From: Truepera sp. bin119
Lineage (GTDB): Bacteria > Deinococcota > Deinococci > Deinococcales > Trueperaceae
Direction: 5' to 3'
Length of the DNA stretch: 64,000 bases
Assembly: GCA_002239005.1 (NCBI GenBank)
Contig: MPNL01000011.1
Span: 1-64,000, forward strand
Positions 1 through 64,000 of the stretch are shown here, piece by piece. Both the position numbers and the translations under genes were made by a program. The notes under the pieces are model-generated. The model saw nothing but the letters and a program-made list of their open reading frames with translations, did no database searches and was not told the DNA's origin. The first letter of the stretch is position 1. Each line of letters starts with the position of its first letter.

Positions 1-14
1 CGCCCGAACGGGGG

Positions 15-1670
15 GTGACGCTCGGACCCGGCCTGCTCAAGGACATCCTGGAGAGGAATGTCGACTACCTCAACCACAGCTTCGCCAGCTCCACCTACTG
101 TGACGGTGTAGGTTGGAGTGAGTGGCTACCCGGCTCGAACGAGGGCAGACTCCTCGCGGGGGCCGGCAACACCCTGCGCTGGGGTGAGCGCGAGGATATG
201 CGCAGGATCGTCGACACCATCATCGATCGTGTCGAGGAGCGTATGCGCGACGACGGCTACTTCAGCTACTACGCTGAGGACGAGTCCTACGCCCTTAGTA
301 GCGGACGCAACAGCGAGCGTAAGAACTACGACCGGGTGTTCTGGACCCGTGGCATGATCGCCGCCGGGATGGTCGGCAGCGAGAAGGCCTACGGCCTGCT
401 GAGGCGGATGTACGACTGGTTCAACGCCTCACCCTACCTGCCCGACATGCTGATCGGGAGCAACGCCACCAACGGCCTGCCCGGCGGCCCTCTGGTCTAC
501 CTCTCCCCTGCCGGGGTGAAAGATGACCTGATCACCACCCTGCGCTACTACGACCAGGACTACTGGATGCGGGCACTGGCCAACCGGGAACCGCTCGCCC
601 TGAGCCACTATCCCGGCGAGCGGCCCCACTGCTATGCCCTCCTGGGTTTCGAGGCGTTCGTCGATCAGTATCGCGCTACTGGGGATACGAGGTACCTCGA
701 TGCGGTCCTGGGCGGCTGGGATATCTACACGAGCAGCTTCAAGCACGTCGGCGGCGTCACGACCATCTGCGAACGGGCCGATCTCTACCCGCCTAAGTCC
801 TACATCCTCACGACGCCGACGAACGGTGAGACCTGCGGCAGCATCTTCTGGATCGACATCAACAGCAAGCTACTGCAACTCCTCCCGACTGAGGAGCGCT
901 TCGCCAGTGAGGTCGAGGAATCGATCTATAATGGCGTCCTCGCCGCCCAGGACGACAACGGCTACATCATCTACAAGTACCTCAAGCTCGAGGGGGAGAA
1001 GCTCGCAGGCAGCTGCAGGAATACCTGCTGCGAGGTCTCCACCGCCGGGCTGATGGGCCGGCTGCCGGAATTCATCTACTCGCTTGCTGGCGACGGGATC
1101 TACGTGAACCTGTTCTCCCCCTCCGAGATCACCTGGTCCCACGCCGGGCGGGAGGTGCGGCTGACTACTACCACGGACTTCCCACTCGCCAACGATGTCT
1201 CGATCAGGGTCTCGACGCCCGAGGCCGTCGCGTTAGCGACCTGGATTCGCATCCCGTCGTGGGCGACCGGGGACGTGGCGGTTCGCATCAACGGTTCCAT
1301 CGCCGCCACCGGAAAGCCGGGCAGCTACCTATCCCTCGAGAGGACCTGGGCCGATGGCGACACGATCTCGTTCAGTCTTCCCATCGGCTTCTCTACCACG
1401 AAATACACCGGTTTCGATCAGATTACAGGTAACCTCGACCGCTACGCGCTTCACTATGGACCCCTGCTAATGGCCCTGACCGGCGAACTGAAGGGGCCCG
1501 ACAACATCCCCCGTATCGGCACCGACGCCAAAGGCCTGGTCGACCTGCTAGAGCCCGTAGAGGGCAACCCGCTCGCATTCGACGTGAGAGGGCACCCCGG
1601 GTACAGGTTCGTTCCCTACTGGCAGGTCGAGACCGAGACCTTTACCTGCTTCCCGATCGTTCAGGCCTGA
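15..1670 (+). CDS. GH127-like (DUF1680) beta-L-arabinofuranosidase, probably 5'-partial
   Basis: Glycoside hydrolase of the DUF1680/GH127 type, which removes L-arabinofuranose from plant or algal glycans. Counting from the GTG at 15, the zinc-thiolate site is visible: E272 and C274 in GETC, and the Cys pair C338-C339 in NTCCE, matching the Glu/Cys/Cys/Cys set of the family, in which one Cys is the nucleophile. An (alpha/alpha)6-type region comes first, then beta-rich C-terminal domains. The frame stays open to the left edge and the family normally has further N-terminal residues, so the true start is probably outside the window. No signal peptide is visible. The neighbours are a binding protein and a GH36-like enzyme, consistent with oligosaccharide use. 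Substrate specificity, including GH146, cannot be fixed from sequence. Confidence 0.8.
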   Translation: MTLGPGLLKDILERNVDYLNHSFASSTYCDGVGWSEWLPGSNEGRLLAGAGNTLRWGEREDMRRIVDTIIDRVEERMRDDGYFSYYAEDESYALSSGRNSERKNYDRVFWTRGMIAAGMVGSEKAYGLLRRMYDWFNASPYLPDMLIGSNATNGLPGGPLVYLSPAGVKDDLITTLRYYDQDYWMRALANREPLALSHYPGERPHCYALLGFEAFVDQYRATGDTRYLDAVLGGWDIYTSSFKHVGGVTTICERADLYPPKSYILTTPTNGETCGSIFWIDINSKLLQLLPTEERFASEVEESIYNGVLAAQDDNGYIIYKYLKLEGEKLAGSCRNTCCEVSTAGLMGRLPEFIYSLAGDGIYVNLFSPSEITWSHAGREVRLTTTTDFPLANDVSIRVSTPEAVALATWIRIPSWATGDVAVRINGSIAATGKPGSYLSLERTWADGDTISFSLPIGFSTTKYTGFDQITGNLDRYALHYGPLLMALTGELKGPDNIPRIGTDAKGLVDLLEPVEGNPLAFDVRGHPGYRFVPYWQVETETFTCFPIVQA

Positions 1671-2079
1671 GTCCCGCCTGCCGAGGCCCGCCGAAAGGAG
1701 GTTGGTCACGAAAGTGCAGGGAGCCCTACTCTGAATCACGGGGCCTCAGCCGACAACTGACGCTCGAGGATCGGGGCAGTGCTGCCCTGAACGGGGTCGA
1801 ACTCAGGCCCTTCCGACCCTCCTTTGACAATCACCATGGCACTTCGGTACCCCCAGCCCACCCCAGGTGCTGGCGTCCCTGATCTCGGTACTCGCCTTCA
1901 ATCTCGTTGGAGACGGATTCCGGGCCCTAGCGGCACTAAAACTGCGCGTATTGCGCTATGGTATAGTTATAAACACTCAGGTCAGAGGTGCAATTGGGAG
2001 GTGATGCCCGCTGCTCTAGCATCAAGAGACCCCAGGCTTAAGCCCTAATGGTCAAGAACATTCCCATAAAGGAGGATAT
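1671..2079. other. Intergenic region before the binding-protein gene
   Basis: About 410 bases without a convincing gene. It holds a TATAGT box at 1962-1967, a possible -10 element with no clear -35 partner, and a strong Shine-Dalgarno AAAGGAGG at 2068-2075 directly before the next start. I see nothing else I can support. Confidence 0.5.
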
Positions 2080-3972
2080 ATGAAGAGTCTCACCCGAATC
2101 TCCCTCCCCCTTGTCCTCAGCCTCCTGGTGGCCATGCTGGCAAACCTTGCCCTGGCCCAGATGTACCAGGAGTCCCCTCTGCTCGCCGAGCGAGTCGCGG
2201 CTGGCGAACTCCCGCCGGTAGATGAGCGCCTGCCCGTCAACCCCAAAGTCGCCGCGATGGAATCGATCGGCAAGTATGGCGGCATCATCCGCATCTCCAA
2301 CGTCGCCGACAACATGAGCTGGATGTACCGCAAGCCCGAGCAGCTCGACTATGAAGAGGGCTTCGGTGGCCCCATCGGTACCGGCCTCTACCACAGCTGG
2401 GAGTGGAACGACGAGGGAACGGCTGTCACCTTCCACATCCGCGAAGGTCTCCGCTGGTCTGATGGCGAACTCTTCAACGCCGACGATGTCCTCTTCTGGT
2501 GGGACTACTATCAGACCTACACCCCCGACTCCGAAACCCAACCGCTCGGGCTCGGGACGAGGCAGCGGCTCTACTCGTACAATCTCCAAGCGCCGACATT
2601 AGAAAAGATCGACGACATCACTATCCGCTGGACCTTCCCCGGACCCAACCCGGCGTTCATGCACAATATTACCTACGGCACGAATTCACCAGAGTTCTAC
2701 CCGCCGCAGTGGATAGAGCCGGTTCATCCGGAGTTCCAGGGATTCGCCGACGATGATGCCGAATCCCGAATCGCCCAGTGGGCAGAATACATGTGCGGCA
2801 GCTGCTTCGGTGCGACAGCGCAGCACCAGCTCGACGGCTACCCCACTATGAGTCCATTTGTAGTAGAGCACCGCGAAGAGGGTATTGGCACCACCTACGT
2901 CCGTAACCCCTTCTACTGGCAGGTAGACGCCGAGGGCAACCAGCTCCCCTACTTGGATGGCATCGAAGTCACCCTGGTCTCTGAGATGGATCTGCGCCTC
3001 GCCAGGCTGGTCGCCGGCGAGATCGACATCGCCAACGCACCCTTCTGGAACAGCTGGCGACTCCTCGACCTGCCCTTCATCTTAGAGAACCAGGAGCGTG
3101 GCGGGTACCGGACCTTCCTGCAACCCTCGGCTCGCGCCTGGGCCCCGCAGCTCTACTTCAACCAGACCGGGCCGGTTCGTAACCGTCTCTACCTGCAGAA
3201 CCGCGACTTCCGGGTAGCGCTCTCGATCGCTATCAACCGCGACGAGATCAACGAACTCCTCTACCAGGGGCTCGGCGAGAAATGGAACATCGCAGCCAAA
3301 CGCGGCGACACCGGCTTTGTAGAGGGCCTCGGGGAGCTCTTTATCGACTACGATCCCGATGCCGCCAACGCCACCTTCGACGGCATGGGCCTGACCGAGC
3401 GCGACAGCGACGGGTTCAGGCTCGGTCCTGACGGCCAGCGCATCTCCCTGGTGCTCGCTGTCGCCGTGCCCGCCGAACCGATCGAGACGGTCGAGTTAAT
3501 CGCAGACCACTGGGGGCAGGTCGGAATCGAAACCCTGGTGCGGCCGATCGACCGGTCACAGATACGGATTGAAGAGCCAAACTGGGACGTGCTGGCCCAC
3601 TACACCGAGGCCGGCGGCTTCTATCTGACCCGGACCGACAAGTGGCTGGCCGCAGGGGACCTGATCGGCACAACGCCGTGGACTTTGTGGAATAGTACCG
3701 ATGGCCAGGATGGGATCCGACCGCCCCCGGCTGTCCAAGAGTTCAGACGCATCTACTTCGAAGACGTCCTCACCGCCCCCAGCGAGGAAGAGATGACCGC
3801 CAGGTTCGAGGACCTCATGAGGTTGAGTGTCCACAACCACTGGACCACGATGACGCTGTACCTGCCCAATGTCCAGACCGTCGCTCAAGACCTCAGGAAC
3901 GTCCGTGAGGACTTCTCGCTCGAAGCCTCCAACCTCTGGGCACGTACCCAGACCTGGTGGTGGGACCGCTAA
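2080..3972 (+). CDS. ABC transporter family 5 solute-binding protein
   Basis: Extracellular solute-binding protein of the DppA/OppA class (SBP_bac_5), expected to deliver peptides or oligosaccharides to a membrane ABC permease. The N-terminus is a classical signal peptide: K2 and R6, a hydrophobic stretch to about residue 24, then an ALA-Q cleavage site near residue 26. The mature part has family features such as the FHIREGLRWSDG region followed by FNADDVLFWWDYY. At 630 aa it is at the long end of the family. The ATG at 2080 has a near-perfect RBS. No permease or ATPase gene lies beside it; the flanking genes are GH127-like and GH36-like hydrolases, so a glycan-derived ligand is likely but not shown. 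A hairpin follows the stop. Confidence 0.85.
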   Translation: MKSLTRISLPLVLSLLVAMLANLALAQMYQESPLLAERVAAGELPPVDERLPVNPKVAAMESIGKYGGIIRISNVADNMSWMYRKPEQLDYEEGFGGPIGTGLYHSWEWNDEGTAVTFHIREGLRWSDGELFNADDVLFWWDYYQTYTPDSETQPLGLGTRQRLYSYNLQAPTLEKIDDITIRWTFPGPNPAFMHNITYGTNSPEFYPPQWIEPVHPEFQGFADDDAESRIAQWAEYMCGSCFGATAQHQLDGYPTMSPFVVEHREEGIGTTYVRNPFYWQVDAEGNQLPYLDGIEVTLVSEMDLRLARLVAGEIDIANAPFWNSWRLLDLPFILENQERGGYRTFLQPSARAWAPQLYFNQTGPVRNRLYLQNRDFRVALSIAINRDEINELLYQGLGEKWNIAAKRGDTGFVEGLGELFIDYDPDAANATFDGMGLTERDSDGFRLGPDGQRISLVLAVAVPAEPIETVELIADHWGQVGIETLVRPIDRSQIRIEEPNWDVLAHYTEAGGFYLTRTDKWLAAGDLIGTTPWTLWNSTDGQDGIRPPPAVQEFRRIYFEDVLTAPSEEEMTARFEDLMRLSVHNHWTTMTLYLPNVQTVAQDLRNVREDFSLEASNLWARTQTWWWDR

Positions 3973-3996
3973 GCAGCTAGCTACGCTACTCAGAGT

Positions 3997-4024
3997 CGGT
4001 GTGGGGGAACTCTCTCCCACACCG
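3997..4024 (+). terminator. Stem-loop after the binding-protein gene
   Basis: Perfect 9-bp inverted repeat CGGTGTGGG (3997-4005) and CCCACACCG (4016-4024). It extends inward by three more pairs, one of them G-T, to a tetraloop. It starts 24 nt after the stop. The downstream tract is only weakly T-rich, so termination is probable rather than certain. Confidence 0.6.
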
Positions 4025-4449
4025 CTCCCTTGTTCGCCCATAGGCTGCAATCGGTCCTGGATCCCAACCCGAGGAAGCCTTCAGTGATGGGGGCCTAGCC
4101 TCACAACGCAGTTACCAACTACGGATCCGATCCCGGAGAGCAAACGACCCCTCGCCACCGGGATGTCGATCTCTCCCGGTAGGCTTGGGGGGACGGGGTC
4201 ACCTTTAGCCCTCTGACCCGGAGTGGCCCGAGCGCAAACATGCCGCTATGGCCTATGATGGCTCTAGGTGGCGATTCGAAGATCCCTCGCATAAAGGGGT
4301 CTGGTCAGGCCGTTGGGGCCAAGGGTCGCCCGCAGAGGTCTGAACTGACCGGGTACTCCGGCTAGTGATCGGTCCTGGGAGAGGTCGACCCGCTTGCCAG
4401 TTACTCGCCTGGGTTAAGCTGCCCGGGGTCGTCGTCCCAGGGAGGTAGC
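4025..4449. other. Intergenic region before the GH36-like gene
   Basis: About 425 bases with no ORF, RNA gene or repeat I can support. It ends in the RBS GGAGGT (4441-4446), which selects the GTG start at 4450. Confidence 0.5.
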
Positions 4450-6342
4450 GTGAGTAGAGGTCTCTTTGTCGACTTCGCCCCCAAGGTGCTGGCCGAAGCG
4501 GTCCGCGAGCCCGAACCCTTCGAGGTCACCGTGCAGGGAGAGCGCGTCAGCCTCGAGCAGAGCGAGTCCGGCCTCACCGGGACCTTAAGCGACCTTGTGA
4601 TCACCGCACGGGTCGAGGAATACTCGGGATACGGAGCGCTCAACTGGCAACTCACCCTCGAAAATCGGGGGACTACTACCCTGGGCGGGGTCGAACTTAA
4701 ACCCTTCAGACTCCTCCTCGACGTGGACCCTTCAACGACGCTTCCCAGAGTCCGGCACTTAAGCGGCAGCTGGCACTTCGACGCCTCCTACCCCGCACAG
4801 GCCTTCCGAGTGCAGGAGGAGGCGTTCATGACCCACGATCACAGCAGACCGGTCATTATCGGTGGAGAGGCCGCCAGAGACCACGTCCCGATCATGCAGT
4901 TCGCTCTCGATCAGGAGGGCGAACTGGCCGGATTCTTCGTCGGGTTCGAGTGGTCGGCGGGCTGGGAGTTCCGCGCGGGCTGGGAGACCTTCTCATTCGC
5001 CGGGGAGGCGGTCGGCCCGTTCTTGCTCGAGGGAGAGATGACCCTCGGGGAGATCGTGTTGGCGCCCGGCGCGACGATCACGACCCCACGGGTCCACGTC
5101 GGCTTCTTCACGGGTGAGAGTTGGACAGAACTGGACAACCGGCAGCGGCGCTACCTTAAGGAAAGGCTCGCACCTGAGCCACATCAAGGCCACCAGGAAC
5201 TGCCGGTGTCGTACAATCACTGGTTCGGTATCTACCTGGACTTCGATCTCGAGGACCTGAAGCGCCAAGCGAAGAGGGCGACCGAGTTGGGCTGTGAGTA
5301 CTTCTGCCTCGACGCCTCCTGGTACCGGACGAGCAGATCGTTCCTGGCAGGGGTGGGGAATTGGAACACCCCCGATCCCCGCAAGTTTCCGAAAGGTAGT
5401 GAGGACATTCGGGAGCTAAGCGCGTTCGTGCGTGACCTCGGCATGGGCTTCGGATTCTGGCACCTGATCCAACTGGCGATGGTCGACACCGACATGCTGC
5501 GCGAGCACCCGGAACTCTACCGGGCGTCGACACCCGGTTCGCGGCAGCCTCAGGCGTACCGCCTCAGGCTCGAGATTCCGGAGGGCGAGGAGTTCGCCTA
5601 CCAGACGCTGCGCCGGATGATCGATGCCTGGAACGTGACCTGGATGCGCTACGAGAGTGTCCCCGAGAACGGCCTCCGCTACAACCAGGGCTACTACCGC
5701 GTTATCGACCGGCTCCGTAAGGACGTTCCGGAGCTCTATATAGAGATCTGCAATGGGGGCGGCATGCGCCTCGACCTCGGCTCGGTGGCGCGCGTCCATG
5801 GCAACTGGCTCTCAGACCACACCAGCGACCCGGAGGTCTGTCGCTTCATGCAGACCGGGGCACTCCGCTTCTGGCCCCCCGACTATCTGAACTTGGCCGT
5901 CACCGCCTTCCGCGGCCGGGGGGGCGAGACGGCGACCGAGCATCAGGTCCTGAGCCGGATGGTCGGCGTCCTGAGCTTCAGCGGCGCCGTCGCCGAGTGG
6001 AACGACGACCAGACCAAGAGGATAAGCGCCCTCGTCGACCTTTATAAGGAGATCCGCGATGACAAGCGCCAGCCGGTGTTCTTCCCGCTGCCCCAGCCCC
6101 GCAGGGTCGAGGATTGGGATGCGGTGGTGTTCGGCGACGGCCGTGGACCGAGGCAACTCCTGTTCGTGTTCAGGACGGCCGGTGCAGAGAGCGTTCGGAT
6201 TCGACTTCCAGAGGCGGACGGGAGCTGGAGGCTACAGGCAGCCTCCGGAACTGCCGCCCTTGAGGAGGATGGTGACGCACTGAAGATCTCTCTCTCCAAG
6301 CGGAGCGGCGCCCTCTGGATGAGGCAACGATCCTCGAAGTAG
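4450..6342 (+). CDS. GH36-like alpha-galactosidase family hydrolase
   Basis: Melibiase-type (GH36/clan GH-D) protein of 630 aa: an N-terminal beta domain (about 1-250), a TIM barrel (about 255-560) and a C-terminal beta domain. Family landmarks are YFCLDASWY (about 284-292, the FxxDDGW strand), ICNGGG (433-438) and WLSDHTSD (453-460), where D456 aligns with the usual acid/base Asp. The motif that normally holds the nucleophile, KWD or KYD, reads R400-Y401-E402 here, so both Lys and Asp are conservatively changed. There is no signal peptide, so it is probably cytoplasmic. The GTG start is chosen from GGAGGT three bases upstream. Exact substrate unknown; alpha-galactoside hydrolysis is the family inference. 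Confidence 0.75.
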   Translation: MSRGLFVDFAPKVLAEAVREPEPFEVTVQGERVSLEQSESGLTGTLSDLVITARVEEYSGYGALNWQLTLENRGTTTLGGVELKPFRLLLDVDPSTTLPRVRHLSGSWHFDASYPAQAFRVQEEAFMTHDHSRPVIIGGEAARDHVPIMQFALDQEGELAGFFVGFEWSAGWEFRAGWETFSFAGEAVGPFLLEGEMTLGEIVLAPGATITTPRVHVGFFTGESWTELDNRQRRYLKERLAPEPHQGHQELPVSYNHWFGIYLDFDLEDLKRQAKRATELGCEYFCLDASWYRTSRSFLAGVGNWNTPDPRKFPKGSEDIRELSAFVRDLGMGFGFWHLIQLAMVDTDMLREHPELYRASTPGSRQPQAYRLRLEIPEGEEFAYQTLRRMIDAWNVTWMRYESVPENGLRYNQGYYRVIDRLRKDVPELYIEICNGGGMRLDLGSVARVHGNWLSDHTSDPEVCRFMQTGALRFWPPDYLNLAVTAFRGRGGETATEHQVLSRMVGVLSFSGAVAEWNDDQTKRISALVDLYKEIRDDKRQPVFFPLPQPRRVEDWDAVVFGDGRGPRQLLFVFRTAGAESVRIRLPEADGSWRLQAASGTAALEEDGDALKISLSKRSGALWMRQRSSK

Positions 6343-6402
6343 TGATCCAGAGGCTCGGTTGCGAATCGCGAACGGGTGCTACCTACTCCAGATCGAATGG
6401 GC

Positions 6403-6422
6403 GGTGACGGCAAGCCGTCACC
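6403..6422. terminator. Hairpin between convergent genes
   Basis: Perfect 9-bp palindrome GGTGACGGC (6403-6411) and GCCGTCACC (6414-6422) with a 2-nt spacer. It sits between two genes that converge, so it could end transcription from either side. There is no U-tract. Confidence 0.5.
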
Positions 6423-6489
6423 CTGGAGCCGGTGCAGCGGTCGACCCCCGAGGGATGGCGGTCCCACCCGGTGATGGTGGCTAGGTGAC

Positions 6490-7326
6490 TCAACCGCTCG
6501 TCAGCCTGAGACCCTTGAACGCTTCGACCTGACCCGTGATAGCCCTCTCGGTCGGCAGGCGTTCGATGGAGGAGGCGCCGAAGAATCCGTTGATGCCGGG
6601 CATCTTCGCCAAGGCTGTGCCGACATTTCCAGGCTCATCGAACGGTCCACCGTGACAGATCACCAGGATGTCGCTGCGTACGCTGCGGCCCGCCTCAGCG
6701 ATGGTCATCACCCTGTCGATCGCCTCGTCCAGGGTCATGGCGACAGCCGCTCCGATACTCCCCGCAGTAGTCAGGCCGACGTGAGCGACAAGCTGATCGG
6801 CTCCGACCTCAGCCATGGCCTTGGCACTCGCCGCGTCGAAGACATATGGAGAGGTGAATAGATCGAGGTCGCGGGCGATCGCGATCGCTTCGACCTCCTT
6901 TTCATAGCCCATCTCGGTCGCTTCCAGGTTGGCGCGGAATTCGCCATCGATCAGGCCCACTGTTGGGAAATTCTGCACCCCGGAGAAACCGATCTCCTTG
7001 AGGCTCTTTAAGAAGACAGGCATCAGCCGAAACGGGTCTGTTCCACAGATCCCGGCCAGGACAGGAATATCGCCGACGACCGGGAGGACTTCCGCAGCCA
7101 TCTCCACAACGATGCCGTTCGCGTCGCCGTACGGCATCATACCGGCCAGCGAGCCGCGGCCAGCCATCCGGTAACGACCGGAATTATAGATGATGATCAG
7201 GTCGGCACCGCCCCGCTCCGCGAACTTGGCCGAGATGCCGGTCCCGGCTCCGCAGCCAACAATAGGTCTCCCCAGCCGCCACTGAGTGCGCAGCCGGCTT
7301 AAGATCTCCTGACGAGCGACCGCCAT
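6490..7326 (-). CDS. PEP-hydrolase-like TIM-barrel protein
   Basis: 278-aa protein of the phosphoenolpyruvate hydrolase-like / TIM-barrel signal protein family. Recognisable parts are an N-terminal RPIVGCGAGTGISAKFAE segment, ADLIIIYNSGRYRM, and late strands ending in VICHGGP and GFFGASSIERLP. In plants this domain is fused behind a UPF0261 domain in the tomato mosaic virus resistance protein Tm-1. Here the UPF0261 gene is immediately upstream with 30 nt between them, so the pair is probably one operon. The RBS GGGGGAGG precedes the ATG. The reaction is not established; the family name rests on similarity. Confidence 0.8.
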   Translation of the reverse strand: MAVARQEILSRLRTQWRLGRPIVGCGAGTGISAKFAERGGADLIIIYNSGRYRMAGRGSLAGMMPYGDANGIVVEMAAEVLPVVGDIPVLAGICGTDPFRLMPVFLKSLKEIGFSGVQNFPTVGLIDGEFRANLEATEMGYEKEVEAIAIARDLDLFTSPYVFDAASAKAMAEVGADQLVAHVGLTTAGSIGAAVAMTLDEAIDRVMTIAEAGRSVRSDILVICHGGPFDEPGNVGTALAKMPGINGFFGASSIERLPTERAITGQVEAFKGLRLTSG

Positions 7327-7356
7327 GACAGCACCTCCCCCACCGCCGAGTCCGGA

Positions 7357-8568
7357 TCAGGCGCCGAGCATCGCCAACAGCGTCTGCGCCACTCTCCCGG
7401 AAAAGGTCGGATCGTTGATATTGTCCTCCAGCTCGATAACCGGAATGTCCGGTCTGAGGTTGCTCCTGATGGCGTCGAAGCAGGCGCCATCGGCCCCTGG
7501 ATCCCAGAATGGCCCACCCTCACTGTCAAGCATAGAGACCCCTTTAAGCGGCAGGAGGATTGTGACAGGTGCCACAGCCTCGTTCACAGCCGCAGCGAGC
7601 ATCTCCCCTATCCTGATATTCTCTTCGACATTCGTGCGCAGCAGAGTGATATCAGGATTCCACCGGTAGAGGTTGCGGTTTCGGTACCTCTCGGGAACGG
7701 TCTCGATGCTGCCAAAGTTGGCCATGTCGACACAGCCCGGCACCACGACGGCAGGGATGCCGGCCCTCGAAGCGGCCAGACACCGGTCAGGCCCAGCATC
7801 GAACAGACCGCCACAGACGGTATCCGCGAGCTCGGTAGTCGTGATGTCCATCGATCCTGCGATGTAACCGTCGGCAATCAGGCTCTCCATAGTGCGTCCG
7901 CCCGTCCCGGTCGCGTGGAAAACCAGCACCTCGTACCCCCTGCCCTCGACGATGCCCTGCGCATGGTTGACGGCGGTGGTGGTGTTGCCGAACATAGAGG
8001 CCGTGACGAGCGGTCTCTCCTCAACGGCTCGAGGCTGTCCCGCGCTGACCATGCCAGTAATCGCTCCGGCGGCGTTGGCAAAGATAGTGCGACTGATCCG
8101 GTTGATCCCGGCGACATCTACGACCGACGGCATGAAGGTAATGTCCTTACTACCGGCGTAGGGACTCACGTTACCACCCCCGACGGTCGAGACCATCACC
8201 TTGGGCACCCCCACCGGCAGGGTACGCATCGCAGTTGTCACTACTGAGGTGCTACCCGTTCCGCCCATACCGATGATGCCGTCCAACTTACCCTCGTCAT
8301 ACAGGTCCCGCACGACCACAGCCAACCCGGCCGCCATGGTCTGCATAGCGTCATCCTTATGCTCACCGGAAGCTAGGTGGGCTAGGTCACTCCCGCCCGC
8401 CCTGGCAATCTCCTCTCGCTTGATATCCGGTTCAAAACCCGGTCTGCCCATGACCCCGACATCGACGACGAAGGCATTCACCTTCGCAGCTTCGATCCGT
8501 CCCTTGAGAAAGGTGAACTCCTCCCCTTTGGTGTCCAGAGCGCCCACAATGACAACCGTCTTAGCCAC
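7357..8568 (-). CDS. Tm-1-like ATP-binding protein, UPF0261 family
   Basis: 403-aa UPF0261/Tm-1-like protein. The N-terminus VVIVGALDTKGEEFTFL is the hallmark opening, followed by a GMGGTGST nucleotide-binding loop and FHATGTGGRTME in the second half. Plant Tm-1 carries this domain at its N-terminus and binds nucleotide. The bacterial cellular role is unknown. The start is GTG at 8568 with AGGAGG three nt upstream. It forms a pair with the downstream TIM-barrel gene, and the two domains may interact as they do in the plant fusion (inference). Confidence 0.82.
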   Translation of the reverse strand: MAKTVVIVGALDTKGEEFTFLKGRIEAAKVNAFVVDVGVMGRPGFEPDIKREEIARAGGSDLAHLASGEHKDDAMQTMAAGLAVVVRDLYDEGKLDGIIGMGGTGSTSVVTTAMRTLPVGVPKVMVSTVGGGNVSPYAGSKDITFMPSVVDVAGINRISRTIFANAAGAITGMVSAGQPRAVEERPLVTASMFGNTTTAVNHAQGIVEGRGYEVLVFHATGTGGRTMESLIADGYIAGSMDITTTELADTVCGGLFDAGPDRCLAASRAGIPAVVVPGCVDMANFGSIETVPERYRNRNLYRWNPDITLLRTNVEENIRIGEMLAAAVNEAVAPVTILLPLKGVSMLDSEGGPFWDPGADGACFDAIRSNLRPDIPVIELEDNINDPTFSGRVAQTLLAMLGA

Positions 8569-8895
8569 GATCCTCCTACTTGGGGGGACGATGAGAGCTG
8601 CTGTCCCCCTTCTGGCTCCCCTGTCGGGATAAGTACAGCGTACTCCATGTCGGCGGGCCGTATGAGCTTGCTGAGACCGTGTCCAGATATCCTAACCACG
8701 ATCTCCTAATCACGCTCCCAGCCTCAGCGAGACTCCCGAACCGGCACACACTCAAGAGCTCACCCCACGACCGAAACGGACTGGGACCGGCCGGGGAACA
8801 GCAATCGTCTCGCCACTGCAAGGAATGGGGTGGAGAATCGGTAGAATAGTCCTCACGCTCCACTTACCGCTCTTCACCTGGTGGAGGTAGTCCGT
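8569..8895. other. Divergent intergenic region
   Basis: About 325 bases between the UPF0261 gene and the decayed decarboxylase gene. It must hold promoters for both directions, but I could not pick a convincing -35/-10 pair. The sequence GGTGGAGGTAG at 8880-8890 is the RBS of the right-hand gene. Confidence 0.4.
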
Positions 8896-9391
8896 TTGTC
8901 CGTCTCGTATGAGGACTCGAAAGTTGTCTACGAGGGCATCCGTGCCACTGGCATTCGCTCCATCTCAGCGCTGCCCGAGACGTGGCTTATCCACCTGCTG
9001 GAGCACGCCGAGAGCGATCCCGAGATGCAACTCATCGAAGTGGCCCGGGAAAAGGAGGTGGTCGGCGTCGCAGCTGGCGCCTACTTTGCCGGCGAGCCGC
9101 ACCTGATTGTTCATGCAGAATCACGGCTTCTTCGCGGCCATCAACGAGGTCGTGTCGCTAGCACAGCTCTACTGCATCCCCCTGTGCAGGCTGGTCGCCT
9201 TCCGCGGACATTGGGGCGAGCCCTACCCTTGGCACACCCGTGGCGGCATCGTGACAGCGGAGGTGCTGAGGGCGCTCGGTATCCCCTTCGAGCTCTCAGG
9301 TGGGAGGTGTGCGAAGTCGCTACTGGCTTCATGTGTCGACCTAGAGAGGCTCCACACGTTCAGACCCCATAGCCGATTCACTCGCGGCTGA
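8896..9391 (+). pseudogene. Frameshifted sulfopyruvate/phosphonopyruvate decarboxylase-like alpha subunit
   Basis: Two overlapping frames together resemble the small alpha (PYR-type, thiamine diphosphate) subunit of sulfopyruvate decarboxylase: ISALPETWLIHLLE and IEVAREKEVVGVAAGAYF in the first frame, then MQNHGFFAAINEVVSLAQLY and GIPFEL in the second. The frames join if one base near 9112 is removed (GTT C ATG becomes GTT ATG). After GIPFEL the expected C-terminus is not recognisable, suggesting further damage, and no beta subunit follows. The proposed start is the TTG at 8896 behind GGAGGT. This is a pseudogene unless the extra base is a sequencing error or a recoding site. Confidence 0.65.
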
Positions 9392-9466
9392 TACGGAGCC
9401 GGATGATCGTACTAGCAGCCACGACAAGCGTCGGTATGTCGACGTTTCCAAAGATGGGGTCGACCG

Positions 9467-9489
9467 GAGTCTCCTCCAACCGGAGACTC
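9467..9489. terminator. Hairpin between convergent genes
   Basis: Perfect 8-bp stem GAGTCTCC (9467-9474) and GGAGACTC (9482-9489) with a 7-nt loop. It lies between the decayed decarboxylase gene and the end of trmN, which converge. There is no U-tract. Confidence 0.5.
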
Positions 9490-9517
9490 GGGGCCGTAGG
9501 CCAAGGGAGTAGCGCTG

Positions 9518-10534
9518 TCAGACACGCTCGAGCAGATAGATCTTCGGGTGGTGACCGCCCTGATAGACCTGGAATTCCCGCTTCAGGCACCACCAGCCCT
9601 GCTCAGCAAGCTGCGCATCGAAGCGCCTTAGATCGTGGGTGATGATCGCCAGCCGACCGTGGGGAGCCGTGACCCGCCACATCTCAGCCAGGAAGGCCGG
9701 ATAGAGATTGCTCAGGGTGCTGAAGCGCCCCACAGCGTCACCCCAGGGCAGGTCGGCCGACACAGCGTCGAAGCTGGCGTCTGCCACAGGCAATGTGGTG
9801 GCGTCCGCCCTGAGCAACTCGAAATCAGCCAGACCTGCGGCAGCAAGATTCTTGCAGGCGCAACTGAGGGAGCGGTCCGACCGGTCGCAACCGACTAAGC
9901 GCTCTGCTGGTCCAGCGAGGCCCCGCTCGACCAGCAGGGTACCGGAACCCACCATGGCGTTGAGGTAACAGTCGCCGGGTGCAACGCTGAGGAGGGCGTT
10001 GACAGCAGCCGCCACCGTGGCGTTGAGCCCCCCCTTGAGGTTGCACACCCGCCAAGTTCGGGCCGAGAGCGGCCGGGGGGTGAGACGCAGCAAAACCTCC
10101 CACCCCTGGCCTGACGAGCCCCTACGCACCCGGATAAGCAGATCCCCCTCGCCAGGCAGGTAACGGAGCCGAGTCAGACCCTGGAGGGTCTCTCCCAGCC
10201 TCTGGAACACCCTAGTGTGACTCCCAGCTGCGCCGAAACGGAAGCTCGAAAAGCTGCCCCGGGAGGCGACCTCCATTACACTGTCAAGCAGGCGGCGCAG
10301 GTGCTGGTCCCCGAGGAGCGACCTGGGCCGGGGAATGTTGAAGTGCAGGAGGCGGTAGACCGCGACCACGGTGCGCATCCGGTCGAGGTCGCCCGCAGCG
10401 GCACCGAGTTCGAAGCGGCAAGTGTTTCGGCGCTTACTCACCACGGTCGCGCTGAACTGAGCCAACTCATCCAGGACGAACGGGGCCAGCCCAGTGAGGA
10501 ACTCAGCCTCGTAGATGGCGGTGTCCGGTCTCAC
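9518..10534 (-). CDS. trmN: THUMP/UPF0020 tRNA (guanine-N2) methyltransferase, TrmN-like
   Basis: 338-aa class I SAM methyltransferase with an N-terminal THUMP-type region (about 1-165) and a UPF0020 catalytic domain. Motif I is NAMVGSGT (192-199) and motif IV is D261-L-P-W-G, a variant of the N/D-P-P-Y/W motif. Size and layout match Thermus TrmN, which makes m2G at position 6 of tRNA. The RlmL family is larger and less likely. The start is GTG at 10534, preceded by a -10-like TAGCGT and no Shine-Dalgarno, so the mRNA is probably leaderless. It lies alone in its transcription unit. Confidence 0.75.
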   Translation of the reverse strand: MRPDTAIYEAEFLTGLAPFVLDELAQFSATVVSKRRNTCRFELGAAAGDLDRMRTVVAVYRLLHFNIPRPRSLLGDQHLRRLLDSVMEVASRGSFSSFRFGAAGSHTRVFQRLGETLQGLTRLRYLPGEGDLLIRVRRGSSGQGWEVLLRLTPRPLSARTWRVCNLKGGLNATVAAAVNALLSVAPGDCYLNAMVGSGTLLVERGLAGPAERLVGCDRSDRSLSCACKNLAAAGLADFELLRADATTLPVADASFDAVSADLPWGDAVGRFSTLSNLYPAFLAEMWRVTAPHGRLAIITHDLRRFDAQLAEQGWWCLKREFQVYQGGHHPKIYLLERV

Positions 10535-10540
10535 TCTGAC

Positions 10541-10546
10541 ACGCTA
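10541..10546 (-). promoter_or_regulatory. Leaderless -10 box of trmN (TAGCGT)
   Basis: On the minus strand TAGCGT is followed by exactly 6 nt and then the GTG start at 10534. There is no RBS between them. This fits the TANNNT arrangement of leaderless promoters seen in Deinococcus. Confidence 0.6.
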
Positions 10547-10929
10547 CTCAAATAGCCAACCTGACACCTAGTCTAAACCCCCTCGCGACAGTCAGAGCCT
10601 AGTGACAGAGTGAGGAGAGGTCTGGGGAAGAACTCGCCCAGACCCTCGGCTGCTGGAGGAGCGCTAGGTAACCCCGCGCTCGAGTCCCGGCCTACCGAGC
10701 ACCGGCTCGGGACAGCCCTCGGGACCTCAACGCCTAAGGGTAGACTCTAGGAGGATCCCTGCTGCCACAACACCTCGGCTTCGTGTATGGCCTACCCCAG
10801 GGAGGAGGAGACGTGCTAAAGCTACGAGTCCGGGCACTAGTCGCCGCCTCGGCCGAGAGGTGGCACAGAGGTTCACCTAGAGCGGACAACCGCCGCGACC
10901 CCAGCACTGGAATCTCAAGGGATCGCGCC
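10547..10929. other. Divergent intergenic region, trmN to the FixH-like gene
   Basis: About 380 bases. The right-hand frame could be read from 10783, but those residues are basic and unlike a signal peptide, so I place the start at 10930. No RNA gene or repeat is evident. Confidence 0.4.
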
Positions 10930-11469
10930 ATGAGGCGACTGCGAGTCGCCGGGGCGACAGCAACCCTGCTGCTCGGCTGGGCCAGCGCTCACGCCACCCT
11001 GGTTCTGGGAACGATCTCGACGGAGCCGAATCCACCCGTAGCGGGCGAGGTGTTCACTCTCACCATCGTCATGACCGACCCCACTCTGGTGCCGATCGAA
11101 GACGCCCTTGTGATAGCCGAGTTCACCCCTCCCGAACCGGGCAAGACCGTCTCCGTCCGACTACGCGAAACCGACGGTGCCGGTGTCTACTCTGGACCTA
11201 TTACCTTAGATCAAGACGGCACCTACACCCTGTTGCTACGTGATCGGACCTTCCGCCAAGAGGATGCGACGGCAACCCTGCTGATCGACATCGGGTCGAG
11301 CGAACCGCTGGTGCCGATCACCTTCGTCTTCCCGCCGACGGCGACCGGGTCGCGCAACCTCTCCTCCTGGCTCATCTGGCTGATCGGCCTCCCGATAGCG
11401 GCTGCGGTCGTCGTCACCCTCCTAGTACTGACCGGCACCAAGCGGGAGGATAAGGCCAAGGACGACTGA
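10930..11469 (+). CDS. Secreted or membrane-anchored beta-sandwich protein (FixH/YtkA-like)
   Basis: 179 aa. A signal peptide (MRRLRV start, hydrophobic to about residue 20, cleavage after ASA-HA) leads into a single Ig-like beta domain (about 25-120) with the pattern PNPPVAGEVFTLTI ... DGAGVYSG ... DQDGTYTLLL. This pattern recalls FixH/YtkA/CopC-type extracytoplasmic domains. A C-terminal membrane helix (about 142-168) precedes a charged TKREDKAKDD tail. The ATG at 10930 is chosen because the signal peptide begins there and AAGGGA lies 7 nt upstream. It ends 26 nt before gatC. Function unknown; the FixH/YtkA likeness is weak. Confidence 0.6.
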   Translation: MRRLRVAGATATLLLGWASAHATLVLGTISTEPNPPVAGEVFTLTIVMTDPTLVPIEDALVIAEFTPPEPGKTVSVRLRETDGAGVYSGPITLDQDGTYTLLLRDRTFRQEDATATLLIDIGSSEPLVPITFVFPPTATGSRNLSSWLIWLIGLPIAAAVVVTLLVLTGTKREDKAKDD

Positions 11470-11483
11470 GCCCTGGCGGATGG

Positions 11484-11489
11484 TAGGCT
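11484..11489 (+). promoter_or_regulatory. Leaderless -10 box of gatC (TAGGCT)
   Basis: TGG-TAGGCT is followed by 6 nt and the GTG start at 11496, with no RBS. It is an extended -10-like leaderless promoter. Confidence 0.6.
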
Positions 11490-11495
11490 TTAATC

Positions 11496-11786
11496 GTGAT
11501 CGGTGACAACGACCTCAGGCATCTTATGACCTTGGCCCGCATCGACCTCGACCCCGCAGAGGCGGAGAAGATCAAGATCGATCTCAACGCTATCCTCGGC
11601 TACTTCGAGCAACTCGCATCCCTCGACACGGAAGGGGTAGAGGAACTCGCGCGGCCGGTTCACACGGAGAACATCTTCCGTGAGGACGAGATCCGCCCGT
11701 CGCTGTCACGCTCGCGTGCGCTCGACGTTGCTGTGGAGACCGACGAGGGCTTCTTCAAGGTTCCACGGACCGTAGACGAGAGCTGA
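11496..11786 (+). CDS. gatC: Asp-tRNA(Asn)/Glu-tRNA(Gln) amidotransferase subunit C
   Basis: 96-aa GatC, the small subunit that stabilises GatA in the GatCAB complex, which amidates mischarged Glu-tRNA(Gln) or Asp-tRNA(Asn). Family features are the N-terminal LRHLMTLARIDLDPAEAEKI helix, ILGYFEQLASLDT and the C-terminal FFKVPRTVD. The length is typical. gatA and gatB are not in this window. The GTG start is set by the conserved N-terminus and the TAGGCT box 6 nt upstream. A hairpin follows the stop. Confidence 0.93.
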   Translation: MIGDNDLRHLMTLARIDLDPAEAEKIKIDLNAILGYFEQLASLDTEGVEELARPVHTENIFREDEIRPSLSRSRALDVAVETDEGFFKVPRTVDES

Positions 11787-11796
11787 GGCGTCGACG

Positions 11797-11821
11797 GGAG
11801 CCGGGGAGCACCCCGTCCTCC
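11797..11821 (+). terminator. Hairpin after gatC
   Basis: GGAG (11797-11800) and CGGGG (11802-11806) pair with CCCCG (11811-11815) and CTCC (11818-11821), giving a 9-bp stem with a small internal loop and an AGCA tetraloop. It lies 10 nt after gatC and ahead of the convergent end of serS. Confidence 0.5.
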
Positions 11822-12022
11822 AACGGAGAGATCGATAGCCATCTGCCCGCCCGGTCACTCACATCTTTGCCGCCCCGCTAGTGGTAGTGATGACGGAGAG
11901 TGATGACAGCTGGCCGAGGTAGCTGTCCGGCGTAGCATTTTTCCCACGTCGGCTTATCCCCTTCGACCTGGTAGCCGCCCAGTTCCAGGGAGGCCGCCCC
12001 TCACCCCGGGCAACGGGTGCGC

Positions 12023-13303
12023 TCACTCCAGGTACGCCTTACCCATGTACGGGTGCAACACCTCGGGGAGCGCAACCCGGCCATCGACCTGTTGGTAGGT
12101 CTCTAACAGAGCAGCCAGCGTGCGCGGGAAGGCTAGTGCAGTGCCGTTTAGGGTGTGAACGAGCTCGGGGCGACCCTTGCCCTGCGCCCCGCCGGGGCGA
12201 AACCGAGTCATAAGACGGGTCGCTTGGAAGGCCTCCATATTGCTGATGCTCGAGACCTCGAGCCAACGATCCTGACCGGGGCTCCAGACCTCTAGGTCAT
12301 ACTTCTTGGCTTGGGTAAAACCCATATCTCCAGTACACATAAGGAGGCGGCGGAAGCTGAGCCCGAGCCCCTTAAGCAGGTCCTCAGAGAGGGCTGTCAT
12401 CTCTTCGAGAGCCTCGTAGCTGCTGTCCGGGTGGGTGAACTGGACTATCTCGACCTTGTCGAACTGGTGGACCCGGTTAAGGCCGCGGACATCCCGTCCG
12501 TAACTCCCAGCCTCGCGCCGGAAGTTCGCGGTGAAAGCCGCATAGAGAATAGGGAGGTCGGCCTCATCGATGATCTCGTCGCGATGAAGATTAGTCAGCG
12601 GCACCTCTGAGGTTGGAATCAGGTAGAGCCCCTCGGTGAGCCGGTACATCTGCCCTTCCTTATCGGGCAGTTGTCCCGTCGCGGTGGCGGAGGCCTCGTT
12701 CACCACGACCGGTGGCCGGACCTCAGTGTAGCCCCATTCCCCAACAGTGTCGAGGAAGTAGTTCTGGAGCGCCCGAACCAGCCTCGCGCCATCCCCCTTG
12801 AAGATGGGAAACCCGGCTCCGGCTATCTTCACCCCAGCCTCAAGGTCGAACCAGCCCCTGCGCACCGCCAGCTCCCAGTGGGGCTCGGGATCGAACACAA
12901 ACGACGGTCTCTGGCCCCACTCTTTGACGACGACATTGTCACGCCCGCTCTCGCCGAAGGGAACACTCTCGTGAGGGATGTTGGGGATCTCGAGCAGGTG
13001 TTCCCGGATGGCGTCTTCAAGGCTACGCGACCTCTCCTCGAGGCGTTTGACCTCCGCTGAGAGCTCGCCCATAGTCCGAATCAACTCCTCGGCACCCTCA
13101 CCCCGCCTCTTGCGCTGCCCGATCTCCTTACTGCACCGGTTCCGCACCGCCTGCCGCTCCTCAAGATCCTGGCGCAGCAGGCGCCTCTCCTCATCAGCCA
13201 GCAGCAGCTCCCCGAGGCTCTCTAGCGCCTCGGGGAGCTGCTTGGCCCGGATCGCCCGCCGGATAACCTCGGGATTCTCGCGGATAAAACGGATGTCGAG
13301 CAT
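12023..13303 (-). CDS. serS: Seryl-tRNA synthetase
   Basis: 426-aa class II SerRS that charges tRNA(Ser) with serine. An N-terminal antiparallel coiled-coil arm (about 30-105) is followed by the catalytic core with motif 2 (FRREAGSYGRDVRGLNRVHQF) and motif 3 (NGTALAFPRTLAALLE). The frame could start at 13390, but the family N-terminus MLDIRFIRENPE begins at the ATG at 13303. That ATG has TACCTT five nt upstream and no RBS, so the gene is probably leaderless. It converges on gatC. Confidence 0.95.
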   Translation of the reverse strand: MLDIRFIRENPEVIRRAIRAKQLPEALESLGELLLADEERRLLRQDLEERQAVRNRCSKEIGQRKRRGEGAEELIRTMGELSAEVKRLEERSRSLEDAIREHLLEIPNIPHESVPFGESGRDNVVVKEWGQRPSFVFDPEPHWELAVRRGWFDLEAGVKIAGAGFPIFKGDGARLVRALQNYFLDTVGEWGYTEVRPPVVVNEASATATGQLPDKEGQMYRLTEGLYLIPTSEVPLTNLHRDEIIDEADLPILYAAFTANFRREAGSYGRDVRGLNRVHQFDKVEIVQFTHPDSSYEALEEMTALSEDLLKGLGLSFRRLLMCTGDMGFTQAKKYDLEVWSPGQDRWLEVSSISNMEAFQATRLMTRFRPGGAQGKGRPELVHTLNGTALAFPRTLAALLETYQQVDGRVALPEVLHPYMGKAYLE

Positions 13304-13766
13304 GCCCAAAGGTACCCCGAATCGACCCTGGAGAGGAAGTGATTGGAAGGTCACGAACATCTTGGATCTCCCGGCTGATGCGCTCCCCATCAGCAGCGGC
13401 CCCTCATCCGGTCCGAACCTAGAGTCTGGCCATCGGACAAGTTCGTCTGGGAGAGCCCGTGGTCTGCAGGACCGGGGAGAGCGAAACTAAGCGACGGGGG
13501 AGCGAGAGGCCTTTCTTGCGGACGCGGGTCGGCTGCCATGCGAGAACAAGCCCCGATGGCAGCGAAAACAGTGCCCGTGAGAGCGGTACGAGGTTGTCTG
13601 CGACGCAGCTTGTAGTACCGGATCGGGATGAGAGTTGGCTCGGCGGCTCCGGGTGCCCCGTCGCTAGCGGATGCTGCCGGCTGGTTCACTCATACTGAGC
13701 AAAGTCCACCCAATCATTATGGGGAACACCGCGAGGATTCACTGACCCAACCTATCTGCCCGAATC
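13304..13766. other. Intergenic region upstream of serS
   Basis: About 460 bases between serS and hyuB. No T-box or other riboswitch signature was found despite the position upstream of a tRNA synthetase gene. It holds the serS -10 box and a nested inverted repeat: CGGTAC (13584-13589) with GTACCG (13615-13620), enclosing CTGC/GCAG. The role of this structure is unknown. Confidence 0.4.
13309..13314 (-). promoter_or_regulatory. Leaderless -10 box of serS (TACCTT)
   Basis: TACCTT on the minus strand followed by 5 nt and the ATG of serS. There is no RBS. It follows the same TANNNT pattern as gatC and trmN. Confidence 0.5.
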
Positions 13767-15482
13767 CTATTGCCCGGCCGATTCCCTTAGCTGCTTCGTC
13801 TCTTCCCGGTCAACTTCGAGGCCCCCCTTCCCCTCTCCCTTGAGAGCTACCCCATACACCTGTCGCGCCGCGTCGAGGGTCACGATGCCGTTCTGGACAT
13901 CGCGCAATACCTGTCCGGCGACCCGCTCGAGCGGGTCGCCGTAACCACCACCGCCGGGCAGGTGCAGGGTTACGGTCTCTTTGGGCATCAGCCAGAAGTC
14001 CTGCTTCGGATTGGGCTGCTCAGCGCCCTGGTGGAACTCCCCTTGCGCGCCAGTCTGACCGCCGAAAAGGCCGCGAGCCGGGTGTCGGATCCGCTCGCAC
14101 TTGGGGCTGATCAGGAAGGGGTCTTGGGAGTCTATGCGAAAGGTTACCGTTTGCCCGGCACCACCACGGTGCCTGCCGGCACCGGCAGAGTCGGGTCTTA
14201 ATTCCTTGGCCAGGAACACCAGGGGCGTACGGTCCTCTACAACCTCGACCGGCACCGCCTGTGAGCGAGCAGGGAAACCCATGGCCGAGATACCGTCCTT
14301 GGTCGGTCTAGCCCCCGTGCCACCGGTCCAGACTAGGTGGGAGGAGACCCATTCGCCGCGCCCGTCCTTCCCGTAGGGCTGAATGCTCCAGTCGGCGTCG
14401 TAGCCCTCGGCCAAGACCCGATCTGGCAGCGCCTCGGCGAGGGCACCGAAGATGGCGCTGGGGAGGAGCTGGCCGAGGCTGTGGCGGGCGGCCACCGGCG
14501 CCGGCGGCAGGGCGTTCAGAACACAGCCCGGCGGCGCAGTGACCGCGACAGGCCGGAAACTCCCCGCATTGTTGGGGAGCTCGGGCGCGAGCATCGCCAG
14601 AATCGCGAAGAGGCTGTAGGCGTAGGTGTAGTTGAGGACGACGTTGATGCCGTAGCGGCTCTGGGGGGAGGTGCCGTCGTAGCCGATCCACATCCCCCCG
14701 TCGGCGACGGTCACCTTCACCTTGATCTCGACAGGCTCGTCGAAGCCGTCAGCCACCAGACGGTGCCTGTAGACCCCCTCTGGGCACGCGGCGATCGCCT
14801 CACGGACACCCTGCTCCGACCGGGTCAATATCTGCTCCGCTAGGGGTTGGAGGCTTTCCAAGCGGAAATCTTCCATGAACCTGAGCAGTTCCCGACCCCC
14901 GACCTCATTGCCCGCCACCTGGGCGTGAAGGTCGCCGATAACCTCCCGGGGGCTGCGGACGTTAGCCTCGATAATCTCGAACAGATCCTCGTTAGGATGA
15001 CCCCGACGGAAAAGCTTGAGGATCGGGAGCCACAGGCCCTCCTCGAAGACATCCTTGGCTTCGGCCGACATCGGCCTCCCACTTATGTCGACGGCGTGAC
15101 AGGTATTGGCGAAGAAGGCGACCGGTTCCCCGTCACGAAAGACGGGGGTCATCACAGTCAGGTCGTTAAGGTGTCCGGAGGTCTTCCAAGGATCGTTGGT
15201 AATGAAGACGTCCCCGGGATCCATAGCCTCCTCCGGGATCTTCACAAGGAGCTGCCGAATGCATTGCGCCGTCGAGTTGATGTGCCCAGGCGTCCCGCGC
15301 ACGGCCTGGGCCAGCATCCGACCCTCGACATCGAAGACGGCTGCCGCGAGATCCTCAGCCTCGCTCACCACCGTCGAGAAGGAGGCACGAACGAGGGTGG
15401 CAGCCTGCTCGTTCACGACGGTGATCAGCCGGTTCCACAGCACCTCAAGCAGGATGGGGTCGATGGGTGCCTCTGTTGTCAT
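13767..15482 (-). CDS. hyuB: Hydantoinase B / 5-oxoprolinase subunit B-like protein
   Basis: 571-aa HyuB-family protein. With HyuA it forms an ATP-dependent ring-opening amidohydrolase (N-methylhydantoinase or 5-oxoprolinase type). Typical features are DPILLEVLWNRLITVVNEQAATLVRAS at residues 7-33, VFDVEGRMLAQ, DVFITNDPW and a C-terminal GGGGYGDPLERV. The start overlaps the hyuA stop by 4 nt, so translation is coupled. It is the last gene of the co-directional cluster that begins near 27.5 kb. The substrate could be a hydantoin, oxoproline or related lactam; family membership is clear, specificity is not. Confidence 0.88.
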   Translation of the reverse strand: MTTEAPIDPILLEVLWNRLITVVNEQAATLVRASFSTVVSEAEDLAAAVFDVEGRMLAQAVRGTPGHINSTAQCIRQLLVKIPEEAMDPGDVFITNDPWKTSGHLNDLTVMTPVFRDGEPVAFFANTCHAVDISGRPMSAEAKDVFEEGLWLPILKLFRRGHPNEDLFEIIEANVRSPREVIGDLHAQVAGNEVGGRELLRFMEDFRLESLQPLAEQILTRSEQGVREAIAACPEGVYRHRLVADGFDEPVEIKVKVTVADGGMWIGYDGTSPQSRYGINVVLNYTYAYSLFAILAMLAPELPNNAGSFRPVAVTAPPGCVLNALPPAPVAARHSLGQLLPSAIFGALAEALPDRVLAEGYDADWSIQPYGKDGRGEWVSSHLVWTGGTGARPTKDGISAMGFPARSQAVPVEVVEDRTPLVFLAKELRPDSAGAGRHRGGAGQTVTFRIDSQDPFLISPKCERIRHPARGLFGGQTGAQGEFHQGAEQPNPKQDFWLMPKETVTLHLPGGGGYGDPLERVAGQVLRDVQNGIVTLDAARQVYGVALKGEGKGGLEVDREETKQLRESAGQ

Positions 15483-17569
15483 GGGCTTACCTCTACAACG
15501 AGGTTGCCGATGTCATCGACGCTCACTACGGCGCCCGGCCCTACCACGGTTGTGCACTCCTCCTCTTCAACGATGGCCGGTCCCGCGACCTCCACTCCGA
15601 GTGGCAGAAGGTGACGGTCGAAGACCGGGGTCTCCCGATATGCCCCATACTCTGGGAAGAAGGCCTGCCGGTAGCCCTTCCGGGCGCCGGTCGATCTCAG
15701 CGTCGCCCTAGCACCCAGCGCCCGGATCTCGGGGGATGGAGCGGGACCCGAGGCCAGCAGCCGCCAACCGATGACCTCGAGACCTATATCGTCCAGACTC
15801 CGACCGTAGTTACGACGATAGGCTTCCTGAAAGTCGCTCGAAAGATCGGCGACGTGCTCGGGCTCCAGGCGGCCGTTGCGTACCGGCACATCCAACTGGT
15901 GCGACTGGCCAGAATAGCGGAGTTCGCAGCGCCGCTCGAAGCGCATCTCCCCAAGCCCCACACCTGAGTGCGTTAGGATCCCCCACCCCTCCTCCTCCAT
16001 CTCCCGGTGCAGCTCGTTGACCCGATCCCAGTCGACCCGAACTAACTCCTCTCGGTAGCTGCGGACGAAGTCGAACGAGAACGGGGCACATAGCAAACCG
16101 AAGGCCGAGGCCACGCCGGCTCCTGGCGGAACGACGATCGTGGTTATGCCCAGCAACTCTGCGACCCGGTAGGCATGGATCGGACCGGCCCCGCCGAAGG
16201 CGATCAGGGCGTAGGCCCGAGGATCGCGGCCGCGCTCGACCGCGTGGACCTTCGCGGCACTCGCCATCGCCTCATTGACCACCTGGTGCACACCCCAGGC
16301 GACCTCGCAAGTGGTCAGGCCGAGGGGTTGGGCCAGCGCCGCCTCGAGGACTTCGAAGGCAGCCTCTCTGTCAAGCTCAACCCGGCCACCCAGGAAAAAG
16401 CCGGGGTCCAGGTAGCCGAGGACGAGATCCGCGTCGGTGACCGTCGGGCGCCGTCCTCCCCGACCGTAGCTGGCCGGACCTGGATCGGCGCCGGCGCTGT
16501 CAGGGCCCACCTTGAGGAGCCCAAGGGTGTCGACCCGGGCGACGCTGCCGCCGCCCGCTCCGATCTCGATTAGGTCGATGGTCCGGGCGCGTATGGGCAG
16601 ACCGCTCCCCTGTTTGAAGCGATAGACTCGGGCCGCCTCGAAGTCTGGAGTCGTGAGCGGCGTGCCGCTGTCGATAATGCCTAGCTTCGCGGTGGTCCCC
16701 CCCATATCAAACGAGATCAGGTCGGGGCGCGCCGCCGCCCGGCCCAGATAGGCCGCGGCCAGAGCGCCGGCCGCCGGTCCCGACTCCAGAAGTCGGATCG
16801 GGAAGCGGCAGGCGGTCTCGACGGTACAGATCCCCCCACTGGACAGCATCAGATAGAGGTCCCCGGCGAACCCCATCCCCTCCAACCGAGTGGCCAGCCT
16901 TCGCAGGTACGCCTCGATCAGCTGCTGGACGTAGGCGTTGGCCACAGTGGTTGAGGTCCGCTCGTACTCCCGGATCTCTGGATTGACCTCACACGAGAGT
17001 GAAAGATGAACTCCGCCCAAACGGCATCTGAGCCAGTCGGCCACGATCCGCTCGTGATCGGGATAGAGGTAGCTGTGGAGGAAACAGATCGCAACGGCTT
17101 GGACCCGCTGCTCCTCAAGCTCGGCGGCGATCTCATCGATCTGCCGCCGCTCCGGGGAGGTCTCGACCTCCCCACCCTTCAACACCCGCTCCTTCACGCC
17201 GAAGCGCAGGTGGCGCGGCACCAGAGGCTCTGGCATCTCGAGGAACAGGTCACTGATATCGTAACGGCGCTCTCGAGCGATCTCGAGCGTATCACGAAAG
17301 CCGTAGGTGGTCAGCAGAGCCGTCTTGGCCCCGCTGCGCTCGATGATGGCGTTGGTGACCAGGGTGGTCCCGTGAATCACGTCTCGGACCTCGGAGGCTC
17401 GGACCCCGCTGCGCTTAAAGATATCCCGGACCGCGGTCTCCACCCCCGCTGACGGATCGTGGGTCGTGGTCAGGGTCTTGCCCACCCAGGCCCGACCGGA
17501 ATCTCCTAGCAAGATCACGTCGGTAAACGTACCGCCGATATCCACGCCCAGCCGGTAGGGTCGGTCCAC
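15479..17569 (-). CDS. hyuA: Hydantoinase A / 5-oxoprolinase subunit A-like protein
   Basis: HyuA-family ATPase subunit of about 696 aa. The N-terminal actin-like domain shows RLGVDIGGTFTDVILL, and later GTTLVTNAIIERSG, FDMGGTTAKLG and FGGAGPIHAYRVAE mark the hydantoinase A core. It is expected to phosphorylate or activate the lactam or hydantoin for hydrolysis with HyuB. I choose GTG at 17569, 10 nt after the upstream stop; a TTG at 17608 would overlap the upstream gene and has no spaced RBS. It is coupled to hyuB by a 4-nt overlap. Confidence 0.87.
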   Translation of the reverse strand: MDRPYRLGVDIGGTFTDVILLGDSGRAWVGKTLTTTHDPSAGVETAVRDIFKRSGVRASEVRDVIHGTTLVTNAIIERSGAKTALLTTYGFRDTLEIARERRYDISDLFLEMPEPLVPRHLRFGVKERVLKGGEVETSPERRQIDEIAAELEEQRVQAVAICFLHSYLYPDHERIVADWLRCRLGGVHLSLSCEVNPEIREYERTSTTVANAYVQQLIEAYLRRLATRLEGMGFAGDLYLMLSSGGICTVETACRFPIRLLESGPAAGALAAAYLGRAAARPDLISFDMGGTTAKLGIIDSGTPLTTPDFEAARVYRFKQGSGLPIRARTIDLIEIGAGGGSVARVDTLGLLKVGPDSAGADPGPASYGRGGRRPTVTDADLVLGYLDPGFFLGGRVELDREAAFEVLEAALAQPLGLTTCEVAWGVHQVVNEAMASAAKVHAVERGRDPRAYALIAFGGAGPIHAYRVAELLGITTIVVPPGAGVASAFGLLCAPFSFDFVRSYREELVRVDWDRVNELHREMEEEGWGILTHSGVGLGEMRFERRCELRYSGQSHQLDVPVRNGRLEPEHVADLSSDFQEAYRRNYGRSLDDIGLEVIGWRLLASGPAPSPEIRALGARATLRSTGARKGYRQAFFPEYGAYRETPVFDRHLLPLGVEVAGPAIVEEEECTTVVGPGAVVSVDDIGNLVVEVSP

Positions 17570-17579
17570 GCCTGTGCGC

Positions 17580-18578
17580 CTACGCGTCCCTTGTAATTTT
17601 CCTGACAACCCTTCCCATAGTCATGACCTGGGCTCCACCGTTGGGAAGAAAGGGCTGGCCGGGAACGGAGAGGATGATCATGTCGAAGGGCGCCCTCAAC
17701 TCCTCTACCGGCCGGCCCAGGGCATCGACGATGGTCATGAGCAGGGTCCCCTCGGTCACGCTGGCCATGAGCCGACAGGCCGACGCGTAGCGGATCAGTC
17801 CTCCATAGGTGTTCCGCAGCGGCTCGTAGTCGACCATCACCCACTCATCGGCGTATCGGGGTTGCCCGTCGAGCATGTCGTAGGCTCTCATGACGTTGAC
17901 GATGCCATCGTAGGTCGTCTTCACATCCCCCGTGTAGAACTCGGGGCGTCGATGGTTGGCACCGCCTAGCTCGATGGTGACGCAGGGCTTGCCCAGTTCG
18001 GCAGCGATGTTGGTGAAGCTGGCGATGCCGGCTCGGGCCCCGGCCCCCTTGGCAAGGAGTGGCCAGTCAGGCCCCATCGCCTGAGCGAGCCTGAGGTGCT
18101 GCTCACCATCATCCGGCACGATCAGGCGGGCCCCCACGTAGATATTTGCCCCGCCGCTGTGAAGGTCGAGCACCAAGTCGGCTTGCGGGAGGATGTCGGT
18201 GCAGACCCGATGGGCGATGCGCTGCGTGATCGAGCCATCGGGACTGCCCGGGAAGATCCGGTTCAGATCGTAATACCAGTCGTCCAGAGGATTGCCACGC
18301 TTGCGGTGCTCGTAAGCAGGGTAGTTCAGGGCCGTAATGCCGATGACCGTGCCGCGCAGAGCGCCCGGGTCGACGCGGTCGACGAGATCGAGCAGCGCGG
18401 AGTGCCCCTCGGGCTCATCCCCATGGGTGCCGCAGTTGAGCAGCAGGCAGGGACCCTCACCCCCCCCCTCAATGCGGATAGTCTGGATAGCGATGTCGCT
18501 CCCATCGATCCGCTTCGAAATCGGATAACTTTCAGCGGTCACCGACGCCTTCAGCTCGTTCCGCACAACCCCGTCCAT
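17580..18578 (-). CDS. M14-type succinylglutamate desuccinylase/aspartoacylase family protein (copy 1)
   Basis: 332-aa zinc-dependent deacylase of the AstE/AspA branch of M14. Zinc ligands are visible: H52 and E55 in GTHGDEPEG, and H140 in VLDLHSGG. DLNRIFPG near 104-111 is the substrate-binding signature, and VTIELGG supplies a likely catalytic Glu. Such enzymes remove acyl groups from amino acids. It starts one base after the amidohydrolase stop and lies just ahead of hyuA in the same cluster. A second family member lies at 25173-26213. Substrate unknown. Confidence 0.85.
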   Translation of the reverse strand: MDGVVRNELKASVTAESYPISKRIDGSDIAIQTIRIEGGGEGPCLLLNCGTHGDEPEGHSALLDLVDRVDPGALRGTVIGITALNYPAYEHRKRGNPLDDWYYDLNRIFPGSPDGSITQRIAHRVCTDILPQADLVLDLHSGGANIYVGARLIVPDDGEQHLRLAQAMGPDWPLLAKGAGARAGIASFTNIAAELGKPCVTIELGGANHRRPEFYTGDVKTTYDGIVNVMRAYDMLDGQPRYADEWVMVDYEPLRNTYGGLIRYASACRLMASVTEGTLLMTIVDALGRPVEELRAPFDMIILSVPGQPFLPNGGAQVMTMGRVVRKITRDA

Positions 18579-19745
18579 CTATTCCCTACCCCCTTCGCGC
18601 CGATAGGCTTCCCAGCCGTCTACGAACACCCGTTCACAGGCCGAGCGGGTGTCCAGGGGATGGCCGGAGAAGACAGCGATGTCGGCGTCTTTCCCGACCT
18701 CAAGACTCCCCATCCGATCGGATACCCCGAGCAGTTCCGCGGCCGTCAGGGTCAGACCCCGCAACGCGACATCCTCGGGCAGGCCTTCCCGAACAGCGAC
18801 CCCCGCCTGAACCGACAGCCACTGTGTCTCCGAGGCACCCGCGCACTGGAAGGCTAGGGTGACGCCGGCCTCGTGGAGCAGGGCGGCGTTCCGGGGCGTG
18901 GAGTGCTGGTACTCAAGCTTGCTCCGCGGGGCGGTGAAGGGTCCCAGCACGCACGGGGCCTGCGCCTCAGCGATCTCACGGGCCACCCGGTAGCCCTCAA
19001 CAGCGGTTTCGATCGTGAAGGTCAGGCTAAACTCCTCGGCGATGCGAATGGCGGTTAGGATGTCGTCGGCACGCAGGGCGTGGATGCGTGCAACGGTCTG
19101 CCCCGTCACCAATCGTGCCAGTTCCTCTAGGCCCAGGTCTCCGACTCCACCGCTGTCGGCGTACGCCCGAGCTGCACGCAGCGCCTTGCGGAGTAACATC
19201 ACGCTCCCCATCCGGGTCATGGGGGCCCCGCTGCTGAAGGTCACGGGGTTCTCACCCAGAGCCAGTGCCAGCTGCTCCGTGCCGGGCAAGGCCATCCGGT
19301 CGGGTCGGTCGGCCCACATCTTGGCGACGAAGCCGGTTCCACCAACGATATTGGCACTTCCAGGCTGCGTCCACGCAGCCGTGACACCCCCCGACAGAGC
19401 ATCGGAGAAGGCCCCGTCGAAGGGGTTGAAGCTGTCTACCCCGCGAACCTCGGGCGTGATCGGGCTCGACATCTCATTATGGTTCACGTTGCCCGCGACC
19501 GACGGTTCCCCCAACAGGCCGATATGGCTGTGGGCGTCGATTAGGCCCGGCATCACCACCTTTCCGCTGACGTCGACCCACTCGGCCTCCGCGGGGATCG
19601 TGACGCTCTCACCGACCGCCTGGATCTTGCCCTCGCCGATGAGAACAGTGCCTCCTTCAAAGGTGTCACCCGAGACGGTGATGACCCTCCCACCTACCAG
19701 GGCTAAGCAAGGGATTCTCTCCCGCGTCTTCTGGTTCATAGCCAT
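18579..19745 (-). CDS. Amidohydrolase family protein with altered metal site
   Basis: 388-aa amidohydrolase-superfamily protein of the imidazolonepropionase/prolidase-like branch (COG1228). The first metal motif is intact: H72-x-H74 in AHSHIG. The later ones look changed. The segment usually HAHRADDI reads H222-A-L224-RADDI, the usual IEH reads I245-E-T247, and the usual TDHP region reads QCAG (300-303). Two His and probably an Asp are therefore missing, and activity is doubtful. The start at 19745 is 8 nt after the creatininase stop with GAGGGG upstream; the longer frame to 19895 has no family residues. It is part of the minus-strand cluster. Confidence 0.78.
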   Translation of the reverse strand: MAMNQKTRERIPCLALVGGRVITVSGDTFEGGTVLIGEGKIQAVGESVTIPAEAEWVDVSGKVVMPGLIDAHSHIGLLGEPSVAGNVNHNEMSSPITPEVRGVDSFNPFDGAFSDALSGGVTAAWTQPGSANIVGGTGFVAKMWADRPDRMALPGTEQLALALGENPVTFSSGAPMTRMGSVMLLRKALRAARAYADSGGVGDLGLEELARLVTGQTVARIHALRADDILTAIRIAEEFSLTFTIETAVEGYRVAREIAEAQAPCVLGPFTAPRSKLEYQHSTPRNAALLHEAGVTLAFQCAGASETQWLSVQAGVAVREGLPEDVALRGLTLTAAELLGVSDRMGSLEVGKDADIAVFSGHPLDTRSACERVFVDGWEAYRREGGRE

Positions 19746-19752
19746 GATCGTA

Positions 19753-20547
19753 CTACCCCTCACCGAGAGTGTAGAGCGTTCCCAGGGTCCAGCCCGCATA
19801 ATCGTCAAGGAATGCCGCGATCTTCGACGACGCCGCATCCAGGAGCTGCTCGCCCTTCTGTGCGGTACCGAGTCTGGCAGCGCCGAACACGCCACTCGGA
19901 GAGAAGTCGGAGACGTGGTGGGCGATGTAGGCCGGCCGGGAGGCCAGAAAATCCATAGTAAAAAAGGGGGTTTTCCACTTCGGCATGTGAGTCACCGCCC
20001 TGTCCATCTGGACCTGGTCCGGGGCCTCAGCCAACATGGCCGACGTCTCGAACTCACCGGCATGGGCCATGCCGCCCATAGGAGACTCCCGGATCCTCCG
20101 GATGTCGTCCGGGATGAAGTGCCAGTAGTTGCCGGTTGCGGCGATGACACTGCCGTCGGTCGCGTCGCGCACATTGCGGGCTACCAGTTGGAGTGGTGAG
20201 AGATTATGACCGTGACCGTTCAGAAAGAAGAGCTTCTTAAAGCCGTGGCGGACGAAACAGAGGGCGATCTCCGAAAGGGTACGAACGAAAGTCTCCTGCT
20301 GCAGGCTCAGTGACCCAGGAAAGTCCATATGGTGATTCGAGCAGCCCGCCCAGAAGGCAGGGGTGACCAGGACGTTGGCGGTGGCCTTCTCTGCAGCCCG
20401 CCTGGCAACGGCTTCGGCCAGGACCGTGTCTGTCTTCAGCGACAGGTGTGGGCCATGCTGCTCGATGGCGGCGACCGGTATCACAATGACGCTACCATCC
20501 TTGTCGAGCAGCTCCACCTCGGGCGATGTGAGTCGTGCATACTCCAC
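19753..20547 (-). CDS. Creatininase family amidohydrolase
   Basis: 264-aa creatinine amidohydrolase-family protein, a metal-dependent cyclic or linear amide hydrolase. Conserved metal motifs are visible: IPVAAIEQHGPHLSLKTD near the N-terminus, FLNGHGHN in the middle and MAHAGEFETSAM later. The start is the GTG at 20547, preceded by GGGAGG with good spacing; the longer frame to 20655 overlaps the upstream gene and lacks family sequence. It lies between the oxidoreductase and the amidohydrolase. The true substrate is open, since this family also covers dehydratase and glycine-amide activities in other pathways. Confidence 0.85.
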   Translation of the reverse strand: MEYARLTSPEVELLDKDGSVIVIPVAAIEQHGPHLSLKTDTVLAEAVARRAAEKATANVLVTPAFWAGCSNHHMDFPGSLSLQQETFVRTLSEIALCFVRHGFKKLFFLNGHGHNLSPLQLVARNVRDATDGSVIAATGNYWHFIPDDIRRIRESPMGGMAHAGEFETSAMLAEAPDQVQMDRAVTHMPKWKTPFFTMDFLASRPAYIAHHVSDFSPSGVFGAARLGTAQKGEQLLDAASSKIAAFLDDYAGWTLGTLYTLGEG

Positions 20548-20572
20548 TCTGATTCCTCCCTCTGTTGACGGT

Positions 20573-21577
20573 CTAGCGCGCTGTAGGAACGGTTGTTCTC
20601 CCCTTGGCCGCCTCGAGCAGTGACACTGCAACGGCAACCGCCTCCACAGCCTCATCTGGACGGATCCTCAACTCGTCGGTCCCCTTTACCCCAGCCAGGA
20701 AGTTTTCAACCTCCTCCCGCAGAGCACCACCCAGCCGACCGTACATATCGGGCACGATGTGGGTGTCTGGCCTCCGAGCGCTCGTCCCGGAGTAGATCTC
20801 CAGACCCGAGTAGAGGCCGTCGATGAAAATCACCCCGTCAGTACCGACAACCTCCAGCTTCCAGTCGGAGGTGGGCATCGTGTCAGGCAGGATCCAGGCG
20901 TGTTCCATCAGTGCGAACTGACCGGAATCGAAGTGCAGATTTCCAACCAGAACATCATATACGCCTAGGTCCTTGAGTCGATTGGAGGCCGCGGCGGCGT
21001 ACACGGAGGTACAGGGACTGCCGATGAGCCATAGCGCGACATCGATATCATGAATCCCTACGAAGAAGACCGACTCAGTGCGGCCCTTGAGTCGGTAGGG
21101 GGAGGCGATCAGGTCGTTCCGACGGGCGTTGAGGTAGACCACCTCGCCGATCAGCCCCGAGTGGACTGCGTCGTGGGCCTGGACGTAGCGGGGATCGAAC
21201 CTCAGGGTGTGCCCCACCAACAGCTTCACCCCGGCCCGCTCGGCCGCCCGGACGATCGCCCTGGCCTCCTCCAGCGAGGTTGCGAGAGGCTTCTCGATCA
21301 GCAGGTGCACCCCCCCGGAAGCTAGTTTCTCAGCCGCCTCGCGGTGCAGGTGATCGGGCGTTGCGACAACGGCCGCATCGAGTTCTTCTAGCGCATCAAG
21401 AAGCTCGTCGACGGTGTTAAAAGCGGGGACCCGGTACGCTTCGCTTAAATCCCTGGCAACTTCGTCGTCGACATCGACCAGTGCGACCAGATCGGCCTCC
21501 TCAAGATCGGCGAGGATCCGAAGGTAGCGGCGTCCCATGTGGCCGCCCGCCCCTACTACAGCTGTTCGAACTCTCAT
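20573..21577 (-). CDS. Gfo/Idh/MocA family oxidoreductase
   Basis: 334-aa NAD(P)-dependent oxidoreductase: Rossmann motif VVGAGGHMG at the N-terminus, IEKPLATS (the EKP motif) near 95, and HDIDVALW with a catalytic His. It is likely to oxidise a sugar, cyclitol or hydroxy acid. The ATG at 21577 has GGGGGG just upstream; the frame to 21622 is discarded. It sits between the permeases and the creatininase in the cluster. A second, more distant family member lies at 59.9 kb in the lipid A operon. Confidence 0.85.
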   Translation of the reverse strand: MRVRTAVVGAGGHMGRRYLRILADLEEADLVALVDVDDEVARDLSEAYRVPAFNTVDELLDALEELDAAVVATPDHLHREAAEKLASGGVHLLIEKPLATSLEEARAIVRAAERAGVKLLVGHTLRFDPRYVQAHDAVHSGLIGEVVYLNARRNDLIASPYRLKGRTESVFFVGIHDIDVALWLIGSPCTSVYAAAASNRLKDLGVYDVLVGNLHFDSGQFALMEHAWILPDTMPTSDWKLEVVGTDGVIFIDGLYSGLEIYSGTSARRPDTHIVPDMYGRLGGALREEVENFLAGVKGTDELRIRPDEAVEAVAVAVSLLEAAKGRTTVPTAR

Positions 21578-21674
21578 CTCCCCCCCTACAGCAGGTGCCA
21601 AAGCAGCACCGCAGTTTCCCACTCGAGTGCCTGGATAGCCAGAATTACCCCGAGGTCGCTCACTATCCGCTGCC

Positions 21675-22511
21675 CTATCGGCGGGGATTGAGCCTGTCCT
21701 GGAGGCTATCGCCCAACAGGTTGGCGCTCAGCACCGTGATCAGCAGGGCGAGGCCGGGCCAAGTCACCAACCACGGCGTGACCAGCATGTAGTTGCGTCC
21801 ATCGGAGAGCATAGCTCCCCAAGAGGGGTCGGGGGGCTGGATACCGACGCCGATGAAGCTGAGTCCGGCCTCGGCATAGACGATCGTCGAGATCTGCAAC
21901 GGCACCATCACCGCGAACAGTGGAAAGACGTTGGGTAGAAGGTGCCTGAAGATGATGCGCAGGTCCCTAGCCCCCAGCGCCCGCGGAGCGATGACGTATT
22001 CCTCGTGCTTTAGAGCGATGGTTCCCCCTCGCACGATCTTTGCGAAGTGAGGCCAGCCCACGAAGGTGAACACGCCGATGAGGCTGGCTGGACCCGGTTC
22101 CGTCGCAGCCACCAGCAGCAGGGCCAGGATGACCATGGGGAACGCCATAATCGCCTCGGCGACACGCATGATGACCGCATCGAGCCGGCCCTCGAAATAG
22201 CCGCTGAGGAGGCCGATGACCATACCCACACTGCCAGCAAGCAGGACCGAACTCCAGGCGATGATCAGCGTCGCCCTCCCACCATGCATGAGCCGAGCGA
22301 GGGTGTCCCGCGCAAGCTGATCGGTGCCTAGGGGAAATCGCCAACTCGAGCCGTCGAAGGGCACAGGCTTGAGCAAGAAGGCCCCAGAATGAATCTTGAG
22401 CGGATCCATGGCGAAGATGAGCGGGACGAGAAACACCACCAGTGTGAGGCCAAAGACGCCTACCAGGCCAACTAGTAGCGGCAGGCTGAAGGGGTGACGG
22501 GAGCTAGCCAT
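21675..22511 (-). CDS. ABC transporter permease, DppC-like
   Basis: 278-aa inner-membrane permease of the peptide/nickel class. It has an N-terminal helix (about 10-34), a periplasmic stretch with FPLGTDQLARDTLARLMHG, and further helices. The EAA loop is visible around ALKHEEYVIAPRALGARDLRIIFRHLLPN, and the C-terminus has GLSFIGVGIQPPDPSWG. The ATG at 22511 overlaps the end of the DppB-like gene by 8 nt. Cognate ATPase genes (DppD/DppF) are not in this cluster. Confidence 0.88.
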   Translation of the reverse strand: MASSRHPFSLPLLVGLVGVFGLTLVVFLVPLIFAMDPLKIHSGAFLLKPVPFDGSSWRFPLGTDQLARDTLARLMHGGRATLIIAWSSVLLAGSVGMVIGLLSGYFEGRLDAVIMRVAEAIMAFPMVILALLLVAATEPGPASLIGVFTFVGWPHFAKIVRGGTIALKHEEYVIAPRALGARDLRIIFRHLLPNVFPLFAVMVPLQISTIVYAEAGLSFIGVGIQPPDPSWGAMLSDGRNYMLVTPWLVTWPGLALLITVLSANLLGDSLQDRLNPRR

Positions 22512-23421
22512 AGCGGATCCGGGGATCGAGCAACCCATAGGAGAGGTCGATGAAGAAATTGGTCACTAGGAAGAAGGCGGAGAGGATCAGGACCGACCCT
22601 TCGACCAGCGGATAGTCCCGAGTCCGCACCGCCTCTACCGTCAGGCTCCCCAGACCGGGCCAGGCGAATACGGTCTCAATAATCACGGTGCCACCCAGCA
22701 GCCAGCCGAGGCGAAGGCCGAGATCGGTGATCAGAGGGATGAGGGTAACGCGGAAGGCGTGCTTGGTCACCACCACCACCTCCGAAAGCCCCTTGCTCCG
22801 CGCAGTCCGCACGAAATCCGAATCGAGCACCTCCACAATCCCCCCGCGCACAAACCTCACCACCCGGGCAAGGAAGGGAATTCCTAGACTTACAGCGGGA
22901 AGGATCAGGTGGCTGGGGCCACCCGCCCCGAAAGCCGGGAACCAGCGCAGTCGTATCGAGAAGAACATAATCAGCAGAATGGCCAGCCAGAAGTTGGCGA
23001 CCGCCTGGACGGAGTAGGTGACCATCCTGATCACCGTGTCGAGGAACGATCCAGGGACGGCAGCGGATAGGAGGCCGAGCGGGACCCCCAGCAGGACGAC
23101 GCCCACCATGGTGGTCAGCGCCAGTGTTACGGTCGGCAGGATCCTCCTGGAGATTCGGTCCATGACGGGCCGTCCATCGAATAGCGACTCACCCAGGTCG
23201 GCGGTGAACAGGCCCTGCAGGAACTCTGCGTACTGAACGTAGAGCGGCCTGTCGAGGCCCATCAACTCCCTCAGGCTCTGGTATTGGTGCGGTGACCCCA
23301 CGTCGCCGAGAAAAATCTGGGCAGGGTCCCCGGGCGTCAACCTGATCGCCAGGAAGACCATGGTCGCCATGATCAGTAGCGTCACCAGCATCTGAAGGAA
23401 ACGGTTCAGGATAAAGGGCAT
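22504..23421 (-). CDS. ABC transporter permease, DppB-like
   Basis: 305-aa inner-membrane permease. The classical start MPFILNRFLQMLVTLLI is at the ATG at 23421, followed by RLTPGDPAQIFLGD. The EAA loop includes FVRTARSKGLSEVVVVTKHAFR. The frame to 23466 is rejected because those bases form the intercistronic hairpin after the binding-protein gene. There is no clear RBS. It partners the DppC-like permease downstream and the binding protein upstream. Confidence 0.88.
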   Translation of the reverse strand: MPFILNRFLQMLVTLLIMATMVFLAIRLTPGDPAQIFLGDVGSPHQYQSLRELMGLDRPLYVQYAEFLQGLFTADLGESLFDGRPVMDRISRRILPTVTLALTTMVGVVLLGVPLGLLSAAVPGSFLDTVIRMVTYSVQAVANFWLAILLIMFFSIRLRWFPAFGAGGPSHLILPAVSLGIPFLARVVRFVRGGIVEVLDSDFVRTARSKGLSEVVVVTKHAFRVTLIPLITDLGLRLGWLLGGTVIIETVFAWPGLGSLTVEAVRTRDYPLVEGSVLILSAFFLVTNFFIDLSYGLLDPRIRYG

Positions 23422-23445
23422 CGAAAGAGTATTCAGAGAAGGGGT

Positions 23446-23473
23446 GGAGGGTGTGGGCCAGCCCACACCCTCC
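23446..23473 (-). terminator. Intercistronic stem-loop after the binding-protein gene
   Basis: Perfect 13-bp inverted repeat, 23446-23458 against 23461-23473 (GGAGGGTGTGGGC and its complement), located between the binding-protein stop and the permease start. Such hairpins commonly let the binding protein be made in excess of the permeases by partial termination or 3'-end protection. Confidence 0.65.
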
Positions 23474-23481
23474 CTGGTACG

Positions 23482-25038
23482 TCAGTTCCCCAGCGTGGCC
23501 TGGCGCAGGTCCCACCACATCTGGGAGGATCTGGGGGTGAAACCCTGGACATCGCTGTGGACAGCGTAGAGGTCGAAAGGCTGCACTACAGGCAGGCGAG
23601 TGGGGTTCTCCCACAGGATCTCCTGGAGTCGCTGGTAAGCATCGATCCGGTCTTGCGGATCGGTCGAGAAGCGCCCCTTCTCGACGAGCGAAACCACCTC
23701 CGGTCCGAACTCATAGGTGTCGGTGGCCTCGCGGTTGCGGGCGTTGGGGTGGAAGTTCGCCCACACGTAGAAGTCGGGATCGAGGGTGTAGGTCGCCCAG
23801 CCGTTGTAGTACATGTCGAAGTTGCGACCGTTAATGATGGGGCCCCCGACCCCCCAGTCTGCGGCCACCCGGATGTTCAGTTTGATACCCACGTCGGCCA
23901 ACTGCTGGGTGATGGCCACCACTGCGTCGGCGATCTGCAGCTCACCACCCGCCGTGTACCAGATCTCCGCCTCGAAGCCGTCGGGGTAACCGGCCTCCGC
24001 GAGGAGGAAACGGGCCTGGTCGGGATCGTAGACCTTCGCCGGGAGATTGGGGTGCGCCGCGAACACGTTGGGCGAGTAGATGCTAGAGGGCATCTCCGCC
24101 TGCCCCTGGAAGATATCGCGAATGAGCGCCTCGCGGTCGATGGCCAAGTCGATCGCCTGGAGGACCCGGGGATCACCCCCCACCGGTGGCCGGGCGTCAC
24201 CACCCAGGGAGATGTGCTGCGTGATCGGACTCGGCACTCGGGCGATGTCGACATCCGGCGTCGCGTTGAGAACCGAGACTAGCTGGACCGGGACGCCGAA
24301 GGCGATGTGAATGTCACCACTCAGGACGCCCGCGATCCGGGTCGCATCCTCAATGATCGGACGGAACACCACCCTCTCCACTCCCGGGGCATCACCCCAG
24401 AAGTCCGGGTTCGCCTCGACGACCAACTCCTCACCGGGCGACCAACTGACGAAGCGGAACGGCCCGGTCCCGTTGGGCTGGGTGGTGTTCACCTCAGGGT
24501 CGAAGTTCGGGGGCAACATCGCCCCGAGCGTCAGGTGGGCCATCAGCGGCCCGAACGGCCGCGCAGTCACGATCCGAACCTGGAAGTCGTCGATGATCTG
24601 GACTTCGGTGATGCCCTCCCACAGGAAGCCCTGGGCGGTCCGTTGATTCGGGTCGAGTAGCTTCTCGATAGTGAACTTCACCGACTCGGCAGTGAATGGC
24701 GTCCCATCGTGGAAGGCCACACCCTGGCGCAGGTCAAGCTCCAAGGTAAGGTCGTCGATCTGGCGCCAAGCGGTCGCCAGTCCGGGCTGGAAGCTCCCGT
24801 CGCTGCCGCGCATAATCAGCGGGTCGAACAGCAGGACTCGAGCGATGCCGAGCGTCGACCGACGGGTGCTCGAGGTGACGTCGAGCGTGGCGAAGCCCTC
24901 GTGGTGAGCGACAACCAACGTTCCGCTGCCCTGCGACATCCCAGTACTGATGAGCAAGAATGGAACGAGGAGCGCCACCACTAGGGTGGCACAGGCGAGA
25001 AGCCTGCTGCAGTGAGCGCATCCTGTCTGGTTTCTCAT
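23482..25038 (-). CDS. ABC transporter family 5 solute-binding protein (DppA-like)
   Basis: 518-aa extracellular binding protein. The signal peptide has a hydrophobic stretch (about 13-33) after MRNQTGCAHCSR and probable cleavage near residue 35-38. Family features include FDPLIMRGSDGSFQPGLATAWRQ, LRQGVAFHDGTPFTAESVKFTIEKLLDP and a C-terminal WENPTRLPVVQPFDLYAV. It feeds the two permeases downstream. Ligand unknown; the enzymes around it suggest a peptide-like or cyclic amide compound. Confidence 0.87.
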   Translation of the reverse strand: MRNQTGCAHCSRLLACATLVVALLVPFLLISTGMSQGSGTLVVAHHEGFATLDVTSSTRRSTLGIARVLLFDPLIMRGSDGSFQPGLATAWRQIDDLTLELDLRQGVAFHDGTPFTAESVKFTIEKLLDPNQRTAQGFLWEGITEVQIIDDFQVRIVTARPFGPLMAHLTLGAMLPPNFDPEVNTTQPNGTGPFRFVSWSPGEELVVEANPDFWGDAPGVERVVFRPIIEDATRIAGVLSGDIHIAFGVPVQLVSVLNATPDVDIARVPSPITQHISLGGDARPPVGGDPRVLQAIDLAIDREALIRDIFQGQAEMPSSIYSPNVFAAHPNLPAKVYDPDQARFLLAEAGYPDGFEAEIWYTAGGELQIADAVVAITQQLADVGIKLNIRVAADWGVGGPIINGRNFDMYYNGWATYTLDPDFYVWANFHPNARNREATDTYEFGPEVVSLVEKGRFSTDPQDRIDAYQRLQEILWENPTRLPVVQPFDLYAVHSDVQGFTPRSSQMWWDLRQATLGN

Positions 25039-25172
25039 AAGCGTATCCGGTCCCCTTTCGACTACCAGAACTCCATGTTGCGAACCTGTTTGGTTAAAGA
25101 GCTTGTCGTACCTGGCGTTTCGTCTCTCACCTCCTCACAGTTCGTTGTCACTAAGCTGCGGGCAGGGCTGGC

Positions 25173-26213
25173 TCACGGCGGCGTCAACTGGCCCCCGGCA
25201 GTCGCTCCCGAAAGAGCGTCCTCCAGGTCAATGAAATTTGCCACTAGGAGGACGGGTTCGCCCGCCCAGACGATAGGTTTGGTCCGGATGCCGGTCACGA
25301 GTCCTGAGTGGGGAGCAACCACCTCCTGGTTCACTCGACCGTAGACGTCACAGATGGTGCCGATGACTTGGCCCTCCTCCACGAGCTCCCCAGTCCTGAC
25401 AAGCGGTCTCGAGATTCCCCCCTCAGTTGCGTAGACGTAGGTCTCAGTGTCAATGCATCTGCGATTCTCGGGAAGCCCTTCGATCACACCGGGTATCATA
25501 TCCAGGTAGCACATCACGTTGCGGATGCCGGTTCTAAGTACGGTGACATCCTCCTCATCGGCGCGCCCCTGTCCGGTAGTTTCGACCACGGCCACTTGCA
25601 CTCCTTGCTCGATACAGCAGGCAGAAAACTTCGACCAAGGTGACACCCGCCACAGCGTCTCCATGGGGAACATCTCGGCCAAGGCCAGCGACTTCCTTCC
25701 GAGCTCACCGGAGGCCCCGACGAAACCGGTGATCCAGTGCGAGGTCCCCCTGGTGCCCCCGGAGTGAAAATCGATCACGGCATCGACGTGAGGAATGATC
25801 TCGCTAACGACCGTGTAGGCGAGGCGCTCGGTGACCGTACCATCCGCTCTTCCAGGGAAGGTGCGCGCCAGATTCTTCTTGTCTACCGGCGTCTCCCTGA
25901 CACCGGAGACGTCCAGAGACGACTTGCCCGCGAAGGCTAGAACGTTCAGCACCGGGATTCCTATCAGGGTTCCAGCCAGCGCCTGGGGATCGATCTCGGC
26001 CACAATGTCGAGGATGGCCAAGGTCCCCTCTGGCTCGTCACCGTGGGTCCCCGAATTCAGGCACAGGACCGGCCCCGGGCGAGCCCCGTGGAGGATCACC
26101 ATGGGGATGCCTAGGGGCGCCCCGTCTGGCCGCCGGGCAAAGGGAAGCTCTCCGTCGAGGCGCCGACCGGGGGGAACCTCCAGGGATCCGAGGTGGAAGG
26201 GTTCGCGTGCCAC
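25173..26213 (-). CDS. M14-type succinylglutamate desuccinylase/aspartoacylase family protein (copy 2)
   Basis: 346-aa zinc deacylase related to copy 1 at 17580-18578 but clearly diverged. Zinc ligands are H57 and E60 in GTHGDEPEG and H150 in VIDFHSGG; NLARTFPG near 114-121 is the substrate motif. The C-terminal beta domain ends in VVAPHSGLVTGI, like the lipoyl/hammerhead tail of N-alpha-acetyl-diaminobutyrate deacetylases. The GTG start has AGGAGG seven nt upstream and follows the PLP enzyme stop by 12 nt. Confidence 0.86.
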   Translation of the reverse strand: MAREPFHLGSLEVPPGRRLDGELPFARRPDGAPLGIPMVILHGARPGPVLCLNSGTHGDEPEGTLAILDIVAEIDPQALAGTLIGIPVLNVLAFAGKSSLDVSGVRETPVDKKNLARTFPGRADGTVTERLAYTVVSEIIPHVDAVIDFHSGGTRGTSHWITGFVGASGELGRKSLALAEMFPMETLWRVSPWSKFSACCIEQGVQVAVVETTGQGRADEEDVTVLRTGIRNVMCYLDMIPGVIEGLPENRRCIDTETYVYATEGGISRPLVRTGELVEEGQVIGTICDVYGRVNQEVVAPHSGLVTGIRTKPIVWAGEPVLLVANFIDLEDALSGATAGGQLTPP

Positions 26214-26225
26214 GCTATAACCTCC

Positions 26226-27491
26226 TCAGGCAGCCAAGTCGTCCAGAAGCCGGTTCAGCTGCTCGATATCCGGATCGATCCGGGGGACCCTCGCCACTCC
26301 GCTCTCGAGGTGGCTGAAGGTCAGGCTCCAGCGTAGGCCGGTCGCCGTCCCGACACAAACCACGGTCTCCTCTTCATCCCACTCGCCCCCCGCTGCATCC
26401 TTGAGAGCAGCAGCCACCGAAACCGCCGCCGAGGGGGCGAGACAGAGCCCGTCACGCCCCAGCCTTACGAGGGCTTCGGTGATCTCTCCATCCTCAACGG
26501 CGATAGCCCCCCCCTTCGATTCCCGGACGGCCCAGATGCCGTGATCTCCCGACTGGGTGTGCCGAATCGAGATGGCCAGGGAGTCCACGCTAGGCACCTC
26601 CGGCGCATGCTGGAGGTCCTCTTCGACAGCCCGGACGATCGAGGCGCCACCGGCTTGGCAGGCGTACATGCGGGGTGCACGGTCGATAGCTCCTAACTCG
26701 AGTAGCTCCCGAAAACCCTTCCAAACTCCGTAGATAGAGTCCCCGCCTCCAACGGGAACGAACACCCGGTCCGGAGCTGAACCGAGCTGCTCGACGATTT
26801 CGAAAGCGATAGTCTTGTACCCCTCGAGGCCGAACGGGTTAGCGAAGGGGCGAGGAAAGTTGCGACTGGACACATACCAACCGTGGTTTCTGACCAGTTC
26901 GTCCACCAGTGCCAGGGCCGCACCATCGTAACTGGACAGCACCACCGGTTGGACACCGCGGAGCATCAACTCCGTCAGGGTCCGGGTCTCTACGTAGGGC
27001 GGGGTGAATACGACAGACATCATACCCGCGACCTGGGCATAGGTGCCGAGCGAAACCCCCTGGTTCCCCGATGAGGAGACAGTGGCGCGGGTGAAACCCA
27101 AGTGCAGGCCCATGCTTATGGCCACGGCGTTCAACCGGTCTTTGAAAGAGCCCGTTGGGTTGCTGGCCTCGTGTTTGACAAAGGCACGGGCAACACCCAG
27201 AATCTCCGTAATACCCTGCATGGGAACCAGGGGGGTATCCCCCTCTCCGAGGGTGACTTGGCGGTCACCTACCGGCGGGAGCAGAGGGGACCAGCGCCAC
27301 AGCGACGGTGGACGGGCCGCCCGCGCCGCCGTCATGATCCCCTGCCCATCGAGGGATCCCAGTTCGTAGCGGACCTCAAGGGAGCTAACCTCACCCTTCT
27401 CGGCACAGCACGGACAGCCGTACAGCAATGGCTGGAAATCGAAGGTTTCATTGCAACCTTTACACTCCAGCCAGGAAACTACAGCCTCCAT
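26226..27491 (-). CDS. Threonine-synthase-like PLP-dependent enzyme
   Basis: 421-aa fold-type II PLP enzyme. An N-terminal zinc-ribbon-like region carries C10-x2-C13 and C26/C28/C29. The PLP lysine is K117 in NPTGSFKDR, and the phosphate loop is SSSGNQGVS. Overall it resembles threonine synthase or threonine/diaminopropionate lyases. Its position first in a catabolic cluster argues for a deaminase or lyase role rather than threonine biosynthesis (inference). The ATG at 27491 is selected because the Cys motif begins just after it and GAGAGGAG lies upstream; the frame to 27596 runs through the promoter repeats. Confidence 0.8.
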   Translation of the reverse strand: MEAVVSWLECKGCNETFDFQPLLYGCPCCAEKGEVSSLEVRYELGSLDGQGIMTAARAARPPSLWRWSPLLPPVGDRQVTLGEGDTPLVPMQGITEILGVARAFVKHEASNPTGSFKDRLNAVAISMGLHLGFTRATVSSSGNQGVSLGTYAQVAGMMSVVFTPPYVETRTLTELMLRGVQPVVLSSYDGAALALVDELVRNHGWYVSSRNFPRPFANPFGLEGYKTIAFEIVEQLGSAPDRVFVPVGGGDSIYGVWKGFRELLELGAIDRAPRMYACQAGGASIVRAVEEDLQHAPEVPSVDSLAISIRHTQSGDHGIWAVRESKGGAIAVEDGEITEALVRLGRDGLCLAPSAAVSVAAALKDAAGGEWDEEETVVCVGTATGLRWSLTFSHLESGVARVPRIDPDIEQLNRLLDDLAA

Positions 27492-27537
27492 CCCTAACAA
27501 CTCTCCTCTCAACTCCCCCACCGTCCAAGGGTGTTGA

Positions 27538-27582
27538 CGCCTTAGAGTGTTACGCGCTTGAGTGTTACGCCCTAGAGTATAT
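27538..27582. repeat. Three tandem 15-bp repeats in the cluster promoter
   Basis: CGCCTTAGAGTGTTA (27538-27552), CGCGCTTGAGTGTTA (27553-27567) and CGCCCTAGAGTATAT (27568-27582) run head to tail without gaps. They are followed by the palindrome GTGTACAC (27586-27593), and the third copy lies within the inverted repeat CTAGA-GTATA-TCTAG (27572-27586). The third repeat overlaps a -10-like box of the minus-strand cluster. The arrangement looks like a set of operator sites; the cognate regulator is not in the window. Confidence 0.7.
27576..27581 (-). promoter_or_regulatory. -10 box (TATACT) of the catabolic cluster
   Basis: TATACT on the minus strand, 84 nt before the ATG at 27491 and embedded in the third 15-bp repeat. 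No good -35 is visible. A protein bound to the repeats would block this promoter, so repression is the simplest reading. Confidence 0.45.
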
Positions 27583-27817
27583 CTAGTGTACACCAAATTC
27601 TAGAGGCTTAGGTAGCATCGAGATGATCCCTACAACAACACGCAAGTGATAAGGTGGCCACGAGGCTCGCCCGACGTAGACACAGATGGTGTCGGAAAGC
27701 CTACGGAAAGTTTATTTTGGTGAGGATCCAAGAGATGTTAAGTGATGTCCTGTGCCCCCTGATTGGTGTCGACACCGACCTGCACGCCTCGATGGGCCGG
27801 GTTGTTGGAGAGAGTGT

Positions 27818-28585
27818 ATGTCCCTAGCTGGGAAGGTCGCCATCGTTACCGGCGCGGCCAGCGGCATCGGCCGCGCCGTCGGCACGGAGTTAGCCTCCAG
27901 GGGTGCGGCAATAGCCCTGGTAGACCACGAAGCCGAGGCTCTAGACGGCACCCTGTCCGATCACCGGGCCCAGGACTTCGAGGTCGAACCCTTCTGCGCG
28001 AATGCGGTGGCAAGAGCCACTGCGGAGCGGGTCGTCGCATCGGCCCGGAGCCGCTGGAACCGGATCGACATCCTCATCAACAACGTGGGAGGCTCCCCGG
28101 GTGAGCGGCGCCCCCTAGAGGAGACTCACGATGAGGATTGGGAACGAAACCTCGAACTCAACCTTACCTCCACCTTTCACTGGTGCCGCGCTGTCGTGGC
28201 GACGATGAAAGAGCAGGGCACCGGCAGCATTGTCAACATCTCCTCCCAAACCGCCCTGACCGGCACCCACCACCTCATCCCCGGCTACCCGGCAGCCAAG
28301 GCTGGTGTCCTCGGCCTGACCCGTCAACTCGCCCGCGAACTAGGACCGAGCGGCATCCGCGTCAACGCCATTGCCCCAGGGCTCATCCTCAGCGGTCCCA
28401 AAGTCCAGGCCGATTGGGACTCACGTCCTCAGAATCGGCGCGACGCGGAACTCGCCAGCATCCCCCTAGGCAGACTAGGCACCCCGGAAGACGTGGCGAA
28501 GGTGGTGGCTTTTCTGGCCTCAGCCGACGCAGGCTATGTCACGGGGCAGGTCGTTTTCGTGAGCGGCGGACAGTATTTTGGTTAG
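27818..28585 (+). CDS. Short-chain dehydrogenase/reductase (SDR)
   Basis: 255-aa classical SDR. The cofactor motif is TGAASGIG (11-18), NNVGG is at 88-92, and the catalytic set is S142/S143, Y157 and K161 in GYPAAK. The C-terminus AGYVTGQVVFVSGGQYFG is typical. The ATG at 27818 has GGAGAG upstream; the longer frame to 27752 lacks family sequence. It is transcribed away from the catabolic cluster across a shared regulatory region and may act in the same pathway. Substrate unknown. Confidence 0.87.
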   Translation: MSLAGKVAIVTGAASGIGRAVGTELASRGAAIALVDHEAEALDGTLSDHRAQDFEVEPFCANAVARATAERVVASARSRWNRIDILINNVGGSPGERRPLEETHDEDWERNLELNLTSTFHWCRAVVATMKEQGTGSIVNISSQTALTGTHHLIPGYPAAKAGVLGLTRQLARELGPSGIRVNAIAPGLILSGPKVQADWDSRPQNRRDAELASIPLGRLGTPEDVAKVVAFLASADAGYVTGQVVFVSGGQYFG

Positions 28586-28889
28586 ATCCAGGGAGACAGG
28601 TCGTAGTGTGAGACCATCTCGTTCCCTCACCCGGATAAGCGGGCGAGTGAAGCCACTCTCAAGCACTCCAACCGTGATCAGTTGAGAGTGGATCTGTCTG
28701 AACCCGTAGGTCCTTTGGACCTTGAGGTTACGTTGCTGACCTAGGCTAGACTTTCAAGTGGGGGTCGGTCTCTCTTCGTTACCTGGTGCATCCTATACCA
28801 GGTCTGGTCCCCCCCTCAGAGGCAGAGAATCTCATGTTAATCGACCTCCCGACCGACATCTATCCCTCCCTTCAGTGGAAGGCGGTAGC
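28586..28889. other. Intergenic region between the SDR and TPR genes
   Basis: About 300 bases holding a 10-bp inverted repeat CCACTCTCAA (28653-28662) / TTGAGAGTGG (28682-28691), a small hairpin AGGTCC-TTT-GGACCT (28708-28722), and a TAGACT box at 28747-28752 that could be the -10 of the TPR gene with a leader of about 130 nt. The inverted repeats are candidates for SDR termination. Confidence 0.4.
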
Positions 28890-29660
28890 ATGGACGGCTT
28901 GAAGGCACCTACTCTCCTGATCCTGACGTGCTGGACGCTCTTCTCGGCCTCGTCACAGGCACAGGATCTGGTCGACCAGATGCGTAACCTGCTTGAGCAG
29001 GGGTACTACAACTCGGCAGCCCAGCTCAACGGTCCCGACCTTGTCAATCGCTTTCCTGATGATCCCCAGGCTCGCTACCTGTACGCTTACGCGCTGTATC
29101 TCACGGGGCGCACCTCCGAGGCGCGCGTCCAACTCGATCTGGCATCCACTCTGCAGGAACAGGCCGATCCCGTACACACCCACCTTAATGGTCTGCTGAA
29201 GGCCGCAGAAGGGGATCCCGACACCGCCCTCACACTCCTCCGAGAAGCCTTCCAGGCAACCCAGGCGTATCCTTACGCCATGGACTGGGGCCGCGTCGCC
29301 TGGCAGGTTGGTGCCTATGAGGAGGCGCTCGAGGCCTACGAGGCGGCGGCCACCACCGAGGGCGGGCGGGTCGAACCGTGGCCCCACCTCAATCGAGGTC
29401 GCTTGTTGGCCTTCCAGAGCAGATACGAGGAGGTAATCAAGGCCCTCAATACCGCAATTGCGGTGTTCGAGGCCAACGACCCGGGCAACCCTCGCCCCTC
29501 ACCCGCCTACGTCGAAGCATACTTCCGACTAGGGGAGGTCTACGAAGCTCTCAGGGACCTCGACCAGGCAGAGATCTACTACCGCTCCGCGCACTTTGCG
29601 GATCCCACCTATGGACCCGCCCTCGACGCGCTCGAACGACTGGGGTTCGAATTCGAGTGA
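28890..29660 (+). CDS. Secreted tetratricopeptide-repeat protein
   Basis: 256-aa protein with a signal peptide (MDGLKAP, hydrophobic to about residue 18, cleavage near SQA-QD) followed by TPR-like helix pairs. Examples are ARYLYAYALYLTGRTSEARVQLD, GRVAWQVGAYEEALEAYEAA and YFRLGEVYEALRDLDQAEIYYRSA, the last ending in the canonical ADPTYGPALDAL. It is probably a periplasmic scaffold. The ATG at 28890 follows GGAAGGCGG. No partner gene is adjacent, since the next gene converges. Confidence 0.75.
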   Translation: MDGLKAPTLLILTCWTLFSASSQAQDLVDQMRNLLEQGYYNSAAQLNGPDLVNRFPDDPQARYLYAYALYLTGRTSEARVQLDLASTLQEQADPVHTHLNGLLKAAEGDPDTALTLLREAFQATQAYPYAMDWGRVAWQVGAYEEALEAYEAAATTEGGRVEPWPHLNRGRLLAFQSRYEEVIKALNTAIAVFEANDPGNPRPSPAYVEAYFRLGEVYEALRDLDQAEIYYRSAHFADPTYGPALDALERLGFEFE

Positions 29661-29741
29661 GGCCCGGTCAGGTTCCAACGAGCCGTCTTCGCTCACTGGC
29701 GAGCCACGACCCTGCCCGAACGGCACCCTGATGGTAGCGTA

Positions 29742-30323
29742 TCAGATCCTGCTGTTTAGGAAGTCAAAAGCCATGCGGGACCAGCCCTCGAGCTGCTCCC
29801 TTTGATGGCCTACCACCTCCCAATCCGTGAGCATCCCCGACAGCTTGTCGGCCTCTCGGACATACACCTCGCCGGGAGTGCGAACCCGGTACAGGAGGCC
29901 GGTGTGCACCCGGCTAACGGGATCATCCCGACTGTGGATCAGACCTACTGCCTCAGCAACGTAGGCACCAATCACCAGCTCCTCCTGCAGTTCACGGGCC
30001 AACCCCCCCTCGAGCAAATCCCGGGCATTAGCGTGCCTGATGGGATTCACATGCCCTCCCAGACCGATCGACAGCCTGTTATGGAGGCGCGCTTCAGACC
30101 CACCCTGCAGGCGCTCTACCAGGAGCACGCGGCGTCCGTTTGTCACTACCGCATAGGGGATGATCTGCCGCCACCGCTCATCGGTCTCGACCTTGCTGCG
30201 GGACAGGAATTCGCCTGCCTCGAGCAGTAACTGATAGAGAGGTGGCGACAGGGGAAGCACGGACTCACTCGGTTCAGGAAAGGCAGCGGTAGCGACGCAG
30301 TACACCCTCTCCACCACGACCAC
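29742..30323 (-). CDS. NUDIX-like hydrolase
   Basis: 193-aa protein with a Nudix-like box: GLGGHVNPI followed by LLEGGLARELQEELVIG, which keeps the E-x7-R-E-x2-E-E core (here GGLARELQEE), with an insertion between the Gly and the helix. Nudix enzymes hydrolyse nucleoside diphosphate-linked compounds. The N-terminal 60 residues are family-specific and unassigned. The GTG start has AGAGGAG upstream. It is a single gene with convergent and co-directional neighbours; substrate unknown. Confidence 0.7.
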   Translation of the reverse strand: MVVVERVYCVATAAFPEPSESVLPLSPPLYQLLLEAGEFLSRSKVETDERWRQIIPYAVVTNGRRVLLVERLQGGSEARLHNRLSIGLGGHVNPIRHANARDLLEGGLARELQEELVIGAYVAEAVGLIHSRDDPVSRVHTGLLYRVRTPGEVYVREADKLSGMLTDWEVVGHQREQLEGWSRMAFDFLNSRI

Positions 30324-30708
30324 ACGCTCCTCTAGTCTGGATTGGACTGTGCTGATGGCCTATCCCTGAAGCGGTTGAAGGCCTCCTTACTTCCTGGAAC
30401 TCGTCACGAGAGCGATATCTGACTGATTGGCGAGACCCGCCCAGATTCCATACGACGCCATAAACCGTATGACCGACGGGGTGGCGCGGTTACCCCCTTC
30501 GTTCTCACCCGTCCAGTTGCTGAGGAGCAGGAGCAGTTCGCAGCCGAGCTTCCCTCTCGGTGGAGATAGCGGAAACACCGATCGGTATTGCAATCACCCC
30601 GGCCTTGCCAAAGGCACAACCCGAGCACCATCGCTCAGGTCCCGCCGATGGTCATAGGCCCTCTCTCCTGGAAGCGGACCGACCGCAGCGCCGTCGAAAC
30701 CGTCGCCA
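30324..30708. other. Intergenic region between the VWA and NUDIX genes
   Basis: About 385 bases. A 68-codon minus-strand ORF (30387-30593) has no recognisable similarity and no RBS, and I do not call it. No RNA gene or repeat is evident. Confidence 0.35.
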
Positions 30709-31956
30709 TCAGTTCACCATCCTGGTCCGGCGCGACTGGAAGTCCTGGAGAACGTAACGACCTATGGTGTGCGGGGTGGTGAAGTAGGCTTTGCCCTTGG
30801 TCATCGCAGAGACCCGCTGCACAAAGACAATAAGCTCCGGGGCACGGGCCAACATGAAGGTATTGATCTGAATGCCCTGCCGACGACAGTTGCCCACCTC
30901 TCGCAAGGTTTCACCTAATACTACTGGGTCGAGGCCGTAGGAGTTTTTGTAGACTCGTCCGTTCGGCAGGGTGATAGCTGAGGGTTTGCCGTCGGTAATC
31001 ATTACGATCTGCTTCATATCCTTGTTCTGCCGTTTGAGGATCTTCTGTGCCAACCTTAGCCCCTCGGCCGTATTGGTGTGGTACGGCCCCACCTGTGCTT
31101 GGGCCAGTCGCGCAAGGGGAATCTCCTCAGCCGAGTTGTGGAACAGGATGTACTTGATCTCATCCCCACGGTACTGGGTCCGAATCAGATGGGCTAGCGC
31201 CAGCGCCACCTGCTTAGCAGGGGTAAAACGGTCCTCCCCATAAAGGATCATCGAGTGTGAACAGTCGAGCATGACCACCGTCGCAGCCGAGGAATTATAC
31301 TCTGCTTGATGGACCTGGAGATCGCCATATTCAAACTGGAGCCAACCCCCCTCTCCTCCTCGCCTAGCGACGTTCTTGAAGGTCTCTGGAAGATCCAGGT
31401 TCATGATGTCACCGAACTCGTAGGGCTTGGACTCGGCGACCGCCTCGACACCGGTGGTCTGGAACCGGGTCTCATGCGATCCCAGACTCGACTTGCCCGC
31501 TCCCCCAAGGATCTCACGAAGGGTACGGTAGCCGAGGAAATCGATGGCCTTGTTGGTGAGTTCGAATCTAACCTCTCCCGGACCACGATCAGGGCTTGAC
31601 ACCCCACCCGGGTCTCCTTCCTGGCTTAGGCTCTCTTCCCCCTCGAACCTGAGGTATCCCTCGCTCTCAAGGCGCTGGGCGAGATCCCGAACCAGCTCAC
31701 CGAACTGCGAAGCCATCCAATCCTCAGCGTTCATCGCCTCCTCAATCAACTCCTCAGGAACAAGGTCATTGTTAATGAGGGCCTCGGCAATAGCATGGTG
31801 GAGATCCTGCATGGACTGCTGGTAATTGGGATCGGGGTCCCAGGGATTCCGATAGAATCCGGACTCCAGCAATCTATCCTGGATCATCTTCATAAGGTCA
31901 GCCATATCAAGGTCATCGAGCGTCGCCTCGTACCTTGAGTAGCGAATGGTCGGCAC
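30709..31956 (-). CDS. VWA-domain protein (CoxE/ChlD-like partner of MoxR ATPase)
   Basis: 415-aa protein with a C-terminal von Willebrand A domain (about 223-400). The MIDAS metal site is D231-x-S233-x-S235 in DCSHSM, with the later Thr in HTNTAEG and Asp in MITDGKP. The N-terminal 200 residues are helical and acidic. Such proteins pair with MoxR-type AAA ATPases to insert metals or remodel protein complexes. The AAA gene lies directly upstream with 43 nt between, supporting a functional pair. The GTG start follows a GGGGGTG RBS. The client is unknown. Confidence 0.82.
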
Positions 31957-31999
31957 GCCACACCCCCTTAGTAAAGCTAATGAGGCTCAGTCAGCGGGA

Positions 32000-33436
32000 T
32001 CAGTTCCAACGCCTCTGGCCCGACACCCGAGAGGCTTCTGGCTCCGCTGCACAATATCCACGCTCCTCGCTCCGTGCAACCTGCTTCCTAGCATAGAGCC
32101 CCTCGAGCACGAATTCGGCTGCGGCCGCTAGGTCGTCCCGCCCTGGACTCTCAGCTAGATGGTGAGCAGCGCCGATCAAGCCCGGGACCTGAGCGAACAA
32201 CTCGGGAAGCTCATCGGCTCGCATGGTATCTGGAATCTTCAAGGCGTTGTCGTCCTCGAAGAAGCCGACAACCTCTGCGGTGTCGATGTCCACGCTGCGA
32301 CGGGTGAACACCTGCCCTATGGCGCGGCGCACGATCTCGCGCGCGACCGCCTCCCCGCCCTTAAGTTCGCCCTCGTACTCCAACTCGAGCTTGCCCGTAA
32401 CCGCAGAGAGCGCCGCATATAGGTCGGAGGTCCTAGCCACCGGGACCTTCTCCCTCAGAATGTAGGCGCGCTGCTCAGCGTTCGAGATCACGTTCTCTAA
32501 CAGGCTGATCGGTAGACGCTGCGAGACGCCGGAATGCTTATCCACGCGCGAGTCGCTGCGAGCCTGGAAAGCCACCTCCTCAATTATCTCCGCGACATAC
32601 TCGGGCACCTTGACCTCGGAATCACGCTGGACCCACGCCTCCTGCCGGGTGATCGCCATCCCCTCCTCGACCGTGTTCGGATAGTGGGTTCGAATCTCAC
32701 TGCCGACTCGGTCCTTGAGCGGGGTGATGATCTTGCCGCGGGCGGTATAGTCCTCGGGATTGGCAGAGAAGACCAGCATCACATCGAGCGAAAGCCGGAT
32801 GGGATAGCCCTTGATCTGGACATCCCCCTCTTGCATGATGTTAAACAGCGCCACCTGAACCTTCCCGGACAGGTCGGGCAGTTCGTTCATCGCGAAGATT
32901 CCTCGGTTCGCCCGGGGAAGAAGCCCGTAGTGGACACCGCGAGAATCCCCTAGCCGGATCCCTAGCTTCGCCGCCTTGATCGGGTCGATATCCCCAATAA
33001 TGTCGGCCACCGTAACGTCCGGCGTGGCAAGCTTCTCGATATAGCGTGCCTCGCGAGGCAACCACTCTATAGGGGTGGCATCTCCCCCCTGCTGGAGCAT
33101 CTGCCTCCCTTCGACACTCACAGGGTAGAAGGGGTCGTCATTGATCTCACTGCCCCGAATGACGGGTACCTCCTCGTGGAGCAGCTCGGTGAGCTGGCGG
33201 AGGATCCGAGTCTTCGCCTGTCCACGAAGGCCCAACAGGATGAAGTTGTGCCGACTCAGGACCGCGTTAACGATCTGGGGGGTTACCGTCCGGTTATATC
33301 CGACGATACCTGGGAACACGGAGCCCCCCGCCTTTAGCTTCCGAATCAGGTTCTCGCGAAGCTCTTCCTTGACACTCTGGCCTGCGCGCTGGACCCACTC
33401 GGTAGCGCGCAACTCGCCCAAGGTGGTTGGCTTCAC
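32000..33436 (-). CDS. MoxR/ChlI-like AAA+ ATPase
   Basis: 478-aa AAA+ protein of the magnesium-chelatase-like type. Walker A is G69-LRGQAKT76, the Walker B segment is [11 protein letters not shown] with N184-E185 in place of Asp-Glu, and sensor 1 is SANPEDY with N226. The family pairs with VWA proteins, and the VWA gene follows. The Asn in Walker B may be typical of this subfamily. The GTG start at 33436 has AGGT upstream. It probably drives chaperone-like insertion or maturation of a metalloenzyme. Confidence 0.83.
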
Positions 33437-33723
33437 TTCGACCTACACGGCACAGCTGGGATAGCTAGCCTGCTCATGCCGTATGCTAGCACTCCCGCTT
33501 CTAAGGACTATGTGTCTGAAAGCCCCAGCAATGGCGGAAACCCTTCCCCGGCCTTCCATCCCTGACAATCATGATCCACAGGAAAAGGGGAGCGTATTGG
33601 GAGCACAGCGCTATCAAGAGGAGGAGATGGTAGAGGGATCGCTCCCTCATCTAGTCTCGCCCTCAAGTGAAATCAACCCGATTTAACCCCCATTATTAGT
33701 TTACGGGCTTGGTATCGTTGGTC
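33437..33723. promoter_or_regulatory. Divergent promoter region, AAA/VWA pair and cinA
   Basis: About 290 bases between divergent transcription units. The only element I can place is the cinA box TATCGT at 33713-33718, listed separately. A TAGCTAT stretch near 33461-33467 on the minus strand could serve the AAA gene. Confidence 0.35.
33713..33718 (+). promoter_or_regulatory. Leaderless -10 box of cinA (TATCGT)
   Basis: TGG-TATCGT followed by 5 nt and the ATG at 33724, with no RBS. It is another member of the TANNNT leaderless set and would drive cinA-recA-rny. Confidence 0.55.
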
Positions 33724-34962
33724 ATGGCCACCATCGAGCGGGCCGAGATTCTCAGTATCGGCACCGAACTGCTGCTCGGAGAGATCATTGACACCAACAG
33801 TGCCTACCTGGCCGCCAGTCTAGCCGAGCACGGCGTGGATGTCCTCTGGTCGCAACGGGTAGGCGACAACCGCTCTCGCATTGAGGCTGCGCTCGAGCGC
33901 GCGCTCGAGCGCAGCGATCTGTTGGTCCTAACCGGCGGCCTCGGGCCAACCGAAGACGACATGACCCGCGAGTCGATCGCCAGCGTTCTGGGGGAAACCC
34001 CGGGTATCGATGGAGAGCTGGAACGCTGGCTCCGAGACCGATTTTCCCGATTCGCCCGACACATGCCTGAGACAAATCTCAAACAGGCCTGGCTAATCCC
34101 CTCGGCTAAAGCACTAGCGAACCCTCGGGGGACGGCACCGGGGTGGTTAGTATGCACATCGCGCAACGGTTCCCCGAGGGTTCTCGTCGCCCTTCCAGGC
34201 CCGCCCCAAGAGCTGGAATACATGTGGCAGAACGAGGTATTGCCGAGGCTCAAGTTCCCTGCGGCGCGCCTCTATGCTAGGATCTTCAAAACTCACGGGG
34301 TCGGCGAGTCGGCTATAGCCGAGCGGCTGGCTTCACTGACAGCTGGAGCCAACCCGAGTGTTGCCACCTACGCCCGCCGTGATGGCGTCCACGTGCGTGT
34401 AGCTGCCAAGGCAGAAACGATCGAGGAGGCCAGGCGGATAGCAAAAGCCGCAGAGCGCACGGTAGGGCATCAACTCGCCGACACCGTCTGGGGGTATGAC
34501 AACGACGAACTCCCAGATCTCGTTATCAGGGCTCTGGAAGTGCGAAATCTACGGCTGGCGGTTGCCGAATGGGCTACGGGAGGGCGACTCAGCGGCACCC
34601 TCGCAAACGAGTGGAGGGTCACAGGAAGATTTGAGGGGGGGGTGGCCGCATGGTCGTTCGAAGCGATGCGCATCCTCGGCATCCCGAGAAGTACCATGGA
34701 GCAGGGCGACCCGGAAAGCGTCGTTGCCTCTCTAGCCGAGGGGGTCCGAAACCTGTTCGCAACCGATCTCGGGCTTGCAACCTACAGCGCGGCAAGCCCG
34801 AGCAGCAAGAACGAGGGGAGCGAGGCCGTGGCCTTCGTAGCGGTGGTGGATGGCGACGGTACCAACATTCGTCGATGCTCCCTCCCCTCTCAGGGTCGAA
34901 CTTGGCAGCAGGAACGCTTGACCTTTGAAGCCCTGGTCTTCCTTTGGTCCCACTTGCACTGA
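33724..34962 (+). CDS. cinA: CinA-like protein with a diverged amidase domain
   Basis: 412-aa CinA. The N-terminal MoCF/pyrophosphatase domain is normal, with SIGTELLLGEIIDTNS (11-26), TGGLGPTEDD (70-79) and ALPGPPQEL (156-164). The C-terminal PncC-type NMN deamidase domain is altered: the usual ESCTGG reads E282-W283-A284-T285-G286-G287, so the Ser and Cys are gone, and the usual TGIAGPGG region reads YSAASPSSKN. The pyrophosphatase probably works; the deamidase probably does not. A TTG at 33709 is possible, but the ATG with TATCGT upstream fits better. It is co-transcribed with recA (18 nt gap), as in Thermus and Deinococcus. Confidence 0.88.
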   Translation: MATIERAEILSIGTELLLGEIIDTNSAYLAASLAEHGVDVLWSQRVGDNRSRIEAALERALERSDLLVLTGGLGPTEDDMTRESIASVLGETPGIDGELERWLRDRFSRFARHMPETNLKQAWLIPSAKALANPRGTAPGWLVCTSRNGSPRVLVALPGPPQELEYMWQNEVLPRLKFPAARLYARIFKTHGVGESAIAERLASLTAGANPSVATYARRDGVHVRVAAKAETIEEARRIAKAAERTVGHQLADTVWGYDNDELPDLVIRALEVRNLRLAVAEWATGGRLSGTLANEWRVTGRFEGGVAAWSFEAMRILGIPRSTMEQGDPESVVASLAEGVRNLFATDLGLATYSAASPSSKNEGSEAVAFVAVVDGDGTNIRRCSLPSQGRTWQQERLTFEALVFLWSHLH

Positions 34963-34980
34963 CCGGAAGCGGAGCGTGAC

Positions 34981-36021
34981 ATGAACGAACAGCGAAAGAG
35001 GTCTCTCGATGCGACCATCCTGCAGATCGAGAAGCAGTATGGCAAAGGGGCGATCATGAGACTTGGAACTGAGCAGGCCCCCTTGGGAGCCGGCGTGATC
35101 AGCACCGGTAGCTTAAGCATCGACCTGGCCCTGGGCGTGCTCGGCGTGCCCCGAGGCCGCGTTGTCGAGATCTATGGACCCGAGAGTGGTGGCAAGACCA
35201 CCCTGAGCCTTCACATCATCGCCGAAGCCCAGGGCCGGGGCGGCATCGCCGCCTTCGTCGACGCCGAACATGCCCTGGACCCCGGCTACGCCGGTGCCCT
35301 GGGCGTCGACACTCAGAACCTGCTCGTCAGCCAGCCCGACAGCGGCGAGCAAGCTCTGGAGATCACCGAACTCCTGGTCCGTAGCGGCGCTGTCGATGTC
35401 GTTGTTATCGACAGCGTTGCAGCCCTGGTGCCACGGGTCGAGATCGAAGGGGAGATGGGCGACAGTCATGTCGGACTGCAAGCGAGATTGATGAGCCAGG
35501 CCTTGCGCAAACTGACCAGCGTACTCGCGAAGAGCCAAACCACTGCGATCTTCATCAACCAACTTCGCGAGAAGATCGGGGTACTCTATGGCAACCCCGA
35601 GACCACTCCGGGCGGCAGGGCGCTCAAGTTCTACGCCAGTGTCCGGATGGAGGTCAGGCGGATAGGGGATATCAAGCGCCATCAGGAGAAGGTCGGAAAC
35701 CGGGTGAGAGTCAAGATCACTAAGAACAAGGTGGCACCCCCGTTCCGAGAGACGGAAGTCGAGATCATGTTTGGTCGTGGTATCGACAAGCAGAGCGACC
35801 TGATCGGTATCGCGACCGATCTGGGGGTAATCGAGAAGAGTGGCAGCTGGTATAGCATCGATGGGGAGCGGCTCGCTCAAGGGAGAGAGAAGACCGCTCT
35901 AGCCTTAGAGCAAGATCCGCAACTTAAGGAGGGCATCAAGCAGAGGGTGCTCAGCATCGTCCGGGGGAAAGCTGAGAGGGCCGGGCAGCTTGGACACGAC
36001 GAGGAAGAAGTCCCCTCTTGA
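34981..36021 (+). CDS. recA: Recombinase RecA
   Basis: 346-aa RecA, the DNA strand-exchange and SOS coprotease protein. Walker A is [10 protein letters not shown], Walker B is [14 protein letters not shown], loop L1 includes [24 protein letters not shown] in consecutive stretches, and L2 is [25 protein letters not shown], likewise family-typical. The C-terminus is acidic (HDEEEVPS). An RBS (GGAG) precedes the ATG. It lies in the cinA-recA-rny operon, and its stop overlaps the rny start. No LexA-type box was recognised. Confidence 0.98.
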
Positions 36022-37751
36022 ACTGGGGCATGTTGATCCTCGGCCTTGCAACTGGCTTGGCGGTCGGCCTACTCCTTGGATTTGTGGCGAGGCAGCGTCG
36101 GGACCGGCGGCTACTGCAGCAGGCTGGGGGGGGAAACTCCCCGCCACGAGAGGGAGGCCGGAAGGGGGGGCGGCTACTGCAGCAGGCGGAGGAGAAAATC
36201 TCCAGGCAACGAGAGGAAGCCGATAGGTGGGCTCGCCACATCGTGGAGCAGGCGGAAGAGGAGCGCGAAACGCTGGTGACCAAGGAGCGCCAGCGACTGA
36301 ACCAGGAACTGGAGCTGCTTAGATCCCATCACGAGCAGGAGCACGCCCGCAGTCGACAGAACTTCGAACAGGAGATCCAGCGCACCCGCGCCGACCTCGA
36401 TCGCGAGCGCACCGACGTGCGCGAAGCACGTGAGGAGGTTCGCCACGACCGCGAGAAGGTCGAGCAGCTCGAGGAACGCCTCAATCTCCGGGGCGAACAG
36501 CAGGATGCGAGAGCAGTGCGGCTCGACGAGTATGAAGATAGGCTCGACAACAGGAGTACTGGGATCAAGGAGCGGGAAGCGGCTGTCGAGGTCCGCGAAC
36601 AGGACGTGGAGACTGAACTCCAGAAGGTGGCTCAACTCAGTCGCGAACAGGCTATCGAGACACTCCTGAAACGCCTCGATCGGAAACTGGAGCGAGAGAA
36701 GGCTGTGCGCATCCGTGCCGCGCTCGACCAGGCTAACAGCGAAGCAAAGCGCAAGGCCCATACCATTATTGCCCAAGCCATTCAGCGCAGCGCTTCCGAG
36801 ATATCGACTGCGATCAGTGTATCGGTGGTGCCCATCCCAAATGACAATATGAAGGGGCGCATCATCGGTCGCGAAGGCCGCAACATCCGCGCCTTCGAGA
36901 GCCTAACCGGTGTCGATCTGATCATCGATGACACACCGGAGGCAGTACTGCTCTCGAGTTTCAATCCGATCCGGCGCGAAGCGGCAAAGCTGGCCCTCAC
37001 AGAACTTGTGGCCGACGGCCGTATCCACCCGGCGCGCATTGAAGAGGTGGTTCAGAAAGCCCAGCAGGACATGCAGACCTACATCCGCGAGAAGGGTGAG
37101 GAGGCTGCACTGGAGACCAACTTGGTAGGGCTTAAGCAGGGCCTGTTGCAGCTCCTTGGGCGCATGCATTTCCGAACCAGTTACGGCCAGAACATGCTTA
37201 AGCACTCGGTCCAGGTAGCCCACCTGACCGGACTCATTGCCGCCGAACTGGGCTTGGACGAGGTCATAGCACGCAGGTCAGGTTTACTACACGATATCGG
37301 CAAATCGATTGACCGCGAGATCGAAGGGACCCACACTGAGATCGGGGCAAACTTGGGGAGGCGTTTCGGCGAACCGAACGAGGTCATCGACGCCATCCAT
37401 CACCACCACGACCTGGACCAAGCTGAGACCCTATTCCCCATAATTGTGAATGCTGCCGACGCCATCAGCGCAGCCAGACCGGGAGCTCGCAGGGAGGTCC
37501 TGGAAAGCTATATCAAACGGCTAGAAGCGCTCGAGAACATCGCAATGAGCTTCCCAGGGGTCGAGAAGTCCTACGCCATCCAGGCAGGGCGTGAGATTCG
37601 CATCATCGTGGAACCCGAGAAGGTTGATGACGACTCGGCGGTGCTCCTAGCGCGGGACATCGCTAGCCGTATTGAGCAGGACATGGAGTATCCTGGACAG
37701 GTACAGGTAACCGTGGTGCGTGAATCCAGGGCCGTCGAGTACGCACGTTGA
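36018..37751 (+). CDS. rny: Ribonuclease Y
   Basis: 577-aa membrane-anchored endoribonuclease that initiates mRNA decay. N-terminal membrane helix (about 5-23), long charged coiled coil (about 50-270), KH domain with [15 protein letters not shown], and HD domain with LLHDIGKS and HHHHD. The TTG start overlaps the recA stop by 4 nt; an ATG at 36030 is an alternative. The coil contains a tandem 63-bp in-frame duplication (residues 31-51 and 52-72), the first copy Gly/Pro-rich. Translation is probably coupled to recA. Confidence 0.95.
36108..36233 (+). repeat. 63-bp tandem duplication inside rny
   Basis: Two head-to-tail 63-bp copies (36108-36170 and 36171-36233), both opening CGGCTACTGCAGCAGGC and both with ACGAGAGG further on. 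The reading frame is kept, so each adds 21 residues beginning RLLQQA. The second copy reads as ordinary coiled coil ([14 protein letters not shown]); the first has become [15 protein letters not shown], so the coil is probably interrupted there. Confidence 0.8.
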
Positions 37752-37760
37752 GCGCGATAC

Positions 37761-37790
37761 TGGCACGGGCTCTAGACGTGACGGTATACT
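37761..37790 (+). promoter_or_regulatory. Promoter of prs
   Basis: TGGCAC (37761-37766) and TATACT (37785-37790) with an 18-nt spacer, starting just after the rny stop. It would give a leader of about 70 nt before prs that contains a short ORF. Confidence 0.5.
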
Positions 37791-37821
37791 CTGCCTAATC
37801 CAACAGGATGCGAGGTCCGCC

Positions 37822-37866
37822 TTGATCATGTTCCCGGTCCACGATGCCCACCCGGAAGCCATCTAA
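37822..37866 (+). CDS. Possible 14-codon leader ORF of prs
   Basis: TTG at 37822 with GAGGT five nt upstream opens MIMFPVHDAHPEAI and stops at TAA 37864-37866, two bases before the prs ATG. prs itself has no RBS, so this mini-ORF could bring ribosomes to it by coupling. There is no protein-level evidence, and conservation is untested. Confidence 0.35.
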   Translation: MIMFPVHDAHPEAI

Positions 37867-37868
37867 GC

Positions 37869-38810
37869 ATGATTGGTGAGTCCGTCAAGCTCTTCTGCGG
37901 AACCGCTACTCCCACCCTAGCCAACGCCGTCGCCACTCACCTAGGGCAGAAGCTCGCCTCCGGAACCGTCTCCCGGTTTCCTGACGGAGAAACCCGAATC
38001 ACCATCGAGGAGTCTGTTCGAGGGGGGGATTGCTACATCATCCAGTCCACCTGTGCACCCGTGAATCACAGCCTGATGGAGGTGCTCGTCCTCGCCGACG
38101 CGCTCAGGCGCGCTTCGGCCTGGCGTGTAAATGCCGTGATTCCCTACTTTGGGTATGCCCGACAGGATAAGAAGGGCCAGGCGAGGGAACCGATCACCGC
38201 CAAGCTGGTGGCGAATCTCCTGGAGACGGTTGGCGTGGACCGCGTCATCACGGTGGACCTACATGCAGGCCAGATTCAGGGGTTTTTCGATGTACCGGTG
38301 GATCACCTCACCGCGCTCGGAATCTTGGGTGGGCACCTGAAAACAACAGACTTGGCTGACTCGGTAGTAGTGTCTCCTGACGTGGGGCGCGCCACCGAGG
38401 CGCGCCACCTAGCCAACTTTCTACAGTTGCCACTAGCCATGCTCTACAAGCGCCGGGCGAGCCCCACCGAAACCGAGGTGACGCACGTGATTGGAGACGT
38501 TGCGGGCATGCGGCCTATCCTCATCGATGATGTAATTTCGACAGCGGGCACTATGAGCCGCGGTATCGAAGTCCTAGTCGATCTGGGGGCGAAGCCAGAA
38601 ATTACCGTCGTAGCTACGCACGCGCTGTTCACCCCCCCCGCCCTCGAGCGACTCCGCTCCGACGCGATCAAGCAGATCTACGTGACGGACACTGTCCCCT
38701 TTCACGAGAAGAATGACCGGGTCGCGATCCTCAGCGTGGCACCCCTGCTGGCCAAGGCCATTCGCAATGTTCACGTTCACGCATCAGTTAGCTCCCTGTT
38801 CGCCACCTGA
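37869..38810 (+). CDS. prs: Ribose-phosphate pyrophosphokinase
   Basis: 313-aa PRPP synthetase, making 5-phosphoribosyl diphosphate from ribose 5-phosphate and ATP for nucleotide, His and Trp synthesis. Motifs are FPDGETRI, FGYARQDKK (catalytic flexible-loop region), VDLHAGQIQGFFDVPVDHL and the PRPP loop PILIDDVISTAGT. Length is typical of class I enzymes. The ATG at 37869 lacks an RBS and lies 2 nt after a small leader ORF. The promoter is at 37761-37790. rplY follows after about 105 nt. Confidence 0.97.
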   Translation: MIGESVKLFCGTATPTLANAVATHLGQKLASGTVSRFPDGETRITIEESVRGGDCYIIQSTCAPVNHSLMEVLVLADALRRASAWRVNAVIPYFGYARQDKKGQAREPITAKLVANLLETVGVDRVITVDLHAGQIQGFFDVPVDHLTALGILGGHLKTTDLADSVVVSPDVGRATEARHLANFLQLPLAMLYKRRASPTETEVTHVIGDVAGMRPILIDDVISTAGTMSRGIEVLVDLGAKPEITVVATHALFTPPALERLRSDAIKQIYVTDTVPFHEKNDRVAILSVAPLLAKAIRNVHVHASVSSLFAT

Positions 38811-38915
38811 CCTCCACCCCACAGCTGGACAGAACCAACAGGAGCTAGTATCCTTGTACGCTGTTGCCCTCGCCGAGCCCATGCTCAGCATCCCCTGACT
38901 TACGCTGGAGGAATC

Positions 38916-39563
38916 ATGGAACTCAAAGCCGAAAGCCGCACAGCCGGCCAATCCCGGTCGCTACGGTCGACCGGTCGCCTGCCCGGCGTAATGTACAATA
39001 AAGAACTGAATGTCCTTGTCAGTGTAGACCTGCATACCTTCGACCGGGTTATTCGGACCCAGGGGACTTCGAGCCTCATCGACCTCAACGTAGAGGGTGA
39101 GACTCACGCGGTGCTCGTCAAGGCAGTGCAGATGGACAAGCGACGCCGGCAACCGCTGCACGTCGACTTCTTTGCGGTAACGGCTGGCCAACCGGTAGAT
39201 GTCTCCGTTCCGCTCAACTATATTGGCAACTCACTAGGAGTGCAGGAAGGTGGCCAGCTCGACATAAAGCGTCGCGAGCTCCAGATAAGTGTGCTCCCCC
39301 GCTTGATCCCCTCAAGTCTCGCGGTAGACATCTCCGAACTCACAATCGGCGACTCGCTCCACGTTCGTGACCTGTCGGACTCCCTTCTTCCTGAGGGGGC
39401 CAAGACTCTCGACGACGGCGACCTGACTCTCATCACGGTAGTGCCGCCGCGTACGGTCGAAGAGCCTTCGGAATTCGACGAGGTAGAGCCCGAAGTGATC
39501 ACTCAGAGTGTCGAGGATGAAGAGAAACCAGAGGCTGAAGAGGGCAGAGAAGACGAGGGCTAA
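38916..39563 (+). CDS. rplY: 50S ribosomal protein L25/general stress protein Ctc
   Basis: 215-aa long-form (CTC/TL5-type) L25, which binds 5S rRNA. The N-terminal L25 domain (about 1-92) includes SRTAGQSRSLRSTGRLPGVMY and DFFAVTAGQPVDVSVPL, followed by the Ctc beta domain (95-185) and an acidic Glu-rich tail (EEKPEAEEGREDEG). The RBS GGAGG precedes the ATG. It ends directly against pth (TAA then ATG), a common pairing of the two genes. Confidence 0.95.
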   Translation: MELKAESRTAGQSRSLRSTGRLPGVMYNKELNVLVSVDLHTFDRVIRTQGTSSLIDLNVEGETHAVLVKAVQMDKRRRQPLHVDFFAVTAGQPVDVSVPLNYIGNSLGVQEGGQLDIKRRELQISVLPRLIPSSLAVDISELTIGDSLHVRDLSDSLLPEGAKTLDDGDLTLITVVPPRTVEEPSEFDEVEPEVITQSVEDEEKPEAEEGREDEG

Positions 39564-40148
39564 ATGAAGCTCGTCGTCGGACTAGGCAACCCAGGTCCGA
39601 GTTATGCAAGAACCCGGCACAATGTCGGATTCCTCGTTGTGGACGAACTTGCAGCGAGACATGGCGTCCGCTTCAGAAGCGGGCAGGACGCCGACACAAC
39701 CCACTACGATGCGATTCGACTCATGAAGCCCACGACCATGATGAACCTCTCGGGCCGACCGATCCTGGCTGCGATGGCCCTCAACGGGATAGCTCCCTCC
39801 GAAGTGCTGGTGATTCACGATGACCTAGACCTCCCACTCGGTCGCCTGCGGTTCAAGGCGGGAGGCGGGGGATCCGGAGGCGCACGAGGTGTGGAGAATA
39901 TAATCGCGCGAATAGGTTCGGACTTCCCTCGCCTAAAGCTGGGGATCGGCCGTCCACCACAGGATCGCCAGGCCAGAGACTGGGTTTTGAGTCATTTCAG
40001 CGAAGGGGAGGCCCCTCTCTTAGAACTCACAATAGGTAGCGCCGTGGAGGCTGTGGAGCTGCTGCTGCGGGATGGCCTTGATGCTGCCATGAACTGGGCC
40101 AACGGACTGAACCTCAGTCTGAAAGAGGGTACAGAGGGGACACTCTAG
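39564..40148 (+). CDS. pth: Peptidyl-tRNA hydrolase
   Basis: 194-aa Pth, which releases tRNA from peptidyl-tRNA that drops off the ribosome. Conserved segments are VGLGNPGPSYARTRHNVGF with the catalytic His of the RHN motif, KPTTMMNLSG, VIHDDLDLPLG and GGGSGGARGVENI (normally GGGAGGHNGL; the His is Ala here). The ATG follows the rplY stop with no gap, so translation is coupled. Confidence 0.96.
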   Translation: MKLVVGLGNPGPSYARTRHNVGFLVVDELAARHGVRFRSGQDADTTHYDAIRLMKPTTMMNLSGRPILAAMALNGIAPSEVLVIHDDLDLPLGRLRFKAGGGGSGGARGVENIIARIGSDFPRLKLGIGRPPQDRQARDWVLSHFSEGEAPLLELTIGSAVEAVELLLRDGLDAAMNWANGLNLSLKEGTEGTL

Positions 40149-40400
40149 GAGCAGCTGACCGAGTCGCCTGACTGAACAACCTCAACCCTCATCCCCACTC
40201 CCGATCAAAGAGCAATCTCAACGGCTTCCCTAACGATCATCACTCCATCGGCGGCCTAGTCCCTCCGATCTATCCCCTCCAACCTCAATAGCTACGCCAG
40301 CCGACGAAGGCAATGTCAAGGGGATCACCGAGAGATCTGACCCAGACCCCACCGCTGCGGCCCCGCTCGACCCATCCCCCGGACACTTCCAAACTGTTGA

Positions 40401-41207
40401 TTAGCCGAAGTGACCTGAAATATAGCGCTCGGTCATTTCGTGTTTCGGTTTAGTGAAGATCTGATCGGTTGGCCCCTCTTCAATCAGAACCCCGAGGTGC
40501 ATGAACGCCGTTCGATCCGACACCCGGCCCGCCTGCTGCATGTTATGCGTCACAATGATGACCGTATACTCCTTCTTGATCTCGTGGATGAGCTCTTCGA
40601 TCCGATCGGTTGCGATAGGGTCGAGGGCACTGGTCGGCTCATCCATCAGGATCACATCGGGCTCAGTAGCCATGGCTCGGGCGATGCAGAGCCGCTGCTG
40701 CTGTCCCCCCGAGAGGCCCAGACCCGACTGGCGAAGCTTATCCCATACCTCGTCCCACAGGGCAGCACCCCTTAGCGACTTCTCCACCAAGCCGTCAAGA
40801 TTGCCTCGAAAGCCGTTGAGCCGAGGACCGAAGGCAACATTCTCGTAGATCGTCTTGGGGAACGGGTTGGGTTTCTGGAACACCATGCCGACGCGGCGCC
40901 GTACCTCGACCGGGTCGACCGCGAGGCTGTAGAGATCCACACCCTCGTAGCTTATGCTCCCATCGACCCGAACCGATGGGATCAGATCGTTCATGCGGTT
41001 GATGCAGCGTAGTAGAGTGGACTTACCACAACCCGAGGCACCGATCAGGGCGGTGACCTGGTTTTTCGGAAACGTCACAGAGATGTCATACAACGCCTGG
41101 AAATCACCATACCAGAGACTGAAATCGCCGACTGCAATGATTGCCTCCTCGACCGCTACAGGGTCGGTGCGGGTAGTCTGGTGGTTTTCGGGAACAACTT
41201 GGATCAA
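40401..41207 (-). CDS. pstB: Phosphate ABC transporter ATP-binding protein
   Basis: 268-aa PstB. Walker A is GASGCGKST, the signature is [14 protein letters not shown], Walker B is [12 protein letters not shown], and the switch His is in VTHNMQQA. It powers the PstCA permease. The start is a TTG at 41207 with AGGAG upstream. Gene order pstS-pstC-pstA-pstB on the minus strand. No phoU follows in the next 250 bases. Confidence 0.97.
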
Positions 41208-41224
41208 GATAGACTCCTAGGGCG

Positions 41225-42487
41225 CTACCAATGGCGCTCGAAACGTCGGCGCACGACGAAGGCGAAAGCGTATAGCAAGAAAAGTACTCCCAAAAGGGTA
41301 ATGATTCCGGCCGAAGCTACGTGCTGGAACTCGGGATCATTCTCAGATATCCAGGAGAAGATCTGAATCGGAATCACAGTGTAGGTGGAGAGCGGTCCAT
41401 CGGGAAGTCGGGGAACGAAGGCGGCCGCCCCAATCAGCAGAAGTGGCGCAGTCTCGCCAATAGCGCGGGCAACCGCGAGGATCATTCCGGTGACAATACC
41501 GTTGACCGCATTGGGCAGCACCACCCGGCTCACCGTCTGCCAACGGGTGGCACCCAGCCCGTAACTAGCCTGGCGAAGCGAGTCGGGGACTGCGCGGATG
41601 GCCTCCCGCGCGGCGATCACCACAACCGGCAAGATCAGCAGCGACAGAGTCAGTGCTGCAGCCAGGACCGTTGGTCCGATCCGTGCCAAGCGAACGAACA
41701 CCGAAAGCCCCAGGATTCCATAGACGATGCTGGGGACGCCAGCCAGATTGCGGAGGTTCACCTCCAGAAAGCGCGTGTAGGTGTTGTCGGGGGCGTACTC
41801 CTCTAGGTAGATGGCAGTCCCGACCGCGACCGGGAGTGAGATCAGGATAACCAGTCCGATCACCCATAGAGTGCCGAAGAGGGCGCTCACGAGACCCGCC
41901 ATGATCGGCGTCCGCGAAGCGTTCTTGCGGAAAAACGAGAGATCGAGCCAGGGATTCAGGTAAAGATTCTGGCCCTCCTCCAACCCCTCAAGTAGCGCGC
42001 TACGATTCCGCAGACCCGTGAACAGCCCATAATCCTCCTCTCTGCGGTCGCGGCTATTAGCGACCACCCAGCGCCACGGCTGACCATTGGCAGACCACAT
42101 CAACTCTACACGGTTGCGGGCACGGAACTTGCGCAGTTCATCGCTGTCAGCGAAGAGAGCCTCAACCTCCTGTGCGGACAGCCCCTGGGCGGCCAGTTCG
42201 AGGCGGACGACCCGGCCCCAGGTGCCGAATCCCCGGAATCCCTCTACCCAGGCGAACGTCTGGCCGCTACCTCGCGGTTCCACCACCTGCCAAGAGATGC
42301 TATTCAAGGTGACATCTGCCAACAAAGCCAGGATCAGAATCACCGCTAGCACGACGGGAATAAACGTCACCATGCGGAAGGCGGCACCGCGGCGTTTGCG
42401 GGCCACGAGCTTGGTATGCTCGCGATCACCGAGTAGGAGCCGGGTCTCTACGGCCGAACCGGAGGACTGTCGAGCCGACGTGTTCAC
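41225..42487 (-). CDS. pstA: Phosphate ABC transporter permease PstA
   Basis: 420-aa inner-membrane permease. A cytoplasmic N-terminus (1-40) leads to TM1 (about 41-62). A long extracytoplasmic insert follows (about 65-200, with a PWLDLSFFRKNASRTP end), then the standard five-helix core with EEYAPDNTYTRFLEVNLRNLAGVPSIVYGI and the EAA loop ASYGLGATRWQTV. The insert makes it longer than E. coli PstA (about 296 aa). It overlaps the pstC stop by 4 nt. Confidence 0.95.
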   Translation of the reverse strand: MNTSARQSSGSAVETRLLLGDREHTKLVARKRRGAAFRMVTFIPVVLAVILILALLADVTLNSISWQVVEPRGSGQTFAWVEGFRGFGTWGRVVRLELAAQGLSAQEVEALFADSDELRKFRARNRVELMWSANGQPWRWVVANSRDRREEDYGLFTGLRNRSALLEGLEEGQNLYLNPWLDLSFFRKNASRTPIMAGLVSALFGTLWVIGLVILISLPVAVGTAIYLEEYAPDNTYTRFLEVNLRNLAGVPSIVYGILGLSVFVRLARIGPTVLAAALTLSLLILPVVVIAAREAIRAVPDSLRQASYGLGATRWQTVSRVVLPNAVNGIVTGMILAVARAIGETAPLLLIGAAAFVPRLPDGPLSTYTVIPIQIFSWISENDPEFQHVASAGIITLLGVLFLLYAFAFVVRRRFERHW

Positions 42488-43428
42488 TCGTACCTCTCCC
42501 CGAAGCGACGAACCACCTGCTGCGAGATGATATTGAGAGCCAGGGTCATGGCAAACAGGGTCGCCCCGACCGCAAACAGTGACCTCGAGGCGAGCGATCC
42601 GGCCGGCTGATCCCCGGTAGCCGCTTGGACTATGAATGAAGTCATCGTGGCAATGGTTTCGCGCGGGTCGAATGTGAAGGTGGGCCTCTGGCCCGCAGCC
42701 AGGGTGACGATCATGGTCTCTCCGATAGCACGCGACATCGCCAGGATGAACGAGGCCACGATTCCGGAGAGTGCGGCCGGAACCACGACTTTGGTGACTA
42801 CCTCGAACTTGGTGGCGCCGAGACCGTAGGCGGCCTCCCGCAGGGCACGCGGCACCGCTTGCATAGAATCGATGGAGATGCTCGAAACGGTCGGCAGGAT
42901 CATGAAAGCCATCACGAGACCGGCAGACAGGGGGTTAAAGAATTTGAGCCCCGGAACGATCTCCTGCAAGATCGGGGTCACGAACAGGAGGGCAAAGTAG
43001 CCTAACACCACGGTAGGAATACCCGCGAACACCTCAAGCACCGGCATCGCCGTCCGGCGAACGCGGGCACTGGAAAACTCCGACAAAAAGATAGCCGCCC
43101 CGAGGCCCATGGGCAAGCCAACGACCAGAGCGATGGTAGTCACCAACATGGTTCCTAGCAGGAGCGGGCTGATTCCGAAGCGCCGCTGCGACTCGGCGAA
43201 CAGCGGAGTCCATTCGCGGGCGGTGAGGAACTCCCAGACTGTTACCGCAGGATCCGCGAAGAAACCGAATGTCTCCCTAGCCAACACTAGGATCACAGCA
43301 AACGTGGTCAGGATCGAGATGCTAGCGCAGATTAGCAGGACGATGCCTATGGCTGTCTCCCGGTGACCACGATTGCCACGGCGACCGAGGCCCGCAGTCC
43401 GAGCAAGTTCTCGTTGGCTGCGTACCAT
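42484..43428 (-). CDS. pstC: Phosphate ABC transporter permease PstC
   Basis: 314-aa inner-membrane permease with six predicted helices: PstC features GTMLVTTIALVVGLPMGLGAAIFLSEF and FAGIPTVVLGYFALLF, with EAA loop ASYGLGATKFEVV-like sequence (AAYGLGATKFEVVTK). The ATG at 43428 is chosen because GGGAGG lies 7 nt before it; a GTG two codons upstream (43434) is possible. It is coupled to pstA by a 4-nt overlap. Confidence 0.96.
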   Translation of the reverse strand: MVRSQRELARTAGLGRRGNRGHRETAIGIVLLICASISILTTFAVILVLARETFGFFADPAVTVWEFLTAREWTPLFAESQRRFGISPLLLGTMLVTTIALVVGLPMGLGAAIFLSEFSSARVRRTAMPVLEVFAGIPTVVLGYFALLFVTPILQEIVPGLKFFNPLSAGLVMAFMILPTVSSISIDSMQAVPRALREAAYGLGATKFEVVTKVVVPAALSGIVASFILAMSRAIGETMIVTLAAGQRPTFTFDPRETIATMTSFIVQAATGDQPAGSLASRSLFAVGATLFAMTLALNIISQQVVRRFGERYE

Positions 43429-43493
43429 ATTCACCCCTCCCTCTCAGACTAGGATCCCGCAAAGGTGCGAGGACCGGGGTGGGAAACAGGCCG

Positions 43494-43531
43494 AAGCTAG
43501 TCCCCGAGCTTTCGCCATCGGGGACTAGCTT
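43494..43531 (-). terminator. Intercistronic stem-loop after pstS
   Basis: A 14-bp perfect inverted repeat (43494-43507 against 43518-43531, core GCTAGTCCCCGA) between pstS and pstC, with a 10-nt loop. There is no U-tract, so it probably attenuates or stabilises pstS mRNA to favour binding protein over permease. Confidence 0.65.
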
Positions 43532-43568
43532 AACCCAGGCAGTTCAGAGCTCTGTCAGGTCTACCGCT

Positions 43569-44522
43569 TTACTCTCCGCGCAACACTTCGAGAACGGTCC
43601 TACCAGCGCCATCGATGAAGATCGAACCGGTTTCGCGTTGATTGAAACGCCCTAAGGAGATTTCGTAGGCGGCCGGGTCGAGCAGAGCGTAGCCGGTGTC
43701 GGCTATGAACTCGCGGGCCTCTTCCGACAAGTAGAACTCGACGAAGCCCTGTACCACTGGGTTGCTGTCGGCAGCATCCTTGCTCACATAGATGAATAGC
43801 GGCCGCGCCAGCGGGGTATAGGTGCCCGACTCGATGGTGGCAGTACTGGGCTCGACACAACCGTCACCGTCATCGATGCTCACAGCGTTGAGATCTTCAC
43901 CCCCCTCAAGGTAGTAGGCGTAGCCGAAGTAGCCGAGCGCGTTGACATCACCCTCGATCCCCTGCACCAGCACATTGTCGTCTTCGCTAGGGAAGAAGTC
44001 TGTCCGCACCGCGCCACTCTCACCGTTGATCTCGTCAGTGAAGTAGTCGAAAGTGCCAGAGTCAACACCGGGGGCGTAGAGGATGATCTCCTGATTCGGC
44101 CACTCGGGACGGATGTCGCTCCACGTCATTACCGTAGAGCCGGGCCGCCACAACATGTGGAGCTCCTCAACCGTCATGCAGGTGGCCCAGTCGTTTTCCT
44201 TGTTGACAGCGACCGTCAGTGCATCGAAGGCAACAGGGATCTCGATGAATTCGATCCCTTCTGCGGCGCACAGCTCAATTTCGCTACTCTTGACGATACG
44301 GCTGGCGTCGGAGATCTGGGTTTCGCCAACACAGAATTTCTTGAAGCCGCCACCAGTCCCTGAAAAGGCGACGCTCACATTGGCATCGGGGTTTTCAATC
44401 GAAAACTCCTCAGCTACGGCCAGGGTAATCGGATAGACGGTCGACGAGCCATCGATACGGACCTCCTGCGCTAGAGCCATAGCCCCTAGAAGGGCAACCA
44501 GAACGACAAAAGATCTTTTCAT
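43569..44522 (-). CDS. pstS: Phosphate ABC transporter substrate-binding protein
   Basis: 317-aa periplasmic phosphate-binding protein. Signal peptide MKRSFVVLVALLGAMALAQ, then VRIDGSSTVYPITLAVAEEF and AFSGTGGGFKKFC, which supply phosphate-binding Ser/Thr, and later APGVDSGTFDYFTDEI. The RBS AGGAGG is well spaced. It heads pstSCAB, expected to respond to phosphate starvation; I saw no clear PHO box in the short upstream region. Confidence 0.96.
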   Translation of the reverse strand: MKRSFVVLVALLGAMALAQEVRIDGSSTVYPITLAVAEEFSIENPDANVSVAFSGTGGGFKKFCVGETQISDASRIVKSSEIELCAAEGIEFIEIPVAFDALTVAVNKENDWATCMTVEELHMLWRPGSTVMTWSDIRPEWPNQEIILYAPGVDSGTFDYFTDEINGESGAVRTDFFPSEDDNVLVQGIEGDVNALGYFGYAYYLEGGEDLNAVSIDDGDGCVEPSTATIESGTYTPLARPLFIYVSKDAADSNPVVQGFVEFYLSEEAREFIADTGYALLDPAAYEISLGRFNQRETGSIFIDGAGRTVLEVLRGE

Positions 44523-44625
44523 CTCAGCACCTCCTCAGCGGAAGTGTAGTCAACCCATGTCATCCTACTGTCAGCGATCCAGAAGCGATCTAGAGCTATC
44601 CAGCGTAGAGGCCACAGACGTATGG

Positions 44626-47247
44626 CTACTCAAGCTGTGCCAAGTTCTCCTCCACCCGGCCGATCATCTCCTCTGTCTCTGCCAGGCGTGCCCTCTCCTC
44701 TTCGACCACGGCCGAGGGGGCGTTGTGAACAAACTTTTCATTTTTGAGCTTTCTTGAACTCCGATCGCGATCCCTCTCCAGCCTTGCGAGCCGCTTCCGT
44801 TGGCGGTCGCGCCACTCGTCAACGGCAATGAGCCCTTCGAACGGCAAGACAATATCGATGTCCGGCACCGCCTGGGAGAGGGCGGTGCCTCCAGGCGCCC
44901 AGTCCAGCAGTTCCACACGGGTGAGACTCTCGAACACCCTGCGGTTGTCAAAGATCACTGCTGCCGAGGGACCGCCCGCAAAGATCGGCACGATCTGAGA
45001 GGGTGGCAGATCAACCTCTGAGCGGAGGTTTCTCACCGCCCCGACCGCCTCCTGAAGCCTCTCGAAATCCCGCTCTGCCTCCGGATCGAGGAGAGACTCC
45101 TCGGTCCGCGGCCAAGAGGACCAGCCGAGCTGCTGCTCACCACCTTTGAACCGCTCGTAGATCTCCGAAGTGATGAAGGGGATAAGGGGATGGAGAAGTT
45201 TAAGGATGGTGGTAAGGGTCCTACTGAGCACCTGGCAGGTACGCGGGTCGCTCTCGCGCAGCGCCAGCTTGGACGCCTCGAGGTACCAGTCGCAGAACTC
45301 ACTCCACACGAAGTCATACATCACCCGATTAGCCTGGCCCAGATCGAAAGCCTCTAAGTGATCAGTGACCTCCCGGATGACACGCTGAAGGCGACTTAGC
45401 ATCCACCGGTCGGCCAGGCTCTCGGGCGGCCCCTCTTCAGTATCAGGATCGACATTCATGAAGGTGAAGCGGGCAGCGTTCCACAGCTTATTGTTGAAAT
45501 TTCGGCCCATCTCCACCCGCCGCGGGTCCCAGCGGATATCCTGACCGCCTGTCGAGGCGTAGGTCATAGCAAAGCGGAGGGCGTCTGCGCCGTACTCGTC
45601 TATCACCTCAAGGGGGTCGATGCCGTTATCCTTCGACTTCGACATCTTCCGACCCTGCCCATCCAGGATCAGGCCGTGGAGCAGGATGTGGTCGAAGGGA
45701 CGCACGCCGGTGAAGTGGTAGCCAGACATCTGCATACGTGCCACCCAGAAGAAGAGGATGTCATAGCCGGTAACTAGCACCGAAGTCGGATAGAACTTCT
45801 GGAAATAGGGGTCCTCCGTGTCTGGCCAACCCAGAGTCGAAAACGGCCACAGGTTCGAGGAAAACCAGGTGTCGAACACGTCGGGGTCTTGCACAAGATC
45901 CAGGTGTCGGTAGCGGGGATCGTCGGGCGGGTCGGTGAAGGGGTCGTTAGGGTCGGGCACGAAAATGTTTCCCTCAGCATCGTACCAAGCGGGGATCTGG
46001 TGACCCCACCACAGCTGCCGCGAGATGTTCCAGTGCCGGAGCTTCCTGAGCCAGTCCCAGTTCACCTTGGTGTAACGGTCGGGGTGGATGCGCATCTCCC
46101 CGCCCTCAAGACCGCACAACACCCGTTCGGCAGCGGAATCGGTGTCGTAGAACCACTGCATGGACAGAATCGGCTCCACCGGCTCCCGGGTGCGCTGGGA
46201 GAGGCCGACAGGGATAGTATAGTCCTCAGCCGAGATCAGGGTTCCCTCGTCCCGCAGGGCCTTGACGACGTGCCGGCGTGCCTCGAAGCGATCCATCCCT
46301 CGGAAGGCCGTGGGCACAAGCTCCCCGGTGAGGCGGGCGTTCAGGTCGATCACACTGGGGCGGGGGAGGCTGTGGCGCTCACCGACCTCGAAGTCGGTCG
46401 GGTCGTGGGCTGGGGTGATCTTCAGTGCCCCGGTGCCAAAGTCTTTCTCTACCGCCTCGTCAGCAATCACCGGCACCCAGCGGTCGCTCAAGGGGATACG
46501 TACCTCCTCATCAAGGAGGTCGCGGAAGCGGTCGTCCTCCGGATGAACAGCCACCGCTACATCGGCAAAGATGGTTTCGGGCCGAACGGTGGCAATTTTG
46601 AGGCAACCTCCATCGCGTCTCCCATAGCCGAGGGTATAGAGCTTTCCAAGCCGCTCCTCGCGGTCCACCTCGAGCTCGGACAGGGTGGTCTGGCTCACGG
46701 GATCCCAGTTCACGATCCGCTCACCACGGTAGACAAGCCCCTGGTGATAGAGATCCACAAACTGCTTGCGCACCGCCCTGCTGAGACCCTCATCCATGGT
46801 GAAGCGAGTCCTACCCCAGTCAGCTGAAATGCCCAGCCGCTGAAGCTGCTCGAGGATGATTCCACCGTGCTTCTCCTTCCAAGCCCACACGCGCTCGACA
46901 AAGGCCTCGCGCCCCAGGTCGTGACGGCTCACATCCTCTTCGCGCAAGGCTCGCTCCACCACCACTTGGGTGGTGATGCCCGCATGGTCAGTTCCGGGCT
47001 GATAGAGGGTCTCATATCCCTGCATCCGTCTGAACCGGATTAGAGCATCGATGATGGTATTCTCGAAGGCATGTCCGAGATGGAGGCTACCGGTTACATT
47101 CGGTGGTGGAATCACTATGCAAAACGGCTCGCGCCCGCTGTCAGCCCTAGCCTCGAATGGTTCCTCGGCCCAGCGCTTAGCCCAGCGCCCTTCGACCACA
47201 AAGGGATCGTACCGACTCGCCAACTCTCGGATAACCGTCGCGCACAT
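44626..47247 (-). CDS. valS: Valyl-tRNA synthetase
   Basis: 873-aa class I ValRS. The HIGH-type motif is PPNVTGSLHLGHAF, the KMSKS motif is GRKMSKSKDN, the editing (CP1) domain lies between, and the C-terminal coiled coil ends AQLE. I place the start at the ATG at 47247 with GGGAGG upstream: the family N-terminus SRYDPFVVEGRWAKRW begins a few residues later, and the longer frame to 47334 reads through the T-box attenuator. Expression is predicted to be induced by uncharged tRNA(Val) through that leader. Confidence 0.97.
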   Translation of the reverse strand: MCATVIRELASRYDPFVVEGRWAKRWAEEPFEARADSGREPFCIVIPPPNVTGSLHLGHAFENTIIDALIRFRRMQGYETLYQPGTDHAGITTQVVVERALREEDVSRHDLGREAFVERVWAWKEKHGGIILEQLQRLGISADWGRTRFTMDEGLSRAVRKQFVDLYHQGLVYRGERIVNWDPVSQTTLSELEVDREERLGKLYTLGYGRRDGGCLKIATVRPETIFADVAVAVHPEDDRFRDLLDEEVRIPLSDRWVPVIADEAVEKDFGTGALKITPAHDPTDFEVGERHSLPRPSVIDLNARLTGELVPTAFRGMDRFEARRHVVKALRDEGTLISAEDYTIPVGLSQRTREPVEPILSMQWFYDTDSAAERVLCGLEGGEMRIHPDRYTKVNWDWLRKLRHWNISRQLWWGHQIPAWYDAEGNIFVPDPNDPFTDPPDDPRYRHLDLVQDPDVFDTWFSSNLWPFSTLGWPDTEDPYFQKFYPTSVLVTGYDILFFWVARMQMSGYHFTGVRPFDHILLHGLILDGQGRKMSKSKDNGIDPLEVIDEYGADALRFAMTYASTGGQDIRWDPRRVEMGRNFNNKLWNAARFTFMNVDPDTEEGPPESLADRWMLSRLQRVIREVTDHLEAFDLGQANRVMYDFVWSEFCDWYLEASKLALRESDPRTCQVLSRTLTTILKLLHPLIPFITSEIYERFKGGEQQLGWSSWPRTEESLLDPEAERDFERLQEAVGAVRNLRSEVDLPPSQIVPIFAGGPSAAVIFDNRRVFESLTRVELLDWAPGGTALSQAVPDIDIVLPFEGLIAVDEWRDRQRKRLARLERDRDRSSRKLKNEKFVHNAPSAVVEEERARLAETEEMIGRVEENLAQLE

Positions 47248-47289
47248 GGGCAACCTCCCACGAAGCCCCATCTCGTGTAACAGAGAGTA

Positions 47290-47569
47290 AGGCCCGCCCG
47301 TCGGATTTGCGGACGGGGCGCACCAGCCTGGCATCGCAACCCCGCGGTACCACCGCAGTTCCCCGCACTTGCGTCGGGACGCTCATTGAGCCGCAACTCT
47401 CGGGACGGCGTCCGGAGGGTCTACTTGGTCCTAAGACCTTTCTTCCTCGAAGATCATGACCGGTGTCCGGCTGAACCGCAGGCGACGTTCGCCATCCATA
47501 CCCGACCCGGCTTCCAGCCTCTGACCGGAACTCTCTGTAGGGCAGAGGGATAACTACTCCTCCCACGTA
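47290..47569 (-). promoter_or_regulatory. T-box riboswitch leader of valS
   Basis: Minus-strand leader between the promoter and valS. Elements in order: GGAGTAGT near 47562 (Stem I AGTA-like bulge), AGAGAG (47536-47531), a specifier context GGCGAAC-GTC-GCC with the valine codon GTC at 47486-47484, the T-box core GGTGGTACCGCG (47354-47343), and a downstream hairpin CCCGTC ... GACGGG followed by a T-rich stretch. The codon matches the downstream gene. It should read uncharged tRNA(Val). Whether the 3' hairpin ends transcription or masks translation is less certain. Confidence 0.85.
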
Positions 47570-47575
47570 TCAGGG

Positions 47576-47605
47576 AGTATAGCTAAAGTGCACAGCTGCA
47601 AACAA
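47576..47605 (-). promoter_or_regulatory. Promoter of valS
   Basis: TTGTTT (47605-47600) and TATACT (47581-47576) on the minus strand with an 18-nt spacer. It places the transcript start just ahead of the T-box leader, about 320 nt before the valS ATG. Confidence 0.6.
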
Positions 47606-47644
47606 GACCTGAACGCGAAGTGAGGTGAGGTAGATCCCCATCCC

Positions 47645-47668
47645 GCGAAGGCCGGATCAGACCTTCGC
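47645..47668 (-). terminator. Hairpin after mrp
   Basis: 7-bp perfect stem GCGAAGG (47645-47651) and CCTTCGC (47662-47668) with a 10-nt loop, 34 nt beyond the mrp stop and before the valS promoter. It has no U-tract. Confidence 0.35.
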
Positions 47669-47701
47669 TACAGGTGGAGTGACCTCCCAAAGCCGCTTTC
47701 C

Positions 47702-48754
47702 TCACAGGACGGGAAGCTGCATCATCACCTGCACGCTGATCCGTCCAGCGAGTCTCCTGGACACACTCCAGAACGCTTGGGCCTGAGGGTCGTCAGGGTC
47801 CACAAGCACAATAGGCTTCCCCTGGTCTCCAGACTCACGGACAGACCGCGCTATGGGGATCTGTCCTAGAAGAGGCAGATCCTCGGATTCGGCGAAAGCC
47901 TCTGCTCCCCCCTCTCCGAAGATGTAGTCGCGTGTCCCATCCGGTAGTCGGTAATAGGCCATATTCTCGATCACGCCAAGGACAGGGATGTGGGTCTTGC
48001 GAAACATATTGTAGGCACGGCGCACATCAAGGAGTGCTATGTCTTGAGGGGTGGTGACTAGGACCGCTCCGGTCACGGGCACGAGCTGACTCAGCGACAG
48101 CTGCACATCCCCTGTCCCGGGAGGAAGATCGACCACGAGATAGTCGAGTTCACCCCACAGAGTCTGGTTCAGCATCTGGTTCAGGGTGCCGTGCAGGATC
48201 GGACCCCGCCAAGTCAGTGCTTGACCGTCCTCCACGAGATTGGCGATCGAAATGATTCTCACGCCGTAGCTCTTGAGCGGCAGGATGTGCTTCTTGTCAT
48301 CCGCCATTAGGCGACTGCCCTCCACGGCGAACATCTTGCCCTGGCTCGGTCCGTAGATGTCGGCATCCAAGAGACCCACCGCAGCCCGATCGATCGCTAG
48401 GCTAGCAGCCAAGTTGGCAGCCACAGTGGACTTACCTACCCCACCTTTGCCAGACCCGACAACGACGATGTTTCTTACTCCAGGAAGAGGCTCTTTCTGG
48501 GGACCACGCACCGAGGCGCCGAAGGAGATATCGATCCGTTCGGCACCGGTACCCTCCAGGGCCGTCCGCACCCCGGCCTCGATTCGGTCCCTATACGGGC
48601 ACGCAGGCGTGGTGAGTTCGATGCGAACCGAGATCGAAACCCCATCGACCTCAACGCGATCGACCATTCCGAGGCTTACGAGGTCCTGCTGAAGCTCTGG
48701 GTCGGGGACCTCTCGGAGCACTTCGATAACGGCTGCTTTGTCGATGACTCCCAT
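47702..48754 (-). CDS. mrp: Mrp/ApbC-type Fe-S cluster carrier ATPase
   Basis: 350-aa P-loop protein that carries or inserts Fe-S clusters. An N-terminal MIP18/DUF59 domain (about 1-85, VIEVLREVPDPELQQDLVSLGMV) is followed by the Mrp ATPase with the deviant Walker A GKGGVGKST and DLPPGTGDVQLSLSQ. The C-terminal CxxC usual in Mrp is not visible, which is worth noting. The family start MGVIDKAAV is at 48754, with TAGGCT seven nt upstream and no RBS; the frame to 48850 is rejected. Confidence 0.93.
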   Translation of the reverse strand: MGVIDKAAVIEVLREVPDPELQQDLVSLGMVDRVEVDGVSISVRIELTTPACPYRDRIEAGVRTALEGTGAERIDISFGASVRGPQKEPLPGVRNIVVVGSGKGGVGKSTVAANLAASLAIDRAAVGLLDADIYGPSQGKMFAVEGSRLMADDKKHILPLKSYGVRIISIANLVEDGQALTWRGPILHGTLNQMLNQTLWGELDYLVVDLPPGTGDVQLSLSQLVPVTGAVLVTTPQDIALLDVRRAYNMFRKTHIPVLGVIENMAYYRLPDGTRDYIFGEGGAEAFAESEDLPLLGQIPIARSVRESGDQGKPIVLVDPDDPQAQAFWSVSRRLAGRISVQVMMQLPVL

Positions 48755-48761
48755 AGGACGC

Positions 48762-48767
48762 AGCCTA
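48762..48767 (-). promoter_or_regulatory. Leaderless -10 box of mrp (TAGGCT)
   Basis: TAGGCT on the minus strand followed by 7 nt and the ATG at 48754, with no RBS. Same hexamer as gatC. Confidence 0.5.
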
Positions 48768-48817
48768 GCAGGCGGCTCCGGTGGTGACAAGGTGAAAATG
48801 AAAGCCCTGATGATCGG

Positions 48818-48847
48818 TTGTTCTAAAGCATAGTGTGCGGCTATACT
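48818..48847 (+). promoter_or_regulatory. Promoter of the pseudokinase gene
   Basis: TTGTTC (48818-48823) and TATACT (48842-48847), 18-nt spacer. The predicted leader of about 78 nt ends in a hairpin that includes the RBS. Confidence 0.55.
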
Positions 48848-48898
48848 CATTTCGTGCGCAGCACTCGGGGGACCCGCAGTCAGCGCATAGAGTGCGCA

Positions 48899-48925
48899 CG
48901 GGCCTCCACGGCCCGCGGAGGCCCG
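48899..48925 (+). promoter_or_regulatory. RBS-sequestering hairpin ahead of the pseudokinase gene
   Basis: 9-bp perfect stem CGGGCCTCC (48899-48907) and GGAGGCCCG (48917-48925), loop of 9 nt. The Shine-Dalgarno GGAGG (48917-48921) is inside the 3' strand and the ATG follows at 48931, so folding would hide the ribosome site. Confidence 0.6.
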
Positions 48926-48930
48926 ACTTT

Positions 48931-50466
48931 ATGAGCCGGCCGACCCGCTTTCACGCCCAAGAGTTATTCGCCAGCCAGGGTGACGTGACCACCTACCGCG
49001 GTCTCGACCCGTTGACGGGATTGCCGGTTCTGATCTACCGCTTCCAGGGCCACCCCAAGGCGGACATCGGCATCCTTGAATCCGAGAACATCCTCAGCAT
49101 CCTCGAGAGTGGCATAAGAGGCGGTCAGGGAGAACTGGTGGCGGCCTACTCGCCTAAATACCATCCCCCCAGCCAGCGATCAATCAACATGCTGCTCCCG
49201 CTCGCAATCGAGGCGTTTCGGGGCTTGGCAGCCGCCGCGTGTGTGTCCCTGGTCCACGGCGACCTGCGCCCAGAACGCCTCATGGTGTCCGGTGAGCACC
49301 TGCTCATCGAGGGATTCGGGGTACCGTGGGTTCCAGAGGACACCACCTTCCTCCCCCCGGAGTACGACGGTCAGGGAACCCTCGCCGGGGATGTCTACGC
49401 GCTGACGGTAGCCCTCAAACTCCTGGGATACGAACCGCTCCCACCTGAACTAGATGCCATCCTGTCAGACTGTCTGCATACCGATCCGGCAGCAAGGCCG
49501 ATGGCTCACGAGGTATATGAACGCCTCAACGGAGTATCCCGTAATCTGATCCATCCTACCGAACCCATCTACCAGGATATCGAGAGTGGTGAACCCTCGA
49601 GGGTGGCGCGGTCCGACCATCCGACCCTAGGCATCTCGGAGGACCTCCGCCCCACCCTCCCTACAACCGATACAGCCCCACCCGACCTGACCGTCGGGAA
49701 GTCCGAGTTCGACCTCGACTTCGACGAGATCACCTCCTTTCCCGGCTTCAAATTAGGTGCACCGAACCTTCAAGAGGAACCTTCGGAACATAGACCGACC
49801 GTACCGAATCCCGCCGAGCAACCCGACACTGCCACTTCGCCAAGCACCACCAACGCCGGCGGCGATCAGGGAGTTCAAGGGGCCTCATCACAGACCCTGG
49901 CGCCCGAGGGATCCCGCAGGAGGCCGGAGCGCCGATCCTCTAGCCACCGTGCCGACCCAAGCGACGGCACCGCCAAGGGCCTCCCGCCCGGCGCAATCCA
50001 TCAAGCCGACAAGGGCTTTGATGGCTCTCCACCGACCAGCTTTAGCCCAGAGAGCAAGCCTCAGAAGAACCAAGAATCTCACCCCTCCCACAGGCGAACC
50101 ATCTTTCTCGCGCTCATCCTCGTCGCCGCTCTCCTGCTCGCCTTCCTCGCAACGCTGAGGCAGCGGTCAAACCGAATCACTACCCCCCAAGCGAGGCAAA
50201 CTATCAGCTATATCCTCGACGCCCTAGTCGAGCCGGACAACCTCCCCCCCGTTAAGCTCGTCGTTATCGAGAGCCCGGACAACTCGAAGTTCGCCCCCGG
50301 CTCGAGTCTCGGATCCGTGCCGCGAAAGATCGTGCTCGACCAGCCCGGCACCTGGCGTCTCCAAGGGAGGCTCCAGGATCGCCACTCTCCCGAGGTCACC
50401 ATCATAATTCCCAACGACCGCACCTTCACCGTGACGATCCCCACCCTAGATTCCGACACCCCCTGA
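48931..50466 (+). CDS. Membrane-anchored Ser/Thr-kinase-like pseudokinase
   Basis: 511 aa. A kinase-like domain (about 8-200) has HGDLRPER (109-116) in place of HRDLKPEN and LIEGFG (125-130) in place of the DFG segment. The usual catalytic-loop Asn, the DFG Asp and a clear beta-3 Lys are missing, while D111 remains. A Pro/Ser/Thr-rich linker (about 210-385), one membrane helix (about 387-409) and a roughly 100-residue extracytoplasmic beta domain follow. The layout resembles bacterial receptor kinases, but catalysis is doubtful. It begins an operon-like run towards guaA (23 nt gap), although guaA has its own -10 box. Confidence 0.72.
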   Translation: MSRPTRFHAQELFASQGDVTTYRGLDPLTGLPVLIYRFQGHPKADIGILESENILSILESGIRGGQGELVAAYSPKYHPPSQRSINMLLPLAIEAFRGLAAAACVSLVHGDLRPERLMVSGEHLLIEGFGVPWVPEDTTFLPPEYDGQGTLAGDVYALTVALKLLGYEPLPPELDAILSDCLHTDPAARPMAHEVYERLNGVSRNLIHPTEPIYQDIESGEPSRVARSDHPTLGISEDLRPTLPTTDTAPPDLTVGKSEFDLDFDEITSFPGFKLGAPNLQEEPSEHRPTVPNPAEQPDTATSPSTTNAGGDQGVQGASSQTLAPEGSRRRPERRSSSHRADPSDGTAKGLPPGAIHQADKGFDGSPPTSFSPESKPQKNQESHPSHRRTIFLALILVAALLLAFLATLRQRSNRITTPQARQTISYILDALVEPDNLPPVKLVVIESPDNSKFAPGSSLGSVPRKIVLDQPGTWRLQGRLQDRHSPEVTIIIPNDRTFTVTIPTLDSDTP

Positions 50467-50477
50467 ACCGCTCAGGG

Positions 50478-50483
50478 TAAGCT
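50478..50483 (+). promoter_or_regulatory. Leaderless -10 box of guaA (TAAGCT)
   Basis: TAAGCT followed by 6 nt and the guaA ATG at 50490, with no RBS. It lies 12 nt after the preceding stop. Confidence 0.55.
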
Positions 50484-50489
50484 CGCTTC

Positions 50490-52022
50490 ATGGCGAGCGT
50501 TGTGGTCGTCGACTACGGATCCCAGTACACCCGTCTGATCACCCGAAGACTGCGCGAACTGAAAGTCTTCTCCATAATCGCCCAACCCGAGACCAGCACT
50601 AAGGATCTACAAGCCTACGAACCTGCGGGGGTGATCCTCTCGGGCGGCCCGCAGAGCGTCTATGACGAGGGAGCATCGGGCATTCCACCCGGGCTTCTCG
50701 ACTCCGGCCTACCGATCCTCGCCATCTGTTACGGCATGCAACTCCTCGCCACGAAGCTTGGAGGTCAGGTCGACCCCAACTCCATCCGTGAATATGGCAA
50801 GACCACCCTCGAGAGTTTCGGCGGTCACTTGTTTGAGGGGATCGAGGGTGAATTCGTGGCCTGGATGAGCCACGGAGACTCGGTCTCCCGCGTACCTGCA
50901 GGGTTCCAGGTCACCGGAGCCACCGCCGACACCCAAGTCGCAGCCATGGAGGACCTCGAGCGAGGATACTACGCGCTCCAGTTCCATCCCGAAGTGCAGC
51001 ATACCCCCAAGGGCCTTACTCTGCTCGAGAACTTCCTCCAGCAGATCGGTATCGACCGAACCTGGACCCCGAACAATATCGTCGACTCCCTAACCTGCGA
51101 GGTCCAAGAGCGGGTCGGAGGCGGGAGGGTCCTCTTAGGCATCTCCGGGGGAGTGGATTCGAGTACCCTGGGGCTGCTACTACACCGCGCACTCGGCGAT
51201 AGACTCCACGCCGTCTTTGTAGATCACGGTCTCCTCCGGCAGGGAGAGGCTGAGGAGGTGGAGGGGGCACTCCGCGACTTAGGAATCGACCTGACCGTAA
51301 TCAATGCCGCCGACCGTTTCCTGAAAGCCCTCAAGGGTGTGAAGGATCCAGAGCGAAAACGCAAGAGGATTGGCCGAGAATTCATCGAGGTGTTTAACGC
51401 CTGCGCGCTATCCTTGCAGAACAAGTTCGGCACCATCCGGTACCTGGCCCAAGGGACCCTCTATCCTGACATCATCGAGTCAGCGGGCAGCCACGGTGCG
51501 GCCAATATCAAGTCCCACCACAATGTCGGTGGACTTCCCACCAACCTCACTTTCGAACTCATTGAGCCTTTCCGCAATCTGTTCAAGGATGAAGTTAGGG
51601 AGATCGCCAAGACCTTGGGACTGCCCCAGGAATTGCGAAGGCGACATCCGTTCCCAGGACCGGGATTCGCGATCCGCTGCATCGGGGAGGTGACTTCGGA
51701 ACGACTAGATATCCTTCGGCGGGTGGATGATATCTTCGTGACCGGTCTGCGCGAGTTTGGGCTCTACGACGACACCTGGCAAGCGTTAGCGATCCTGACC
51801 CCGCTCCGATCTGTGGGCGTGATGGGAGATGGTCGCACTTACGCCCATACCGTGGCGCTTAGGGCCGTCTCGAGCGTAGACGGCATGACTGCGGACTGGA
51901 CTCGTCTTCCCTACGACTTCCTCGCTACGGTCTCCAATCGAATCGTGAATGGCGTTCCCGAGGTTAACCGCATCGTCTACGACATCACCAGCAAACCCCC
52001 GGGCACCATCGAATGGGAGTGA
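50490..52022 (+). CDS. guaA: GMP synthase (glutamine-hydrolysing)
   Basis: 510-aa GuaA, converting XMP to GMP. The N-terminal class I glutamine amidotransferase carries the nucleophile Cys in ICYGMQLL and the His/Glu pair in FHPEV. The ATP-pyrophosphatase domain has [15 protein letters not shown]. The dimerisation domain ends KPPGTIEWE. Full length. Probably transcribed from its own leaderless promoter. Confidence 0.98.
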
Positions 52023-52161
52023 CCGGCAGCCGGGCGTAACATGAGCGCCTCTCCGGAATCACTTCCAGATCGACCCGATGGCCGGGGAGCGAACTTGCGA
52101 AGCACCTAAGTTTTAAAGAGCGGGTTGGGACGTCTCTCGCGACGATTCACCCTTTGGATGG

Positions 52162-52167
52162 TAGACT
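52162..52167 (+). promoter_or_regulatory. Leaderless -10 box of hrcA (TAGACT)
   Basis: TGG-TAGACT followed by 5 nt and the hrcA ATG at 52173. No RBS and no CIRCE inverted repeat are visible here. Confidence 0.6.
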
Positions 52168-52172
52168 AAAGT

Positions 52173-53135
52173 ATGTTGAGTGAGCGCCGGTCCCGCATCC
52201 TCAACCTCGTCGCCGAGTTCTACATTCGCTCGGCTCACCCTGTCCCCTCCTCCGGAATCGCCAGATGGCTGGAGATCAGCAGCGCCACAGTCCGCAATGA
52301 GTTCGGGGCCCTCGAGGACCGCGGATTCCTGCAACAGCCACACACTTCTGCAGGCCGGGTGCCGACCGCCAAAGGTTTTGGAGCCTACGCTCGGCACTTC
52401 ATCCCTCCGCGGCGACTACCCGCCCGGCACCGACAGATCGTCAGCAGACGGCTCTCCAGCGTGCACGGCGAACGCCTCCTCAGGGAGATTGCCAATGTCG
52501 CTGCAGAGCTCTCTAGTTACGCCGTTGTGGTGACCCTCCCGGCGGACGACACTATAAAGGCTATAGAGATCCATCTCTCTCTTCTCTCATCACGCAGGCT
52601 ACTAGCCGTAGTCATTCTCGAAAATGGATTGGTTCGGCAGATAGGCGTAGAACTCGATCCAGTTCCCGATATCAAGACCATTGGTGCCGCAGAGCGGCAG
52701 TTGCGGCAACTCTCACTCCCGATCGGTATTATCCCCGAAGCACTTAGGGGCATTGCCACGCACGCGGAACCTGAACTCGCCCGCACCCTCACGGCGGTGG
52801 CGCAGTCCTGGTCTGAGGTAGCCCCTCCCCGGCTGTTCAGTCAGGGTCTCACCAACCTGCTAGCGGAGCCCGAGTCGCAGGACCCCGACTTCGTTCGTGT
52901 GGCGGTGCAACAGTTCGAATCACCGCCACGTACCGACCGAGCCAAGGGTGGTCCGCTCACGGTCCAGTTCGACGACGCCCTCGCCGCTATCACCGCTCGC
53001 CTCCGATTCGGAACGAGTTGGGGCACGCTCACACTCCTTGGCCCCACCCGGATGCGCTACCCGGAAGCACTGATGATCGCTCGAGGCGTGTCGGACGCCG
53101 CCATGGACAACTTTCCCCAAAGGAAGATTGAGTAG
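52173..53135 (+). CDS. hrcA: Heat-inducible transcription repressor HrcA
   Basis: 320-aa HrcA, which binds CIRCE operators ahead of groE and dnaK operons. The N-terminal winged helix has RRSRILNLVAEFYIRSAHPV and SSATVRNEFGALEDRGFLQQPHTSAGRVPT, the HrcA hallmark. The GAF-like C-terminal part is more diverged. No CIRCE site is found in this window, so its targets lie elsewhere. It heads an hrcA-moaD-moaE run, and its stop codon is part of the moaD -10 box. Confidence 0.93.
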   Translation: MLSERRSRILNLVAEFYIRSAHPVPSSGIARWLEISSATVRNEFGALEDRGFLQQPHTSAGRVPTAKGFGAYARHFIPPRRLPARHRQIVSRRLSSVHGERLLREIANVAAELSSYAVVVTLPADDTIKAIEIHLSLLSSRRLLAVVILENGLVRQIGVELDPVPDIKTIGAAERQLRQLSLPIGIIPEALRGIATHAEPELARTLTAVAQSWSEVAPPRLFSQGLTNLLAEPESQDPDFVRVAVQQFESPPRTDRAKGGPLTVQFDDALAAITARLRFGTSWGTLTLLGPTRMRYPEALMIARGVSDAAMDNFPQRKIE

Positions 53136-53138
53136 ACT
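53133..53138 (+). promoter_or_regulatory. Leaderless -10 box of moaD overlapping the hrcA stop (TAGACT)
   Basis: TAGACT begins with the TAG stop of hrcA (53133-53135) and is followed by 6 nt and the moaD ATG at 53145. There is no RBS. Confidence 0.55.
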
Positions 53139-53144
53139 GGCACC

Positions 53145-53384
53145 ATGAGGGTCACCACCCTGCTCTTCGCCAGCCTGCGGGAGTCCGCCGGGTGGGGCAC
53201 AATGGACCTTGAGGTCCCCGCCGGCTCAACCGTGCGAGATGTTGCGGACCGGCTGGAGCGAGAAATCGATGGGCTCACTCTGCAGGGAGCTCTCTGCGCC
53301 GTTAACGAGTTGTACTCCCGACCGGACGCCACCCTCGCTGAGGGAGACCGCCTAGCGTTCCTCCCTCCCGTTGCGGGAGGGTAG
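53145..53384 (+). CDS. moaD: Molybdopterin synthase sulfur carrier subunit
   Basis: 79-aa ubiquitin-like MoaD ending in the Gly-Gly tail that carries the thiocarboxylate (VAGG). Typical features are FASLRESAG at the N-terminus, VPAGSTVRDVADRLE, and GDRLAFLPPVAGG. It works with MoaE to insert dithiolene sulfur into molybdopterin. moaE begins 10 nt downstream. Confidence 0.93.
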   Translation: MRVTTLLFASLRESAGWGTMDLEVPAGSTVRDVADRLEREIDGLTLQGALCAVNELYSRPDATLAEGDRLAFLPPVAGG

Positions 53385-53394
53385 ATACCTCACC

Positions 53395-53832
53395 ATGCGG
53401 GAATACACCATCATCACGCGCGATCCGATCGACCCTGAAGCCCTGATCGCACTCGTATCCGACAGAATGTACGGCGCCGTGGCAACCTTCTTCGGCCTCG
53501 TTCGATCACCTAACAAGAGGCAGGCGGTGCTCCATATCGACTACGAAGGCTATGACGCCATGATAGAGACGCAGATGCGGGCGATCGGGGAGGAACTCCG
53601 GACCCACTTCGAAATCGGCCGCGTTGCCATCGCCCACCGACTTGGCAGGCTCCGACCGGGGGAGGTGAGCGTCGCCATCGCGATCTCTAGCCGACATCGT
53701 AAGGAGGCACTGGCCGCCTGTCAGGAGGGAATAGATCGCATCAAGGAGCGCCTCCCGATATGGAAATACGAGGTCACAGAAGAGGGGGCCGGGTGGGTAC
53801 CCGGGATAAGCGTTGCCAGCGAATCGTTTTAG
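53395..53832 (+). CDS. moaE: Molybdopterin synthase catalytic subunit
   Basis: 145-aa MoaE. Conserved parts are GAVATFFGLVRSPNKRQAVLHIDYEGYDAMIE, IAHRLGRLRPGEVSVAIAISSRHR and KERLPIWKYE with the catalytic Lys. I choose the ATG at 53395, which matches the family N-terminus; the frame to 53371 overlaps moaD. Other molybdopterin genes are absent from the window. Confidence 0.93.
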   Translation: MREYTIITRDPIDPEALIALVSDRMYGAVATFFGLVRSPNKRQAVLHIDYEGYDAMIETQMRAIGEELRTHFEIGRVAIAHRLGRLRPGEVSVAIAISSRHRKEALAACQEGIDRIKERLPIWKYEVTEEGAGWVPGISVASESF

Positions 53833-54285
53833 GCCTCGTCCACCGCAGGAGACGATCTAGATGACCACCAATCAAGTCTATCAGAGAGTCACCGAAGAGC
53901 ATGACTCTCCCCTGTCACTAGGGGCACCTCGCGCCCTTTGCAGGAAGGTCTGTAATCGAACAAACTCCCACGGGCAGATTCAAAGGGAGTGGCTACACAG
54001 GGGAATGCGGCGTCGCCGGGGCTATGGCCTTCGACCGCAGCGGCGGAATGATCTGTGACCAAGCCGCCCACGAAATCTTGGCACTCCCTCCTCCCCGTCG
54101 AGGACGCCTACCAGCGGTGTAGGGAAGCCACCAAGCCGGGAGCTCAGCCACAGCCCCACTCAACCGATCGCTCTGGAGATGTCAGGGTACATCCCAACCG
54201 GGGCTTGGCTCTTTGGGGAGCAGTGGTTGGTCTTGACTCTCAACCCCCCTTCCGTTCTCGACGTAACCCCGCACAATACTGCGCT
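53833..54285. other. Intergenic region between moaE and tsaE
   Basis: About 450 bases. A plus-strand frame of about 65 codons ending near 54121 reads smoothly (GECGVAGAMAFDRSGGMI and onward), but it starts after a stop, has no RBS and matches no family I recognise. It may be a gene remnant. No RNA gene or hairpin array is evident. The tsaE frame can be extended to 54055, but those residues are not family-like. Confidence 0.35.
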
Positions 54286-54717
54286 GTGATTTTGAGGAGC
54301 AGCATCTGCTTCTCAGCGAATCTGGCGTCGCCTGACGACACCCGCCGATTCGCCCGGACGGTCCTCAAAAACCTCCCTCCTGGAACTCTCTTGGTGCTAA
54401 CGGGACCCATGGGGGCGGGCAAGACGACCCTCGTCCAGAAACTCGCGGTGGAACTGCATAGCAATGCCCGGGTGACAAGTCCTACCTACACCCTCATCCA
54501 CGAATATCCAACCCCGACAGGTCCTCTTGTCCACATCGACGCCTTTCGCCTCTCCAAGATCGAAACTCTTTTCCTCTTTGGGCTCGACAACTATCTGGAA
54601 CATTCCAGACTGGTTGTTGTCGAGTGGGGCAAAGGGCTACTCGATACCTATCCTGACGCCGGGTGGGTGGATCTCAGCTTCACTGGCAGCCACCGAACAG
54701 CCTACCTCCGCAAGTAA
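54286..54717 (+). CDS. tsaE: tRNA threonylcarbamoyladenosine biosynthesis ATPase TsaE
   Basis: 143-aa TsaE (YjeE), the ATPase of the t6A complex. Walker A is G40-PMGAGKT47, followed by TSPTYTLIHEYPT, VHIDAFRLSK and VVVEWGKGLLD. I choose the GTG at 54286 because the length then matches the family (about 150 aa), with AATACT five nt upstream as a possible leaderless -10. tsaB follows after 7 nt, a frequent pairing. Confidence 0.9.
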   Translation: MILRSSICFSANLASPDDTRRFARTVLKNLPPGTLLVLTGPMGAGKTTLVQKLAVELHSNARVTSPTYTLIHEYPTPTGPLVHIDAFRLSKIETLFLFGLDNYLEHSRLVVVEWGKGLLDTYPDAGWVDLSFTGSHRTAYLRK

Positions 54718-54724
54718 TCTGTAG

Positions 54725-55279
54725 ATGACGATCTACCTCGGACTCGACAGTGCCACGGAATACCTCAGCTTGGCCCTATGGTCGCCCGACACAGGGATCC
54801 TCACCTACCGCAGTCCCCACCTCGGACGGACCCATACCCATCGGATTGTGCCTGAACTAGAGGCCTTGTTCCACGAGGCAGGGTGTGTGCCCCGGAACCT
54901 CTCGGGCATCGGTGTCGGGATCGGCCCCGGATCGTACACCGGCCTACGGGTAGGCCTCGCTACCGCAAAAGGGCTGGCGCGAGGACTCAATATCCCCCTT
55001 GCCGGCTGCGACACCCTCGAAGCTCTGGCCGCGTCCGACCTTGCAGAGGGAGAAACGGTCTACGCCACCCTAGACGCTCGGCGCGGGAACGTCTATGTGG
55101 GCATCTATCGGCTTGAGAACGGCGTCGTCGCAACTCTGAGGTCGCCCAAAAAAATCGCCAAGGATGGGCTCAAGACCAGCGCATCTTCTCTTCGAATCAT
55201 CGAGGCTAGGGCCCCAAATGCAGGGCACATCGCCCGACGGGCAAGGGCGGGAAGGACCGCCGAGGCCCTCTATCTGTGA
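54725..55279 (+). CDS. tsaB: tRNA threonylcarbamoyladenosine biosynthesis protein TsaB
   Basis: 184-aa TsaB (YeaZ), ASKHA-fold partner of TsaD in t6A synthesis. N-terminus YLGLDSATEYLSLAL, then GIGVGIGPGSYTGLRVGLATAKGLARGLNIPL, the family hallmark. The C-terminal half is short, and it ends AEALYL. It starts 7 nt after tsaE; a TAATCT overlapping the tsaE stop lies 4 nt before the ATG. tsaD is not in the window. Confidence 0.93.
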   Translation: MTIYLGLDSATEYLSLALWSPDTGILTYRSPHLGRTHTHRIVPELEALFHEAGCVPRNLSGIGVGIGPGSYTGLRVGLATAKGLARGLNIPLAGCDTLEALAASDLAEGETVYATLDARRGNVYVGIYRLENGVVATLRSPKKIAKDGLKTSASSLRIIEARAPNAGHIARRARAGRTAEALYL

Positions 55280-55319
55280 CGACCGACAAGATCTCGACCA
55301 CGCAGCATGACGGAGACGG

Positions 55320-55325
55320 TATACT
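55320..55325 (+). promoter_or_regulatory. -10 box (TATACT) of the mreB-lpx locus
   Basis: TATACT about 60 nt before the mreB start, in a short AT-rich patch. A -35 match is poor. It would drive mreB and the closely packed genes after it. Confidence 0.45.
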
Positions 55326-55384
55326 ATAGACATTAATAAGCCACCACGCGCTGGGGAAGCTTTCGGGCGCGGTCCGGGGTGAGG

Positions 55385-56419
55385 ATGTTCAGACTCTGGC
55401 AAGAGATTGGTGTAGACCTGGGAACTGCCACCGTCCTGCTTTATGTCAAGGGCAGGTCTATCATGCTTCGCGAGCCCTCTGTCATCGCTGTGGGCCGCGA
55501 TACCGGTGACGTCAAAGCGGTCGGTGATGAAGCCTATCGCATGTTAGGGCGCACCCCCGGAAATATCGTTGCGGTCCGTCCCATGCGCGACGGGGTAATC
55601 GCCGATTATGACCTGACCGAGAAGATGCTTAAGGCCTTCGTCCGCAAGGTTATGACTGGACCCGGACGCCTCCTCAAACCGCACATCATGGTGTGTGTTC
55701 CCTCGGGTGTAACCGAGGTCGAGAGGCGTGCAGTTCTGCAGGCCACTCGGGAGGTGGGGGCGCGCAAGGCGTTCCTCATCGAGGAGCCGCTAGCGGCTGC
55801 CATAGGCGCCGGGATCAATATCGCCGAGCCTACCGGCTCCATGATTGTGGACATCGGCGGGGGAACCACCGACGTAGCTATCATCAGCCTAGGTGGGATT
55901 GTGGTTTCCGAGAGCCTACGCATCGCTGGCAACGAGTTCGATGAAGCGATCATCCGCTACATTCGACACAAGGAGAACCTGCTCATCGGCGACCGCACGG
56001 CAGAAGAGGTCAAGATGAAAATCGGGGCCGCTGTAATTTGGAGACCCGACGACGTGCGCGAGATCGAGGTGCGCGGTCGTGACCTCATCAACGGACTTCC
56101 TAAAACCATTTCAGTTGTCTCTGAGGATGTTGTGGAGGCGCTCAAGGAGCCGGTTCAGAAGATTGCCGATGGGGTGCGACGTGTGCTTGAGACAGCGCCA
56201 CCGGAGTTGGTAGCGGATGTCATCGATCGCGGCATCATCATGACTGGGGGCGGCTCTCTGCTTAAGAACTTCGACGAACTGCTCCGGCAGACGACCGGGA
56301 TCCCGGTCGTCGTCGCGGAGAACGCCGCCGACTGCGTTGCATTGGGAACGGGTCGCGCCCTCGAAATGACCCATGTTCTGGAAGATGCATTGATCTCGGA
56401 CAACTTCCTCCGGCGGTAG
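55385..56419 (+). CDS. mreB: Rod-shape-determining protein MreB
   Basis: 344-aa bacterial actin. Phosphate-1 loop VDLGTATVLLYVKG, then VCVPSGVTEVERRAVLQA, GASTT-type region DIGGGTTDVAIISLGGIV and IIMTGGGSLLKNFDELL. It organises lateral wall synthesis at the membrane. The start could be GTG 55379 or ATG 55385; I prefer the ATG because MFRLWQEIGVDLG matches the family. It is not followed by mreC/mreD but by a peptidase and lpxD, an unusual order. Confidence 0.95.
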   Translation: MFRLWQEIGVDLGTATVLLYVKGRSIMLREPSVIAVGRDTGDVKAVGDEAYRMLGRTPGNIVAVRPMRDGVIADYDLTEKMLKAFVRKVMTGPGRLLKPHIMVCVPSGVTEVERRAVLQATREVGARKAFLIEEPLAAAIGAGINIAEPTGSMIVDIGGGTTDVAIISLGGIVVSESLRIAGNEFDEAIIRYIRHKENLLIGDRTAEEVKMKIGAAVIWRPDDVREIEVRGRDLINGLPKTISVVSEDVVEALKEPVQKIADGVRRVLETAPPELVADVIDRGIIMTGGGSLLKNFDELLRQTTGIPVVVAENAADCVALGTGRALEMTHVLEDALISDNFLRR

Positions 56420-56421
56420 GA

Positions 56422-58068
56422 GTGCGAGGTGGGTGGAAGGCGCTCCTACTGCTGGCGGCCTTGATCCCCATCTTTGGCAGCGCCGAAGATTTCCCGCTCT
56501 CCGAGCTAAAAGCTGGTCAGCGCGGTTTCGCAATCACCGCTGGCCCCGGAAACCACTTGGAACACTTCCCTGTGGAGGTGTTGGCCCTTCAGGAAAATGA
56601 CAGGCTAGGATTTCCGCTTGCACTGATACGAGCAGAGGGAGATTTCATTAACCGCTCCGGCGGGATCGCTGCGGGCATGAGCGGGAGCCCGGTGTACCTG
56701 CAACGGGAGGGGCACAACGCCCTCCTCGGCGCTATTGCCTACACCTTCCCCAACAGCGATCACCGGCTGGCGCTAGTCACACCCATCGGGGCTATGAGAG
56801 GTGTCCTCGATCGAAGGGTGACCGACCCATTCGGCGGGGCGAACCTGGAAGGGCTAGATGCCCCCGTACCGGTGGCGACCCCTCTCCTCTTCACAGGCAT
56901 CGGCACTCGTGAGATCAGCTTCCTGCGAGCGCTCCTTCGCGAAAGCCCACTCGAATTCCTCCCAATCCAAGCGGGTGGGGTCGCGGAGGCAGAGGAGCGA
57001 TTTCATCTGGAGCCCGGCAGTCCCATCAGCGTCCAGTTGGTCCGGGGCGACGTTACCGTAGCCGCGGTGGGAACCGTCACAACCATCGAGGGAGGGGAGG
57101 TACTCGCCTTCGGACATCCACTGCTCGGTACGGGCCGAGTCTCCTTCGTGCTCTCCCCCGCCTCGGTGCTCCACATCGTCCCGAGCGACAGGGTACCATT
57201 CAAGCTCGTCAACAGCGGGACGACAGTTCTGGGCTCGATCGTCCAGGATCGCCCGGCCGCGCTTGCCGGGGAGGTGGGCACCCCACCAGACCTCCTGCCC
57301 GTGACGTTAGTCCTGAGCGGCGGACGCGGAACCGTCACCACGCACTTCGAGATCGTGCACGACGAGCGCTTCTACGGCCCACTCCTGGCAGCGGCTACCC
57401 AGCAGGTGCTCGACAAGACCTGGAATCAGATCTCGGGAGGGACCAGCGAGGTGGCTTGGGAAATCACCTTCGAGACCGGGGACCGCCTCACGGTCCTAGA
57501 GCAGACCAGCGATCCTGACGACCTCGCAGTGGCCACCGCCAAGCTCGCGGCAGAGCCGCTTCTAATTCTCGGACGCAATCCGTTCGAAGCCCCTGACCTC
57601 GAGCACATCTCCATCAGCGTTCGCTACGAAGAAGCTCGCCGGGTCGCTGAAATCGTGCATGTGAGGGCCGAAACTCCAACCGTCGAGCCGGGAGAGGCGG
57701 TGGTGGTCTTCGTTCGCCTCCAGCCATTCCGGGAGGAGGCGAGGGTAGAGGAGGTCCGGATCACCCTACCCAAGGAACTCAAGGGCGAGGTCGAATTGAC
57801 CTTCCGCGCTGGCGAGGATGATGAGGACAATGAGGGCGAGCCAGAGGTGGACGACGAGGTGCTCTCTTTCGGGGAGCTCCTCGTCGCCATGCGAAACAAC
57901 GTACAGGCCAGCGAACTCGTGGTCGAGGTTGAGATCGGTGATGAACCGCTCCGGCTGGAACGAATTCCCTTCCCGTTCCTCCTCGAGGGACGAGAGACGC
58001 TGCGTATAGAAGTTCAGGAGGTCGACACAAATGGAGAGGAAGAACTCCCTATGGGGGAGGAGCAATGA
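56422..58068 (+). CDS. SpoIVB-type S55 peptidase-domain protein
   Basis: 548-aa exported protein. Signal peptide MRGGWKALLLLAALIPIFGSA, then an S55 (SpoIVB) domain with SGGIAAGMSGSPVYLQ, whose GMSGSP Ser is the catalytic serine type, and GAIAYTFPNSDHRLALVTPI. A second conserved block has GEVLAFGHPLLGTGRVSFVLSPA. The C-terminal third is beta-rich with an acidic patch (DDEDNEGEPEVDDE). SpoIVB cleaves signalling proteins in endospore formers; nothing here suggests sporulation. The GTG is 2 nt after the mreB stop, and lpxD follows after 10 nt, so it is part of the envelope operon. Confidence 0.8.
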   Translation: MRGGWKALLLLAALIPIFGSAEDFPLSELKAGQRGFAITAGPGNHLEHFPVEVLALQENDRLGFPLALIRAEGDFINRSGGIAAGMSGSPVYLQREGHNALLGAIAYTFPNSDHRLALVTPIGAMRGVLDRRVTDPFGGANLEGLDAPVPVATPLLFTGIGTREISFLRALLRESPLEFLPIQAGGVAEAEERFHLEPGSPISVQLVRGDVTVAAVGTVTTIEGGEVLAFGHPLLGTGRVSFVLSPASVLHIVPSDRVPFKLVNSGTTVLGSIVQDRPAALAGEVGTPPDLLPVTLVLSGGRGTVTTHFEIVHDERFYGPLLAAATQQVLDKTWNQISGGTSEVAWEITFETGDRLTVLEQTSDPDDLAVATAKLAAEPLLILGRNPFEAPDLEHISISVRYEEARRVAEIVHVRAETPTVEPGEAVVVFVRLQPFREEARVEEVRITLPKELKGEVELTFRAGEDDEDNEGEPEVDDEVLSFGELLVAMRNNVQASELVVEVEIGDEPLRLERIPFPFLLEGRETLRIEVQEVDTNGEEELPMGEEQ

Positions 58069-58078
58069 GTGAGGAGTC

Positions 58079-59086
58079 ATGCGTAAGCCTGTGAGCAGTG
58101 TAGAGTTAGCCAACTGGCTCGGCGGAGAGCTGCTAGGCGAGACCCGACTTGTGGCCCGTCTGGTGCCACCCGGGCGACCAGTTGAGGATGGAGTGGCTGT
58201 CGCAGGAAGTGCGAAGCTGCTCGCGGCTCTCGAAGGGACCAGGCTAGCAGCGGTGGTCGTTCCCGAAAACCTTGCAACGGAGACCAGCCTCCCTGCCATC
58301 CAGGTTCCGGATGCCCGCCTCGCTTTGGCCCAACTCAGCGCCCTCTTTGACGACCGGCCTCGCGAGGCCCCGGGGCTGCATCCGGCTGCGACGATCCACC
58401 CCTCGGCCGAACTGGGGCCGGGAGTCAGTGTGGGCCCAAACGCCGTAGTTGAGGCTGGTGCTGTGGTCGGAGCAAACAGTATTATCGGTCCAGGATCCGT
58501 GATCGGACAGGGCTCACAGCTAGGGGAAGGTTGTCATCTCCACGCCAAGGTCGTTCTCTACGATGGAGTCCGACTGGGGGCTCGCGCTACTTTGCACAGC
58601 GGGGTCGTGATCGGCGCCGACGGATTCGGGTATGCGGTGAGTCCCCACGGGCTCGTCAAGATCCATCACCTAGCGGGGGTGGAGATCGGCGATGATGTCG
58701 AAATCGGAGCGAACGCCAGTGTAGACCGGGGGACGCTCGATCCGACCCGGATTGGCAACCGCTGCAAGATCGACAACAACTGCCTCCTAGGCCATAACGT
58801 CCAGGTCGGCAGCGACACCGTCATCGCGGGAAAAGCAGGGATCGGAGGCAGCACCCGCATTGGCTCGAGGGTGCTGGTGAGCGGAGGGGCGATCCTAACC
58901 GATCACATCACGGTAGGAGATGATGCCCGTATCTCCTTCTGTGCCATGGTAACCAAGGACGTGCCCCCCGGCGCAGTCTTCAGCGGCTCCCCGGCCATGC
59001 CTCACCGCAAGTTCGCCCGCCGCCTCTATCTCCTGAGTCGACTCGAACGGATTTGGCAGATGATGAAAGGCCTGGAGCGTGATTGA
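58079..59086 (+). CDS. lpxD: UDP-3-O-acylglucosamine N-acyltransferase
   Basis: 335-aa LpxD, third step of lipid A synthesis. An N-terminal uridine-binding domain (about 1-100) is followed by a left-handed beta helix of hexapeptide repeats and a C-terminal helix. The signatures GADGFGY and KIHHLAGVEIGDDVEIGA are present, and NNCLLGHNVQVG carries the expected catalytic His. RBS GAGGAG before the ATG. It overlaps lpxC by 8 nt. Confidence 0.95.
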   Translation: MRKPVSSVELANWLGGELLGETRLVARLVPPGRPVEDGVAVAGSAKLLAALEGTRLAAVVVPENLATETSLPAIQVPDARLALAQLSALFDDRPREAPGLHPAATIHPSAELGPGVSVGPNAVVEAGAVVGANSIIGPGSVIGQGSQLGEGCHLHAKVVLYDGVRLGARATLHSGVVIGADGFGYAVSPHGLVKIHHLAGVEIGDDVEIGANASVDRGTLDPTRIGNRCKIDNNCLLGHNVQVGSDTVIAGKAGIGGSTRIGSRVLVSGGAILTDHITVGDDARISFCAMVTKDVPPGAVFSGSPAMPHRKFARRLYLLSRLERIWQMMKGLERD

Positions 59087-59855
59087 GGGCACAACCCTCC
59101 ATGGAGGTATCCGCAGCCGGGTTCGGCTCTTCCAAGACGACGGGGAGGTGCGATTCCGACGCAACGGCCGCGACATCCCGGCCCACATCGGGGCGGTGGT
59201 CAGCACGGACCGATGCACCGTCCTAGGAGAGGGTCCGGCTCGAATCGCTGTGGTGGAACACCTGCTGGCAGCCCTGCACGTGCTGTCGCTCTGGCGGGGG
59301 GTCGTGATCGAGGTCGACACCGACGAACTCCCCATCCTCGACGGCTCTGCTGAGCCGTGGCTGCCAGCGCTCGAACCTCTTGGTAGGGAGGCCTCGTCCC
59401 CCCCAGCCTTCCGACCGACAACGCCCACTCACCGGCGCCACGGGTCGAGCGAGATCCGGGTCGATCTGGGAGCGCGTGGACTCTGCAGCGAAATTCATTT
59501 CCCCCACCCTGCTATAGGCCGACAGCGCTGGTGCGGTGCGCCCGACACCTATGACCGCCTGCTGCCTGCCCGGACCTTCGGCTTCCTGCACGAGGCAGCA
59601 GCGCTCAGGCGAGCGGGCCTAGCCTCGGGGGCAAGCCTAGAGAATGCTATTATCTTTAGTGATGAGGGTCCCCTCTCTCCCTTGCGCTTCCCAGACGAAC
59701 CTGTCCGCCACAAGGCACTCGATACCTTGGGGGATCTCTTCCTCCTGGGCGGCCCCCTTGAGGGGAAGTTGACGGTGACCCGGGGTTCACACCGACTCCA
59801 TGTCGACTTTCTGAACCACCTAATCGCGGAAGGTGTGTTGGAGGCCGACCAGTGA
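59079..59855 (+). CDS. lpxC: UDP-3-O-acyl-N-acetylglucosamine deacetylase
   Basis: 258-aa zinc deacetylase, the committed step of lipid A synthesis. Zinc ligands are placed by VVEHLLAALH (first His) and VRHKALDTLGDL (His and Asp), the catalytic late His is in GSHRLH, and RTFGFLHEAAALRRAGLASGAS is the family helix. It is shorter than E. coli LpxC (305 aa) through trimmed loops, but all catalytic motifs are visible. GTG start inside lpxD; its stop overlaps the next GTG. Confidence 0.93.
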   Translation: MIEGTTLHGGIRSRVRLFQDDGEVRFRRNGRDIPAHIGAVVSTDRCTVLGEGPARIAVVEHLLAALHVLSLWRGVVIEVDTDELPILDGSAEPWLPALEPLGREASSPPAFRPTTPTHRRHGSSEIRVDLGARGLCSEIHFPHPAIGRQRWCGAPDTYDRLLPARTFGFLHEAAALRRAGLASGASLENAIIFSDEGPLSPLRFPDEPVRHKALDTLGDLFLLGGPLEGKLTVTRGSHRLHVDFLNHLIAEGVLEADQ

Positions 59856-60808
59856 ACCGCCTCCGGGTGGCTGTGATCGGGGCCGGAGTGATGGGCCGCT
59901 TCCACGCTACCATCTACGCCTCGCTCCCCCACACGGATCTCGTCGCCATCGTGGATCCGAACCGGTCCCAACTCGAGAAGGCGCGTCGCACCTTCGGCTG
60001 CGCTATCTATTCCCGCCTCGAAGACATGATTGCCGCCGTTCGACCCGATGCGGCCAGCGTCGCCGCACCGACAAGCGCCCACTACATCCTCACTAGGACC
60101 CTACTGCACACCGGGATCCATGTGCTGGTCGAAAAGCCGATGGCGACCAACGTCCCACAGGCCCGCGAGTTGGTCGACCTCAGCCGTGACCGGGGTCTCG
60201 TGCTGCAGGTGGGACACATCACCCGCTTCTATCAGGCAGTGCAACTCCTTAATGCCCAGATCAAGCGGCCGTACCTAGTTGAGGCCCGGCGCCTCACGCC
60301 GTCGGCCCGCATCCGTGACGTGGGTGTCATCCTCGACCTCATGATCCACGATATCGACATCGTACTGGGCATTGTCGAGAGCCCTATTACCGAGGTCATG
60401 GTGGCCGGACACATGCTCAATGGTAATCGCCACGAGGACATGGCTGCGGCGCAGGTCCACTTCGAGAACGGCTGCATCGCCCGCCTCCTCGCGAGCCGCA
60501 TAGCGCCGGATGCCGAACGGACTCTGGTAGTTGCCGAGCCGCAACAGACGCTGCGACTCGACTTCGCCAAGGAGCCGCACACCGAGATCGCCACCTTTCA
60601 TCCGGTAGCCAGCGAGAACGGGAATCGGGTACAGGTGGACCGACGGGTAGTCTTCGAAGAGAACCCCCTGCGCAAGGAGCTCGAGCACTTCCTAGCACGC
60701 ATCTGGCAGAGCGCAGACCCCATCGGCACACTCGATCACGACCTCCGCTCACTCGAACTGGCCACCCTGCTGATGACGAAGATGCAGCGGCAACCGGTAC
60801 TCGGCTGA
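59852..60808 (+). CDS. Gfo/Idh/MocA oxidoreductase in the lpx operon
   Basis: 318-aa NAD(P)-dependent oxidoreductase: Rossmann VIGAGVMGRFH, VEKPMATN (EKP motif), and DLMIHDID with a catalytic His. It overlaps lpxC by 4 nt, so it is translated with the lipid A genes. In Acidithiobacillus and Leptospira a Gfo/Idh enzyme, GnnA, oxidises UDP-GlcNAc at C3 so that GnnB can install an amine for amide-linked lipid A. GnnA is therefore a candidate, but no GnnB transaminase is in the window. A nucleotide-sugar substrate is inferred from context only. Confidence 0.82.
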   Translation: MNRLRVAVIGAGVMGRFHATIYASLPHTDLVAIVDPNRSQLEKARRTFGCAIYSRLEDMIAAVRPDAASVAAPTSAHYILTRTLLHTGIHVLVEKPMATNVPQARELVDLSRDRGLVLQVGHITRFYQAVQLLNAQIKRPYLVEARRLTPSARIRDVGVILDLMIHDIDIVLGIVESPITEVMVAGHMLNGNRHEDMAAAQVHFENGCIARLLASRIAPDAERTLVVAEPQQTLRLDFAKEPHTEIATFHPVASENGNRVQVDRRVVFEENPLRKELEHFLARIWQSADPIGTLDHDLRSLELATLLMTKMQRQPVLG

Positions 60809-60837
60809 CCAGGGTAGGGGAACGCAAGGGGGCGGGA

Positions 60838-60843
60838 TAGACT
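60838..60843 (+). promoter_or_regulatory. Leaderless -10 box of fabZ (TAGACT)
   Basis: TAGACT followed by 6 nt and the fabZ ATG at 60850, no RBS. It suggests an internal promoter that can express fabZ-lpxA and later genes independently of mreB-lpxC. Confidence 0.6.
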
Positions 60844-60849
60844 ACCGAT

Positions 60850-61266
60850 ATGGTCGATATCAGAGCGATCCTGCCGTACCGCTACCCTTTCCTCATGGTA
60901 GATGCTTTCGTATCACAGGAGGGTAGGCGCTTCGAGTGCCTCAAGAATGTGAGCCATAACGAGCCCTTCTTTCAAGGACACTTCCCCCAGGAACCTGTCA
61001 TGCCTGGAGTCCTAATCGTGGAGGCCCTCGCCCAAGCCGCTGCAGTCGGTTTAGCCGTCAGTGAGGGGACGCAAGAGGGGCAGGTCGGTTACCTTGCTGC
61101 GATCGAGAGCGCCAAGTTCAAACGTAAGGTCATCCCCGGAGAGCAACTCCGGCTCAGTGGAGAAATTCTGCTGTTCCGGAGAGGTCTGTGCAAGGTCCGG
61201 GCGGCTGCCCTAGTAGGCGAAGAGGTGGCGGCAGAAGCTACCTTCTCGTTCGTGGTCGCCCGCTAG
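60850..61266 (+). CDS. fabZ: 3-hydroxyacyl-ACP dehydratase FabZ
   Basis: 138-aa hot-dog dehydratase of fatty acid elongation, competing with LpxA for 3-hydroxyacyl-ACP. The active-site segment NEPFFQGHFPQEPVMPGVLIVEALAQ holds the catalytic His and Glu. The usual LPHRYPF reads LPYRYPF, a non-catalytic change. Placement beside lpxA is common to many Gram-negative genomes. Probably leaderless. Confidence 0.95.
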   Translation: MVDIRAILPYRYPFLMVDAFVSQEGRRFECLKNVSHNEPFFQGHFPQEPVMPGVLIVEALAQAAAVGLAVSEGTQEGQVGYLAAIESAKFKRKVIPGEQLRLSGEILLFRRGLCKVRAAALVGEEVAAEATFSFVVAR

Positions 61267-61279
61267 AGCAACTCGGCCC

Positions 61280-62053
61280 GTGCCAACGATCCACCCCACC
61301 GCAGTCGTAGCCTCGGGGGCAGTGCTCGCACCCAGCACAGTTGTCGGACCCTTCGTCACCATTGAGGATGGCGTTGAGGTCGGAGCAGAGACCGAACTCC
61401 TCACCGGAACCATTCTCCTGCAGGGAAGCCGGATCGGGGCCCGCTGCAAGCTCGGTCCCTACGCGGTGATCGGAGGGGAGCCGATGGACTCGGCATTCCG
61501 CGGAGAGGAAAGCTGTGCTGTACTCGAAGAGGGTGTCGAGGCGCGCGAATTTGCCACCATCCACCGCGCAACAGGTGAGGGGTCCGAGACGTGTGTAGGC
61601 CGTAACACTCTGCTGATGAGCTACACCCACGTCTCGCACAATGTCCGGGTCGGCCCCGGTACCACGCTGGCCACCTCGGTCCAACTCGGCGGGCACGTCC
61701 AGGTAGGTGCCCACGCCTTCCTCGGCGCGAACGCGCTAACTCACCAGTTCGTTCGGATCGGGGATCACGCAATGCTCGCTGGCGGAAGCGCAGCCTTGCA
61801 GGACATCTTGCCCTACTGTCTGGCAGCCAAAACCCCAGCACTGCACTTTGGGCTCAATCGTGTCGGCCTCCGCCGACGAGGCTTTAAAGGGGAACGCTAT
61901 ACACTCCTCGAGCGGGCGGTCCGGGCTCTTAGGAGCAACGACCAGACACGCTTCGAGGCACTCGCTGCCACGAGCAATGATGTCGCGGCGATACAGCGCT
62001 TCCGAGAAAACTCGGAGCGAGGCATTGCCCGCTTTGTGGTCCAGAGGTTGTAG
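61280..62053 (+). CDS. lpxA: UDP-N-acetylglucosamine acyltransferase
   Basis: 257-aa LpxA, first step of lipid A synthesis. Hexapeptide beta helix from the N-terminus, catalytic region MSYTHVSHNVRVG (both His kept), GGHVQVG and LTHQFVRIG, then FGLNRVGLRRRGF and a helical C-terminus. GTG start 13 nt after fabZ. Its stop codon shares one base with the next start. Acyl length and any preference for UDP-GlcNAc3N cannot be read from sequence. Confidence 0.95.
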   Translation: MPTIHPTAVVASGAVLAPSTVVGPFVTIEDGVEVGAETELLTGTILLQGSRIGARCKLGPYAVIGGEPMDSAFRGEESCAVLEEGVEAREFATIHRATGEGSETCVGRNTLLMSYTHVSHNVRVGPGTTLATSVQLGGHVQVGAHAFLGANALTHQFVRIGDHAMLAGGSAALQDILPYCLAAKTPALHFGLNRVGLRRRGFKGERYTLLERAVRALRSNDQTRFEALAATSNDVAAIQRFRENSERGIARFVVQRL

Positions 62054-63258
62054 TGTCGAAGGAGGCAGTCCTAGTCAGCAACGGTCCAGGGGAGCTCTAC
62101 ACCTGGGTCAAACCTGTTCTCGACGAACTCAGGTCTCGAAGCCCGGATGTCAAGGTCACTATCAGTCTGATACCATGTCAGTTCGCCACAGGTCACGAGT
62201 CGAGTATCGCGAGGAGCTTCGGCGCCGACGGGGTTACCACCCCTGCTGAGTTCCTGAGCTTCATGGCCACGGGGAAGCGGCCGAAGGCTTTGGGCAGGTC
62301 CGGCGGCTTCGTCCTCAGCCTCGGTGGCAACGCTGCCTTCGCGATCCGTCTCGCGCGCCGGCTCGGCTACCCGGCCTACCGCTACCATTTCATCCCCATC
62401 TGGAATCGACACCTACGACTGCTGTTCGTTCACGACGTAGACGCGGAGCGGAGGGCTCAACAACTAGGTGCACCTCGGGAGCGGGTTCGGCGGGTAGGAA
62501 ACCTGGTAGCCGATGTGGTTGAGGCGAGCGAACTGGTAGAGGCTCCAGGCTTCCCCCACATCCTCCTCTTCCCTGGTAGCCGTGACCCCTTCGCCGTGGC
62601 ACTCATTCCCCTCCTCCTCTCACTGGCAGATGCGCTCAGCCCACACTACCCCGGCGCCCGCTTCGTTTGGCCCGTGAGCGAGCTACTCACAAACCGGACC
62701 CTCGAAGAGGGTATAGCGGCCCGCCAGAAGGTCTTTCCAGGCAGTGTCGCTGGCCAGCGGGAGGGCACCGTCATCACGACGCCCTCGGGTGCACGGGTCG
62801 AGATGATTCCCGAATCGGAGCGGTACCGGCACATGCGAAGCGCAGACCTAGCCGTGACCATCCCCGGAACCAACACCCTCGAATTGGGCATCGCGGGCGT
62901 TCCCACCATCGTCCTGCTGCCGATGAACATGAACAAGCTAGAGGCCATTCCTCTCGAAGGGGCCGGAAACTGGCTGGGTCTGATCCCACTTATCGGGAAG
63001 CCGCTTAAGCGGCAGGCGGTCAGGCTCTTCGCAAATCGCCTATCCCTGCCCATATCGCTGCCCAACCGAATTACAGGAGAGGACCTCATGGTGGAGGTGC
63101 GCGAAGATCTCTCCCGCGACCAAGTGGCGGCACAAACCGCTGCCCTTATCGATAATCCAGTCGATAGGGCGCGCCGCAGGGCACGCCTGCTCGAGACCAT
63201 GCCGGGCCCAGGTGCCACTCGGCAGCTGGTGTCCGAAATCCTAGTCGATGCGCGGTAG
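62053..63258 (+). CDS. LpxB-like lipid-A-disaccharide synthase family glycosyltransferase
   Basis: 401-aa GT19-like (LpxB-related) protein. It opens VSNGPGELYTWVKPVLDEL rather than the standard LpxB GEASGD motif, and later has LLFPGSRDPF (UDP-binding, LLPGSR-type) and TIPGTNTLELGIAGVPTIVL, the usual SGTATLE-type donor-binding segment. It probably joins two acylated glucosamines, but the N-terminal difference places it in a divergent branch. It is coupled to lpxA (1-nt overlap) and to the ABC exporter (11-nt overlap). Confidence 0.8.
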   Translation: MSKEAVLVSNGPGELYTWVKPVLDELRSRSPDVKVTISLIPCQFATGHESSIARSFGADGVTTPAEFLSFMATGKRPKALGRSGGFVLSLGGNAAFAIRLARRLGYPAYRYHFIPIWNRHLRLLFVHDVDAERRAQQLGAPRERVRRVGNLVADVVEASELVEAPGFPHILLFPGSRDPFAVALIPLLLSLADALSPHYPGARFVWPVSELLTNRTLEEGIAARQKVFPGSVAGQREGTVITTPSGARVEMIPESERYRHMRSADLAVTIPGTNTLELGIAGVPTIVLLPMNMNKLEAIPLEGAGNWLGLIPLIGKPLKRQAVRLFANRLSLPISLPNRITGEDLMVEVREDLSRDQVAAQTAALIDNPVDRARRRARLLETMPGPGATRQLVSEILVDAR

Positions 63259-64000
63259 CTTCCTCATCCCGCTGCTCCCAAGATCCCTCCTAGGCGTGCT
63301 CGGTCTGCTAGCGGCGGTAGGGAACGCTGGCCTCCGGATTGCGATCGTGCCGATTTTCCTCGCCCCGCTATTCGACCGGGTTCTCACGACTGGCGAACTC
63401 AGTGCCCTGCCCGGAATCCTGGGATTGGCGGGGTTAGCTGTCCTAGGCAACTCCCTGCTAATCTTTGCGCAGGATGGACTCTTGGGCCGAGAGGCCGCAG
63501 TCGTAGCCGCACACTGGCGGGAACGTGTCTACGAGGATCTCCTCAGCCGCCGACCGGGCACTCTTCCGGGGACGAGCGGTGGGCTCGCCAGCCGAATTCT
63601 CACCGACCTCAAGGAGGTCGAGACCTTCCTCCAGATTGGGGTGGGGGGGCTAGTCGCCGAGAGTGTCACGATCCTAGGCACGCTCGCCGTATTGACTGTG
63701 CTTAGCCCCGTAACAACCCTCACCCTCCTCGCCTTTACACTACCTCTCGTAGCCACTCTGGGCGTCATGGGCCGCCGGCTGCGGCACGCCTCCACCGCAT
63801 CTCAGGAGGGGATAGAGGAGATCGGAGCACACCTGCAAGAGGGATTCAGGCACCTCCGAATCGCGAGGGCATTCGGAGCCGGCAGATTCCTTCTTGAGCG
63901 GTTCGCTCGCGCCAATCTCAAGACGCGCTTCACCTCGACCCAGAGGGCACGACTAGCCAGCATGCAGGTGCCCGCTTCCCAACTGCTCGTCTTCGCCGCC
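63248..64000 (+). CDS. ABC exporter, MsbA-like, 5' part only
   Basis: The first 251 codons of a half-transporter that continues beyond the window. The visible part is the membrane domain: helices near 8-30 and 55-75, then AAHWRERVYEDLLSRRPG, SRILTDLKEVETFLQIGV (the coupling-helix region of exporters), another helix pair near 137-172, and HLQEGFRHLRIARAFGA. This is the type I exporter pattern of MsbA and related flippases. The ATPase domain is outside. Its place after the lpx genes suggests lipid A flipping; the overlap with the LpxB-like gene supports co-translation. Confidence 0.8.
   Translation, partial: MRGSFLIPLLPRSLLGVLGLLAAVGNAGLRIAIVPIFLAPLFDRVLTTGELSALPGILGLAGLAVLGNSLLIFAQDGLLGREAAVVAAHWRERVYEDLLSRRPGTLPGTSGGLASRILTDLKEVETFLQIGVGGLVAESVTILGTLAVLTVLSPVTTLTLLAFTLPLVATLGVMGRRLRHASTASQEGIEEIGAHLQEGFRHLRIARAFGAGRFLLERFARANLKTRFTSTQRARLASMQVPASQLLVFAA

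Follow-up and report, generated by a model that had tools for sequence, protein, structure and literature searches.

Caprolactamase (CapAB), N-methylhydantoinase and 5-oxoprolinase are two-subunit, ATP-dependent lactamases. Mutation of metal-site or catalytic residues of CapAB abolishes or nearly abolishes caprolactamase activity, and the same study is our source for the roles of the phosphate-loop motifs of HyuA-type subunits (PMC8453981). An M14 deacylase and a fold-type-II PLP enzyme act in ectoine degradation (DoeA/DoeB/EutB/EutC), while Dpp/Opp importers comprise a solute-binding protein (SBP), two permeases and two ATPases. Here we describe a locus of Truepera sp. bin119 in which relatives of several of these proteins are encoded side by side, a gene combination for which a literature search found no report.

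Layout of the eleven-gene locus

The window, i.e. the whole stretch of DNA analysed, comprises 64,000 nucleotides of one Truepera sp. bin119 contig. The 3.2 Mb genome is 97% complete; 38 relatives fall in its family, and its order is represented by five families among the sampled relatives. Between positions 13767 and 27491 the minus strand carries eleven intact open reading frames in one direction, encoding, from 5′ to 3′, a threonine-synthase-like PLP enzyme, the deacylase M14b, an SBP, DppB, DppC, a Gfo/Idh oxidoreductase, a creatininase-family protein, an amidohydrolase, the deacylase M14a, HyuA and HyuB. All family assignments are backed by Pfam and NCBIfam profile matches (DppB via NCBIfam, the remaining families via Pfam), and all eleven genes have the GC profile of coding sequence (GC3 0.71–0.83, GC2 0.43–0.53).

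With the best start of each gene, 12 nt separate the PLP and M14b genes, 134 nt M14b and SBP, and 15 nt SBP and DppB; DppB and DppC overlap by about 8 nt, and 97 nt lie between DppC and Gfo/Idh. From Gfo/Idh to HyuB, neighbours overlap or stand 0–25 nt apart: 25 nt precede the creatininase-family gene, 7 nt the amidohydrolase gene and 0 nt M14a, after which M14a and HyuA overlap (by 29 nt with a TTG start) and HyuA and HyuB overlap by 4 nt. The first-pass annotation, which had described eleven co-directional genes of these families with mostly short gaps or overlaps, is thereby confirmed, the 134 nt and 97 nt gaps being the exceptions. These two gaps, the largest in the operon, speak against a single unit, as do the residue losses of the amidohydrolase described below. 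Promoter and terminator scans of the cluster gave matches at chance level and were uninformative.

A peptide-type importer and an intact HyuAB pair

The SBP (23482–25038) is of the peptide-type family 5 (SBP_bac_5, 278 bits), and its best PDB match is 5u4o (245 bits), followed by GsiB (1uqw). It is followed by a DppB-type permease (22504–23466; Opp2B, 328 bits against a cut-off of 350) and a DppC-type permease (21675–22511 from the ATG at 22511, the reading frame opening at 22538; BPD_transp_1, 101 bits). In contrast to complete Dpp/Opp importers, the set includes no ATPase gene, as had been noted at first reading; an oligopeptide-type ATPase is encoded elsewhere in the same genome (L039:18666-19682).

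HyuA (15479–17608; Hydantoinase_A with its N and C domains) contains both DxGGT phosphate-binding motifs (GVDIGGTFTD and SFDMGGTTA), and in HyuB (13767–15482; Hydantoinase_B, 491 bits) the Asp-His-Asp-His metal site is intact, with D44, H104, D107 and H129 aligned to D41, H99, D102 and H124 of CapB. By alignment, every residue is kept that, when mutated, deprives CapAB of all or nearly all activity. HyuAB thus shares both phosphate loops and the metal site with CapAB, N-methylhydantoinase and 5-oxoprolinase, and the best PDB match of HyuA is the N-methylhydantoinase 7hk5 (393 bits). In contrast, two features of the caprolactam pocket, the vicinal disulfide and Tyr136, have no aligned counterpart, and the CapA and CapB equivalog models give 505 and 222 bits, respectively, against a cut-off of 1000. 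We therefore rejected a caprolactamase identity on these scores.

The M14 deacylases and the PLP enzyme resemble ectoine degradation only in part

M14a (17580–18578; AstE_AspA_cat, 105 bits) and M14b (25173–26213; 75 bits) are AstE/AspA-type deacylases, 34% identical to each other, and both carry the M14 zinc motif (HxxE...H) and an HSGG motif. M14a keeps all of the conserved residues H52, E55, N106, R107 and E203. M14b keeps H57 and E60 of the first zinc-site motif and has Ala at position 116, replacing the Asn of the Asn-Arg pair. The PLP enzyme (26226–27491; PALP, 196 bits) is of fold type II, with an N-terminal Cys-rich segment, and keeps the SFKDR lysine motif. Its score with the threonine synthase (ThrC) model TIGR00260 is 132 bits, under the cut-off of 167.1, and a separate ThrC encoded in the same genome (G000:C2, C2:24184) scores 237.6 bits. 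We rejected a role as biosynthetic threonine synthase on these grounds; since the housekeeping ThrC is encoded elsewhere, the PLP gene would be free for catabolism.

Could the locus then degrade ectoine or a close analogue, with the M14 enzymes as DoeB and the PLP enzyme as an EutB-like lyase? DoeB is the best-scoring model for both M14 proteins, and the top PDB matches of M14a include DoeB structures. The scores themselves (117 bits for M14a, 121 for M14b) nevertheless lie far under the DoeB cut-off of 402.7, and the PLP enzyme reaches about 40 against 413 for EutB. Pfam and NCBIfam searches detected neither a DoeA-type M24 hydrolase nor EutC or another ornithine cyclodeaminase (OCD) family member among the eleven genes; such genes lie in a separate cluster of the same genome (C58, see below), where they also score below cut-off. 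To our knowledge, the described ectoine pathway has no HyuAB, creatininase-family or Dpp genes. A partial likeness to ectoine degradation, lacking DoeA and OCD, had been proposed for the locus and is what we find, whereas ectoine degradation itself is largely refuted and hardly credible as the function.

The Gfo/Idh and creatininase-family pair

The Gfo/Idh/MocA oxidoreductase (20573–21577; GFO_IDH_MocA) keeps Glu-Lys (95–96) and H176. The creatininase-family hydrolase (19753–20547, with a probable GTG start at 20547 preceded by a Shine-Dalgarno sequence; Creatininase, 240 bits) keeps the family motifs, but reads NGHGHN where Pseudomonas creatininase has NGHYEN, so that the creatininase Glu is missing. 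With 124 bits against an equivalog cut-off of 235, its identity as creatininase (creatinine amidohydrolase) was rejected. Degradation of creatinine or N-methylhydantoin, by creatininase and an ATP-dependent N-methylhydantoinase, is suggested by the presence of a creatininase-family protein next to a HyuAB pair whose closest solved relative is N-methylhydantoinase; the low score and altered motif count against it, as does the absence of creatinase, creatinine deaminase and N-carbamoylsarcosine amidase among the eleven products, and we regard this function as highly improbable. Judged by profile scores and motifs, then, the labels ectoine, creatinine, caprolactam and threonine metabolism all fail.

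Genes for a Gfo/Idh protein and a creatininase-family protein also occur together in relatives. They are adjacent at one locus (L173) and separated by an aldehyde dehydrogenase gene at another (L167), in both cases beside carbohydrate-type SBP_bac_1 transporters. Because of these neighbours, the chemistry of the pair is suggested to differ from that of the other modules. One candidate substrate would be an N-acylated aminocyclitol or amino sugar, with the pair as IolG/IolN-like ring openers and M14/HyuAB stripping the N-acyl or lactam part. Besides the pairing in relatives, the best PDB match of the Gfo/Idh protein, the inositol dehydrogenase 4hkt, and a match of the creatininase-family protein to the IolN model (78 bits against a cut-off of 245) point in this direction. 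However, scores are far under the IolN and IolG cut-offs, and the transporter of the window is of the peptide, not the sugar, type; such a substrate is very unlikely.

A TM0814-type amidohydrolase without its metal-site residues

The amidohydrolase gene (18579–19745; Amidohydro_1) is a full-length reading frame of 388 codons' worth of protein (388 aa), and the predicted structure is well folded (pLDDT 87.5). It matches TM0814 (PDB 3ooq) with 265 bits in a sequence comparison and with a TM-score of 0.90, at 40% identity, in a fold comparison. Unlike TM0814-type proteins, it carries the substitutions K160A, K168V, H224L, H247T and D302A. His247, Asp302, Lys160 and Lys168 are present in 91/91 relatives and His224 in 90/91 (an alignment of 92 rows, minus the window's own). 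The protein keeps 47 of 52 near-invariant residues and has lost five, where the median relative departs at none. In the model, positions 224 and 247 end the barrel strands 219–223 and 243–247, and position 302 lies just past strand 297–299; we take these three to be the classical metal/catalytic positions of M38 enzymes. The M38 ligands, His on beta-5 and beta-6 and Asp on beta-8, are accordingly replaced by Leu, Thr and Ala.

The simplest reading of this pattern is that the protein would fold but no longer hydrolyse by the M38 mechanism, and it has probably become non-catalytic or taken on another role. TM0814-type genes adjoin peptide transporter genes at two Clostridia loci and on one Qipengyuania plasmid, which by analogy would agree with a peptide-like substrate. 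The first-pass annotation had held that amide, lactam or acyl-amino bonds are the targets of every family in the cluster. As the amidohydrolase is probably not a working hydrolase, this generalization fails for one gene; it is further weakened by the creatininase-family protein, which lacks the creatininase residue, and by the carbohydrate-type transporters beside the Gfo/creatininase genes of relatives. The active sites of the remaining products are intact.

The modules recur, the whole cluster does not

The full set and order of eleven genes was found in no genome examined, be it among 60 relatives searched with M14a or among 39 same-family genomes searched with the amidohydrolase, creatininase-family protein, HyuA, PLP enzyme, SBP and Gfo/Idh protein. 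The best match of M14a among the 60 relatives was 37% identical. In the same family, best identities were 50–54% for HyuA and mostly 31–40% for the other proteins, among them 40–44% for the creatininase-family protein, 36% for Gfo/Idh and 35% for the PLP enzyme; the amidohydrolase had no convincing full-length relative in the 39 genomes. For the 80 GTDB proteins most closely related to the amidohydrolase, among the matches listed (which more distant members may escape), the other cluster enzymes were not in position. Exceptions were SBP-DppB-DppC genes beside the amidohydrolase gene at the two Clostridia loci (L087 and L114) and stray matches to the creatininase-family protein (L075) and the PLP enzyme (L089). 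Likewise, among plasmid relatives of M14a, the amidohydrolase and the PLP enzyme, AstE and Opp genes stood together in Cytobacillus, and neither HyuAB nor a creatininase gene was present. That set and order recur nowhere searched counts against a single unit, and any selection on the whole cluster is putative.

In contrast, the modules are conserved. Within the same family, SBP-DppB-DppC genes adjoin AstE-type M14 genes (L030-L036), HyuA-HyuB genes (L171, L204, L205 and others; the order at L171 is HyuA-HyuB-SBP-DppB-DppC) and creatininase-family genes (L183-L196, L202), and PLP genes also recur beside such ATPase-less cassettes. DppB or DppC lies within about 5 kb at 13 of 20 creatininase-family loci versus 4 of 20 control regions (one-sided Fisher p 0.005), a comparison that is indicative only, because the loci were the better-scoring matches and the controls were picked by position. 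For HyuA, DppBC genes are nearby at 9 of 17 loci, the regions inspected being at most 19 kb long. Larger assemblies exist as well. One relative (G016, L042) has the order HyuA-HyuB-SDR-M24-SBP-DppB-DppC-M14-HyuA-HyuB (SDR and M24 named by eye), and another (G019:C10, 79–104 kb) unites M14, HyuAB, Dpp and creatininase-family genes within about 25 kb. Both differ from the window in order and orientation, in having multiple transporters and in lacking Gfo and PLP genes in the set, and identities are 29–45%.

The bin119 genome itself holds a second cluster (G000:C58, 10–23 kb, L249), which encodes, in order, an M38 protein, an M20 deacylase, a creatininase-family protein, SBP-DppB-DppC, an M24 protein, an isochorismatase-type amidase, an OCD family member, a ThrC-like PLP enzyme and another M24 protein. 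It resembles the window in carrying creatininase-family, SBP-DppB-DppC and ThrC-like PLP genes with several amide hydrolases on one strand, but M20, two M24, OCD and isochorismatase-type genes replace M14, HyuAB and Gfo/Idh; the creatininase-family proteins of both clusters are 42% identical over 165 aa and the PLP enzymes 29%. Since the modules recur and a second cluster follows the same plan, while the whole order is not repeated, the locus combines its parts in a new way within an already known, modular type of cluster, of which its bacterial family builds many.

Conserved co-occurrence had been named as the check on the one-pathway idea; with gene order not conserved and modules conserved, that idea is weakened, not refuted. 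We give a minor but real chance to a mosaic, in which separate modules (PLP-M14b-Dpp, Gfo-creatininase and M14a-HyuAB) stand side by side under a common theme of amide scavenging and serve different substrates. Each module occurs alone or otherwise combined in relatives, the identities to nearest relatives are low and uneven, and the amidohydrolase is decaying or re-purposed, all as a mosaic would predict; yet no foreign gene interrupts the set, and from the creatininase-family gene to HyuB the overlaps and near-zero gaps favour coupled translation of this stretch.

A proposed catabolic function

On balance we lean towards a single catabolic transcription unit that imports and degrades a small, peptide-like compound containing an amide or lactam. 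We infer co-transcription, a common substrate, and the direction and order of the reactions as follows. SBP-DppB-DppC would import the compound, borrowing an ATPase encoded elsewhere. HyuA-HyuB would open a cyclic amide or imide at the expense of ATP. The products would resemble N-acyl amino acids, from which the two AstE-type M14 enzymes would strip acyl groups or groups in amide linkage; elimination of ammonia or another beta-group by the PLP enzyme would come last. The Gfo/Idh enzyme would probably oxidize a ring hydroxyl or amine, and the creatininase-family enzyme hydrolyse the oxidized ring. The earlier proposal that the cluster imports and breaks down one substrate is retained in its first part, on account of the operon layout, the peptide-type importer encoded with amide/lactam hydrolases, the catalytic residues of HyuAB and the recurrence of these families around Dpp cassettes, but not as regards one common substrate or a set sequence of reactions. 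That Gfo/Idh, the creatininase-family enzyme, HyuAB, both M14 enzymes and a PLP lyase work in series in one undescribed pathway for one cyclic amide natural compound, with the M38 protein, devoid of its metal site, in a non-hydrolytic role, appears unlikely to us.

The degenerate amidohydrolase serves as a warning, and it may be a new pseudoenzyme. Deinococcota have many orphan genes of the HyuAB, AstE-type and creatininase families, for which the cluster provides a concrete, testable locus. Clusters of this sort are put together from exchangeable modules, with Dpp cassettes that lack an ATPase at the core, and annotating each of their genes by family name therefore overstates what is known.

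A possible pseudoenzyme in the amide cluster

The TM0814-type amidohydrolase of the eleven-gene cluster (18579-19745, minus strand) lacks five residues that are near-invariant in 91 relatives, while 47 of the 52 near-invariant residues are kept. Judged from these substitutions in its sequence, the protein may be a pseudoenzyme. For the creatininase-family protein, the nearest relative recovered from the same-family genomes (G004:C20:140688-141455) was listed with one internal TAG; at the same place we found an open ORF of 258 aa.

Related gene sets elsewhere

The Truepera genome carries a second co-directional amide-catabolism cluster (L249, G000:C58:3000-22900), comprising M38, M20, creatininase-family, Dpp, two M24, isochorismatase-type, OCD and ThrC-like PLP genes. 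At another locus (L172, G000:C39:1-19900), a stretch of roughly 15 kb on a single contig holds three tandem HyuA-HyuB pairs. The association of AstE with Opp extends beyond Deinococcota, as a single row of genes on a Cytobacillus oceanisediminis plasmid (L021, NZ_CP062791.1) comprises four M14/AstE-type genes, a pair of Opp cassettes and one M20 gene.

Other genes of the window

PEP_hydrolase-like (PF09370) and UPF0261 (Tm-1-like) genes are same-strand neighbours at 6490-8568 (minus strand). On the plus strand (15-6342), a family-5 solute-binding protein of 630 aa (2080-3972) is encoded between GH127-like and GH36/alpha-galactosidase-like genes, both named by eye. Because such genes flank it, this region suggests that peptide-type solute-binding proteins also serve sugars here.
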